This document shows, in pieces, positions 1 to 64,000 of a stretch of DNA of 64,000 bases. The number at the start of each line of letters is the position of its first letter. The first letter of the stretch is position 1. The notes beneath the pieces were generated by a model. The model was not told where the DNA came from, made no database searches, and worked only from the letters and a program-made list of their open reading frames with translations. Position numbers and translations under genes: made by a program. The DNA comes from Polytrichum commune (lineage: Eukaryota; Streptophyta; Polytrichopsida; Polytrichales; Polytrichaceae), in the NCBI GenBank assembly GCA_950295325.1, contig OX485804.1:65696033-65760032 (forward strand), read 5' to 3'.

Positions 1-1100
1 TATAGTTGGAAAGGGAATCTTCGGTAGTTATCAGTGCAGGTGAGTTGGGGTTAGAATTAGTAGTAGAGCACGCACACCGATCGAGGATGGAGGGAGAGAG
101 GGAAGCGAAGCAGGAGCATGACAAACGTGGTGGATAGCTGACTCATATTCACCCGGCCAAACACACGACGGAGGTGAATCCGGGGATTTCAAGCTCGAAT
201 GCATCCAGGGACTTTGATCATCTGCTAACTTATGTGTGCACCGGGAGCAATAAATTACTTATCGGGGGGTGATGAGGTGGAGCGGGGAGTGGGACCCCTG
301 CAGTGGGCCCTGCCCTGCCGTTCTGTGCAGCAAATGCAAATCAAAGCGTGTGTGGGTGTACCCGCACCGGAGTCTGTGAGCGGAGGGCCTGATCACACCG
401 GCCCGTTTCAGACACCCCTCCGTCGGCATCTCCGGGCGTGAAAAGTGGTGGGCAACATAATCCCCAGCTAGGTAAGCTATAGCAAGCTTTCCATGACGAG
501 GCCGTCCAGCGTCTATTTAATCTCCAGACGTTCAACTCAATAGCTCATATTTTTACAGTGTCATCTGACACAAGCAGTAGCTGACTTCAGATCCCACAAT
601 TGGAAGTTTCAGGAATCCACATGAAAGACTAGCGAAATTCAAATCATTTGGACCCTGGACATCCACTACAGAGTCACTGACTCGAAAGCATCAGCCAGCC
701 GCACATTGATACAGGCTCGCCCTCGCTGTTTCTAGCTAGGGTACTTGGGAACTTGCAGGCTGCACTGAATCGATCCAAAGGACCTGCTACCAGTTACTAC
801 TAGTTCAAGAAAGTTGGCTGGGTTTCGGCACATTTCTGAGGTCTGAATGACCCAGATTCCACTTGGCAATCAATCATCCAAAAGTCTTGCATAGCCAATG
901 CTAGACTCCTGCACCCCACAGATCACATGCTTTTGGAGTAAGAACGGGAAAGCTGGGCGAATTCGTGTGCTGTAGGATACACACATTAATCCTCTTGGCT
1001 GTTTGTCAAATTCACTAGACTTCACTAGATTGGAACTAGACTTTCCAGGAACTATATTGTCAGTGGTTGGCATTTTTGTTCCGAGACCGAATTCGCGAAG
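1..1100. other. 5' flank of the AP2/ERF gene
   Basis: No gene supported. Short open frames lack any recognisable domain. An AG|GTAAGC donor-like site lies near 470, but no matching acceptor and coding exon could be identified. The stretch probably holds the promoter and 5' UTR of the gene starting at 1101; no convincing TATA box was picked out. Confidence 0.4.
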
Positions 1101-1694
1101 ATGTCCGGGCGGTATAATCAGGGAGGTGATGGGGGGCAGATCAAGTATAAGGGTGTGCGGGAGCGGAATTGGGGCAAGTGGGTGTCCGAGATTCGGGATT
1201 CGGTGCGAAGGAAACGCATTTGGCTGGGCTCCTTTCGATCTGCAGAGGAAGCTGCGCATGCTTACGATGCAGCACTCATCTGCCTTCGAGGCAACGCAGC
1301 ACAACTCAACTTCCCCAACCACATTCCCAGTGTGCGCCCACCATCTTCGCACACTGGGAACTACAGCACACGGGAGATTCAAGCTGAGGCCGCACAAGCA
1401 GCTGCCAATTACGCAGGCCGCAATTTCTCCTACAACGATTTCATCTCCCCAACCATTTCGTCTGATGACGAAGGGCCACCCAATGAAATCGCTGACATCA
1501 CCCATGAAGAGAACCCGCGCTCCACTTATCAAGGGGCAACTTCCTCGTATGGATACCCCCCCAGTTTGGATGAGGACGAGCACTCCATGATGATTTATAT
1601 GGCGAACGGCTTAGGGATGACCCCGCCCCGTGAATATCCCAACGATTCCGACGACGACGACGACGCACCAGGGAATTTCCAATTGTGGCGGTAG
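1101..1694 (+). CDS. AP2/ERF-domain transcription factor, DREB-like, intronless
   Basis: A single-exon frame of 197 residues starting at ATG 1101. One AP2/ERF DNA-binding domain spans about residues 15-74: [18 protein letters not shown], then the WLGSF strand, the [11 protein letters not shown] helix and the closing LNFP. The valine in WGKWV is the residue typical of the DREB side of the family, but the following acidic position is Asp, as in ERF proteins. The WGKWVSEIR wording is closest to DREB group II members such as ERF013/014; subgroup is uncertain. The rest is polar. A run of aspartates near the C-terminus (about residues 184-190) could act as an acidic activation patch (inference). 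The protein should bind GCC or DRE-type promoter elements in the nucleus. Lack of introns is normal for ERF genes. Frames on other strands overlapping it are shadows. Confidence 0.93.
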
Positions 1695-1758
1695 AATGCT
1701 GAATCTTCATATCAATTCCAGATTCTATCGCAATCAATTTAGTTATAGTCACTACGAT

Positions 1759-1825
1759 GTAGGCACTGGGTGAAAGTTATAGTAGGCACTGGGTGAAAGT
1801 TATAGTAGGCACTGGGTGAAGGTGG
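1759..1825 (+). repeat. 23-bp tandem repeat, three units
   Basis: Three consecutive units of 23, 23 and 21 bases with the core GTAGGCACTGGGTGAAAG, 65 bases downstream of the AP2/ERF stop codon and so probably in its 3' UTR. The first two units are identical; the third diverges in its last bases. Confidence 0.9.
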
Positions 1826-3395
1826 CCGCCCCTCCCACCCCCCCGCACTAGATTTATACACTGTACTATAATATGCAGCTAGTAACTTGATGCATCATCA
1901 TGCTCTAGTGATCTGCGGTGACTCCTCTTCTGTAACGTCAACTGCCACTATTTCACTTTTTTTGAGAATTACTTGAGGTCTACAAATGACCTATACTATT
2001 GCATAGGGCTTCTTCATATTTGCAGATTCTGTGAAAGAATGACCAGTGTCGATTGTTTGACATGATCCTCTTGTCAGTAGATGTTGTTCATGTGCTCGTT
2101 ACAGTTCTCGTAAGACCAGGATCAAACACTAACACTAATTTGTTTTCTGAGTCTTGTATGGCGGTATGGTACTAGGGATATTTCATCATCATAATGACGT
2201 TAGTTACAGGTGGAAGGAACTGTTTTACAACTGTGTTACAGTTATTTACAATATGCTAGCTTGATTCATCATCTTCCCTACAGTAGAGGTGATCCTGCTC
2301 GACTCTGCAGTAACTGCTCTTTTGTAACGTGACTGGCACTAGTTTGATCAGTTTTTGACTTTAAAAACTGATACGAATGATATCTACTGTGGTCCTCTAG
2401 AGTAGCTCCTTATTCCCAGAAGTGAGTGAGCTTTCTGTTCCTGTGTCCCTGATTTCAGAATACGACTGATTCGAAAGTATTGTTTTGTGCACTTCTCTGA
2501 TTGCTTATTACTCCATTCTTTTCCGACTCTTGTTGATCAGAAGACCTTCTTATCAGATGCCTTATCTCAGTTGCTTTGTCGCAAATGCTACTGTTGTGCC
2601 TGTTCGAACATGTCCATGTATGTTCACTTAGTTAATGCCGATGTAGAGGATCCACTTCGGAAGCGAGAGCGGTGAGCTGCACAACTAGTCTTGCTAGCTA
2701 TACATTTCATCGCTTCATGAGTTTACAGTCAGTATGACTGTGCAGCCTGGGAACCCATTTCATTCTGGTGCGGACCCAGTGCACGCACTGCGACGTGATG
2801 AGCGGCAGTCGAGGTCGATCAACTCTCATCAGGAGCGTCCGTCATGACTGGTGCCACCATTCGTTACCGAATTCAGGCAAATTTGAGTTGCCCATCGACC
2901 GAAGATGATTCGGTGTGGATGACCCCTAGGCAGGCAGGCTAGGTAGGCTGTGGGTGTAGGTTGGGTGGCATGGAAAGGGCCGCGGGCGATCTGCCAGGGG
3001 AATGTGAGCGAGCGTCATCATCAGCACTACTGGATGGCCGCGTGCGCAATATGCTCTCCCGCGGTCCCACAGGCGGCTTTCTTGAGGAGCCGGAAATAGG
3101 GGCCCACTTGGAGGGCCCTTGTCTGAACGCGGATTTGGGGAGCACGGCCAACCTGAGATGATGCTTCGGATAACGAACTTCGGAACAAACATAAACAACC
3201 CTGGAACAATTCACCGAATTCTAAGTTTAGTAGGGGAGGGCTCCTCAGAGCTGTATCTTAGTTCCTTTTTGTGTGTTTGTATATATATAGATTTAGAAGA
3301 TATAGGCATGTACTCTATGTATATGTAAATTTGGCACCTCCTTTTTAGGGGTGTTACGTTTTGGAGCATTTGGATTGAACGCAATGATAAGGTGT
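1826..3395. other. AP2/ERF downstream region with a diverged duplication
   Basis: No gene supported. About 1865-2000 and 2245-2400 are similar: both have an AATATGC start, a CTTGAT(G/T)CATCATC core, a CTCTTxTGTAACGT block and a T-rich stretch, offset by about 380 bases. This is a diverged local duplication of non-coding DNA. Frames between 2900 and 3330 have no recognisable domain. Confidence 0.5.
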
Positions 3396-3581
3396 CCGAG
3401 ATGACCTTAAACTACCGGATGATGGTGGAGAGATACCCAAATCTCAAGGAAGAGGTTGGCAGTTCAAATCCCGACTGTGAAATCTCCTCTTTGCTTGACG
3501 GAAATCTTGCCAGGTGGTCAACTACCTCATGTGCTTTGGCGTTGGCATGTCGACCTTCTGTCCCAAAAAAATAAAAAATAA
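3396..3581 (+). mobile_element. SINE-like insertion with 13-bp target-site duplication
   Basis: A 186-base segment flanked by the direct repeat AATGATAAGGTGT (3383-3395 and 3582-3594). It ends in an A-rich tail (CCCAAAAAAATAAAAAATAAA). It contains AGTTCAAATCCC near 3460, resembling the B box of a polymerase III promoter. Duplication, A-rich tail and small size together point to a tRNA-derived SINE mobilised by a LINE. The A box is not clear, so the head type is uncertain. Confidence 0.7.
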
Positions 3582-3594
3582 AATGATAAGGTGT

Positions 3595-6156
3595 TGGATC
3601 ATGAAACAATGGCACGAGTTTAAGGTCAAGCACCGTAACAAAGATTTGAAACGGAGAGAGGGATACATCACTTATGGTATTTAGTGTCACGTACACTATT
3701 TGCAAAGGGTCTAAACTCGATGCCTAGGTAACTTAGCATTTGTGAAAACGGCACATCCACATGTGATGTTTTTTCTTTTCAAGGCCAACTCAATCTCTAG
3801 TCTTGCAAAATGCACTTCAACTTTGAAAAAAAATAAAATTGAGTGATGATGTGACCATGATGGACAGTTTATGTAAATCTTTTGAATTTCATTGATTGGA
3901 ATGAGGTAGGTTGGCCTTAATACACATTTATAATAGCTCTGCACTCACTTTTTGTAAGATGATATGAAACACACAATTAGTGTGAGATGGCGAGGAAGGT
4001 GTTTGAAAAATTCAAATTGTTCATGTAGGCGTTTTCTTCATAGTTTTGGAGCTCATATGAATATCATATTCACTAAATCATAGGTGTCCAATTAAGGAGG
4101 CTTACCACATATTAAGATCCACGCGCCTTTTTTCATGAACAACACGTTTAGTGTTGTGGTATATGATATGTACATCTACTAAACATGTATCCCCTCAAGT
4201 GTCGGGAGTAGACTCGCCACCATGGTGTAGGCTCCTCGAATTTGTGTCAACGGGAGTACGTATGGTTTGGTTGGGCTTCTTGTTTGGTTCATGGGAGGTT
4301 CGGCGTAAGACCTTGGCATGAGTAAAAAAAATGACACGGGCTAACGCGCAAGTCAAATTGTCAACAAAAACTTAACTTATAATTTTTTATGTTTTGGGGT
4401 TTACGAAGACCTTCAAAAGATGAATCCAATGCCTGGTTTTTTTTTGGGGGGGGGGGGAGGGGGTGTATACACGGTTGAGATAAAAAAAAGATGTGTGTCC
4501 ATTATTCTTGAATTAAGAATTCCATATACAAAGTTTTAGGCCACAAAATAATATACGTTTGAACTTGTAGGTAAGAAATCACGTCAAATATTTACACGTG
4601 TTGGGATATTGGTGATAATTGTAATGCCTAGGATACATATACCCCAAGATAATGATGCCTATTACACTTGATGTAGGTGTACAACTTTTATAAATGCATT
4701 GCAAATTGCCTAGTATAACATTTTACAAAATGAAGAAAATTATTACCCTATAGCTATTTGTATTATGTAACCCCTACCTTTAGATTATACCCCTTATGTG
4801 CACCCATGTGGGTAGGTATGGCCATTATTGTGTGCACCTCCAAGACCAAACATGGTATATTATTTAATTATATAGTTGACACCCATCTGACCTTTGCATT
4901 TCCCCTGCACAATGGATACTAATAGATAATAAAGAAATTTAGTTTGGATAAGTCCAAGGATATAATGTGGGCTTTCACAAACCTTATAAGCTAATATCAT
5001 ATCCTATTAATCAACCTTATCAAATTATTTTTAAAACTTATTTTTTTGTTTGATTTTATTATTACAACAATTTCAAGCCTTATTATGAACTTATTTTAAG
5101 TGGTCAAAGCCTTGATTTTCTTTTTTTATAGGAGTTGCCCACCCAAGGGTGAGGTGGTGGGTGAGGTCAATTCCCCATACATGTTGGTCATAACTTTAAG
5201 ATCTTGACGCGTAGGCCTTCTAATAGGGATAGGAAGGTTTGGTGATCAAAGGAGACATTTCTCCTAGCTCCTCTCTTGGGTGTCTCTTAGTCCAACTTAG
5301 TGTCCAGGTTGTGTTGTGTGGGTGCTATGTGAGGTGTACCATGTTTTTACATTATATATTCCAGAACTTTAGAATGGAAAGGGTGCTAACAAAGTTGCCA
5401 TCCCATAAGGTATTGAGGCCTTAAAATATTGGGGGAGACACGTTTTGAGGTAAGAAGAACCACAATACAAACTTGCTAAAAATATTCATGTTGTAGTTGT
5501 TAAAAACCATTTGTAGAAAGCATTACTTGAATGTTGATAATGTATTATAAGACAATTTAAGATTGTAAGTGCTAAGAAATGTAGGAAATTTTCTTGGAAT
5601 CAAAATCAACACCTCAGGGGTCTGGATGGTGACCATGTTTTAGGATATTTGCTTCTAAATAGTTCTAAAAATGACATTCAAGAGGATAAAACTTTTCAAT
5701 TTTAGACACAAATCATATCGATGGACTCCTCTCAATGCAAGGCTCTTTCCAAGCATTTTTTTTTTCTCGGTGAAAGACCAAAGCTTTAGTTCATTAGAAG
5801 AATTAGAAATGATTTAGAAACGATTGTTCTACAAGGGAAAGTTTCCATCCCGAGGAAAGCTTACTAGTTTAGTCATTATTTATTTAAATTATTGTGATTT
5901 TGGTTTTGTAAACCGGAGGCAATATATCAAAACACTTTATTTCTTTATCAAAAAAACATAGAAGGCCACAACTGCGCCCAAAATATAGTGAGGGAGAGGC
6001 AAACCTTGCCAAGTTCATGATTCATATGCACATGCCCACCCCTCCTTGGCTACCTTTTTTTTTTTTTAATAATTTCATCTTAAAAAATGAATGGAAAACA
6101 TCTTTTGAATCCAAAAGAAGAAGAAATGGAGCAGGTGAAATGTGAAAGCAGATGAA
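3595..6156. other. Intergenic A+T-rich DNA
   Basis: No gene seen. About 3960-4110 is a diverged copy of the sequence at about 52035-52190 (ATGAAACAC, ATTAGT, AAGATGG-like blocks in the same order), so it is a dispersed repeat of unknown type. A T-run followed by a G-run lies near 4438-4461. Confidence 0.4.
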
Positions 6157-6337
6157 CACTATTAGGATTGTGGGGCTAGTAGATCACACTTCCCATTGGA
6201 CACATGCAGTTGTTAAGACATGACCCCATGTACACGAGTCGGGTTCACTCTACAATCGTCATAGATTGGACCCACAACACATGTAAATGGGGTCATGTCA
6301 AATGAGAAGTGCGTTTCTAGGACCCACAATCCTAGTG
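6157..6337. mobile_element. Fold-back MITE with CACTA/TAGTG tips
   Basis: A 181-base segment that folds on itself. The left arm (CACTATTAGGATTGTGGG, 6157 on) pairs with the right arm (CCCACAATCCTAGTG, ending 6337). An inner arm GACATGACCCCATGTACA pairs with TGTAAATGGGGTCATGTC. No coding capacity. A convincing target duplication was not found, so the superfamily is open. Confidence 0.7.
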
Positions 6338-7129
6338 AACCCAACCCCGGTTATAGGTTACTTACTAGAGATACATACATCATGATGAAAGCTCCTCCTT
6401 CCACTTGTGCAAGCCCAAAAGGGAGGGAATTTGGGGAAAGTAAGTTCAAAAAACTATGAATGGGCAGCAGATGCAGACAAAGCCATTGAAGGGGGTGGCT
6501 ACAAAGGAGATTTGGTGGGTCCTCGCTTCCAGGCCGGGGGCCAGCAGAGAGCGGTCTGGAAGCTCGCAACAGATGAAATCACCGAGGGTGCTGGGCTGGG
6601 CTGGCCAGGCGGTGGTCTTCGATTCATTCAATCGGAACTTATTGGTCATTCATTGATCCCTGCTCCAACACCCGGCCAGCTTCTCATTCAAGCCTAAGTT
6701 AGTAGGTTAGTAGCTAGGTGCCGATGTTGGCAGTATTGGTCTTTCCATTGTCAGCCTCATGTAGGCACCTTTTTAATCAATTTTGAGTTTTGACTGAAGA
6801 AGTTCTTCCAAAAATATTGGATTGAATTCTCTCGGGTCCGACCTCTGCAGGCTCCGAATGATCAACAGGTGCTATGCATGTGTCGTCGTCGTGGTGTATG
6901 GATTGGCGGCGGCAGCGCCAAGATCCTGCCAACCCATCGACTTTGGTGGAGCTTGAGGTTGACCGGCAGCTCAATCTGCGCTTGCAACCGATCGATCTTT
7001 CAAATTCGGTGGTGCTGTTTTTGCCTTCTTTCTCCGACCTAGGAACATTCCCTGGGAATTTGGTGCGGTACGGCGCCCGACAGCCGACTCGAAGAAGGTC
7101 AATCTTGATTCAATCATCGACTTTTCAAG
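6338..7129. other. Intergenic DNA with short open frames
   Basis: Frames of 96-97 codons at 6407-6697 and 6874-7167 on the + strand have no recognised domain and no second copy supporting selection. The second runs into the repeat field that follows. Left unannotated as genes. Confidence 0.35.
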
Positions 7130-9330
7130 CTCATCATCAGATCGCATCTGAGCATGAATCGATGTAGACTAGTATCTAGCTGCAGCACTTAGCGCCATGG
7201 GAAACAACAACGAACGGTCCTATCAGTTTACTTCCCAAAGTCCACCCTCATACGATCATGGTGTTCGGTGGGGATTGAAACACGGAGATCATCGACCGGG
7301 ACATGATACGTGGACCATGAAATAACCTTGAAAACTCAAGAATTCGGTGCCGGTAGGGCGGTCTGCTGTAACTGTCCTGCAATATTAATTGTCGACCTGC
7401 AGGACCGCAAGCTTTAAGGTTCAATCTTTTTGATGATCTCATCGTCATCATCAAATGTTTTGTAAGGTTTCGAGTTAGTTGACCTGGTTGTAAGCTTCTT
7501 CGTCGGTGGGAAGCCTAGCTTATCCTGTCTCCGAACCTTTGAATCTTACTAGCTTTTAGCATGAGTCCATCCAAGTTTAAGCAGCATACTTATCAGTCGG
7601 TTTTAAGGATCACTTAATTAAAAGCAAGGGAAACGATGAGCAACAATCTGCTTTACTTTGATCCGTAATTTTTTTGCTCGACGCACCAGGATTCACATTT
7701 CAAGCTAACCACCGAATCACATCGAAGCATGAATCTCTAGCTAGCTAGCGCCATGGAACCCATCATTTTTCAAAGTCAACCCTGATACGATGATCATGGT
7801 GTTCGGTGGGGTTAAAGTAGTGAGATTCAAACACGAAGCTCGACCGGGACCTCTTACGTGGACCGTAAAATACGTAAGCTTGAAACTCAAGAAATCGGTG
7901 CCGGTAGGGGAGTAGTCTCCAGTAACAGTCTTGCGCTATGCTTGACCTGCAACCTCGCAATCTTTCCTGAGGAACTTCTTTTTGGATTAATCAAGTGTTT
8001 GTTTGATTTCCAGTTGACCATGTATGTACATCTTTTCCTTGTCGGTTCGGCACCTATCTACTCTAGTCTCCGAAACTTTCAAGTTTCAATGGGTACTTCG
8101 GGGTTTCTTCTGTTGATGATGATGCAATCACTTGAAATTTGAATTAATACTTCTATTGAAGCATGAAGATCGACCACAGCACAATGTGAACATGAATCGA
8201 CCTTGAAAACTCAAGAACTCGTTGCCGGTAGCAGCAGTCTGTAACAATTTTGCAATATCCTTGACTTGGAACATCGCAAGCTTTACGATTCATTTTTTTT
8301 CCTATCATCAAGTATTTTGTAAGGTTTCGAGTTGACCATGCATGTTTCTTCGTCGATAGGGAGCCTAGTTAACCTAAATTAGTCTCCGAATCTTTGACAG
8401 TACTACCCTGCTTTGAGCATGAGTCCATGCATCCAAGTTTAACCAGTCAGCATAATCAGTCAGTTTAAAGAACCACTTTGCAAGGAAATCGGTGAGCAGA
8501 AATTCAGTTATTTCCCACCACATCATCAACATTCTGCTTTGGTCCATAATCCTATTGCTCGATGCACCATCACTTTTCAAGCTCATCATCGCATCACGTC
8601 AAAGCATGACCTCTTTCCAGCGCCATGGAAAACAAACACACCCATGAGTTTTCAAAAGTCAATCGATGGGTGCCCTTCTGGTATAGTTTAGTGGATCCTT
8701 TAGTTGACGATGATTGTACATGCACATGTATAAGTCACTCAAAAGTACTCAGGAGATTGAAGCACGAAGATGGAACGAGATATAAATGAGTTGAACCCGG
8801 GGTGGCACCTCTCCCATTTAGAGCAGTTGCTTCTAAATCACCTCTGATACTTCTAATGGTTCCATGATTTGTTCTTGAATCACAACGACGAGAAACATGC
8901 TTGGAAATTGGGCATTGAGAGGAAATCATTGATAATATTTGTATCAGAATTAGGAAAGTTTTTCACTCTCAAATTTCAAATTCAGATCAAATTAGAAGCA
9001 ATTCTTCTTAAACAGGGGTCACCATCCAAACCCCTAGTCGTTGAAGTTCACTTGCACGAAATTCTTGATTTAAATATATGGAAAATGCTTATGAGCCGAA
9101 ACCAACTCCAAATTCAAAAAGCTTCTTAGAAATGGTTTAGAAGCTACAACAACAAGTTTTAAAAGACAATCATGACCCCTGCGAGTGCTACAGATAGTTG
9201 CCAGGCTGTTGACCTTGAAACCGCAAGAATTCGGTGGCAATAGCTTGGCAGTCTCTGACAATCTTGCATCATCCTTGACCTGCAAGATCGCAAGCTTTAA
9301 GCTGGAACTTCATCAGGCGTTTTGCAACGT
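7130..9330 (+). repeat. Diverged tandem-repeat field, about four units
   Basis: A landmark resembling ACTCAAGAATTCGGTGCCGG recurs at about 7334, 7885, 8209 and 9221. Around it the order is kept: an AGCGCCATGG block, a GGTGTTCGGTGGGG block, the landmark, a block near TTGACCTGCA, a CGCAAGCTTT block, and GTTTCGAGTT. Spacing is about 550, 325 and 1010 bases, so units have lost or gained internal DNA (the last holds an insert near 8660-9180). The repeats look non-coding: frames are short and not shared between units. Confidence 0.7.
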
Positions 9331-9390
9331 TTCCAACAGTTGATCATGCATATTGAATTCGTCGTCTGTGGGGAACCTAGCTACACAATG

Positions 9391-9765
9391 CTACACTAAA
9401 TATGATATTTAGTGTCACCAATTCTAATTGCCTTGCTCCATACTAATTGTAAACCACATTATAGTGTCACCAACACTGAATGTTAATTCAGCATTATTTG
9501 TCATTCCTTGTAAATTTTTTGGGGGACTATAGATTTACAGTGTTGCAATTACTATCACTTACCAAGTGATTTTCATCCAAATTTCAATCATCCATGACAA
9601 TATTTCATCACAAGTTGCTGACAAGAGAAGGTAGGGTTTTGGCCAATTGAAGCATTCATCCATCATCCATGACAATACTTGTAAGCTATTTATAAGAAGT
9701 ATCATCCAAAAAGTTACCATAGGACATAAAATATCATATGACACTAAATATCATATTTAGTGTAG
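9391..9765. mobile_element. MITE, family with CTACACTA tips (complete copy)
   Basis: A 375-base element with perfect 26-base terminal inverted repeats beginning CTACACTAAATATGATATTT. It has no coding capacity. Related copies lie at 37764-37946 (reverse, truncated) and at 44844-44874 plus 51068-51426 (split by a retrotransposon). If the true tip is CACTA, each end is flanked by TA, which would fit a TA-targeting transposon; superfamily not settled. Confidence 0.85.
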
Positions 9766-10982
9766 TTATCAATGCTAGTTAATCTAATCTAGTTACACCA
9801 TACTCACAACACAGCATGTCACATACACAGCCGTATATTTGAACTCCAAGTTGCAGTTTCTATGATGTAAGAATCATTTCAATCCCGAGATGGCAGCTAA
9901 TGTTTTCATACTTCCCTAAATTATAATGATTAGATTGAAAGTTTAGCAAAGCCCTATGATAACATAATGTAATTGCACTTAACCTTACTTTCATGAACAA
10001 GTACAATACTCATGAGCACCATATGATCTCTACTTGACAAGCCATATATGTGTTAATTGACAGTTATGCATTATCTGTGAAATTGAATTATTGACACATA
10101 GAATAACACTTGGAAGATCAATCCATATTATTCTGATGTATCATATTAAGTTCTTGCCCCCAACATAGAAAGATGAAAATATCAACACTTCTATGTAAGT
10201 CTATATACAAGTCTGGGTATATGTTATGAAAGAAGACTTCATGAAGATTCTTGTTTATTAATAATAATTAGCTTTAATTAGCCAAGGCACAAAATGAAAT
10301 CCACCCAAATCCGAACAAGTCGAGCTGAGAAAAAATTATCATTTATTTAATTATCATTTAAAAAAAATGCATGATCATTCTTTAGAAAATTAGTCTAACA
10401 ATCATCCTTCGAATGTGGGTATTGCTTGCCTTTTGGTAATGAAATAAAGTCTATCTTCTTCCTTACAAACACTAAAACTATAGCAAGATCTCTCAGGGAC
10501 GCTTTAATTCAAAGTAGTATTTATTATTCGCTAAACACAATATTCAATTGTTAAATAGGCTCCCCATAACTAATTCTGATGTGTTGTATGTGTTCATTCA
10601 TTGATAATAGCTTATACCAACCAAAAAAAAAAAAAAAAAAAAAAAAAACTACAATATAAGTCATCATAACCATTGCACTAATCATTTCTAACTCTATCAT
10701 CCTAACAACACACGTAATTAATTGACACTTAATATACATCCCCACTACCCACCATAATTTCACTCACTCCCAAACACCCAAACATCTCACACTCCCCCCC
10801 CCCCCCCCAAATGACAACATCTCCTCCCATTACATATTTTATCCAATCCCCTATCATTACTCTTGCCCTACCCCCAAACACCTCCCATTTCACTTCACCC
10901 ACCCATTACCAATATTTTACTAATCATTTCATAACACCCTCAACATCTTTTATACCCACAGTGAAACCCATCTACACCCACA
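9766..10982. other. Intergenic DNA; right part is the left half of an older A/C-rich element
   Basis: No gene seen. A run of 26 A residues lies at 10623-10648 and 14 C residues near 10795-10808. From about 10650 to 10982 the + strand is strongly A/C-rich, like the coding strand of the retrotransposon next to it. The stretch ends in TCTACACCCACA (10971-10982), repeated at 24734-24745 on the far side of copy A. It is therefore probably the left part of an older plus-strand element that copy A entered. Confidence 0.5.
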
Positions 10983-11000
10983 AATAGATAGATAGAAACT

Positions 11001-11021
11001 CCGGTCCCTTTTAGGGGCCGG
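11001..11021 (-). other. 3'-terminal hairpin of copy A
   Basis: On the element strand CCGGCCCCT-AAA-AGGGACCGG folds into a 9-bp stem with one mismatch and a 3-base loop. Copy B has the same hairpin at 51024-51044 with three compensatory pair changes. It lies just before the CTAT-repeat tail and is a likely recognition site for the element's own reverse transcriptase (inference). Confidence 0.8.
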
Positions 11022-11228
11022 CGTGAATAGAGTGTCCGTTCGTAATGCCAACAACCCGATGCCCACAGGACATGGGGAAGCTGGGACAAAACTACTCTCC
11101 TCTTTCGAGGATGGACACTATAGTAACCGAGAAACAGTAACCGAGAAACAAATAACATGGGCCGATTATGGCCCACGGAGGTGCATGGCTTTTAAGGATA
11201 ATTAGTGTTTTTGTAATGAGAGTGAACG

Positions 11229-11338
11229 CCAAGTCATGATCCCTCGGTTGGTTGTGGGAGGATGTTTGAGTTAAGACGTTCCGGGTTCGATTCCAGTTGA
11301 GTTCGTATGATCGTCTAAAATGTAACACATGACTTGGT
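11229..11338 (+). other. tRNA-like / SINE-like insert in the 3' UTR of copy A
   Basis: Contains GGGTTCGATTCC, a good match to a polymerase III B box, about 60 bases after CTCGGTTGGTT, a possible A box. The segment is bounded by the inverted repeat CCAAGTCATG...CATGACTTGG. The 3' UTR of copy A is about 190 bases longer than that of copy B between stop and hairpin, which fits an insertion here. No target duplication was found, and the T stem pairs poorly, so it is not called a tRNA gene. Confidence 0.4.
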
Positions 11339-11453
11339 GCTATAAGTGAATAAAAGGCAGGAAATTTGTACCAACCAACCGGCACCAGTCCCTCATTTTG
11401 AGTTGTAAGTAGATACTAGATATTATATAAGATATTATATAAGTTTTTGGGTT

Positions 11454-14408
11454 TTATGGAGGGTTTAAGTTTTGGGGGAGCGGTTGGTGGTTTTCAAGTC
11501 TCCTCTTATGTAGGAGGATGGACATGGCATATTGTATTGCAATAGTATTAATGTTTTTAAAGGTATTTTTGATGGTAACCATGGGTATTTTGAGATTTTC
11601 TTCTAGTATTTTCATGGATGGGATGTGGGCCGTAGCTCGGGCCCCAGCTGTGAGGACAATAAGTGGTTCGATTTTCCATCCTCTAGAAGCGATACTATCA
11701 ATCAGTGGTTTGTATTTGTTGTTTTTTGCTTCTATATTTTCTGGGGAAAATTTGTCGTTACAATATGTGAATTCGATAAATTGTATGGTGAGGTTAGGGT
11801 CAACGTCGATGGGAGGGTCATTTTGATATGGTAATCCTTTGACGCATAGTATGTCAGGGCGAAACCTTGCATTGCAATGACATCTTTGTGTGTTACATGC
11901 ACAAGGGAGTAGCCAATTGGGGACAGTATTTTCTTGGGGATTATTATTGAAGGTACCGGCATTCATGAGGGTAAAACATCGGGATTTTTCGGACAAGATT
12001 AGGAGCTTCCTAATTTCTCCAACTGCTTTGTTATGTCTTTTAACTCGTAGTGAGTGTATATGTTGTTGGTTACATTTCAGCAGTACATGTAGCCAAGTGT
12101 CTGGATCGTTTGAATTGCATATGGGACACGTGATAGAGGGGTACCTCTGGTGACCGAAAAACATTTGTTTTCTAGCATTACCCATGTATGTTCCTGTGCG
12201 GAATTTAATAAGGCATGATTTTTGTTTGTCTGTGATTAAGGGATTTGTCCAGAATTCGTTGGACAATTCTTTGTCAATGTCTATATTTTCTGTCCATTTA
12301 CACGTGTTGGGGGTTTGTGTGGCCATGACTGCTATATTGGTTTCCCTGTCATATTTTTTAATTTGTTTTTCTAAGAATCTTACTGGGCCTTTGTCTGGGA
12401 CTTCTTCCATTGAGGCCCAGACGTCCTTTTGATAATAGTATGGGGTGGCGTGGGCATGTTCGTATGGGTGTATGGCGATTCTGTGTTCTAATTCTAACCC
12501 GTCTTTTGCTAGTTTATCCGCTTTTTCATTACCGTCAATGTTGACGTGTGCTCTGACTTTGTATAATGTGATAGGCTGTGTACGGTCTTGGAGGATTTTT
12601 ACCATGGAGTTGAGTGTGATTTGGTCTGGGTGATTATTATGGAGAGTGGGGTGTTTAATTTGTGTGTTGAGTAGATATAGTACGTTTAGACTGTCTGTGA
12701 ATATAAATGCAGGTTCATTAGGGAATTGTGTATTGATGATTCTTAGTGTTTTGTGTATAGCCATCATTTCTGCACGTAGTATATTTTGATGCCCATGGAG
12801 TCTTTTGGCGATATTTAAGCCTTTGGGGCTAAAGATACCGTATCCAGCTCTTTCTCTTCTCCATACTCCAGGGGCAATTTCTTTGGGTTTTATAAAGGAT
12901 CCATCTGTGTAGTAGCTAAATTGGGGGTGGAATTTTAGTGGTAAGTTGGTTTGGTAGTTTGGGAGTTGTGGGGTGGGGTTATTATTGTATAGGGGTGTGT
13001 TTGGGTAGTTTGTTTTAGCCCATTTTTTACTAGGGTTAACGGTGATGTTCGGAGGGGTGGGTGGTGCAATTTGAGTGTGGCTTTGTAATATTTGGAGGTT
13101 ATTTGCTGTGTCGTGTATTAGCTTCATTTGTTCGTAGGTACCTATGTTATTATTTTGGTGATGGATACAGAATATTTGCATGGTAGATGGTTCTTTCCTT
13201 GTAGTATTGAGTTCGGGGGGTATTGTTGGTTCTTCGTATGTGATTGTGTCAGTAGCAAAATGGGCAATGACATGTGTGTCTGGGAATGGGCCTATGTGTG
13301 GGTTCGAGTTTTGGTACCAGTCAGTGTCTGGGGATATAATTATAGTGATTGTGTAAGGGTCATTTTGGGCCGCCATGCGTGCCCAGTGAATGGCTTGTTG
13401 TAGGTCTCTTGAGGTGTGAGGATGTGCGTATCCAATTCCTTGCCATTTATAGTCAAACACTTTTCCTAAGGATCCGAATATTATGTCTCGTGAGAAGGGT
13501 GAGTAGAATTGGGTGAAATGTGTAGGACATGTAACTGGGGATGAAAAGTATGAGTGGGTAATATTGAATGTTGTAATTAGTAGATCCAGTATTTGAGTTG
13601 GTATTGTATATTGGGCTCTTTTGAGTGGGTCGTTTTTTGGGATACGGTATTTGTATCTTTGGTATAGCCAGATAATTTCAGTTTCGAATGATTGGGTAGA
13701 TGGTTCTAGACCATGTGTGGTATTTTTTGCCAATTGGTATTGTTTCCATAGCCATGTTAGTCTAGCTTTCGGGATAGTGATGAGATGCCTTCCATTGTCT
13801 TCGTATATGTGGGCGACATCGAATTGTGTTTGGATAGTATCAGAATTTGTTTCAATGTCGTTTTCTGGGTTGCATTCACTAATAGAGATATGTGCTAGTG
13901 GAATTATTGTGGATGGTGTGACGTATCTTGTGTCTCGGTGTTGTTCCGTGGTGAAGTAAGCGTTAATGATGTTTGAAAAATGATTGTGTTGTCTTTCTGT
14001 GTAATATTGGATAAGCAGGTTTGTGTTGTGATTGCATATGTTGGCTTCACAGTAGGGGTATAGGTCCCTTTGGGTTCGCCATTTATTATATGTGTTGTTA
14101 TTTGTTGTGGTCCATTGACACATATATGACGTAACTGTTCTTTTTATTCCATTGTGGTCGTTAGTTTGTTTTTGTTTGTGATCGAGTATTTTGTGTATGG
14201 GGAATTGTCTGGGGTCTTTAAACATGTTGTTGGGGGGAGGAGGTAGATGGGGGATGGGGGGGTTAGGGGGGTGTACGGGGGCGGTCGGTGTGTGAGGTAG
14301 GATGTTGTGATTTCTTATTATATATTTGTTTTTGAGGGATCTTGGTGGGTGGTGTTGTTGGCAGGATAGGGGGCATTGATTGCAGGGGGGGGTGGTAGAA
14401 TAGTTCAT
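11454..14408 (-). pseudogene. Copy A ORF2, fourth segment: RNase H, zinc finger and restriction-like endonuclease
   Basis: 984 open codons, intact to the stop at 11454. RNase H residues are in place: D502 (TDGS), E547 (RAEM), D572 (FTDS) and H621...D631 (AH...GNEKAD). A zinc finger follows: C761-x2-C764-x9-H774-x4-C779, then RHN (791-793), the layout found before the restriction-like endonuclease of R2-type elements. A Cys cluster (836, 838, 843, 845) leads into R850-P851-D852, E879, and K895...K898-Y899, matching the PD-(D/E)-K core; the 16-residue E-to-K spacing is close to that in R2. RNase H would remove template RNA, and RLE would be a second DNA-cutting activity beside APE. The frame upstream is joined to RT in copy B, so this is probably the end of ORF2 and not a separate gene. 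Confidence 0.85.
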
Positions 14409-17236
14409 TAGCTATGTTAAGTGCGCTTTGGATAAGTTTAGAAGGAGTGGAGTGGTAGATTTTGAATTCGTCCTTGTTCATCAGAGTGGTACCATTAGGC
14501 AGGGTAATTTGGTCTAGTGTGATTATATTATATATAAGTAATTTGTGTAGTAGTTCAAATGAGGTGTTGGGGTTTAGGCCATGTAGCATTTGTGCTTCTT
14601 GCATCCATGCAGTTTCAAGTGAGGATGGGGTTAGTAGAAAGTTATTTATTGTGCTTTTTAGATGGACTCCGGCTTTATGTTTTAGCATGAACAATGTTCT
14701 AGTGATGGGTGATCTAACACAGTGGTGGTATTTGATGCGAGTGATTTCTTGAGAGCCCCCATGTGTGGCGAGTATGAATTGTACTAGACCGGTATATATT
14801 CTTCCAATTCTCCCTTTGTCATTGAGGGCATTTTGTAATTGTTCTCCAATGCACCTTAGATAGGCATTTTGTAATGAAAATGCTTCAATTCCAAATAGGT
14901 TGTGGGGAGTTGCGTGGCAATATTAGATGTGCATTTAGGTATTCCGCATATTGTTTTATGGAGTGCGATGATTTTTTTGTCTAGTTTTTTTATGGCTGGT
15001 ATGGAATATGGTACTGCATAAAAACTATATGTTATTCCAGCACGTATGACTGTGTCTGCCATGTTGATTTTTTGTTTCATAGTAGCTGGGCAAGCTACGA
15101 GGGCTTGACATTGTTTGATTACTTTAGCTGTGGTGGTATTTATTTGTGTTTTCCATTTGAGTGATGGTGCAAGATTTATTCCTAGATATGTATAGGGTTC
15201 ATGTTGGTTTAGGACTGGTATAGGTTGGTTTCTATAGTTTATGTTAGTGGATTAGATTAGGGCCTTGAAGGTTGTGGGGTTAAGTTTGGATTTGTTTGGG
15301 CATCCAGTCACTGCACATTTTGGTATACCTAGGTCCATTCCTGCCCATTCACAGAATTTGTCTAATTTGTTTAATTGTGTTTGTAATGCTTCTAGTTTGT
15401 TGGCTATTGCTGCAAGATCGTCTGCATATACTGCTGATGAGATTTTCACTCTAGACGTACCGAAGGTATATTCATTATTTCCTTGTTGCAGCCATCTAAG
15501 TAGGGGTTCCAAGAATATGATAAATAGATATGGGGTAAGGGTATCGCCTTGTATTGTACCTCTTTGGATGTGGATTCGTAGAGTTTTCCCGAAGTGTTCG
15601 CCGGTAAATATGGTTGATGATTGTGAGTATATGTTTCCTATGAGGTTTATGGAGTCATTGGGATAACCCAGGTCTTTCATTATGGCTAATAGTCTGGCGT
15701 GGTCAATGGAGCCAAAGGCGTTTTTGAAGTCAATATAAAGAATGTATATGTCTTGGTTTGTGAGTCTGGCGTCTTCAAGTGCTGCAATTAGTATTTGGAT
15801 TTGTCTGAAGGTGTTTCTTTCTGCTCTGAACCCTTCTTGGCTATCGTGTAGTATTTTGTATCTTTCTCCGTATGCTGATATGATAGAGGTTAGTGTGCTT
15901 GTGTATAATTTATATATAGTGTTAGCTAGTGCATTAGGTTTGTGATTTGTTAGTTGTGATGGGTTACCTTTTTTATATAGTAAAATTGTTAGGCTAGTTT
16001 TCTATGATGTTGGGATTTGTTTTTGTTTATAGCAGTGTTTAAATAATAGAAACAACATTTTGTGAAAGCGTGGAGGCATATTTTTTAGAATTGAGTTGGG
16101 AATTTTGTTTGGGCCTGGGACTTTATTATTACTTAGGTATTTAAGACAGAAGTTGTATGTTTTTTTATCAAGGTATGTGTGCAAGGGGATTTGGGGTTCT
16201 CTTCGTCTGTCGATTGTATATCCATCTAAGTCGTGCCAAGGGTATTGCCTTACTCCACATGTACAGTGAATTGGATGTGTATTTTGATGGTGGCATGTGG
16301 GGACTGTTGGGCGGTTACTGATGGATTGTTGTGCGTAAATCTCTGAAGCAATGTCTTCAGGGTTGGTTAATATGTTGTTTTATCTATCAATGATGGAGTC
16401 AAGAGGTGAGGTTTCAGTGTTCTTGAAGACTTTCCAATTTATTTTCTTGGGGTTTTTTTCATACATTTGACGGTATTTTGATACGGCTTTTAGGATGCAG
16501 TCTCTGGTGTATTTTGTGGTAATTTTTCTGGCTTGTTTATTTGCCGTTTTTGCGATAGTTGCTATGGTGTCAATCCATTCGACATGAGATGTTGTTGTAG
16601 TAGGTGGGTGCGGGGTGTTGACGTGTTGGTGGTTTCGGATATCATTTAGGATGGGGTGTACTTGCCAGCTTGGATCATTTTGTACAATGTAAATGGTTTT
16701 CCTGATGAGGTGATATGTGTTGAGGTGTCTTTTTCATTCTCTAGCTAGTTTACGTGGTAAAAAACCACCTTGTTTTGATGTTCTGTTTGTGAGGTTGGGT
16801 AGAGGGTCTGCTTTGCAGGTTTTTTCAATTGTTTCTGAGATTTTGTTTATAATGTATTCTAATGATGTGCAGGCATTTTGCCATTGATCAGGTGTTAAGT
16901 ATTGGTTGTCTTCTAATAGTGTGGTGAGTTCTTTAAGTTGGGTGGAGTTTTCTTCGAAGAATGTTATGTTAAAATTTTCTAGGTTTTCCGGTGGTATCGG
17001 GTTCAGTATCCTAGTTGGTGTGGTGTTTGTAGAGGGCGGAGGTTTAGCTATAAGTGTGTTGTGTGGGATGTGTAATGTGACTGGGTAGTGATCTGAATTT
17101 AGATTCATGTTTGTGTTTGTAGTGGAGGTAAATTTGCTGTTGTCAAGGGAGTGAATGTAGAAACCATCTATTAGGCTTGTTGATGTGTAGTTGTAGCCAC
17201 CTTGTCTAGAGATACTAGTGTTGGTAGTGATATATT
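14263..17236 (-). pseudogene. Copy A ORF2, third segment: reverse transcriptase, broken
   Basis: Homologous fragments in several frames. The SDH end of the APE domain is at about 17108. An N-terminal RT segment with PGPNKIPNSIL lies at 16002-16184. The palm is at 15252-15680, with RGTIQGDTLTPYLF and the catalytic YADD at 15417-15428. Thumb and connection pieces follow at 14856-15080 and 14263-14694. At least three frame changes or stops separate them. Near 14385 a run of eight C residues on the coding strand, against seven pyrimidine-run bases in copy B, explains one shift. Copy B supplies the same order of domains and confirms the reading. Confidence 0.8.
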
Positions 17237-19918
17237 CTAAGTCGAGAGATGTGGTAAATTTTTTCCATTGGAAGTCCTCTTCTTGTGGGGGGTAGTAGTG
17301 TTGTTATTTTGTTTGCCCCTAAGTGCAATATCTCTGTTAAAGTCACCGCACAGTGTGTATATGTGATTGGGGTGTCTAGTGATTTGTTTAGTGATTTCAT
17401 TCTTAAGGTGTGGGATAAGACATGTGTCTTTTGGGTGCATAGGCATATACATGTGTATAATTAGCCAAGGTGTTAGTGGGTGGTTGTTTATTTTTATTAC
17501 TTGTAGGTACGGGGAGATGTTTGCTGGAGTGGGAATTTTGGTGACATTTCCCGGGAATGCATATTTGTGATGGATAAGTGTGAGTAGGCCACCTCTTTCG
17601 GGGGTATAGGGCATTCTTTGTTGGATGCACCTCGTGAGTGCGTGTGTGTTGTTGAAAGTGAGTTTGAATTCCGGAAATAAGTTTTGTATATATTTAGTAG
17701 ATTTGTTTGCAGTGAGTTTGGTTTCTTGGATATGAATGATTGCTGTGTTATTTAGAGAGTTGTTGATTAAGTCTTGTAAGGTTGGTAGTGATGTGTTGAG
17801 CGATGACGCATTCCAAGTTATTTTGTTTGTTTCGTGCTCGGTGTTAGAGTTCATTCTTGTGATTGGTGTGGGAGCGGCCGGGAGTGGGGGTGGGTGTGAG
17901 TATTCGCTTATATTTTCTAAACATCTAAGTGTTTCGGTTATTAACTGGTTTGGAAGGAAGGGGAATTCTTTCTTGAGGGTGATTGGTGTGGGTGTGGTGG
18001 CTTGGTTGTGGATGAAATCGTATATTTTGGTGTGTATTGAGTTTTGGAGGAGTATTATATGTTGATTGTTTTCTATGAATATTGTGTAGGGGTGCGGTGT
18101 CAGTATGTGACTTTCGGGGGGGTTGGTGAGGTTAGATAGTCTAATAATTAGTGTGTTGGTCCATATGTCGTTAAAGTGGTAGTTTTGGGGTTGGGCTAGT
18201 ATACTATTGCATGTGTCTATTGAGGGGTGGATGGTGATGACTATAGCATATAGCATATGGGTTGGTGGTGATTGCCTTTGTGTTTGGATGTTTTGGTGTA
18301 GATGTGGGTGGGTAATTATTGCTTGATGGTATAGAGGGTGTGTATTTCTTAGTATGGGAGCAAATGTATTTGCTATGTGTTGGTATTCGGGTTGTAGTTT
18401 GATAGTGTTTGGAATGAAGTATATCTTGGCTCTTTTTTTGTGTGTAGCAGGATGCGTATGTAGGATGTTAGGCATTGGTCCGGGGTTGGATTCTATGTCT
18501 CCGCATTTTAGTAATTCTAGTTTGTTAATGAAGTAGTATCCGTGGAAGTGAATTATTTTGGGGTTTTTCATGTTTGTTTTTAGATATATTGTGATTGTAC
18601 ATTTGGTTGTGGAAAATAGGTTAGGTATAGCGGGTATGGTTTTTTCTATTTGTATGGGTGAGAAGTGTGGTTTCGTATTATTTGTAGATTTATGGCTTGT
18701 TATTGAGTTAGGTTTCCAATTATTTATGAAGTGGTATTTGTTATTCTTTGTGTGGCGAGGCCGGTAGGCCGCGGCCATTGTGTTTTTTGGGTGGGGTTGG
18801 TATTTTATATGAGGGCTTAATAGGTGTTTGATTTTGTTATGGTGTTCGAATCTAGGGTAGGGTTTATTTTTGGAGCATTTGTTTTGTAGGTGTGCTTTGG
18901 TATTTGTTGAGAGGTGAGGTTGGTATGTTGAGGTTGCTTTGTTTTTCGGGTTGAATTTTTGTTTAATATGTATATTTAGTTTTGGGTAGGGGTGGTTTTT
19001 GGGGAATGGTTTGTGGTTTTGGTGGGTGTTGTATTTAGTTGTTAGGTGTGTATGGGAGTTGTCTTGGAGTACGTGTTTTGTAGTTGTGCTTGGTTTCCAT
19101 TTGGTTGTGATAGGGTTTGGTTTGTGGTGAAGATGGTAGGTCACGGTCATTTCGTAGTTTTGACATAATTTGTTTTTCAAGTGGAGGTTGGGTTTGGAGC
19201 TAGGGTATGGTGTGCTTTTTGAGCTTAGGTTGGGATGTATTTTAGATAGTGGATGGGGCTCTAGGTTAGGTTGGTTTTCTTGCTTTGGGTGGGTATTATG
19301 TTTTGGGCATTGTTGTGGATGCACTTTGTTTTTTAGGTAGAGTTTAACTTTTGAGTGTGTTCTATATTTCGGATGAAGTTTATTATTTGGATGAGAGATG
19401 TGTCTTAGATGGAGTCTATGTTTTGGATGAGGTATGTATTGTGGGTGAAGTTGGGGGTGTTTGTGGTTTGGGGATAGTTTGGTTTTTGGATGAAGTTTGT
19501 GTTTTAGGTGGACTTTGTAATTTGGGTGTAGCTTGTTTCTTGGATGGAGATTGTGCTTTAAGTGGGGACTATATCTTATGTGAGGGTAGTATATTGGGTG
19601 GGGCCGTGGTGGTTTTTGTTTTGGGTGGGTATGTTGTTGTGGGGGGGATGTTGTATTTCTTAGTTGATTGGGTGGAGGGTAATTGATTAGGTTAGGGTAG
19701 GTTCCTAGTTCATAATGTGGGTTATGTTTTGGATGAGATATGTATTTTGGGTAGTTTATGTATTTTGGATGGGATCCGTGTCTTGGATGAAGGAGGTGCC
19801 TTGGATGTGGTATGAATTTTGAGTATTTAACGGAGTCCGGGTTGTGTATTATGTTATTTGATTGTTTAGGTGTGAGGGAGGGATTTAGTTTTGAGTACGT
19901 CCTTTGTTTAGGATGCAA
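17237..19918 (-). pseudogene. Copy A ORF2, second segment: repeat region, 2A motif and APE endonuclease
   Basis: An open stretch of 893 codons. Codons 1-440 continue the low-complexity basic region with HPKHKL-type six-residue repeats. Codons 473-481 read GDIESNPGP, the conserved 2A ribosome-skipping core. After it, about codons 690-880 form an APE-type endonuclease: WNASSLNT, QETKL with the catalytic Glu near 732, the GGLL strand, and CGDFN near 857-861. The frame is lost at 17237, before the C-terminal SDH motif, which reappears in another frame at about 17100. APE makes the target-DNA nick that primes reverse transcription in most LINEs. The frameshift makes this copy defective. Confidence 0.8.
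18476..18541 (-). other. 2A ribosome-skipping motif
   Basis: Encodes GYYFINKLELL followed by KCGDIESNPGP. This matches the D-x-E-x-N-P-G-P consensus of 2A peptides, with the hydrophobic stretch upstream that the family needs. Skipping would separate Gly (codon at 18479-18481) from Pro (18476-18478). 2A-like motifs are known in trypanosome and some animal non-LTR elements, usually near the start of the enzyme ORF. Here it sits between the repeat region and the APE domain, so it would release the enzyme part from the basic repeat part. Confidence 0.85.
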
Positions 19919-19919
19919 C

Positions 19920-21286
19920 TTATATTTTAGATGTGGTTTGGATGTAAGATGAAGTTTGTTTGTTGGTATGGTGAAGGTATCTTTGATTTGGATGCATGAT
20001 GAAGGTATCTTTGGTTTGTTCTTGTTTGATTTGTGGTATTTGTTTGGTGTGTATTTTGTTATAGGGGGGGGTGATGGGTGGGGTGGGTATAATGTTTTTT
20101 AGTTGTTTAGGTATGGATTGTAATTTTGTATGTTTGCTTGTAGTTAGGTTAGTTCCCCAATATTGTGTAAAGTTATTTTTGTATTTAGTTTTATGGCGAG
20201 GCCAGTAGGCCGAGGCCATTTTATTTTTTGGGTATTTGTAATTTGAGTGGTAGTTTGGTGTTGAGAACGGTAGTTTATTAGGTATGGGTTGTGTTTTGTA
20301 TGTTGGGTGGGGTTTGTATTTTTGGTGGAGTTTATATGTTTGGTGGGGATTATATTTTGGGTGTAATATGTATTTTGTGTGGGGTTTGTATTTTGGGTGT
20401 GTATATTGTTTCGTTTGAGTTCTGTCTTTGTGCATGTGTAAAGTAAAGTGATTGTATTTATATTTCATATGGTATTTTGGCCGTCGTATGGTATCATGGC
20501 TAGTATGATGGTATCTTTTATTATAGAGTACGGACTTTGTTGTAGGCGTGTGTATGATGTTTGGGTATGGTCGGGTTTTAGTCTTATTTATTCTTTGGTT
20601 TTTTATGATCATGTTTTTGTTTATAGTGAAAGGGTTAGTTTTGGCGGGTGTTATGCTTTTTATTTGTTTGAGTAGGGAGTATGTGTATTTTGGATTAATT
20701 GTATGGTATTTGTATTTTGTTTGAGTATAATGTTTTGTTTGGGTGTTGTATTTTGCTTGAGTATAACATTTTTCTTGAGCATGGCATTTTGCTTGAGTAT
20801 GGTATTTTGTTTGAGTATGATGTGTTGCTTGGGTGTGGCATTTTGTTTGAGTATGGTATTTTGCTTGAGTACGGTATTTTTTTTGGGTATGATATTTTGC
20901 TTGGGTATGGTATTTTGCTTGAGTATAGTATTTTGCTTGAGTATAGTATTTTGTTTGAGTATGGCATTTTGCTTGAGTATGGTTTTTTGCTTGAGTATGA
21001 TATTTTGTTTGTGTATGGTATTTTGTATGGTATTTTGCTTGGATATGGTATTTTTCTTGAGTATGGAGTTTGTTTTCGTATAAAGTAGATAACTTGTATT
21101 TCATATGGTATTTTGGACATTGTGGGATACTATGAGTAGTACGATGGTATCTAGTATTTATTCTAGGTGAAATAGTATATAGAATACTATGTTTAATACT
21201 ATGTTTAATACTATGTCTACATATGTGTATGTATCTAAGATAGTATTGAAGTAAATACTTTTGTTTTACCCGGCGATTTGTGGTCA
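19920..21286 (-). pseudogene. Copy A ORF2, first segment: His/Lys/Thr/Gln repeat region
   Basis: An open frame of about 455 codons directly after ORF1, with no clear ATG at its head. It is dominated by six-residue repeats of the KYHTQA type from an 18-base DNA repeat, then HPKYK-type repeats. It ends with an MASAYWPRH block that has a partner (MAAAYRPRH) in the next segment. A stop at 19920 is followed, one base further and in another frame, by the next long open segment, so the two were probably one frame separated by a small indel. No enzyme domain is visible. Its high positive charge suggests nucleic-acid binding (inference). Confidence 0.6.
20700..21070 (-). repeat. 18-bp tandem repeat inside the retrotransposon
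   Basis: About 20 units of 18 bases; on the coding strand the unit is close to ATACCATACTCAAGCAAA. Because 18 is a multiple of three and no unit forms a stop, the array is open in several frames on both strands, which explains overlapping open frames there. Neighbouring units alternate between a few variants. Confidence 0.9.
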
Positions 21287-23041
21287 ATCCACATTTGGCA
21301 GGTCTTTGATCATAAGATTTGGATTTACCAACCCAGTAATTTGTTGCATCCCGGTAAGTGCCATGATTAATGTGCTTTGGATGTCCAACATTTGCTTCTT
21401 CAATTTTTCGTTGATGTCATCTACATAGTTGTGGGCCTCTTTGACTATGTCATCCTTCAAGACCTTCATCTCTTCGTGTAGTTCAAGCTTGAGTTTCTTG
21501 TTGCCTTCTTCAATGGCCTCCTTCATGATGGAAAAAACTTCACTTTTGGTGGCATTCTTCTCCCCTTGGTTTTGGTTTTGGATTGCTTCAATGGTGTTCA
21601 CCAAGCAAGTGTTAGTATCCTCAAATCCAAACTTGATCAACAAATCTTTGGAGGGTTTGTCAATACCATCAAGACTTCTACGGTGTGGAGTGATTTCCAC
21701 ATGATAAACACCAATTTTTTCCTCTTTTCCTACAAACTTTTTGTATACAAAGGGGTTGAGGCATTCAACATTTGCACTACCATTGTGTCTAATTCCATCT
21801 TGCTTATGGAACCAAATGGAGACAACATTCTTGGTTCCAATTATCTTGCAAATTTCAAGAGATGTGTCATCAATGCTCATCAAGATGGGAAGGTTGTAGA
21901 GGGTGAGAGTTAGAGCTTCTTTCCTTTGTTTTTGCTCCAAGGTGAGAGAAGGCCCTTTCTTCACTTGTCCTTCCAAAATTTCATGGTGTGTTGCAACTTG
22001 AAGTTCTTGAATTTTCTTGGCTTGTGCGGGGGTCGGTGCAACAATGTAAGCATGGTTGTTGGAAGTGCCCTTTTGCACCTCTACAATCTCAAATTCATAA
22101 CCTCTCCTAAAGCTATTCTCTAGAACATCTTTGAAGAGCATGTGTGAAGAGACATCAATCAAAGTTTCACTAGTGATTTTGATTGAGAGGTTGTTGTTCC
22201 TAGCTATGGAGTGGTAAGTCTTACATACCTTTCCAAGAGTACCTTGGGTTGATTTGGGGTCCAATTGTAGTATGAATGGTCTAAGTCCTTTCAACAAGGC
22301 CACACCATCAATTTCGGGGTGAAGAAGGTGGAGTTTGGCAATACCCGCCCAAACTCCTTTCTCTCCACCTCTCTTGACACTCATGCACATAATAGATATG
22401 GGCTCAATAAGGTTAGTACCAAGTGGTATTTGCATCAACTCAAGTCTTTTCCTTACTAGTTCTTTCACATGGTTATGGAGGAGAGGGGTGTTGGGTAGTT
22501 GAAATTCAATAGCAACATGGAAGTCCAAAGAGAGACATGTATTGGGATCGATTGGGATATCATATGGAATTTGTGTTAGGTTGAGGTGTTGTCCAAGGAC
22601 ACCATCCTCCCTCTTACCTGGGTAATAGATTTGGGGTATCCTTGGGAAGGATATTGTGACCCCTTCCATCTCTTCCGCTTCCTTCCTTGGTACACCCCTA
22701 AGTACCCTATCTTCAATGGATTCACCATCAAAGAGCTCTTCCAACCCCTCTTCCATAGCCAATTTCTCCATGTTAGTGAAATCATACCAAAAATTTTGAC
22801 GGAACCTTCGTTCCGAGAAAATGGAATTTACCTGTGTGGCTTGTGGGCGTCGTTGTGGAGTTTGGTGTAGAGACTTGTTCGGTGTTGTCTTCTCCCGGGT
22901 CCTCTTGGTGCCTATTTCCTTCGCAGCTTGATTCTCCTTTGCCTTCTCCGCTAGGAGCCGCATGAGGTTTTGTGTGGGTGAGTCTACCTCCATGTTGTCC
23001 TCGTCGCCAAGGCCTACTCGGTATGTGGAAGGTGACGCCAT
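21284..23041 (-). CDS. Copy A ORF1: RRM-like, coiled-coil RNA-binding protein
   Basis: 585 residues from the ATG at 23041 (MASPSTYR...), the first in-frame ATG of a longer open frame. About residues 375-460 look like an RNA-recognition motif: an LTLYNLP strand (RNP2-like) followed by helix, IVSIWF-type strand and closing strands. About 500-560 is a heptad-rich Lys/Glu helix likely to form a coiled coil, as in multimeric ORF1 proteins of LINEs. The middle part (about residues 150-330) has no family I recognise. The role expected from position is binding element RNA to form the transposition particle (inference). The stop codon overlaps the next open frame by a few bases. It is intact, unlike the RT region. 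Confidence 0.75.
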   Translation of the reverse strand: MASPSTYRVGLGDEDNMEVDSPTQNLMRLLAEKAKENQAAKEIGTKRTREKTTPNKSLHQTPQRRPQATQVNSIFSERRFRQNFWYDFTNMEKLAMEEGLEELFDGESIEDRVLRGVPRKEAEEMEGVTISFPRIPQIYYPGKREDGVLGQHLNLTQIPYDIPIDPNTCLSLDFHVAIEFQLPNTPLLHNHVKELVRKRLELMQIPLGTNLIEPISIMCMSVKRGGEKGVWAGIAKLHLLHPEIDGVALLKGLRPFILQLDPKSTQGTLGKVCKTYHSIARNNNLSIKITSETLIDVSSHMLFKDVLENSFRRGYEFEIVEVQKGTSNNHAYIVAPTPAQAKKIQELQVATHHEILEGQVKKGPSLTLEQKQRKEALTLTLYNLPILMSIDDTSLEICKIIGTKNVVSIWFHKQDGIRHNGSANVECLNPFVYKKFVGKEEKIGVYHVEITPHRRSLDGIDKPSKDLLIKFGFEDTNTCLVNTIEAIQNQNQGEKNATKSEVFSIMKEAIEEGNKKLKLELHEEMKVLKDDIVKEAHNYVDDINEKLKKQMLDIQSTLIMALTGMQQITGLVNPNLMIKDLPNVD

Positions 23042-24733
23042 GCACTGGTTGGTGTCTCGGTGGGGGGAGGCTACAAGAATTTCGGCACTCTCACAGGTAC
23101 AATTCAATAGTGAATATGTGAGGATGCAAAAAACAAAGAGAAAAAGATTGACGGAAGGAGTGGGTGTGTCCAGGAGCTTACCTAACTCCTTGCGACGTGG
23201 TGTAGCATAGGGAGGGGACTTACCTGAGTGTGGTGCAGTATTTGGTGTAGGGTATCCTGAATTCGGAGCTGGGTCTGCTAGCCGACTAGTGTTGGAATTC
23301 GGTGCGGTGGTGTCAGCTGCTCTTGAAATTGGTGCGGCTTCTGCAGCTTCATTCGAGGTTGCAACTTCTTTTGAATAAAGTCTGGAGCTGTTGTTGTGTT
23401 GCCACGCCTTCGAACCTGCTTCTGCGGCATTTGAAGTTATGCTCTCCGCATTCGGGGCGGTGTCTACTACTGGTTGTGGACGTAATTGTGGGATGTTTGG
23501 CTGCGGTGCGATGTCTATCGCATGTGCTTGGACCTGGTGCTTGAGTTTGTTGTAGGTTGGTGTTGTGCTTGATTTCGTTGCGGCAGCGGCAGCTAAACCT
23601 GTGTTCGTTGTTAATTCCTCCCTTGAAACTTTGTTTACAGCTGGGCTTGTGTTCGACCCAGTTGTGCGCCTGTAGCTGATCTGAAGTTTGATTTGGCTAT
23701 TGCGGCAGAGCAACACCAACTTCGGTGGTGTGGTGTCTGCGTGACTGCAGCTGGTTTGGATTGTTGTTTGGCTACAACGGCGGACCAACACCAATTTCAG
23801 TGGTGTGGTGTCTGCGTGACTGCAGCAAGGTTGGATCTGGCTATCTCGGCAGAGCAACACCACTTTCGGTGTTGTGGTGACTGTATGCGCTGAGTTTACA
23901 TCCTCCGCGTACGGTGCGGTGCTTGCAGCTGTGTTCGGAGTTTCGGTTCGATGTTCGAATTCGGTACAGTCTGGCGCCGTGTCTAAGTGTGGTGCAGCGT
24001 CGATTGGTGTAGTGTTGGCCTCTGGGCTTGGGTGCGACTCAGAATCTTGTTGTTGGCAGCACACGGCTTCGATCTGATTGCGGAAGGTCTCGATTCCGAT
24101 CTGATGGGTCTTCTTCAGAATGTGGCTGTGGTGGCGCTCGATCTTGGTGAGTCCGCTCCGGTGGTCACTGTTAGTCCGCTTCGGTGGCGATGTGAGTCTG
24201 CTTCGGTGGCACTGCGAGTCCGCTTCGGTGGTTTCTCTGTCTGCGCCGGGTGGAGTGGTTGTTGATGTTGGGATGAGGGCTTTGGTTGGCAGTGGTTGTG
24301 CAACCTTGGGTTGGAGGTATACCTCCTTTCGGTGATCTATTCTGGCCCACGGTGGTGAAGCGTCGCTGCTGAGTTCAGCCGGTGGGGAATCCACCGGTGT
24401 TGGGTCTGTGTCGATGATGTGATTTTGAGATGCTCGGTGGGGAGGAGCTCGTGTGCGCTTCCGCACGTTGTAGTTCGAGCAGCCGGTGGGCGGCGATGAT
24501 CGGTGGTTCACAGATCCAGGGGAATGTGTTCTCCTATTGCGGGCCTCCAGTTGCCTCAGTATTAGGTATCCGCAATTCCAACACTTTTTAGGAGCAACTA
24601 GGTCCGGACATGTCTGTCTGGATCCATTCCCTTCAGATCTGTGCCTCACTTTCCATTACTGCCCCCTACTCCTCGAGCTCTCCTGTGCTTCGACGGCACT
24701 GAGCCCCCACACCGAGCGCTAGAGCTTACGCTT
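23042..24733 (-). other. 5' leader of copy A, open but without ATG
   Basis: From the 5' end of the element to the first ATG of ORF1. The ORF1 frame stays open from 24649, 536 codons upstream of that ATG, yet I find no in-frame methionine there. It holds short tandem repeats: three units of about 66-69 bases at 23690-23885 and several TCCGCTTCGGTGG-like units at 24160-24230. G+C is higher than in ORF2. It probably contains the internal promoter; translation from a non-AUG start cannot be excluded. Confidence 0.6.
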
Positions 24734-24745
24734 TCTACACCCACA

Positions 24746-25640
24746 CCACAGCCCATGCACCCACTCAATACATTCAACCTTCAACTAGTTCTCCTACCTC
24801 TCCCCCACACTTCGACCCCTACCTATATGAATTGCTATAATTCCCTTCTTCCTCACACTCTATTCATCTAAATTTGTCATCCCCTACTCCTTATCATCTC
24901 GAGGGGGGGGGGTAGTCATTGGTTGGAGTAGCAATATACGTGCGAACAAATGATAGGGTATTTTTAAAACATGGGGACAATAAATAAATAAATAAATAAA
25001 TAAATATATATAAATGAACTTAAGAGTAATATAGGGTATCAAAAATGGCACTGGACATCTTTCAAGTACTATAGGGTATGGAATAATAGGTAATTTGGAA
25101 TTATAAGTAATGCAAGCCATTTTTCTATTAACCCAAAGTAGAAAATTACATAATGATAGCATGTGAAAAAAAATTGAAAGTAATACCCCCCTATAAAATA
25201 GTGGTTGTTCGCACCTATATCCTTAACTTTTTAACACACTGACCCCCCCGAGCTTATCATTCATCTACCCTTCATATGTACTACATAGAAAATCCCACGA
25301 AGAAATTTGTTTTATATATGGGAGATATTACATCCTTATTGACTCTCGCCGGGGACATAGAAATAAACATGGGGCCCTATCCACAAGCACATCATGCAAC
25401 ACTTACCACACGCTTTCATCACCCGTCAAACCCAATACTTCCTCTCAAATAAAACAACTCTCAAACCTAAAAATACCTCACCACAATCCCATCATCTCTT
25501 CTACACCTTTGCCACACCTCCCCTCCCCCCCCCCTCATCCACGACCATCCGCCCATACTCCAACCCCTCGCAAAACTATTAATGGACAATAGAGCCCATT
25601 GCACCATTCCCTCTACTCATAATCCCCCGTCTCTGAGGGA
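24746..25640 (+). mobile_element. Right part of an older A/C-rich element with a degraded 2A-like motif
   Basis: The + strand here is A/C-rich like the coding strand of copy A but in opposite orientation. At 25336-25377 it encodes LLTLA followed by GDIEINMGP, which differs from the 2A consensus in the Asn-Pro step. The residues before it line up with those before the 2A of copy A. Stops interrupt the frame. Copy A entered this element (target duplication at 24734-24745) and a MITE entered it at 24898-25252. No APE or RT follows. Confidence 0.6.
24898..25252. mobile_element. hAT-like MITE, copy 1 (8-bp target duplication)
   Basis: 355 bases with tips CTCGAGGGGGGG and CCCCCCCGAG, flanked by CTTATCAT (24890-24897 and 25253-25260). 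A subterminal inverted motif GTGCGAACAA lies about 40 bases from each end. It carries an AAAT microsatellite not found in copy 2. There is no coding capacity. Eight-base duplications fit the hAT superfamily, although the tip differs from the usual CAGGG. Confidence 0.9.
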
Positions 25641-25966
25641 AGTTAAGACATGAGCGATGGGTGGTGACCAATGAGAGGTGAGTAGTAACACATGAGTAGT
25701 GAGCGAAACATGTCAATAATGAATCCTAATTTGGTAAATGCGTATGGATTTAAGCTATATACTTTAAATTTGGTATTCATTTAATTGCATTACCCAATAA
25801 CAAAATGCTCACATTTTGAATGTATAAGTATGAATGGGCTTATTGCCATGGGTACTTCCACAAATTATTAGTCTATTATTTTCATTTTTATTTTATAACA
25901 ATCCACACCAATACAAGTTACTTATTGACATTTCCAAACGTGTAGTTGAACACAACACTTCAAACA

Positions 25967-28900
25967 TCACTCACACTCTACAACACCAATCAGTCCAAGT
26001 AGCCGCATAGCCTTGTTGTAGGTAAAGTGAACAAACTTGCCATTGTCGTAATCCACCTTGCATAGAAATCTAAACACAAAAATAAAGATGTTTGCAATAC
26101 AACCAGTTAACTCGGGGGGGGGGGGTAGTCATTGGTTGGAGTAGCAATATACGTGCGAACAAATGATAGGGTATTTTAAAAACATGAGGGCAAAAAATTA
26201 TAAATGGACTTAAGAGTAATATAGGGTATCAAAAGTGGCACTGGACATCTTTAAAGTACTCAAGAAAGTACTATAGGGTATGGAATAATAGGTAATTTGG
26301 AATTATAAGTAATGCAATCCATTTTTCTATCAACCCAAAGTAGAAAATTGCATAATGATAGCATGTGAAAAAAAAAGAATTGAAAGTAATACCCCCCTAT
26401 AAAATAGTGGTTGTTCGCACCTATATCCTTAACTTTTTAACACACTGCCCCCCCCCCCCCGAGCCAGTTAATTCTTTTTCCAAAGCATGAGATGGTATTT
26501 TCTTGAAGTTCGAACATGTGCAATGCAAGATGTTGTTAATAATGACACAATATGCAATGTTCTCATTGGAGATAATGTTGATTAGTACTCCAAACTCTGG
26601 ATATGGAACGACAATGATTCCAACCACATAATGATTGTCCATGAGTCCAACACTATTCAATTTGTTTTTGTGATCCACTGTTGGTAATGTTGGATTGCAA
26701 CGCATTGTCTTTCCGAACCTAGAAGTTCAGTGGGCATTTGGATTCGCTGGCACACAAAAATGTGACCAAAGGTTGGGGAAGGTTACAATTGTTGAAAACC
26801 TTCAATGAGGTGAAAATACCTCCCTCTGTTGTAGTTGAAATCCAATGCCTCAAGCGTCAACACATCCTCCCTAGTTAGATTGGTATTAATCTTAATTGGC
26901 CATGTGTTGCGTACTATAGACCACTCTAACATGTTTTTTTTTTTGGCTCCCACTCACACAACGATTGATATCATTAGGGCAAAACCAACATCATATTCCA
27001 CATTGTTGGTGGAACAAAATTCATTTTTCAACCCTTTGTAAGTGGGAGTCGCAGTGTCATACTCGGTAGCTCCGACTTGGCATTGCACAAAATCCATGTA
27101 TCAATTTGCATCCCCCAACATCTTTTCATGGTATTGGGTGGCAATCATGCAATGTGCCACTAGGAAGCAAGACAATCAGTCTTTAACATTGATATTGTGT
27201 AAGCCTCACCATGCTCTACAAAATTCAATGATTTTTCTGTGCATGATATTCTTGCCTTACTATTAGGGCAAGGAATGGGGTAGTTTACTTTATCAGGTTG
27301 ATGAGACTCTCAATCGGCACTTGGTGGCAAATCAAACTTCCGTTTTGTGGACCCAAGCAACTCCGACCTTTCCAAGGTTCAATCCCTTATGCTAAGATCT
27401 TTAGCCTTTGGATATGATTTCAGGACATATGCCAACAACTTGGGGTCTTCATACCTAGTAGCATCCTTCAATTTCAAAGATGTAGAAACCATGCCTTTAC
27501 CATGAGAACCACCTTTCTACCACGATTTGTAATTTGCAATCTACATGAATGCATAAATCGTCCATTGTTGCGTTGTACAAACAAGTCATCTTGTTACCAT
27601 GTTGTTGGAGCCACTTGTTGTGCACCGTTTCTGCAATATCACCTATGGACATTTTGCACGTTCATCCACAGTCATATCTTATAAACATTACATAAATTAT
27701 AGTAGATTATATATATACACACACACATACATAATGGATATTGGATAATGAAAATTATAGGACATTGCCGAATATAGTGTTGGTAAGGCACCAACCAAAA
27801 TCATATGACCACCCCATTGCATGTAACGGAAGTGTTAGAATCCCAACCACTCGGAGAGTCCAAAAATGGTTTTTTTCCAATAGCTCGTGATGACAACCAC
27901 AATGAACAAACCACATGATATTTATTCTTGGCTTTGTCAAAAAAAATTGCATTCTTATAGTTTTTGCTTGCAAAACTGCTTATACTAAAACTGCAAAGAA
28001 GCTTTGATATACTTTTGTGTCACATTTTCCAAACTTGCAAATAAATGGAAAAAACATGTGTGTTCACAACCCAACACTAGTAGATTTGGGTCACCCTGCT
28101 TGTAGATATTTTTTACTACAGTCCAATTGGCTTGAGCACTTTCCAGCATGAAACTTTTGAAGTTAGCATTTGGCACTTTGTTCTCCACCACAATTAAATT
28201 CAAGTTTGTTCACAAGAGGTTAATATATGTTGCACCATCCTCACAATGCATGTCCCAACATGTCATTGTCAAGACCTTACAATACTTATTATTGTACACA
28301 TGGCACGCCATAGTAGTTTAATCCGTCACATCTTACATGATCAAACATTATCTATGAATTTTCCATATCCCCACCGAATTGCATACGCTTTACAAAATTC
28401 ACATCACTCCTTAAAAGGTCCACTGACATTTTAAAGACAAACATTTCTTCTTTGAATTGCCTTAGAAACATGCTTCCATCGACGTACTTGAATCCCAAAT
28501 GGTCCTTTAGCACCATAATATTATTCATATACTTATTCCAATACGCACAAAATGCTTCAAACTGGAAACAAAATTATGACAATTTGGGGAGGCAAGAGTA
28601 GTAAATTTATCCATAATCACCTCTAGGGACGAACATGTTAGGTGATGTCCTACATTGTTTGATGATGTTTTTAGGAGGTAGTCTACCAAAAATTGTTGGC
28701 TTGTTGCCATTACAACACATTACAATAGTAGAGTTCTTGGATGTGGGTGTTTTCATAACATTTGTGGCAACACACTAGTAAGTCATATCCAACGATTCAT
28801 TATATGTACCATGGACACAAAGTGTTCATGGACACCAAGATGCATATATCCCCTCATCATCTCATGGGATGTAGAATGGACATATATTATTTGAACATGA

Positions 28901-29923
28901 CACAACGCAATCACACTAGTGTGGACCAATATACCTTACATTCCAATCTTGATTTTTCGGGGGCCACATCCCCCATGAGTCGATTGATTTATTCAGTGTA
29001 ATTGGAGATGCCTCCATTGCAATATAAGTAATCACAATATTTGTTTGTACACTGCAAATGGCTAGACAAAAAAAACGCTTGAAAGATAATCTAAAATCGT
29101 TTTGGATATTTGTTATTTTTGTTGTACATCAAAGGTGTTTGCCACATTTCTTGTCCATGTCATTCGTGGACCATCTATACACACTTGGAAATTCCAATGT
29201 CATAAGGGACAACACATATAATATGTCATCATCAAAAGATGATGGTCAATATTTGACATCTCAAATCTCAATGGCGTCAAAGACAATAGTGGCAAGATCA
29301 AATTTAGACCTATTCCAAGACTTGGTTAGCATCAAAACCATGATAATAGTTACATGTAAAAATACAAAAGACAGTGGAGAGGTGGATGTTGAGATGGTGT
29401 TTCTTGGCGAGCCAACCTCGTGTAAGTGGATTGTAAGGGGACCTATACGAATCCATTGATAGTTTGGAAGGTGTAGGAGTGGTACTCTTAAAACGATGAT
29501 GTGTCAAAAATTCAATTTTCATACAAACATCATCTTCATAATCACACAACACAAAAACGCCATCCTCGCCATGCTTCAAGTTCACAGTTGCTATGCTTGG
29601 GATTTGGACCGTCGAATGTGAGACTCATTTGCCAACATAAGACTAGAAGCTTGCATTTGGGAATCATAAATACTTATAACCCTAAATGACCATGGATCCA
29701 AAATCTAGACATCACCATCCTCACCCATGTTCATTATCATCACTATTAATTCAATTATATCTCCTTCCACATTGTGCATTTCTTGCTCGACGTACATAGT
29801 CCCTACCCACAGATTGAACCTCAAACTAAGCAAGTCCTCTGAAACAAAAACATAACCATCATCCTAAAGGAGCAATGCGAAGGGCATCAAATACCCCTCT
29901 ACTCTAATGGTTGCCATTTGGAA
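25967..29923 (-). pseudogene. Decayed SWIM-finger-type protein relic, split by a MITE
   Basis: Minus-strand coding relic read in pieces with stops and shifts. It starts near 29923 (MATIRVEGYLMPFALLL, then a stop) and continues through fragments at 29310-29585, 28525-28710, 27985-28203 (HTCFFHLFASLENVTQKYI) and 27755-27973. At about 26480-26600 it reads LHCTCSNFKKIPSHALEK, resembling the start of a SWIM-type finger. After the MITE it resumes at about 26100 with VFRFLCKVDYDNGKFVHF and ends at a TGA at 25967-25969. SWIM fingers occur in MULE-type transposases and FAR1-like proteins, so a transposon origin is likely. Family assignment is tentative. Confidence 0.5.
26111..26463. mobile_element. 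hAT-like MITE, copy 2 (8-bp target duplication)
   Basis: 353 bases, closely similar to the copy at 24898-25252 and in the same orientation. Flanked by CCAGTTAA (26103-26110 and 26464-26471). Tips are a G run and a C run inside CTCG...CGAG. It interrupts a coding relic on the minus strand within its Cys-rich finger region. Confidence 0.92.
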
Positions 29924-32580
29924 AGAAATGAATGTGTGGGATTGGAGGAATGTGGAGAGTGTATGAAACTAGTAGATTTGTATGTATTGGTCGCAATAGA
30001 TAAAGAAAGTAAATTATAAACAAACATATAGATGCCATTACATATTAAAAAATCAATCCACTATATTAGACATCTAGGGTTAGGACCAACCAAAATGTGT
30101 GTTGGTAAACCCTCTTAATACAACACCATGTGTCATAGAAATGAAATAAATATTATATACATAAGTAATGTCAATACATATCATGGAGTGAAAATAATAT
30201 ATTAAATTGAACTATGTATATTGTAAGTGTTCATGATGAATCCACACATCACTGTGAAGAAAATAATGCCAGACAATAGCATGTTCCTATATCTAGTGAG
30301 ATGTAGACATGACACTACTCAATGCATATGAGGGAAAATATCCTAGTTCTTTTCAAGTGTATCAAATTCACATAGAGCAATAGTGTATAGAACTCAATTG
30401 CAAGACTGTGACCATGCCACTATTGGAAAGAGATGAAGGTGAGAGACATCGTTCAAATACTCTAGTTCCAAACAATTAATGAGGTCCAAAATGGATATAA
30501 GATTGTGCACAATAATGGAGATTGATGTTTGTGAGACCACGCGTGTATTAGATTTTGACTCGAACATAGATGAGAATGTTGAAGGCCAGGGGGGATTGCG
30601 ACCTATAATTTTTTAAGGTAATTGTATTGGTAGAGATAGCGAAATTGCTAAACCATCATCAAAAAATGATGTGGAGGATGACAAACAAACCTCCACACAT
30701 GTAAGGTTTTCAATTTCATTTACATCTTCAAGGTTGTATTGACTTCATAAAGGTGCACTATGACATTTGAGGAATGGGGTGCAAGTGGGTGGTGGGCTGT
30801 GCATGGCTCACCTTCCTAGGTTGGAGGTCCCCAACCACATGACCTCACCCTATACCCTAATAGCTTCCTCATCATGAAGGTGACATTGGAGGAAGAAAGA
30901 GAAGGTTCTAAGGAGGACATCATGGAGGAAGGTGGAAGAAGCAATGAAGACGAAGGAATTGGGAGTGAAGGGGTTTGATTGTGTAGGAGGCGCTTCTAGA
31001 ATGGGATGGAAGGCCTATGATGGAGCGGGTGGGAGGCGATGCCAAGATGGGGTGGCAACCAAAAGTTGGAGAAAGGCAACGGCATGGTGGGGGGTGGAAA
31101 CGGCAAGGAGGCCGAAGCACCACAAACTAAGGTAGGCCACCTCCCCCACCCAACGTGCTTGTTAATGGCCAATTGGTTGAATGCTTGAGGGTTGGGGGTT
31201 GGGCTTGGCCACCTCCCCCTTCCATTGTAATTTGTGTGTATGATGAATGTGTAAATCAAGAGTATCTTCATAGGGAAATGAACCCCAAAAAATCAAATAA
31301 ACATCTAGAAGAAAATGTGAAACTAAAAAGAAAAAAAGAAAAAAAATCTCGTATCTCTGATTTTTTTGTTTTCATGAGTTCAAGTTTCAATTTGGATTTT
31401 TTTTAATTTTTTTAATTTTTTATTTTGGGGGGGGGGGGGGAGGGGCTTTACCCTCCAAAGGTGGACGTTTGTCTTTGGCCAACATATTTGATAGAGATTG
31501 ATGAGAGCATTGCATATATGAGAGATGTCGAAACATCAAAATTCAATTCCCTTATAGGAGATCTTCATACGAAACCCATTTTGAAGTCAAGAATATGAAT
31601 CCTATTGTGTCGTTTGGCACCTTTATCACTTGTAAGACCAATTTTGGAAGTTGATGTTCAAATCCTTGAAAATGAGTTTGTCAATGGTTATTAGGAGGGT
31701 GAGAGGGTGTTGTATATGTCCCTTTTCGACAATGATGGAAATACTAAGGATATTATTGACATTAACAATGGGAAAAAACTGGCAGTTGTCGAATGATTCA
31801 TTTGAAAAAATGACATTATTACGTGGATTGCATATTGCTTGAGCTAGCAAGTTCGGTGGCTATTCCATTGAACGTTATGCACAACGTGAATATGTATGTT
31901 TATTTATTTTTATTGGACTTTGTTTTTTTAAATCGGTTGTATCTCCTTTTTCAACGTCTTTTATATGTTCCATTAATGTATATCTAAGGTCAACAAAAAG
32001 TGATTATGTGAAAAAAAAATTGGTTCATAAATTGCATTGTGTGAGGAATTTTGGAATCATAAAGTTGGGGGACTTCAAAGACCTCCTAACAATTGACCGA
32101 ATTATGCACATCTACCCTAAATCAACCAATGACCGATAGGAAGGAGATAGTAATGTTGTACTTGAGTCTAAGTGCCCCCATTTTAGTTTTTTTAAAACCC
32201 AATCTCACATTTGGACCCCCACATAGTAATATTAGCTCAAATCTCATGTGAAAATCACAATTTGATAACCAATAGAGGGAGGGATATGTTAAGCTTAAGG
32301 CCACTTTAAACACGAGCCAGAGGCCATGATAATGAAATTGTGAGGGTCCAAAAAAAGTATTCAAAGGCCGTTCCAAAACACCTCCGAAATCATGTGGTGT
32401 GGTCATGGACTCTCAAGTGTAGTGTGAAGTCATACGTGATAGGACCATCCACTAAATGCTATCTCAATGAATTTCTATTCACGCGGGATCCTCACACATG
32501 ATAAAATATAATAAATCAACAGTTGTGAGATTTTGGAGCCATGGTCTCCCGATTTTGTGTTAGGTTTTGTGTTATGCCTA
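29924..32580. other. Intergenic DNA without recognised genes
   Basis: No gene supported. A G run lies at about 31425-31440 after T-rich DNA. Frames of 60-90 codons near 30900-31400 and at 32122-32406 show no domain. Confidence 0.4.
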
Positions 32581-32584
32581 CCTC

Positions 32585-32815
32585 CAAGAGACGGTGTATG
32601 AAAAGCCTCCACCTTTTCGACTAATGAGAGCTCTTACATTGTGTGGTCATGGGCCTTCAGCCTTGTGTGTGAAGTGGCCCTTAATCAATTGGTCTCTCAA
32701 CCGTACCGTGAAGCGAACTTGGACCGGCGCCGCCTTCTCCACCAATGAGAGTGCTTGAACTGCGATGGTCGCGGGCCCTCAGCCTCGTGTGTGAAGTTAC
32801 TCTTCTTCTCCTTGC
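32585..32815 (+). promoter_or_regulatory. Duplicated CCAAT-containing upstream element of MPP beta
   Basis: Two tandem units 121 bases apart. The first has CTAATGAGAG at 32621 and the second CCAATGAGAG at 32742. Each is followed by a TGGTC-CGGGCC-like block and TGTGTGAAGT. A weaker third copy lies near 32390-32425. The same arrangement occurs upstream of SPT5 at 53500-53600. The second unit contains a CCAAT box on the gene strand about 220 bases before the start codon. Confidence 0.5.
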
Positions 32816-32960
32816 TTCCGACCTTGATGCTCCTGAGTTAAGGGGCGAGCGATTAGGGTTTGGCTCCCGAGGAGGGAGTGCATGGTTGGTCGCAGGGACA
32901 GTCGTCTCTCACAGAGAGACACAGGGCAGGGACGACATTCACGCACGGATCGCCGAAGCG

Positions 32961-35900
32961 ATGGCGGGCAGGTTGGTGACGACGGTGGCGAGGCACGCCA
33001 GGCGCTCCGTCTGGCGAGGGGAGGGTGCTGCCGTGCGCCATAGCCATGCGATCGCCTTGCCTGACGAGAGGTTCCAGCGCTACAACTCGCCCGTGCCCAA
33101 AGATGTCGACCACACCAACGTCCTGGGCACGCCGGAGACCAAGGTCACCACGCTGGCCAATGGGTTGCGCGTGGCGAGCGAGAGCAACATGTCCGCGGAA
33201 ACGGCCACCGTCGGGGTGTGGATTGACGCGGGCAGTCGGTTCGAAACGGCTGAAACGAACGGGACGGCTCACTTTTTGGAGCACATGATATTCAAGGGGA
33301 CGAAGAAGAGGAACCTGCGGCAGCTGGAGGAGGAGATTGAGAATATGGGAGGCCATTTGAATGCCTACACCTCTCGGGAGCAGACAACTTACTACGCCAA
33401 GGTGTTGAAGAAGGATGTCCCGGTTGCTGTGGACATTCTGGCCGACATTCTGCAGAATTCTTCGTTCGAGGAGGAGCGGATCAATCGGGAGCGCAATGTC
33501 ATCCTTCGGGAGATGGAAGAGGTACGTTGGATCTCGCCTTATGAGCTCTGGGAGACCCTTGGCTATTTACATTTGCACGAATGACACAAACAAGTGAGCA
33601 ATCGACCTCGAATAATTCCTCTGGGCTGATGACCCCTTAGAATTCGGGAAAATTCTAACATTAAGACGGACCTTATTTCACCTTGGAGTGCATGCTGTTC
33701 ATATATTACATTGGCCTCGGAGCACTCTTCTCCGGATCAGACTCTTGAATTAGGGTTGGCCCTTTCCCAGCCTCAGGTTTATGCAAGGGTAGGATTTGGA
33801 AAAGACTTTCACAATTGTTTGGGAATAACAGAGAGGGGAATAAAGAATAAGCGACAGGGATGAATTGGAGCAGGAAGCGTAGTATGAAAGTCCGGATGCC
33901 TGCATCAAGCATCCGAACTTGGTGGTATTTGGCTCAAGGATCAATTTTTGGACCTACAGAGTAACGGCGTCCTCCTCTGTCGATCCATAGGACCCGGGCA
34001 ATTATATTCGAAGGAGGTGAAGTTGAAGAAAGCCGAGCCTTGTAGTTTGTAGAACTTCGAAATTGGCACCACTTGGGTGGATGAAATTGGTTATGACCAG
34101 GAATATTACACTGATGGCAGGTTGAAGGTCAAGTGGAGGAGGTGATGTTTGACCACTTGCACGCAACTGCATTTCAATTCAGTCCTTTGGGTCGCACAAT
34201 TTTGGGTCCTGCAGAGAACATTCGGAACATCAGCAAGTCTGACTTGAGGAATTACATCACCACGCATTATACAGGACCCCGAATGGTACGCGCTTTTTAA
34301 CACCTACTGTTCTTGCGGAGCGATGGCAAACCTTTATCTTGATGTCGTGGAATATGATTGCTACCATTGGTGATTGGTGATTGAGCTCGCATCAATTTAT
34401 AAATGAGTTTGTCAATCGGAAACGCCCAGATTCATTGGATCCAAAGTCATGCTGCAGCAGCTGGAGTACTTTCCTTGTCTAACTATGTGAACACAACAGG
34501 CTCCGCATCCTTGTTCGGCAATGACTGCACATCTGCATGTTGGTCCAGTGGATGTTGGGAAACATATGCAGGGATAACAGTTCTTCACTCTTACCGAATA
34601 GTTTCTGGAGAAATTGCAGACCAATTTTAGCCTTATAATCTAGCAGCCAATGTAGAATCCTGGCTTTGAGACTGGGGGAAAGATCTCTGCATGTGCTTAT
34701 ATTCATTTTTAGGGCTGCAGGTAGTTGCTGCTTCAGGAGCTGTTAGTCACGATGAGCTTGTGAAAACAGTGGAAAAGTCTTTCCAGAATCTTTCAGCTGA
34801 CACAACAACAGCTGGGCACCTTGTTGAACAGGATCCTGCTATATTCACAGGATCAGAGGTATGTAACCTAGTTCAAGTCTGCTATGAGCAAACGAACTGC
34901 ATTCTTTGGAACTGATTATCTGGTAGAGGTCATTTGTGTGCATCTATTTCACTTTGGGTGTCACCGTGTCAGGTTCTAGCGATAAATTTTGGCAATTGCA
35001 TTGTTTCTGTACATGGAGGTGATTTGGAATATTTGTGAGTGGATTACACATTTGTAGAGTTGAAGTTGTAGCTGACATCTGTGTCTCGATGTTTGTGTGT
35101 AACAGGTTCGTATTCGTGACGATGATGTACCCTTGGCTCACTTTGCTGTTGCAGTGAAAGGTGCAGCATGGACAGATCCGGATTCCATTGCGCTGATGGT
35201 AATGCAGACAATGTTGGGAGCATGGAACAAGAGTGCGGGTGCTGGGAAGCATATGGGGTAATTACATGCAATCGAGTGTGCAGAATGACACTATGCTGCT
35301 TGTCATGAGCTGATTCATGTAATTTTAACTTCTATCTTTTAGATTGGGTTTATATTTATGGCTCTTAAATTAATCTGCAATTGCTACAGGTCAGAGATGG
35401 CTCAAAAAATTGGAGCAAATGAGTTGGCAGAGAGTGTGATGGCATTTAACACCAACTATAGCGATGCTGGGCTCTTTGGGGTTTACGCAGTTGCCAAGGT
35501 CCGATCTCTGACTGGCATATGACTATCATTGTTTGCATTGAATATTGGCATGAAGATACTTGCTAGTTGAAATGCAAACCAATACAAGATTCAGAAGAAT
35601 AGAATTTTTTTCTTATGTAGTACTGTCCTTGGTCACCAACAGAGTCCAGGACTCGGTTGATTAAGGCAAGATGGCTGAAGTTCTATGAGCATTTCGTGGC
35701 TCTTCCTAAGGACGTCTTTGAATGCTGAATAACCTGGTACTGTAGGTCTGTTCCTGTAGTAATGGGCATCTTGCATTGACTTTCGAGTGCTTTCTGCCGA
35801 GTATGATGTGTACAGTGAGTTCCTTATTCTCATATAGTCCCTTGCACCTGCAGCCAGAGTGTCTTGATGATCTGTGCTATGTCATAATGAAAGAGTTTGG

Positions 35901-37178
35901 GAGAATGATTTACCGCGTGGACCAAGATGATGTGGCTCGGGCACGAAATCAGGTCTGGAAGCTTTCCTATTGGAGGTGCTTGTATTGTGATTTTTTGTTT
36001 TACTTCAGGGGTGATTTTTATATGTCTGAGGTTATGTACTACATATTTACTAGAGATGATTGGTGATCATCTGGTATTGAAGCTGCTACCATCAAATTTC
36101 TGGGCTATGAAGAACCAAGCTAACATACACATGGTGGCATATTTTCTTGTTGCAGTTGAAATCATGTTTGCTTCTTCACCTCGATGGAACAAGTCCTGTT
36201 GCTGAAGACATCGGTCGGCAGGTAGGGTGCATTGGACATTTGATGAATTAAAGCTTTTTTCTTTTGGTGCAGTGGTTGGACTGAGACTTTTTATGCAATT
36301 CACATAGTAGTACTAAATGCCTGCCTGGTTCGTTCACAAAACGCCGACAGGCATGGTCTCAGGTTCCATAGGACCAGAAGCTTCATTACTTGCAAAAGCT
36401 GGTGGTTTTCTTGCACATGCATTTGAGACTACTATAGTGGTGGTTAAAGACTCCTGAAGTTTCTTACAACTTGTATGATGTGGGCTTAGAGAAACATCTT
36501 CTGATGCAAAAGGTGAGGAGGCTACAAATGTTTATGCACTTCCTTCAGGACTCTTTTAGGATTGTGCAAAGGCTAAGGAAGCAGCCTGTCAAAAACTGAA
36601 CCTCACTGTTTGAGTAGCACACAGTTGTATCGTCACTCAGATTTTAATGCATCTTTTACTTTGGTATCTGCAGATTTTGACATACGGAAGACGAGTTCCT
36701 CTGGCTGAGTTATTCGCTCGTATTGATGCCGTGGATGCGGACACTGTAAAGCGTGTTGCCAGCCGCTTCATATTTGATAAGGTCAGGCCTCTGTTTATTC
36801 TACTTCCAAAAGTTGAGTGCTCTGTTTGTTCCTTAAGATGACTATGCGTGAAGATGCAGAACCAAAGCAAAAGGATGGCCCATTACCACTGTCTATGGAT
36901 AATATACTTGTGGACAGGTAACATTTTAAAGGCCTGTCCTCCATGTAGCTGGAAAATGAAAACGAGTGCCCCTTGTTCGTGTACAGTTTAGTCACAACCT
37001 ATTGGTTGTCCTTGCTCTTGCTATTTCTGTTAAATGTCAGGAGATAGATGTTGGCAAATGCTGACTGGATTACATATTTTTTGGATATCAGGAACTAGCC
37101 ATTGCTGCCATGGGGCCCATCCAAGAGCTCCGCGATTACACATGGTTCCGGCGCAGGACTTACTGGCAACGTTACTGA
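32961..37178 (+). CDS. MPPB: Mitochondrial processing peptidase beta subunit (9 exons)
   Basis: Exons 32961-33521, 34121-34285, 34721-34858, 35106-35257, 35390-35498, 35854-35952, 36156-36221, 36674-36781 and 37092-37178 join with matching phases and GT-AG borders into 494 residues, a normal family length. The protein is an M16-family metallopeptidase that removes presequences from imported mitochondrial precursors; in plants it also serves as a core subunit of complex III. The zinc site is complete: H104-x2-E107-H108, with the distal Glu at E184. The Arg-rich N-terminus ([16 protein letters not shown]) is a typical presequence, which supports the start at 32961; an in-frame ATG at 32745 would add 72 residues without such features. 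The C-terminus [11 protein letters not shown] is family-typical. AATAAA at 37593 is a possible polyadenylation signal. Confidence 0.95.
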
Positions 37179-37763
37179 GTGATTTGTGGGGTTTCATATT
37201 AGTAGTCTTGTTAATCCGTAAAGGCCAATCTCATTCTTAGATTTGCAGATAAGGATCCAGATACAAATCACTTATGGAAGAGCGCACTTGCTACTTGTTT
37301 CTCTATTCCTGCAGTGATGCCCAACGGCTCTTGTAGGTGGATGGTCCTGTCAGGCACTAGCACTGTTGGTTCAGAGGTTACACATGCTTTCAGGAAGCAT
37401 GTCCATTGTCTTTCACTCCAAATAATTGAAAGTCTACAAATAGGAAGCACATCTGCAGAGAATTATTCCAAGGCTAGTAGGTGCGTCATTGCATCTGTAT
37501 GAATGTCATTGTTGCAGATGTCACTATCAACTACTATTTGCATTTCAAGTATGACTGCTTTGTGTAGATGCCAAGCCCTTCACTATATCAAAAATAAAAT
37601 GAATTAGCATATAGTTTTGCAGGTTGGAGCAAAGATAAGGTTTATTGTGAGGGTGGCCACCGTTGTCAGTCCCATGTTAAATGCCCGAACCTTTAACTTG
37701 TCAAGACAACCTGCAAACCTGCAAATCTGCTCATGCTACTGTACTCCTCACAACAGGCATAAA
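37179..37763 (+). other. 3' flank of MPP beta
   Basis: Probably the 3' UTR and downstream DNA. Frames here have no domain. AATAAA occurs at 37593-37598. Confidence 0.4.
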
Positions 37764-37946
37764 CTACACTAAATATGATGTTTAGTGTCATATGTTATGT
37801 TATGTCACTATGGTAAGTTTTTGGATGACACTTCTTATGAATAAGTGAACAAATGTTGTCATGGATGATGGATGATGGCCAAAACCCTACCTCTCTTGTC
37901 AGCAACTTGTCATGAAATATTGTCATGGATGATTGAAATTTGGATG
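37764..37946. mobile_element. Truncated MITE of the CTACACTA family
   Basis: Starts CTACACTAAATATGATGTTT and follows the reverse complement of the element at 9391-9765 for about 183 bases, up to GATTGAAATTTGGATG, where similarity stops. The other end is missing. Confidence 0.75.
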
Positions 37947-38925
37947 GTTGTTTGTATGGGGATCTTTTGGATATTGAAGCCAAGGTCTACTTATCGCCGG
38001 TGTTAGCATACCATCAAAAGGATATTTCATTGAGAAATTGTCACGATGACTTCAAATTACAAGTACCCTAATCAACTAAATGCTCCCACACAATAGTTTG
38101 TGCAAGTCCTGAACAAGTATTTAACCCCTAACTTCCTGGCTACCAATTTCTGGTTGATGGATAATTTGCTACATTAACCCCATCTAACTCATTCCAGTCA
38201 AATCAAAATAATTATAAACATCAAGTCAACATGGATATGTACACATAGACACACGAGCCATGCAATTGTAGATCTCTATTATAGAATGTGTAAAAACATG
38301 TCAAAGTGGGAAGTGGTCATGTTTTTGTTTTGTTGGGAGCTCATGTGAGGGTGTTGACTCCAATCAATAGTTGTCACTTCAATGTTGTTTGATGTTCATG
38401 TGAATTGGCCTTTGTGCTCACACCGACTGTTCACTCTAACATTTGGACACTCTCAATTTTTTAGGAATTCTTTGCATATACAAGGTTAAGAAATATGGGA
38501 TAGTTTACACACTCCAAATGCGAAGGTGGCTAGCTTATTGCGATTTGCACATTTTGGCATGAGAATTTGTGGAGATGCTTAACTACTTAGTTGTTCCCAT
38601 CTAGTGGATCACACAAGCCTTGAACTCATTTACCATGTGAACTTGACTAGTCAAAGGTCTTTTTGGGGGGATAAAAACAAGGCATTTTCTTGTGCATCAC
38701 TTCCTTCAATTGTGATGATCTAAAAATCACGAGGGTTGTCCAAGCCCATTTTTTCTCTCTCGCAAGATCCTACAAACGAATCCCATTTTAACCTCAAAAC
38801 TTTGTCCATGAAAACTCCATAACCAACATTGAGCGAAATGCACTTGAAACAACCCTTTCATGGGCTTGGGAAGTTAAGGGTTAAGTCAAGTTTTAAGCGG
38901 TGTGTAAGATTCAAACTATGCTAGA

Positions 38926-39158
38926 CACTACATTGATTATCCCAAATAGTGCATGCTACTATCAAAGTTACGCGGTGCAATAACGTCTTATTCAAAAGTT
39001 CAAAATTTACTAACAATAGTATATAGTTTGTTTGAACATTATAGAACATTATAGAACATAAATGACTTTGCTTGGCAAAATATTACATTCTCATCAAATA
39101 GTTATAGCATTTCATAACTCCGAATAGTAACACACACTTATTGGGATAAACAATGTAC
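38926..39158. mobile_element. MITE family with TTATCCC inverted repeats, copy 1
   Basis: About 233 bases with diverged inverted ends (CACTACATTGATTATCCC against TACATTGTTTATCCC read inward from the right). It matches the segment 41793-42010 in reverse orientation along its length. Non-coding. Confidence 0.65.
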
Positions 39159-40330
39159 TTTATAAAAAGCAATGGAGAACACAAGGTAGGTCATTCTAAA
39201 ACCAACACCCCAACCAAAACTAACGGCCGAATTTCTTGCACAATAAGTATATAATGCTTTTGAGAATGTCCACCACCTTAACATCAAGTTCATGTGCTTG
39301 TTTTGGATCATTTACTAGTAAAACTTTAAAGCATCATAACTTTTGCATATAGAATATAAGTAAGACATAATTTACTTTGATGTTCTCACTACTAATGAGA
39401 ATTATTTTAAATTGTTGCAATCTAAAAATAGGTAGTATTTATGATCAATACTCAAAGGGACAATTTGAACACCATTAACTTTATAGTCATATATCATAAC
39501 ATGCAAAATGCATTTGAATCCAGGGCATTTTTATAAGGCTAAGTTTCTTAATATTTCTAGGGAATTGTTAAATCAACTGCGTAGTTTGTTAAAATGGCCA
39601 TAAAGACGTGTCTCACGGTCACATGACCTATCAAAATTAGATTTGTCATTGCACACATGAGGAGGAGCAAGAAATCAACTCTATGTTAGAATTAATAAAC
39701 TTGGTCAAATTGGATGACAAGTCATAGCCTACTTGACACCTTACATATCAATTGTAGTGGATTTAACCAATGTGTGATCGATTTAACAATCCTATGTTTT
39801 CAATTACATACATTTATCCCCCAATTGAGATATTGCGATGGATGAATAATAAGGCTTAGGTGGTGTCACTTTTGACATTTTCATCTTAAAATAACAATAA
39901 AGAAACCTTAACGAGCCCTATATGGCATGTTGAGGCCCGTAATGAGCCTCTTGGACCTTTAAGGGTTCAGTAAAGAACCAATGACAAACAAATGAAGACA
40001 ATTTGACGGCTAATAAGTTATGATGTAGCCAATTTAAAAATAAATAAAGTCGGGATTAGTTCAGCAATAGACATAAGATGTAAGCACATGGTTTGTATGA
40101 CGTTACCATGTGCACAATGAGTTGAAATGAAATTGATATCAGGAAGTCAATAGACTTATGGACCCAAAAGTATGTTATGGTTGTGTCAAACTGGCTAATT
40201 TTCTAGAGTGGCAGAGTGTGGTAGCCTCCATGAAATAGAGGCTAATGTTGTTGATCCGTTGGCCCAATCAGTGAAAGAGAGACGTAGGACTCCCTAATGT
40301 TACATTCTCAAACAATGATTGAAACTTTAA
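39159..40330. other. Intergenic DNA
   Basis: A+T-rich; no gene or clear repeat structure seen. Confidence 0.4.
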
Positions 40331-40339
40331 TCATTGTTT

Positions 40340-41185
40340 CAGCTCAAAAAGATCGAGTTTGGTTCGAACATGCAAAATGGACTATTCAGCATGCCATCTT
40401 TTATGGAACCATGTAGGGGACACTCGAGCACAAAGTGTGCCTCGTTTTCAACAACATTATAAGATCGTAAGTAGCATAATCTATTATATCTAGAGATAGG
40501 ATAGTCGACCACCATCTAGTTTCCATGGCAAGTCTATGATTTGAGGTACGGTAAGCACAAATGGTCTTGTGTTATGGTGGTGTCGATGGTTGCAACAAGT
40601 ACAATTCACATTCGTATTTGAGCAAATCCTTGAGGTGGAGGTATTCTAGTATCTTCCTTGAGAGATGGAAAGAGTTATACTCTTTAGCAAAAAAATAAAA
40701 GAAAAGATGCTTGATATTATCAAATGTGATTTTAAGTTTTGTTGGGTTGTCGTGGGGTTTCCAATGACATAGACCCCACGATGCTTTCCACATGGTTGTC
40801 AATTTGCACCAGGTGTCAAATCCTTGTTCGGCAAGATGTCAAGAAAGTGAGGTTGGTTGACTAACTAACCAAGAGGAGGGTAGGTGGCGAGTTGTTATTG
40901 AAAACCCATAGTTAGGTTAAGAGCATATAAATCCATAGGAAGTTCTCCAAATTCAGCCAAAAAAATATGATAAGTTGTCGAAGAACACACATTGACACGA
41001 GACATCATATGTATCTTCGTGCTCTTCTCGAAAACCTTCCAATGAGAGTTTGCCAAGTCACCTCTTCAAATTGTGATGTCAAATATGAAAGTTGGAAGCA
41101 CCAAAACCTTGAATAGATGGAATCTAAATTTTCAACATGTGACTCCAACTATTGCTTCTACAATGCACGTGTATAGGGTAGTAGG
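40340..41185 (-). pseudogene. LINE relic: RT C-terminal region with zinc-finger-like end
   Basis: Minus-strand relic with several stops. Upstream pieces read LPTFIFDITI, then WKVFEKSTKIHMMSRV and AEFGELPMDLYAL near 40900-41090. A 76-codon open part lies at 40572-40802 (WKASWGLCHW...). The end near 40370-40500 reads NHRLAMET followed by VVENEAHFVLECPLH, the pattern found after the RT domain of many LINEs (RL-x-E-T, then E-x-E-x-HF-x-L-x-CP). It is not related to copies A and B: composition and residues differ. Confidence 0.6.
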
Positions 41186-41792
41186 TACCCCAAAACATGT
41201 TTGAAGTTTTGTACATTATAGTGAATGTAGAATGAGTTTTCCAACTATGCTAGGTACTAATGGGGTCCCAAGTTCCAATGTAAGATTATACATATAGTAT
41301 CAAACACAAATTAAAGACAAAGGTGGAGAGAGGTTTGTAATATGCTTGAGAGTAGGCTCAAGGATGATTCTCTTTAACCAACATGTGATGTTCAATCGGT
41401 TGGAGTTGTAAAGGTGTTACTTATAGAAAGAAATAAAGAAAATAGGTTTGTAATAGGTTCGAGAGTGGACTGCAAGAGATGTTTTCAACCAATGAGAAGC
41501 AATATTTAACCCATCTTTTTGTATGACGTTTGTAAGCCTTAATAGAACTTTTACTTTTTTTCAATTGTTATCGGTCTCTCTCATAAGAATAGTTTTGTTT
41601 ACCTAGTTTCATTGTGTTACACATCCTCCAATAAGTGGATCCATCAAGGGAACTTCTCCTTGTATACTCGATAGACATAAGTTGGTTTGATTGCAACAAA
41701 AATGACAAGATATACAAAATGCAAAGACTGTAGGCACTGACAACATCCTGTGGCTTCAATTTGATATGTTGTCCTTTGTTTTCTCTTACTTC
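41186..41792. other. Intergenic DNA with a short duplication
   Basis: Two similar segments at about 41325-41400 and 41440-41510 (GGTTTGTAAT, GAGAGT and AACCAA-like blocks in order) form a diverged tandem pair of about 115 bases. No gene seen. Confidence 0.4.
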
Positions 41793-42010
41793 CTACACTA
41801 ATTATCCCCATTAGTGAGTGTTACTACTCAGAGTTACAATGCTATAACTATTTAATGAGAATTTCATATTTTACTAAGCAAAGGCATCTTTTATAATGTT
41901 CGGATAACCTATTGAACTTTTGTTGGTAAAAAATTGAACTCATGAGTAAGATGTTATTGCATTGTGTAACTCCGAATAATAACATGCATAAATTGGGATA
42001 AGTAGTGTAG
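41793..42010. mobile_element. MITE family with TTATCCC inverted repeats, copy 2
   Basis: About 218 bases starting CTACACTAATTATCCCCATT and ending GGGATAAGTAGTGTAG, so the ends are inverted repeats with CTACACTA tips. Reverse-oriented relative of 38926-39158. Flanked by TA if the tip is read as CACTA. Confidence 0.75.
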
Positions 42011-42310
42011 CTTTCTCAAGAAGACTTAAACATTTTTTTTAAATATATATTTTTCCTCACTTGCCACATGCAATAAACATTCCTCTAGAGATAGTATTCC
42101 TGGAAGACAAAAGTTCAAGCTCATATTGTGTGCATCTTGTTATAAAGACGACACTAGAAGCCAATAAAAAATAAAATTTCTATTGGGTAGAGAGAGTTGG
42201 GCTTTTCTTGTTTACAGCCATGCTTACTGTCAAGCTTAGTCTTTGTGCAATACATCCTCTTATCAAGAGGCCATACCATTCCTTTACATATCCATGTACC
42301 TTACAAAACC

Positions 42311-42334
42311 TGGGTGGGTGGGTGGGTGGGTGGG
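42311..42334 (+). repeat. (TGGG)6 tract, possible G-quadruplex
   Basis: Six consecutive TGGG units. The matching place in the second unit (43881-43895) has four GGG runs. Either could form a G-quadruplex on the + strand. Confidence 0.7.
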
Positions 42335-43003
42335 ATCATTTCCCATGGCTACTCCCTTGCATATCAAACTACTTACCATGGTCATTGTCATTTCTTGGTA
42401 AATCTCTAAGAAGGTAAACCATCATAAGTAAACCACTTACTAAGGTTTTACCTTTGTACCCTTAATGTAAAGTAATGTCCTTCATATCCAAAGTATGTCA
42501 ACTTCTAGTATAAACCTTGTCTACTACTACTTCAAAGGTCCCATCATTACTTAATATACTACCTAACATTCCTCATCATTAAAGAATGTCTAAGCCCTAA
42601 GTATACACTATTTTTTTTGACAAAAGTCGGTATGCAAAACCTAAAGATGCTGTCAAATTTGTGAAGGGTCTGCCTCACCTGTGCCCATGCCACCAACCAA
42701 ATCCAAAGAGAGGGTTAGTAACGTACATGAGGTGAATAACAACATAACCCAATTGTTATTTATGTCACACAATAATGTACAGCATGAACATACGTTTGCA
42801 ACCAAGAATACACATACTTTCATGGAGTACTCTACCTGTTCCTTAGCCATTTGAACCTTGTGCATCCGAGGTTAGAGTTGAGTTACATACACCTCCCAAA
42901 ACACCCAGACTGCACCACTTACGCTAAGCTCAAAAGTTACTTAGGGTAAACAGCCACCGCGGTTTAGCCTTTGAAGGAGGTCCTTGTGATCTCACTCTCT
43001 TAA

Positions 43004-43595
43004 CCCCTAAAGGACCGGGGGTGTTTTAGCTTAGGTCATGTTTTCTTGATTAGCTCTTGTAGCAAGCTCAATTTCTTATTAGTGTGGGGTAATTTTCACA
43101 ATCGGCACCGTTGAAACTAAAGAAGACTTACATAGCTTGTTTATGAAAAAAAGATCAACAAGATCGCACAATTTCTGAGAAATTGCCACCGTTGAGAAGA
43201 TTGATGGAAATTGTTCGGGCAGGGGGTACTTCGTACTTATGCTGAAATCAGATTGCTTAGAAGTGCTCCAAAACATCTGAATTTTTTTACCACATGTAAA
43301 GAACATTATGATCCTAATGTGGAATTTTTTTCGTCAAATTTTGAGGTGTGGAAAAAAAGATATGGGACTCTGAAGTCTCCAAGCAATGAGATTGGGCCCA
43401 AAAACTGAAAACTCAAAGAATTCGCCAAAAATCCAATCCTTCATCATTTTTTGATCAGAAAAGACCATTGGATCCATCTCGCAAAAATAGCCAGGGTCCT
43501 CTCCCCGCAAATTTGGGCTTCTTTGGAACAATCTCATCCAATTTGCACTTTTCTACAATCAAAAGCCCCCTGGGGGCCTTACGGTCCTTTAGGGG
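43004..43595. mobile_element. piggyBac-like non-autonomous element (TTAA target)
   Basis: 592 bases flanked by TTAA (43000-43003 and 43596-43599). Inverted ends begin CCCCTAAAGGACCG on both sides. The TTAA target and a CCC-start tip are hallmarks of the piggyBac superfamily. The paralogous unit has the uninterrupted site at about 44551-44575 (GCTCTTATTATACGATTAGG), which confirms insertion. No transposase frame is visible. Confidence 0.75.
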
Positions 43596-43741
43596 TTAAT
43601 ATAGAATTAGGTAGTCCTTCATGGCCATAGATGCAGATGCTCTGATCTATGGTGGAAATTCGTTAGTTGAAACTACCCTAACCCTAAAGTATCTTTACCT
43701 TGGGTTTAGCATAAGTAACTAGTTTAGCATAAGCATAGAGA

Positions 43742-44745
43742 GAGAGAGAGAGCGAGAGAGAGCTGGGCATTTCTTGTTAAGAACTAAGCTTATATTCAAG
43801 CATAGTCATTTTCTGAAAACATCCTCCAAACAGAGGCCATTCCATTCATATACCTATCTTTGTACTCCAAACAAAAAACCGGGTGGGTGGGTGGGATCCC
43901 TCCTCTCTTCAATACAATACATGTCTTAGAAACTCTATCGTATGGTATAACCATAGGTTATCACCATCTACTTTATGCAACCTATACTCTACTACCTCTA
44001 TACCCCTTGCATTGTTTGGCACAACCTTGTATGTACTAAACAACTTAAAGTCAAAAACTAGACATGACCTTTGTCATCACATGCACTTCAAAGTATATAA
44101 CCCAATAATCAATATATGCGTAAGTATTCACTATCTTCATCATGGAATACATACTATATATGATCACCAAATGTATGAGTCCAAAAAATAGATAAGCAAA
44201 ACCTAAGGATGTCGTTCAAAATTGTGAAGGGTCTGCCTCACCTGTGCCCATGCAACCAACCAACAAAAAATGAGGATTAGTCACGTACACGAGGTGAATA
44301 ACAGCAGAACCCAATTGTTATCTATGTCACACAACAAAACAACAATACCTCTTTTTGCATTACCCCATACTCCGTAAGAGAGTATATTACCTGTTCCTTT
44401 GCCATTGAAGTTTCTTGTGGAGCCGGATTGAAGCACTTAGCTTGAACCACCCACTAGTTAACCTCCTCTACCCTAATCACAGAACTTACCAAAGATAAAC
44501 GTCTAGTGCAGTTTAACCTTTGAGTGAAAGGGTACTTCCTCAAGCCCTTGCTCTTATTATACGATTAGGTTTTCAATCTTGTCCGTAGATGCAATGATCA
44601 TAATCTAAGGCGGACAATAGTTAGGTAGAGCGTTTTAAAACCCTAGGGTACTTACCCTTCAAAGATTATATTTACAGAGCTCAGTATTTATTGTATGGCA
44701 AGGTAAAAACAGAGTATAGAGAGAGAGAGAGAGAGAGAGAGCCAC
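43742..44745 (+). repeat. Duplicated 1-kb unit, copy 2
   Basis: Diverged direct copy of 42190-43741 without the piggyBac-like insertion. It begins after an AG microsatellite at about 43739-43762 and ends at another at 44718-44741. Shared blocks include GTGAAGGGTCTGCCTCACC at about 44223. No gene seen. Confidence 0.7.
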
Positions 44746-44843
44746 TTGTGTTGGTGTGAATGGGAGACACTTGACATTGACCATACATGCAAACTCAACT
44801 GTGAATCTGGAACATGCTTATAGAGGATGGGCATGGAACAAGT

Positions 44844-44874
44844 GCTACACCAATATGATAGATAGTGACACCAA
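44844..44874. mobile_element. Left end of a CTACACTA MITE, cut off by copy B
   Basis: CTACACCAATATGATAGATA followed by GTGACACCAA matches the first 31 bases of the MITE at 9391 with a few changes. The rest of the same MITE resumes at 51068. The shared TAGTGACACCAA (44863-44874 and 51068-51079) is the target duplication of copy B. Confidence 0.8.
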
Positions 44875-45133
44875 ACCACATCCATATCCTATGCGGCGAC
44901 TTTAACCGAAACATTGCACTTATTGGAAGACAAAATAACCACAATAATACGCCACCACAAGAAGAAGACATTCAATGGAAAAACTTCACCACAACCCTCA
45001 ATCTAGAATATATCCCAACAAACACTAACATTTCAAGACAAGGAGGCTAAATTACACATCAACTAGCCTTATAGATGGCTTTTATATCAACTAACCAGAC
45101 AACAACAGATTTACTTCCACAACAAACACAACC

Positions 45134-48019
45134 ATGAATCTTAACTCCGACCACTTCCCAGTCACCTTACACATACCCCAAAACACACTCATAGCTAGAC
45201 CCTCACCCGCCGTAAATACTACACAAATTAGAATACTAAATCCGATCCCATCGGAAAACTTAGAAAATTTTAATATAGAATTTTTTGAAGCAAATTCCAC
45301 ACAACTAAACGCACTAACCAGTTTACTAGAGAACCACAGTCATCTCACCCCGGACCAATGGCAAGAAGCCTGTATAACATTAGACAACATTGTAGAAAAA
45401 TTTCAGACACCATTGAAAAAACATGCAAAGCAATCCCAATACAAACCCTTACAAACAGAACAACACAACAAGGCGGCTTCCTACCACGAAAACTATCTAA
45501 AGAATGGAAAAAACACCTCGAAACATATAATCTCATTAGAAAAACTATATACATCACAAAAAACAACCCACACTGGCAAACTCACCCTATCCTAAATGTA
45601 ATCCGAAACCACCAACATGTGCAAATCCCACATCCACCTACAACAACCACTCCTCCAAATGAATGGATTGATACCATAGTTGCTATCGCAAAAACCGCTA
45701 ACAAAGAAGCAAGGAAAATCACCACAAAATACACCAAAAATTGTATTCTAAAAGCTGTATCAGAATACCGCCAAATGTATGAAAAAAGTCCCAAAAAGAT
45801 AAATAGGAAAGTCTTTAAACATTCCGAAACTTCACCCCTCGACTCCATTACAGATAGACAAAATAATATCCTAACTAACCCTGAGGACATTGCAAAAAAA
45901 ATATACATTCAACAATCCATCAGTAACCGCCCAACAGTATACATATGTCACTTTCAAAACATACACTCACCGTACTGCACATGTGGCGTTAGGCAATATC
46001 CATGGCACGATTTAGAAGGACTCACAATTGACCAACGTGGAGAACCCCAAACCCCCCTACATACATACTTTGACCAAGAAACATACGACTTCTGCCTTAA
46101 AAACCTAGGAAATAACAAAGCCCCAGGACCAGACAAAATCCCCAACTCAATTCTAAAAAATATGCCACCACGCTTTCACAAACTACTATTTCTATTCTTT
46201 AAATACTACTACAAACAAAAACAAATCCCTGCATCGTGGAAAACTAGCCTAACAGTTTTACTATATAAGAGAGGTGATCCATCACAACTTACTAACCATA
46301 GACCTATTGCACTAGCTAACACCATATACAAACTATACACAAGCATATTAACCTCTATTCTTTCCACTTATGGGGAAAGGTACCAAACACTGCATGATAG
46401 CCAAGAGGGATTTAGAGCAGAAAGAGGAACATCCAGACAACTCCAACTCCTCATTGCAGCATTAGAAGACGCAAGATTCACGAACCAAGACATATATATC
46501 CTCTACATCGACTTCAAAAACGCTTTTGGTTCCATTGATCATACTAGACTCTTAGCCATAATGAAAGATCTTGGATACCCAACCGACGCCATAAGCCTTA
46601 TCGGCAACATATACTCACAAGCCTCTACAATATACTGTGGAAAATACTTTGGTAAAACACTACCTATCCCCATTCAAAGAGGTACAATACAAGGAGACAT
46701 TCTCAGCCCTTACCTATTTTTAATATTTTTAGAACCCCTCCTTAGATGGCTACAACAAGGCGACAATGGATACACCTTCGGAACATCCAAAGTCAAAATT
46801 TCATCCGCAGCATATGCCGCGACGACTTAGCAGCAATAGCTAACAAACTAAAATCATTACAAATACAACTAAACAAATTAGACAAATTCTGCGAATGGGC
46901 AGGAATGGACCTCGGAATACCCAAGTGTACAGTGACCGGATGTCCTAATAAATCTAAAATGAATCCCATAACTTTCAAAGCCCTAATCCAATCTACCAAT
47001 ATAAACTATAGAAACCAACCATTACCAGTCTTACATCAACATGAACCATACACCTATATGGGAATCAATCTCGCACCATCTTTTAAATGGTAAACACAAA
47101 TTAATACCACTACAGCTAAAGTTATTAAACAATGCCAAGCCCTTGTAGCATGCCCAGCCACCATGAAACAAAAAATTAACATGGCAGATACAGTCATACG
47201 TGCTGGTATAGCCTACAGCTTTTACGCAGTACCATACTCTATTCCGGCCATCAAAAAACTCGATAAGAAGATTATAGTACTTCATAAAACAATATGCGGA
47301 TTACCAAAAAGCACATCTAATATCGCTGCACAACTCCCGCACGATCTATTCGGAATTGAAGCATTCTCTCTACAAAATGCCTACTTGCGGTGTATTGGAG
47401 AACAATTACAAAATGCCTCAATGACAAAGGTAGACTCGGTAAAATCTATTATGGCTTAACACAATTTATACTTGCAAAATTTGGAGGTTCTAAAGAAATA
47501 ACCCGCATTAAATACCATCATTGTGTTAGATCACCTATCACTAGAACACTATTCCTCCTTAAACATGAAGCCGGAGTCCACCTAAAAAGTACAATAGATA
47601 GCTTCTTATTAAACCCATCCCCACTTGAAACCGCATGGTTGAAAGAAGCTCAAAACCTACAAGGCCTAAACCCCAACACTTCACTTAAATTATTACAAAA
47701 ACTTCTATTGCACAATATAATAAAATTAGAACAAATAATCATGCCCAATGGCACAACCTTAATGAACCCCGATGACTTTAAAATATACCACTCCAATCCT
47801 ACAAAACTCATCAAGAGCGCATTAAACATTGCGAATCAACTATTTTGCCACCCTTCCTGCCACCAAGAATGCCACCTACCATGCCCACACCATTACCCCC
47901 CACGAACCTTAAAAAATGACCACACAATAATAAATCATCCCTCAACACCCAACCCCCCCTTTACACCCCCCAAACCCTCCCATCCCCCACCTACCCCCAC
48001 CTCCCAACAATATGCTTAA
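45134..48019 (+). pseudogene. Copy B APE end and reverse transcriptase, broken
   Basis: NLNSDHFPVTLHI at 45134 is the C-terminal SDH motif of APE. The RT frame 45358-46830 contains APGPDKIPNSIL, a YIDFKNAFGSIDH motif A, RAERGTSRQL and GTIQGDILSPYLF. At 46811-46830, in the YADD stretch, two extra bases shift the frame and give a stop, destroying the catalytic motif. Downstream pieces at 46831-47093, 47163-47459 and 47390-48019 carry the thumb and connection. The last frame ends as the next begins, overlapping by eight bases. Confidence 0.85.
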
Positions 48020-50783
48020 CAATCCCCGTCAATTTCCTATACACACTATACTAGATCACAAACAACGACAACTCATAGATTCTAACAGGATTAAAAGAAA
48101 TGACACATCATACCTATGCCAATGGACTACACCAAATAATACTAGATACAACAAATGGCGCACCCAAAGAGAGCTATTCCCCTATTGTGATGCTTATACT
48201 AGTTGCCACAACACCGAACTATTTACCCAATATTATACGAAAAGACAACAAAAACACTTCACAAATATCGTCAACGCATATTTCTCCACGGAACAACTAA
48301 GAGACACTAGATACGTTATCCCTGCCACAATAATTCCATTGGCACATATCTCCATTAATGAATGCAACCCAAAGAGAGACATCGAAATAAATACTAACAC
48401 TATCCAAACACAATTCAACGTCGCTCACATATATGAAGACAACGGCCGGCACCTCATTACCATCCCAAAAACTAGATTACTGTGGCTATGGAAACAATAC
48501 CATCAAGCTAAAGATACCCCTCATAGCCTAGAACCACCTACCCAATCATTTGAAACTGAAATCGTGTGGCTATACCAAAGGTATAAATACCGTATTCCAA
48601 AAAATGACCCACTTAAACGTGCCTAATATATTATACCAACTCCAATACTAGATTTCCTAATAACATCGTTCAATATCAATCATTCATACTTCTCATCCCC
48701 AGTTACTTGTCCCACACAATTCACCCAATTCCACTCACCATTCTCTAGGGATAGAATATTTGGATCCCTAGGGAAAGCATTTGACCAAAAATGGAAGGGA
48801 ATTGGTTACGCCCACCCCCATAACGCAACAGACTTACAACAAGCCATCCATTGGGCCCGCATTGCGGCCAAAAATGACACAAATACAATCACTATACTTA
48901 TCTCAAAAGATATGGATTGGTACCATAACTTTAACCCATACACTGGCCCATTCTTGGACACACACATCATTGCCCACTTTGCAGCAGACACCATCATATA
49001 CGAAGAACCCACAATTCCCCCTGAACTCAATATCACGAGAAAAGAATTATCAACACTACGAATATTCTGTATCCACCACCAAAACAATCACATCGGTACC
49101 TACGAACAAATGAATCAACTCACCAACATAGCAAATAACCTCCAAATATTACAAATTCACACACAAATTGCACCACCCATCCCCTTAAATACCACCGTTA
49201 ATCCTAGCAAAAAATGGGCTAAATCTAACTATCCAAACATACCCAATAATAATAACATACCTATTCCACAATTCCCTAATTACCAAACTAACTTACCACT
49301 AAAATTCCATCCGCAATTCAACTACTATACAGACGGTTCTTTTATGAAACCCAAAGAAATTAACCCTGGAGTATGGAGAAGAGAAAGAGCTGGTTATGGA
49401 ATCTATAGCCCCAAGGGCCTTAACATCTCCAAAGGACTACATGGACTCCAAAACATACTACGAGCAGAAATGATAGTCATACATGAAACACTAACAATCA
49501 TTAATACACTACATCCAAACGAACCCGCATACATATTTACCGACAGTCTCAATGTATTATACTTATTCAACACACAAATTAAACACCCCACACTTCACAA
49601 TAGCCACCCTGACCAAATCATCCTCGCCGCCATGGTACAACTACTTCAAAACCGAACACAACCAATCACACTATACAAAGTCAGAGCACATGTCAACATT
49701 GACGGCAACGAACAAGCAGACAAATTGGCAAAAGAAGGGTTAAAACTAAAGCACAAAATTGCCATTCACCCATATGAACATGCCCATGCCACCCCATACT
49801 ACTACCAAAAGGACGTTTGGGCCTCAATGATAAACGTTCTTGATAAAGGTCCCGTTAGATTCCTAGAAAAATAAATTATTAAATACAATAGGAAAAACAA
49901 CTTGGAAAACATGGCCACACAAACCCCCAACACTTACAAATGGACAGGAAATGCAGATATAGATAAAGAACTTTCTAACGAATTTTGGGAAAACCCGGAA
50001 ATCACGGATAAACAAAAATCATGCCTCATCAAATTCCGAACAGGAACCTATATGGGCAATGCTCGAAAACAACTATTATTCGGTAGACAAACATACCCCT
50101 CTATTACATGCCCCATTTGCACCTCATACGAACCGGACACGTGGTTACATGTACTACTTACGTGTAAACAACAACATATACATTCACTCCACGTCAAAAG
50201 ACACAACAAAGCAGTATGGGAAATTAGGAAACTACTAATCTCATTTGAAAAATCTCGATGTTATATTCTCATGAACGCGGGCACCTTCAATAATACACCC
50301 CAGGAAAACACCGTTCCCAATTGGCTACTCCCTTGCACATGCGGTACACAAAGATGCCATTGTAACTCCAGATTCAGACCTGACATCCTCTGTGTTAGAG
50401 GATTACCATACCAAAATGACCCCCCCACAGACCTGGACCCCGACCTCACCATACAATTCATCGAATTCACATACTATAATGATAGATTCTCTCCATAAAC
50501 ACTCGAAGCAAAAAATAACAAATACAAACCATTAATCGATAGTATTGCTGCTAGAGGATGGAAAGTTGACCCCCTTATCATAATCACCGCTGGTGCTAGA
50601 GCCACTACACACACTCCTTCAATGAAATCACTCGAAAATAAATTTAAAATACCCATGCCTATCATTAAAAATACCTTTAAAAACATCAATACTATCGCTA
50701 TAAAATATGCCATGGCTATCCTCCTACACAAAAGAAGAATAGAAAACCACCAACCACTGCCCCAAACACTAGACCCCCCATAG
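48012..50783 (+). pseudogene. Copy B RNase H, zinc finger and restriction-like endonuclease, broken
   Basis: 48012-48626 is the region before RNase H. 48912-49874 carries RNase H with YYTDGSF, RAEM, FTDS and GNEQAD, so its acidic residues survive. 49902-50498 has the finger CPIC...WLHVLLTC, RHN, the CHC cluster and RFRPDILC, then EFTY. A stop at 50496-50498 precedes LEAKNNKYKPL, still in the same frame, which holds the Lys/Tyr of the RLE core. Same order and residues as copy A. Confidence 0.85.
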
Positions 50784-51023
50784 ATAAAGCCATAAAACTT
50801 TAACAACTAAGCCACTCCACCCCACCCACTAACAATGCACTAGAGACCTGGCGACCTAAATCATACTAACAATCCCCCCTAATAACTAACCATTTTGGTT
50901 ATTGTTACTAGTGACTGGTGACTATAGTGTCTACTCTCGAAAGGGAGGAGTAGATCTTCACCTCCATACCTTTGTCCTGTGGGCATTGGATTGGAGGAGG
51001 ATCGAACAGACACTTCATTCACG

Positions 51024-51044
51024 TCGGTCTCCTCCGGAGACCGA
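51024..51044 (+). other. 3'-terminal hairpin of copy B
   Basis: TCGGTCTCC-TCC-GGAGACCGA, a perfect 9-bp stem with a 3-base loop, 23 bases before the end of the element. It is the counterpart of 11001-11021, with three pairs changed on both sides. Confidence 0.8.
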
Positions 51045-51067
51045 AGTTTTTCTTCTTTTTCTTCTTC

Positions 51068-51426
51068 TAGTGACACCAATTCTAATCATCTTGCTCAACA
51101 CTAATTGTAAACCACGGTATAGTGTCACCAACACTAAATGTTAACCCAATGTTAGTTGTCGTTCCTTGTAATTATTTGGGGGGATTATAGATTTACAGTG
51201 TTGCAATTACTGTCACTTACCAATTGGACTTTCATCCAAATTTCAATCATCCATGACAATATTTCATCACAAGTTGTTGACAAGAGAAATTAGGGTTTTG
51301 GCCAATGGATGAACTCACCCATCATCCATGTCAATACTTGTTTATCTATTCATAAGAAGTGTCATCCGAAAAGTTACCACAGTGACATTAAATACCATAT
51401 GACACTAAATATCATAATTAGTGTAG
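51068..51426. mobile_element. Remainder of the CTACACTA MITE interrupted by copy B
   Basis: Continues the MITE from AGTGACACCAATTCTAATC to its right end GACACTAAATATCATAATTA followed by GTGTAG. With 44844-44874 it makes a complete element of about 378 bases. It is colinear with 9391-9765. Confidence 0.85.
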
Positions 51427-53470
51427 TGCCTCTTGTCAGAGGTGATTTTTTTGGTATCCATGTAAGGAGGCCCCCCGGGGAGGGTCCCTTGTTAATCGAA
51501 GGTAGTATATTAGTGTCGTGTTTAAGTTTGGAGGAAATGCCACTTACAAGTGAACTTGGACTGATGTGTGGATTGAAGTATGAAACAAGTATATTAGAAT
51601 ATGGCTCTCATGTAGGTTAGTCATCACAACACTTAGATGCTTGAGAACATATCAAAGAGCAACCTTCTTCAAAATGACAAATTATCCTTGCACTTGTACG
51701 ATGACAAGTTTAAAGTTGGACCATGTGGTCAAGGAACAATTTGTTTTGGTCGTGACTTGGATTGTTTGTTTGTTTGTTTTGTTTTGTCTTTGGCTCCTTT
51801 TGCTAAATCTTCTTGGAATGGGAGTGTACCTAGTGGTATCCTTGCTAACGGATAAAGCAATATGGAATAGTTTGCTACATCACCCATTACTAACGAATTT
51901 GTTTGAGGGTGCACATAATCAACATAAGATGGTATATGTGTGTGTTTGAAATTGCAATGTATAAATAAAAGCCTTCTGCCACATAAGGTAGATAATCCTT
52001 AAATAGTTACTTTTTCCGAATAGCCCACTTCTCCTAGGACATGAAACACGCGATTAGTACAAGATGGTTAGCAAATCCAATTTGAGGTCGTAGCCACTTG
52101 TCTCATAATTTTCAAAGCTTATATGGATATTTTATTCATTATGAAAGTGAAGATTCTTGTGTTCATCAAATGATTGTATAAGTCTCCCCGATCATATTAA
52201 CTATTGAGCTTAGAATGGTTATTATATTTTGATCAAGTTGTCCAATCTCTCTTTAAGCACATGTTTTTTTTGAAAGCCCTTCTTGGAGTAACACCAAACC
52301 ACATACCACTCAAATGTAGGTGCCCAATTAAGATAAGTAAATGGATTAGGCACGTCTGCCTTAACATTGATACCTAGCAAGGTATGATACTCCATACAAT
52401 AAAGAATATAATATGTAGCCCAAAAAACAATTAGACAATGATAGTGACACACTAAGGTATTATGTTGAGTCTCAAATGAAGCGCTCACATAAAGGATCTT
52501 TGTATTCAAAGGCAGATCCTACGATGATTGTTGGTTGAACATTGTAGTGTTGCAATGTATGGAGAGGCTATATTAAGATTAAGAAGGGAGTCATTAGTAA
52601 TATTTTAGTAATGTTGTATATGAGGAGAAGTATTTATGGTCTAAATCAACATGCCAAATTGTTTAGCAAGGCTAACATTACACTCTTTTGGAATCTAGTG
52701 AAGAAGCATGCAAAGGGAAACAATAAGCTAGAAAAGGTGATGCTTATTACATTACACTCACCATGGTGACACGATCATGAATGACCATCCTCAATTATCA
52801 CTTAGTGACTTGCATATGGACATATTTATGATTCACTTCCCTAGCACTTGGTTTTTGGGTGCACTCTCCCCATCATTATGGTTTTCCTAATCAAACCAAG
52901 GAAACTAGGTGAATTTGAACCGGATACCTCAACCAATCATGTGATAACCTAGGAAATTGCCCTTAGTGTGTTCTTATTTGTTTAAGGTGTTCCCTTCTTG
53001 AAAGGAGGTGATATCCTATAATGTTCCTCTAATGCTTGTGATGCCCACTTTGAGATTACATATAGAATCAAACTAAATCCAAGGTGAAGCAACACCATGA
53101 TTCATGGTGGTTACAATTTGGTGTAGCTCGTGCTATGAGCTTATGTGTCTATCCATAGGGCATCCATTGGATAATAGAATCCCTTTTGGGTGAGAGGCGT
53201 GGGGGGAACTATTTATGGTAAAAAATATACCATTTAGTTGAGAGCATGATTTCCAACTTAGACGCAATTTTAACTTTGTTTATGACCTTTGGATTGATTT
53301 CAAAGACCCTCAAATTTCCATGATCGCGGTCCTTGACCCCACTGTAATTTGGTATTTAGACTCACCTCTTTAAAGTGAGCTTGATGCAAAATCTGATAGA
53401 CCATGAGACATTATCCATTGCATGCCACGTAGGTGTTTCATCCATTTAAACTTCTGTGGTCCAATAGACC
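51427..53470. other. Intergenic DNA
   Basis: No gene supported. About 52035-52190 is a diverged copy of 3960-4110. Frames near 51640-51950 and 52222-52509 show no domain. Confidence 0.4.
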
Positions 53471-53479
53471 CTCAAGCTG

Positions 53480-53605
53480 CAGTAAAAAATGAAGTGGGAC
53501 GGTCTCGGCATTTTCCACCAATGAGAGATTTTGGGGAGATTTTAGATATCAATGGTCTCGGGCACGTCAAGGAATAGTGTAAAGTGCTCCTAAAATATGA
53601 CACAG
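53480..53605 (+). promoter_or_regulatory. CCAAT-containing upstream element of SPT5
   Basis: Contains TCCACCAATGAGAG at 53514-53527, then ATGGTCTCGGGCAC and TGTAAAGTGCTCC. The same blocks in the same order lie upstream of MPP beta at 32739-32800. A CCAAT box is part of it. It is about 750 bases before the SPT5 start codon, so it is either a distal promoter or a shared dispersed repeat. Confidence 0.45.
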
Positions 53606-54272
53606 GACGGGTGGGGACCAGGGCATAATCACGGGTTATTTCCGTGATTGGGGCCGGGTCTGCAGGGGGCCCGGGCCCGTCACAAAATCCAAGACCAGTG
53701 AACGAAGGATTTGATGGCTGGCTATGGCGAGTTAGGGTTTCCCTCGCCATGGCTGCATTGCCTCTCATATTTTCAGCCTCTCTCTGCCATTATCTCTCCC
53801 TCTCCTACACATCATGAAATCGCTTGAGATAGTCGTCTTTGTAAACGCTCGAGTGGATTTAAAAAAAATAAAATTCTATGAGTTTTTTCCCTGTTTTTTC
53901 TGAGCTCCAGCTATAATGTTTCGGTTCCGAATGACATTATCTTGCGTTTTGCGTGCCGTCGGCGCCATCGGGAGCTTCCGAAGTTCCGAGCTCTCTAGGC
54001 GTCTAAATATGGTGAGGAGACGTGTGCATCTTCATTGGAGCAAGATATTATTCTCAATGGAGCATTAGGTTTATGTGTGGGGGCTTTGTGCCCGTTATAA
54101 GATCTTCAAGTGCTCTGGAGGTCCTTCCAGTTTTGACCGAGGGTTTCTCTTTTGTTATTTGTTCTCGATAGTGCTTCTCTGTGAGAGACACTCTTCCCCT
54201 GGTCCGCCGTATTGCGAGACTTGAATCTCCCAGGCTGCGTCCAGGTATTGGCGCATTTGATTAGAAACAAAA

Positions 54273-57200
54273 ATGGCGAAACATTATGACGACGATGAAG
54301 CGGAGGAGGTTGATGAGGAGGAAGCGGAGGCGGAGGAAGTAGAGGAGGATGAGGAGGAGGTTGAAGAAGAAGAAGAAAACGAAGAAGAAGAAGAGGAGAG
54401 GAGTCGTAAGCGGAAGTACAAGGTATTATCTCCCTTTCCCCCGAGTTTCTCTGCGTTTCACTAGTTTGTTTCGTTTCTTTATTGTTTCTAAGATTAAGTT
54501 CCAGTTCTTTCACATCCAGCCCAAGCTCATCATGGTTCTCTGGGTTGTCCTCTGTTTCTCATCCTCCTACCTGTAGAAGCTTCTGTGTCGGAGTTGAACA
54601 GAAAATTACAATTCCTATGGAAAACATGCACATTCAAAGATTGAAGTTCCAGCTCTTTCACATCCAGCCCAATCTTGGTTTCGTTCTTTGGGTTGTTCTC
54701 TGCTTCTCATCCTCCTACCAGCAGATATTTCTGGGTTGGAGTTGAATAGAAATCACATTCTCTATGAAAAGCATGCATATACGAAATTGAAGTTCTAGTT
54801 CTTTCCCATCCAGCCCAATCGGAGTTTCGTTCTCCTGGTTGCCCTCTGTTTCTCATCCTCATGCCGGTAGATGCCTCTGTCTTATATTTGAACAGAAAAT
54901 TGCATTTCCTATGGAAAATGTGCACATTTAATCTCTCAATTGGCCACTCTTTCGGGTAGATTGCATGTCTTGGTACATATTTGGTCAGGTAGTTTGTTCG
55001 GAGTATTTTCAACTATTTGGTAGTTCCTACATAGAGGAGGCTATAATTCAAAACCTCTCTTCGGGTTACAAGCAGACTTTCCTCACAAGCCTTCGATCTT
55101 TGATAGAATATGCTTTCACAACGAGCTCACTCAGTGCTCAGTGCTTCTCTGATCGCCTGTTATTCATGGAGATCCTTTAGTATAAGAGGTCTTCTGTGTA
55201 TAAAGGTGCAATCTGTGGCACGTGATTCCTCCTCCTCCTGACACACTGTCATTTGAAATTATCTCGGCACAAGCAGGGCTCGCATTTCATTGATGACGTT
55301 GCAGAGGAAGATGATGATGAGGATGAAGAAGAGGAGGCTCCCCGGAAACGTAGACAGAGGCCTCGGGGCTTGGAGTTTATTGATGACAGCGCTGCTGTGG
55401 CAAGTGATGAAGAAGAGGAGGAGGAGGAGGAGGAGGCAGGTACATGCTATCTACGATCTTCACTTCTTTTCAGGAAATTTATTTATTACAGTCGTAATTG
55501 TACCTTCCCACTGTCTTAAGCATTGACTGTCACTCAAAGATGAGAATGTGATGTTATGCTTCGGAGTGCGATTTCTGCTCACAATCACATTTTGCTGGTA
55601 TACAGACTTTATTGATCAACGTAGTGAGCTTCCGGATGAGGGTGAACAACGCCGTCCCCATCATCGAACAGTTATACGCGATGATCCACAAGAAGATGTG
55701 GAGGGTCTTGAGAGGTTCATCCAGCAGCGGTATGGGCGGCAGGTAAGGATGTGATGAGTCCCATTCTAGGAAGTGACTTTCACAGGATGAGTGGTGACGA
55801 GAGAGTTTAGACCATCCCTGAAATGCCATGAACGTTACATCACACTTTGATCTGGTTGTTGATGTGTGTTTGAGGAGCCTGTTCAAATTACAAGCATTTG
55901 TAGGTATAAATATAACTTTTACCTCCCCCCCAATCTTCATGTTGTTTTAAAGGCAACCTTGGATGTGATTGCAGGAGTATGAAGAGTTTGATGAAGCAGA
56001 AACAACAGAAGTGGAGCAGCAGGCTTTACTACCATCGGTGACAGATCCTAAGTTATGGATGGTGAAGTGCTTGGTGAGTGTGGGAATAGCTTGTTGATCA
56101 ACAATATATCTAGTGTTGCAACGGAGTAGGGTATGTGCTCTGCATTACACAGTTGATTCACAAGATCTTGCTCGTGCAGCATTCTAATCAGAGTGTCTGT
56201 TGTCTGCAGCTTGGACATGAACGTGAGGCAGCGATTTGTTTGATGCAAAAGTACATTGATCATGAAGTCCAAAATCAGCAATTATTGATCAAATCTGCAA
56301 TTGCCTTGGACCACTTGAAAGGATACTTGTACATAGAATCTGAAAAGGAGGCATATGTGAGACAGGTGAAGTTCTTTGTCCTGGATATGTCAACCAGCAA
56401 GGGTTATTAGTTGGATTACAGTTATGCCATGGTGTCCTTAGATACCCAGCTTGCTACTTGCTGCACAAAGCCAATTCTTCCAATAAGACTCTTAAGTTCT
56501 GCCAGTTGCAGACTTGTGAAGTCTCCTGCAGCTTAATTGTTACTGGCAATGAATATGGTCGTCAAGCCCTCGGAAATTGGATATTGAGCTGGTAATGGGT
56601 GGGAGGCAGGCTTGCAGGGGAATGCGGAACATCTATTCTCAAAAGGTAACCTTGGTACCTATCAAAGAAATGACAGATGTACTGTCTGTGGAGAAGAAGT
56701 CAGTTGAAATTGATCAAGACACATGGGTGAGGGTGAAGACTGGTATTTACAAGGGAGACCTTGCTAAGGTAAATCCTGCAACTTGTGTGGTATTCTGTTA
56801 CTGTAGTCTTCAATCATCCAATATTTTATAGTTTGTTTATTGTTTGAAGAAGGTGAAATGAAGGGTTGAGTGGATTGTGTGGTATTATTATTGCCTGCTT
56901 GGTAAGTCCCTTGAGCTACTGAATTGCTGCTGCATGCTGTGGTTGCATTTGCTCAAGATCACACATAAGTTTGTGAGCCTCCATGACGTTTCAATGTACT
57001 GACTGGGTTGCAGGTGGTAGATGTGGATCATGTGAGGCAACGAGCACAGATTATGCTTATCCCAAGAATAGATCTCCAAGCTTTGGCCGCAAAGCTTGTA
57101 AGTGGAATAGCAATGCAGCAATACTATTCAGCTCCCTGTTGATTCTAACCATACTAGTTGAGTATCTTTGCTATATCATTGTACCATTTGTCCTCTCTGA

Positions 57201-60200
57201 AAAATACATCTTTGGATTTCTTCATATGGAAAATATATGTTACATATTAGTTTGGATTTGCTTTTCAAGTGAGTCCTAACCAGGCACAGTGTGCCAACTT
57301 TGGGGTTTCTTTTAGTATGGATTTTTTCTGCAATGCCATTGGTTTAGGAATGCCTCTAGTTGGCTCACAGTAATTTTAGGACTAAAAATGATATGAAGGC
57401 TTATTGCTCCTTACTGCCATGTTTTTCTCAGGAAGGACGAGATGACTTGAAAAAGCGGCCAAAGCCTGCCCCACGATTCATCAGCATCCAGGATGTGAAG
57501 TATGTTCTTGTCGCACTTGTCACTCTCACATGTACAAGAAGGGAGTCTTTTGTATGTGATACTACATTCTGTATTAATGCATAGTCCTCTTTTCTCCACT
57601 TTCTTCCTTGTTTTTCATGAATTGGGTTGACTGGTACTGTATGTCAAAATCCTGCATGAAGTTGCTCTGGTACTAAGACATGGCTCTTGCTGATCAGGGA
57701 TCTGAGAATACCTGTGGAGCGGAAACGTGATGGAGCCACGGGTGAACTTTTTGATCAGTTTGGAGGCATGATGTTTAAGGATGGGTACCTGTACAAATAT
57801 GTCTCCTTGAAGACAATTGATGCGAAGGGAATTGAGCCCTCACTTGATGAGCTGCAGAAATTCCAGAAACCAGGAGAAGATGGCTTGGATGCCCTCGGCC
57901 TCCCTCCTGCAGCAGTGAGAAATCGTGGTCAGTTCATGAAAGGTGATGCCGTGGTGGTTATGGAGGGCGATCTAAAGACACTGATGGGTATTGTGGAGAA
58001 AGTGGATGATGATGATGTGTACATCATACCAAAATATAAGGGTTTGAAGGTATGTATATCTATTTATAGTAAACACATGTCTAGCTAGGAGTTGATGACC
58101 ACTTTTGTATTTAAATTGCATAAGAAGTGTGGGATTCCAGCGAAGTGTTGCAGTTTTGGGTGTCCGGAGGACAGAATCATCCCCATACTTCCATCCTCCT
58201 CACATAATGCTTCTGCTTCCTAGAGATGTTTACAGTCAGCTTCAGCTTCCCTAGCATGGAAGTCAAAAGTTTGCCAGATACCAGCCTGCAAGTAAGGTCC
58301 TACATGTGACTCATCGTGGGTTGGTTCTATTGGACTGTCTTTTAACCATTTGCACTTTTATTGTGTGAGGATGATGTGTGCATGCTTATGTGATCTTGTC
58401 CTTCACCATCCTCCTGCCTATAATGTGTTTTAAATTTAGTGGCTTTCAGCCTTGCACTCACACAATTGTAAGTTGCTCAGTGCCTGAATTGTGTTGCTGC
58501 TGTCTATTTTGCAGGAAACCTTGGTCGTTAAAGAGAAACAGCTGCAAAAGTTCTTTAAGACAGGTGATCATGTGAAGGTTATTGCTGGAACTCATGATGG
58601 TGCTACAGGCATGATTGTGAAAGTTCAAAACAATGTTATCACCATCCACTCTGATACTTCAAGAGAAGATGTAAGTCCTCAACGAATTTTACTGCATAGA
58701 AACATGACCCATAGTGTTTAGACTAACCCTTGCATATTACATCACCCTTAATTAGATTTGTATCTGAGAGCCCTACTTCACTAAGAGCCCTTAAATGACT
58801 CTTTAATAGATTAAATTAGTTCAGATCTTATGGCGTTAGTGTGAGGATGAATTGGATGTAACTGTAGGTTAATGCATTTTCTTAGGCTGTTGATGTACCC
58901 TATCAGTCATATTTTGGTATAAAGCTCTAATGTAGGTTTCCTGTGGCCTACTGTGCAGCTGCGCGTGTTTGCACACAACATTGTAGAAAGCTCAGAGGTC
59001 ACCTCGGGCATGACGAAGCTTGGCGATTATGAATTGCATGATCTTGTTCTTCTTGAGTAAGTCAGGGCGCTGTGTATTCTCTACCTCAGCACTTGGCTCC
59101 CTTACCATGTCTAAGTGCGGGTTACTCCTGCCAAAATCTCAAAGCTTTGCAAACATATATATTTGTTTTTAAGGGTGTCATAGTCAAAGTCAAGGGGGAC
59201 CCTTGTCTTGTAGCCCATTATGAACTTAATTGGTTTCTTTAAGATAGAATACATGTTTACTTCTAGATGTTTTGACCAGATATTGAGTTCCTTCTGTATT
59301 GCTGTCTCCACGACATCCTTTTTGGCATTGCCCACCATTGTAAGTGTACTTCAGGAAACTATCCATACATATGACCAAGTGCAGAATAACATAGCTTTAT
59401 GTGCATGTTGCCTCTACAGCTGTGCTTGCTATTAATTTTTGAGTGGCTTGTCTGTGCAGCCAATCAACAGTTGGAATCATTGTCAGGGTGGAAAAAGATG
59501 CCTTCCAAGTAAGCTGGTGACATCTTTGTTACTTGATAGCTATGAAGCTTGTTTATATGGTGGGTGGATACTCTGTAGCACAAGTATTTGCTACTCTAGA
59601 TTCTTAGTCTTTGTGAACTTGTAAATGTAGTGATGAAACTTCTAAGATGGGAACCTATAGATTTGGAGCTGATTTAGTAATCTCTCTTCTATGTTCTGCA
59701 GATACTCAAAGGGAACCCTGAGAGGCCAGAATTGCTAAGTGTAAAGCCTCGGGACATTCGCAAGAAGGTCTTTGACAGGAAAGTAAATGCTCAAGATCGA
59801 GAAATGAATGTGATCAGCATGAAGGATATTGTGCGCGTTCTAGAGGGACCATTCAAGGTGATGGTCGAAGAGAAACATATATGAGCATGGATTTCCAATT
59901 TTGTTAGATGAATGAAGTGAGCACCAATAAGAAGTGTATGGTTTGAGAAAAGACTATCCAAGTTAATGCACGACTTGCTGATCAGTTACTTGACCCAAGG
60001 AGATACTGCTCATGGGAATGGTTATTCTTTATAACTTGAAACTAGATATTACTATGTAATACTAAGGTGATCTGCTTATATAAAAAAATGTCATGAAGAT
60101 TACAAGAGTGTGTTGATAAGGGTTTGTCCAAGGTAATGGATAAGCTGTGAATGACCAACCTTGATGTAAAGAAAAGAGTAAGGATGCTATACTGCACTGG

Positions 60201-63200
60201 TTAGTAGTAATTTGTTATAAAATTACTAAATCCCAGTACAATATATGTTAAGGTTGACCAACTGTATAGTTTCATAAGTGTATATGTGTCTCTTATCCAC
60301 TTTGCATATCACTTGGGGCCCCCCTCTGTGTCCTCACAGTAATGCCATTGTGAAACCTTCTGCAGGGTAAACAAGGGCCAGTGGAGCATGTGCATCGGGG
60401 CATCTTATTCATTCATGACCGACATCACTTGGAGAATGGAGGATTTTTGTGTGTTCGAGATCGTCAGTGTTCTGCTTTGGGTGGCGTTCGAAATGGAGTG
60501 GATAAAGGCGTAAGTTCTGTGTCAATATTCTGGAAACTTATTTTGAATGTCACAGGAGTTATTATTAAGGTTGGCTAGCATGTGTAATTTTCTGAACAGG
60601 ATGTATTTGTTGCAGAGGATAGGTGCAGCAGGTCCACCAAGACTTGGTGGAATGTCATTGAATGGAAATGTTCTCCAGTCTCCTAGAAGAGATGCTCCAT
60701 ATGCTCCTAACGGTGAGTCCAGCTGGCCATACCTGATTTTAGTTTCTCTTTATGTATTCTAAGTGAAGTTGCAGTTTCATGGTTCAGATGGCAGTACATT
60801 AGAGTACAGCTTGATTTCTTGTATCAGCTACTTGAAATTTACTTGGTGAAGAGTGAGAGGCGTTTTCTTATTGTGGGCTTTGAGGTTGGCACTGTTATTT
60901 GCATGCTTGATGAAATGTGGAGATGCTTGAGGAAATCTTAGTCTCCTCATGTGATGGGTTTGAATGCAGGTGGTGGTTATGGTGGAGGCAGAGGAGGTAG
61001 TGGTCGAGGTGGAGGTGGTGGAGGTGGGAGGAGGAGAGAAGATAGTCTTGTAGGACGTTCTGTGAAGATCCGTCTGGGGCCTTTTAAGGGTTACCGTGGG
61101 CGGGTGGTTGATGCAACTGATTCGACATGTCGCATTGAACTAGAGTCTCAAATGAAAGTTGTTACAGGTGTGGACCTCAGTTGGGTACATGATTTTGTCA
61201 TTTAGTTCTTCTGGCAGAAAGTTACACATTGTTTGTTCTGATCAGAGTGTGTAAAGTGACCCTTTCTGCATCAGTTATTTGCTGCTTGGAAATAGCAATG
61301 TCACTGACATGATGACTGTTGAATGACAGTAAGAAGAGAGCAATTGGCAGATCCTGGAGAGTCACAGTCAAACTCCTACAACAACATTCATCGGTAAGTC
61401 AACTGGAGCTCATTGCCTTTACATTCTATAGGCTCATTTTTTTCATCTGCAAGGGTACTTGTATGATTGTGTCACTTGATGTTGGGGTGTTGAGGTTGAT
61501 GTTCATGCACTGACTGAGGCGGTTACAGGATGTTGCCAGCTTAGGAACCAGGTTGCATACATGAACACCAAATTATGACTAATCATCTATGAGTTTATAC
61601 CTGTAGGGAATCACCTCGATATGGAGCAGGCAGCGAGACTCCCATGCACCCATCCAGGACACCGATGCATCACCCTTCTTACATGACCCCCATGCGAGAT
61701 TCTTCTTTTGGTATTTAATCAAGTGCCTACCTATTTATTTATTTTTCTGGGGGCGAAGGAAATACTGTCTTCAGATATTGTGGTGTTTATTTTTCAATTC
61801 CTGAGTGAAAATTTGGTACTGAAGGTAGTTAATAGTTGCAAGTCTTAAATCTACTGATCAACTCTCATCTGTTCTCTATTTGCTGCAGCCACTCCTAACT
61901 ATGATGGCATGAGGACCCCCATGCGAGACAGAGCTTGGAATCCCCACACGCCAATGACGCCACACAGGTTTGTTGACCTCCGCTTGGAATGGAACTCCAT
62001 CTTTCCCGGCTTTGTCAGAGAATCTTGCAGACCTCTAGCTAGAGTGCAGTGCTGGTTACTGTGAATATACTAATGCATAGGCATGTGCAGACTTATGTTG
62101 CTGTCTGCTCCTTTATCTATATGAAAGGAGTAGAGTTCTGTTTTCTAGTGTAGTCTTTGGCCCCTGTATACATGGAGAGTAATCTGGTGCCTGTCTGATG
62201 ATGTAAACAATACTGCTGACGGTCAAATTGATCTAAGAGTGGTGGCAGACATTTCTTTACTGTTATTCCATTCTCAGTATTACCCTTGTCATCTCCATGT
62301 GTATCTTTCCCTCTTGTCACTCTGCCTTGCTGCCACCTTCCCTCTCTCCACCTATGCAGTTCAATATTCTTGACTCAGAAATTGCCTTTCCAGTCCTGTG
62401 TTTCCTTAAGTTTTGTCTGCCAATAAGCCACCGCTGATGCTTTAGCTATGAGAGCTGAGGACAGTTGCACCTTAATAATTAAGGTTGAGAGATCTCCTCT
62501 GTTGAGTTCATGGAGACAAAGTTTGGTGAGAGTGAGCTGTCAAGTGGTGTTCATTATCTTTTGTATCATGGGATTGTGAAGAACTGGACCTAAAGAAGCA
62601 GGAAGGGGACATTGTTCTGGTTTAGTTAATTGGATTGTGAGAACTTGTGCATGAAGGATCGGCCACGTTTCATAATGTCCTTCTTTGAATACACTTGGCC
62701 ATTTGTTGTTGCATTATGATGTCTATTGCTATTGTTTCTGAACTGTGGCGTTCTTTCTACTATGGCGAGGTCAGGAACAATGACTGGGATGATGCAAACC
62801 CAGCTACATGGGATGCACCTACCTCAACCCCTCAGTACCAGGTTTGTTGTAATCTATATATGCCCATTACCTAATGGAAGATGTGAGGGCTGAAGTGTTC
62901 TTGTCAAGTGGCGATAATGTGGCTTCTGAACTAATTAGCACTGTGTCGAGCAGTTGGTGAAGGAACAACAGTGTAATGTTTCACGTAATATACCACCAGT
63001 GGAAATGACAGGCTGAAGATGGCATGGACATGACTAGTTTAAATCAGAGCAGCTGGCTTTTGGATCTCAGAACTTTTATGATGAAGTGTAATTATTGGAT
63101 CTATTGTTCTTGGGAATTGTTTGATAGTGGCTTAAGGTACAAAGTTGTCCTTGGATTGTCCAGTGATCTGATCTTGATCATGTGCTGTATTTTTTATCAA

Positions 63201-63971
63201 TTTATTTGCAGCCTGGTACTCCTGGTGGGAGGGCATTTGAGGCGCCTACACCAGGGGCCAGCTGGTCAGCGCCAACCCCTGGTGCTAGCTTCAGTGAGGC
63301 TGGCACACCTACAGAGCCTGCACCTACTTATGGTATGTGTCAATATCATGACTTTCTCTCTTTTGGTTTGGCTACTCTTCAGATTTCATGGACAGTAGAG
63401 TTATCCTAAGATTTCATGACTATCTGACTGGGAGTTTTGTCTGGAGTTGGCCCCCAAAATTTTCCATTGGTTGTTCATATACATCAATCATTTTCTTTCC
63501 ACTTGTGGTCCATGCTTTGAGGCAGTCTTTGATTTTGAATGAATAGCAACCTATTTTGGTTTAATGAGGGTCAAACTTATGGTCGCACTCTTGGCATGCC
63601 AAAATGAGTTTGACCTTAATGGTCCGGTATAGAATATACCTCGTTCAAACCTCCGTGCTACCTGAGAGCTTGCACCAAAAATTTCTCAACCATGGAAGTT
63701 GCATACAAAACCACCAACTCCAAACCAAAAATCCCATTGAGTTAAAAGATTGTGTATTGAATGTGTATTGCTTAAATCATTATTATTCTCCTCTATATTA
63801 TGCTTGCTCTCATAACTTCTTGTTTTGCAGCTGCTCCAAGCCCTTACTTGCCAGGAACCCCTGGTGGTCCACCAATGACTCCAGGAGTACCATCATATCT
63901 TCCCGGTACCCCAGGTGGACAGCCAATGACTCCAGGAACTGGAGCACTGGATCCCACATCTCCTGCCATTG
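54273..63971 (+). CDS. SPT5: Transcription elongation factor SPT5 (22 exons visible, 3' end outside the window)
   Basis: Exons 54273-54422, 55277-55439, 55606-55742, 55975-56073, 56210-56365, 56610-56768, 57014-57097, 57432-57499, 57698-58049, 58515-58670, 58959-59056, 59460-59508, 59702-59857, 60366-60509, 60616-60712, 60970-61167, 61330-61393, 61607-61710, 61889-61967, 62775-62841, 63212-63332 and 63831-63971 keep one frame for 947 residues. SPT5 pairs with SPT4 on RNA polymerase II and controls pausing and elongation in the nucleus. Seen: an acidic N-terminus (about 1-110), NGN domain (about 173-265), several KOW motifs (near 270-305, 415-456, 468-508, 530-560, 590-625, 712-756), a Gly/Arg linker before the last, then a TP-rich C-terminal repeat region (SETPMHPSRTPM, PGTPGGQPMTPG) likely phosphorylated by CDK9-type kinases. 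A GTACGT donor at 63972 shows the gene continues, probably for about 100 more residues. Confidence 0.96.
54497..54935 (+). repeat. Tandem repeat in SPT5 intron 1, three units of about 146 bp
   Basis: Units begin AAGTTCCAGTTCTTTCACAT at 54497, 54644 and 54789. Shared blocks are CATCCAGCCCAA, TCTGTTTCTCATCCTC and CCTATGGAAAA. It lies wholly inside the 854-base first intron. Short open frames there are not coding. Confidence 0.85.
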
Positions 63972-64000
63972 GTACGTGTGAAAAATAAGAATTGCGAATG

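Follow-up and report, generated by a model that had tools for sequence, protein, structure and literature searches.

Does a land plant carry a LINE that encodes two unrelated endonucleases, one of the APE type and one restriction-like (RLE)? The question is raised by a locus in a 64-kb stretch, hereafter the window, of the genome of the moss Polytrichum commune. The reverse transcriptase (RT) of the Dualen/RandI group sits between the early RLE clades and the later APE clades of LINEs. In the accessible part of one account (PMC4640811), the position of Dualen is taken to show that, over the history of LINEs, RLE gave way to APE. According to the excerpts available, Dualen/RandI elements are known from green algae (PMC4438587) and also from cryptophytes (PMC12747079), dual-endonuclease elements have been described from algae and other protists, and the LINEs of land plants are L1 and RTE only (a 2022 review). 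We consider it probable, at roughly 0.8, that the moss harbours a recently active, dual-endonuclease LINE lineage of the Dualen/RandI type with the machinery proposed below, the comparison with Dualen/RandI being by description only.

The locus, element A, is a decayed full-length non-LTR retrotransposon of 13,751 bp on the minus strand (10983–24733), as are all of its features listed here. Its span was set by the 12-bp sequence TCTACACCCACA, which adjoins both the 3′ end (10971–10982) and the 5′ end (24734–24745) and confirms the 12-base duplication reported earlier from the letters alone. The element ends in a tail of CTAT repeats (10983–10995) with a stem-loop just ahead of it (10996–11034); Rfam had no match anywhere in the window.

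ORF1, open for 1123 codons (21287–24655), was delimited from the ORF list and by comparison with an intact copy, to whose ORF1 its C-terminal half is 37% identical; it matched nothing in Pfam. The order within ORF2 is a leader, a 2A/StopGo motif (GDIExNPGP), a module of unknown fold, APE, RT, a chromodomain-like module, a PCIF1-like module, RNase H, and a zinc finger with RLE. An NCBIfam search returned nothing informative. The frames of element A are broken and its 5′ end differs from that of other copies; its 984-codon ORF spans 11454–14408. Observations that go beyond the sequence-only reading are that unbroken copies exist of an element that is itself decayed, the 2A motif, and the PCIF1-like and chromodomain-like modules.

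The APE domain claimed ahead of RT was recovered in element A by its motifs (WNASS, QETK, YMP, GDFNRD and SDH), divided between two frames. A frame change near 17240–17303 separates a stretch comprising a conserved module of unknown fold and then the N-terminal part of APE (17240–18475), from the C-terminal part (SLIDG, SDHYP; 16737–17303). The motifs are kept in all five aligned rows, of which the element A row stops ahead of SDH. Pfam recognized APE in one unbroken relative (L015, 1.3e-5) and in neither element A nor a second unbroken relative (L016). The RT core with its YADD motif (15255–16001) matched RVT_1 of Pfam at 2.8e-25. In a PDB search, the closest match of this RT was R2 (4.6e-31, versus 2.8e-17 for LINE-1 ORF2), and a host L1 RT used as a control gave 4.1e-48 for LINE-1 ORF2 versus 3.9e-16 for R2. 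The RT phylogeny suggested earlier placed the element group apart from the host L1s with support of 100/99, in an unrooted tree of ten rows drawn without RTE, Dualen or RandI. Between two unbroken families, dN/dS was 0.054 for RT and 0.069 for APE, and 0.05–0.15 across the enzyme modules.

Downstream of RNase H (12495–12917; PF00075, 7.2e-13), a CCHC zinc finger and the R-PD...E...K-NN-KY core were both found, at 11457–12128 according to model and motifs, with the core at 11867–11703. The proposed profile search of this C-terminus failed to yield an RLE: neither phmmer nor profile searches of the region against the PDB returned a chain at E ≤ 10, and a fold search was therefore needed. With the RLE model as query, Foldseek gave six matches at E ≤ 0.001, all of them R2 proteins, and the top seven VIA rows were likewise R2 (Z 8.2–9.1). 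Mean pLDDT was 60, with core blocks at 66–90. Together with the motifs, these data indicate that the C-terminus models as an R2-type RLE fold. Its dN/dS between two unbroken families, 0.079, reflects purifying selection.

An ordinary plant L1 with a chance RLE-like zinc-finger tail would account for part of this architecture. L1 elements have APE ahead of RT and two ORFs, as does the moss element. RNase H, which it also has, has been reported from plant L1, according to the part of that source available. This origin is nevertheless highly improbable; both the RT tree and the RLE fold contradict it. The RT groups apart from the host L1s and is closer to R2 than to L1, the element carries an RLE whose fold matches at E ≤ 0.001 are R2 only, that RLE is under purifying selection, and the tails are of CTAT type rather than poly(A).

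Further copies, whose collection had been recommended, were plentiful: at least 150 related copies were scored in the genome (5210 first-look candidates). An unbroken ORF2 frame of 2625 codons was present in 3 of 150 scored copies, on different contigs. These three are mutually 99.3–99.6% identical where aligned and each has a different duplication; this identity in different flanks suggests that the lineage was recently active. Three copies have 5′ ends with almost no counterpart elsewhere, and the 5′ end alone consequently did not retrieve full-length relatives. Outside the source genome, viral and prokaryotic contig collections, which have no bearing on other plants, contained no relatives. 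The broken frames of element A and its unusual 5′ end would fit a composite in which R2-like and L1-like elements were nested or misassembled. The chance of such an artefact is negligible, and we rejected it because of the unbroken copies, each with the whole of ORF2 in a single frame. Diverged families at ∼60% amino acid identity also keep the same module order, and the whole of element A lies inside one pair of 12-bp duplications.

Each of 20 chosen copies, at 20 different sites, is flanked by a duplication of 11–13 bp, joins its target at a purine/T step and ends in a tail of the CTAT type. Among them are 16 copies picked as probably full-length, in which the 11–13-bp junction repeat and the CTAT tail were found in 16 of 16. 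Repeats of 11 or more occurred in only 9 of 240 mismatched pairs used as a control, so the duplications are not due to chance. For one copy (C5), two 12-bp repeats fitted, and the one chosen gives a 12.5-kb element. At the 3′ end of L022, a diverged relative, CTAT is replaced by a run of T. In the accessible part of the RandI description (PMC3747384), a (CTATTT)n tail is given, and its table shows short-repeat, non-poly(A) 3′ ends in 8 of 8 families, the repeats differing.

The plan of Dualen/RandI, with APE upstream of RT and with RNase H and RLE in the same ORF, is thus found in the moss element, the RLE by way of model and motifs. Membership of the group, as judged from architecture, RT similarity and tail, is probable. 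The core of the sequence-only reading largely withstands the refuting condition set for it: the RT lies outside the host L1 clade and the C-terminus models as R2-type RLE, though no profile match to RLE was obtained. The plant setting is upheld as well, plastid PsaA pointing to a moss-like host, and the tail agrees with those published for RandI. R2 itself shares the zinc finger and RLE and is the closest RT in the PDB. R2 inserts into rDNA and, to our knowledge, has neither APE nor RNase H, unlike the moss element with its 20 different sites and 11–13-bp duplications. Membership of R2 was rejected: APE is present, so RLE is not the sole endonuclease.

An independent plant lineage, in which APE or RLE was gained separately rather than inherited from an algal Dualen/RandI ancestor, appears unlikely. 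The moss element is distinguished by its land-plant host and by the 2A, PCIF1-like and chromodomain-like modules, which the accessible descriptions of Dualen/RandI do not contain; these modules would favour such an origin. So would the lack of a match to the cysteine protease that Chlamydomonas Dualen reportedly encodes according to a 2005 study: Pfam scans of the ORF pieces, which could miss a diverged one, found none. Against it stand the set of APE, RT, RNase H and RLE, the R2-leaning RT, the RandI-like short-repeat tail, and a host that is a green plant, as are the known algal carriers. Shared descent with Dualen/RandI is the simplest explanation because module set, RT and tail agree. In the accessible literature on Dualen, moss LINEs, land-plant RLE, and 2A or chromodomains in non-LTR elements, we found no such element.

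The 2A/StopGo motif of element A, GDIESNPGP in the context KLELLKC (18476–18502), follows a leader rich in His, Pro and Asn (18503–20098). It satisfies the core consensus (D/G/C/N)(V/I)ExNPGP, given in the accessible part of a recent survey (PMC12846837), as do the motifs of three unbroken copies; in two related copies (L016 and L018), K replaces E. Genome-wide, the pattern occurred at 255 sites and the reversed pattern at none. Among the matches listed for contigs 1 and 2, 38 of 62 scored RLE copies had a 2A motif 6.2–8.8 kb upstream and 24 had no exact motif in range; among the matches listed, no scored element match lay in range of 51 of the 99 2A sites. Between two unbroken families, dN/dS was 0.651 for the leader versus 0.108 for the 2A segment. 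The motif may separate leader from enzyme chain during translation. It also lies inside the LINE reading frame of L1Tc and other elements of trypanosomes, the purple sea urchin and a range of other species, as far as the accessible text tells, which are APE-type according to the title of a reference (PMC4981915); the moss element differs as a dual-endonuclease element of a plant.

The PCIF1-like module of element A (13152–13736) matched PF12237 at 7.1e-12, and at least 150 matches in the genome were above cut-off. Its best structural and sequence matches were zebrafish and human PCIF1; in Foldseek, PCIF1 ranked first at 1.1e-3, with no match at E ≤ 0.001, for a poor AlphaFold model (pLDDT 48). 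No PF12237 match occurred in 14 control genomes, which probably include no plant, since PsaA/PsaB matched in a cyanobacterium only. The catalytic motif of PCIF1 is NPPF. Unlike the PCIF1/CAPAM cap methyltransferase, its PF12237 homologue in the moss lies between RT and RNase H and lacks this motif in all 19 rows (those spanning less than half of the stretch being excluded), which read HPH, HPP or HLH there, HPH in element A. Lacking NPPF, the module would more probably serve to bind RNA or the cap than to transfer a methyl group. That it is an active cap methyltransferase marking the element's own RNA would accord with the many PF12237 matches and a low dN/dS (0.095 between two unbroken families); given the replaced motif in 19 of 19 rows, we regard this as improbable. 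In the accessible literature on PCIF1 with retrotransposons, transposons or LINEs, we found no earlier cap-methyltransferase relative within a LINE polyprotein. The module between RT and the PCIF1-like region (13949–14219, positioned by alignment to a modelled intact copy) has moderate support as a chromodomain-like fold: the top five VIA rows were chromo or chromoshadow domains at Z 5.2–6.0, below the safe level of the tool, and Pfam Chromo reached E 0.073 in one of six rows, the intact copy. It may tether the complex to chromatin.

These features suggest how the element might move. A single RNA would encode ORF1 and the long ORF2, in which skipping at the observed 2A motif would free the fast-evolving leader. 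The resulting enzyme chain of ∼2340 residues, with an N-terminal Pro-Met-Pro, would carry APE, RT, the chromodomain-like and PCIF1-like modules, RNase H and RLE, and may recognize the 3′ hairpin. By analogy with LINE biology, a target nick would leave a primer ending 5′-(C)A opposite the T of the purine/T step, target-primed reverse transcription would start from the short-repeat tail of the RNA, and the second strand would be cut 11–13 nt away, as the observed duplications suggest. APE and RLE could plausibly cut one strand each. Tentatively, and at rather low odds, we propose a combined scheme in which StopGo would free the enzyme from an expendable leader, the dead PCIF1-derived module would hold its own capped RNA (cis preference), the chromo-like module would steer to chromatin, and the two unrelated endonucleases would each cut one strand with a ∼12-nt stagger. 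We know of no comparable retrotransposition machine. A recently active land-plant lineage with many copies and unbroken ORFs would make the role of two endonucleases testable in a plant. It is, in addition, a candidate for the natural use of 2A/StopGo by a plant element; the accessible part of a 2026 survey reports no evidence of such use in plant viruses, plant genomes not having been surveyed (PMC12846837).

The window contains a second copy on the plus strand, copy B (44889–51068, 3′ end approximate), ∼80% identical to element A in nucleotides and matched from within APE onward. It retains RT, the PCIF1-like module, RNase H and RLE in broken frames, and so upholds the order of RT, RNase H and RLE for which it had been cited; at its 3′ end, the hairpin is a variant one and the tail is of the TTCT type.

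Element A, the non-LTR retrotransposon on the minus strand, occupies 10983-24733 of the window, as the sequence-only reading had proposed: the repeat TCTACACCCACA stands at 10971-10982 and again at 24734-24745. On the minus strand, the element retains an open ORF1 (24655-21287), open pieces encoding the leader and APE (20098-17240 and 17303-16737) and RT (16001-15255), and a 985-codon open frame (14411-11457). This copy, copy A, is decayed, as in-frame stops and frame changes are present. According to a Pfam scan, it encodes RVT_1 (2.8e-25), RNase H (7.2e-13) and PCIF1_WW (PF12237; 7.1e-12), with no match to APE. ORF1 and the leader-APE frame are separated by an array of an 18-bp unit (~20 tandem copies, 20712-21066), which extends the length of the copy and through which several frames are open. 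The coding strand is G-poor and A- and C-rich over 12001-22000, where the plus-strand GC skew is 0.36-0.70 per 2 kb. As predicted, the skew is opposite in sign in copy B, a ~80% identical relative at 44889-51068 on the plus strand, because its orientation is reversed.

Searches against the PDB related the element RT to R2 (4.6e-31; Bombyx R2, 8e-20) ahead of LINE-1 ORF2 (2.8e-17). The RT of a host L1 had the reverse preference, matching LINE-1 ORF2 at 4.1e-48 and R2 at 3.9e-16. The RT tree proposed in the sequence-only reading, here of ten rows without an outgroup, RTE or Dualen, resolved the element (100/99), host L1 (100/100) and R2 (100/99) as separate groups.

The claim that the element encodes two different endonucleases was supported. 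For the RLE, support came from the predicted fold. The AlphaFold model had a mean pLDDT of 60, with core blocks at 66-90, and R2 proteins made up all six Foldseek matches at E<=0.001. In VIA, the seven best rows were likewise R2 (Z 8.2-9.1, rmsd 3.9-8.5, 146-177 aligned residues), followed by bunyavirus-type cap-snatching endonucleases at Z 7.6 and below. By contrast, sequence and profile searches of this region found no PDB match. The C-terminal motifs of ORF2 are CPIC...H...C, KRHNKAV, R/K-PD, E and K...KY, which we take to resemble those of R2. For the APE, the motifs are kept across five aligned rows, of which the copy A row stops before SDH. One of the two unbroken relatives scanned, L015, narrowly passed the Pfam APE cut-off (25.5 versus 24.5 bits), but the other, L016, had no Pfam APE match, nor had copy A.

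The host genome searched comprises 407.8 Mb in 64 contigs, of which seven are large. Plastid PsaA, encoded on a 146,561-bp contig, had its best PDB matches in 8htu and 6l35, both from the moss Physcomitrium, at ~98% identity as judged by eye; the host is here called moss-like. The RLE query yielded 150 scored matches among 5210 first-look candidates, and three of the 150 had a 2625-codon open frame. Each of these unbroken copies carries ORF1 (747 codons) and ORF2; they are 99.3-99.6% identical to one another over the aligned parts, and their target duplications differ. PF12237 had at least 150 genome matches above the Pfam cut-off. Twelve loci taken from the 150 listed were compared with ORF2; all could be aligned to it, the majority at 55-66% amino acid identity, indicating that several families coexist. 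For three copies (24334-24733 of the window, and two related copies), the rest of the genome holds hardly any full-length match to the 5' end, in contrast to the 3' end, which has many. A unit of ~100-130 bp recurs near many 5' ends.

In copy A and the three unbroken copies, the APE part is preceded by a 2A motif, KLELLKCGDIE(P/S)NPGP followed by MPN. The variant in L015 is GDIETNPGP, and that in L016 and L018, another related copy, is GDIKPNPGP. Relative L017 (L017:68-1780) has two successive 2A-like motifs, a degenerate GDIEPHLGP and then GDIHPNPGP. Genome-wide, GDIExNPGP occurs at 255 sites, and the reversed-pattern control at none. Among the 62 scored RLE copies listed for contigs 1 and 2, 38 have the pattern upstream in the same orientation, at a distance of 6.2-8.8 kb. 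These two contigs contain 99 2A sites; at least 48 have a scored match to RLE or PCIF1 within range, and the other 51 have none among the matches listed.

PCIF1 led the PDB matches of the PCIF1-like module, weakly (0.12 with a single sequence, 0.0049 with a profile). The model of this region was poor (pLDDT 48); Foldseek ranked zebrafish PCIF1 first, at 1.1e-3, and returned no match at E<=0.001. The position of NPPF was occupied in all 19 rows by HPH, except for HPP in two and HLH in one. A small fold of ~85 residues precedes the module (pLDDT block means 80-88 over model residues 11-80). In VIA, the first five rows for this fold were domains of the chromo or chromoshadow type (Z 5.2-6.0 over 57-66 residues); Pfam Chromo gave no better than 0.073, in one of six rows scanned.

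Between C1 and L016, which represent two unbroken families, dN/dS was 0.054 for RT, 0.057 for RNase H, 0.069 for APE, 0.079 for RLE, 0.095 for the PCIF1-like module, 0.108 for the 2A segment, 0.147 for the pre-APE module and 0.651 for the leader. By these values, the enzyme modules are maintained, the odd ones among them; the leader is far less so. The stretch between the PCIF1-like module and RNase H gave 0.36. The chromo-like stretch gave 0.040 for C1 versus L016; in comparisons with two distant families, where dS is at about or past saturation, it gave 0.49 and 0.23.

Sixteen additional copies were selected in which a 5' repeat match could be paired with an RLE match. Each of the 16 has a CTAT tail and is bounded at its junctions by a direct repeat of 11-13 bp. 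With copy A and three other genomic copies (C1, C2 and C5) added, duplications were present in 20 of 20 (12 bp in 12, 13 bp in seven, 11 bp in one); for C5, one of two candidate 12-bp repeats was chosen. Among 240 mismatched control pairs, 11 bp was reached in seven and 12 bp in two. At the first-strand site, a purine precedes the duplication and T is its first base in 20/20; the second is G in 13/20. The tail often ends in T, and the T at the site may therefore partly reflect pairing between primer and tail. A simple pattern scan found a stem-loop before the tail in seven of 15 3' regions. Across these seven, 92.9% of cells pair, with slid controls lower, and two of ten pairs changed on both sides, a modest covariation whose number of pairs is attained in 73 of 500 shuffles.

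The element is a dual-endonuclease LINE that, by its architecture, RT similarity and tail, most likely belongs to the Dualen/RandI group, and its lineage was probably recently active in a moss-like plant. Three features are added to the dual-endonuclease plan: the 2A motif, the PCIF1-like module and the chromo-like fold. In the literature, Dualen is described as having both APE and RLE (PMC4640811), Dualen/RandI is restricted to green algae in a 2015 survey (PMC4438587), LINE/Dualen is reported in cryptophytes in a 2025 paper (PMC12747079), and plant LINEs are given as L1 and RTE only in a 2022 review (PMC9033089). RandI 3' tails are described as non-poly(A) in eight of eight families, (CTATTT)n among them (PMC3747384). 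LINEs carrying a 2A motif are reported from trypanosomes, a sea urchin and an unlisted range of other species (PMC4981915), and a StopGo survey gives no evidence of use by plant viruses and cites a separate survey of cellular proteomes (PMC12846837).

Elsewhere in the window, a direct duplication of ~350 bp (24898-25249 and 26111-26455; 1.2 kb spacing, 85-98% alike per piece) adjoins the 5' end of element A. A dispersed repeat occurs at 9410-9682, 37763-37946 and 51068-51427, the third beginning approximately where copy B ends, and a 148-bp unit is present in three tandem copies at 54486-54928. Judged by reading the sequence, putative ORFs resemble AP2/ERF (1029-1694), an exon of mitochondrial processing peptidase beta (32712-33584) and an SPT5 KOW exon (57660-58088).
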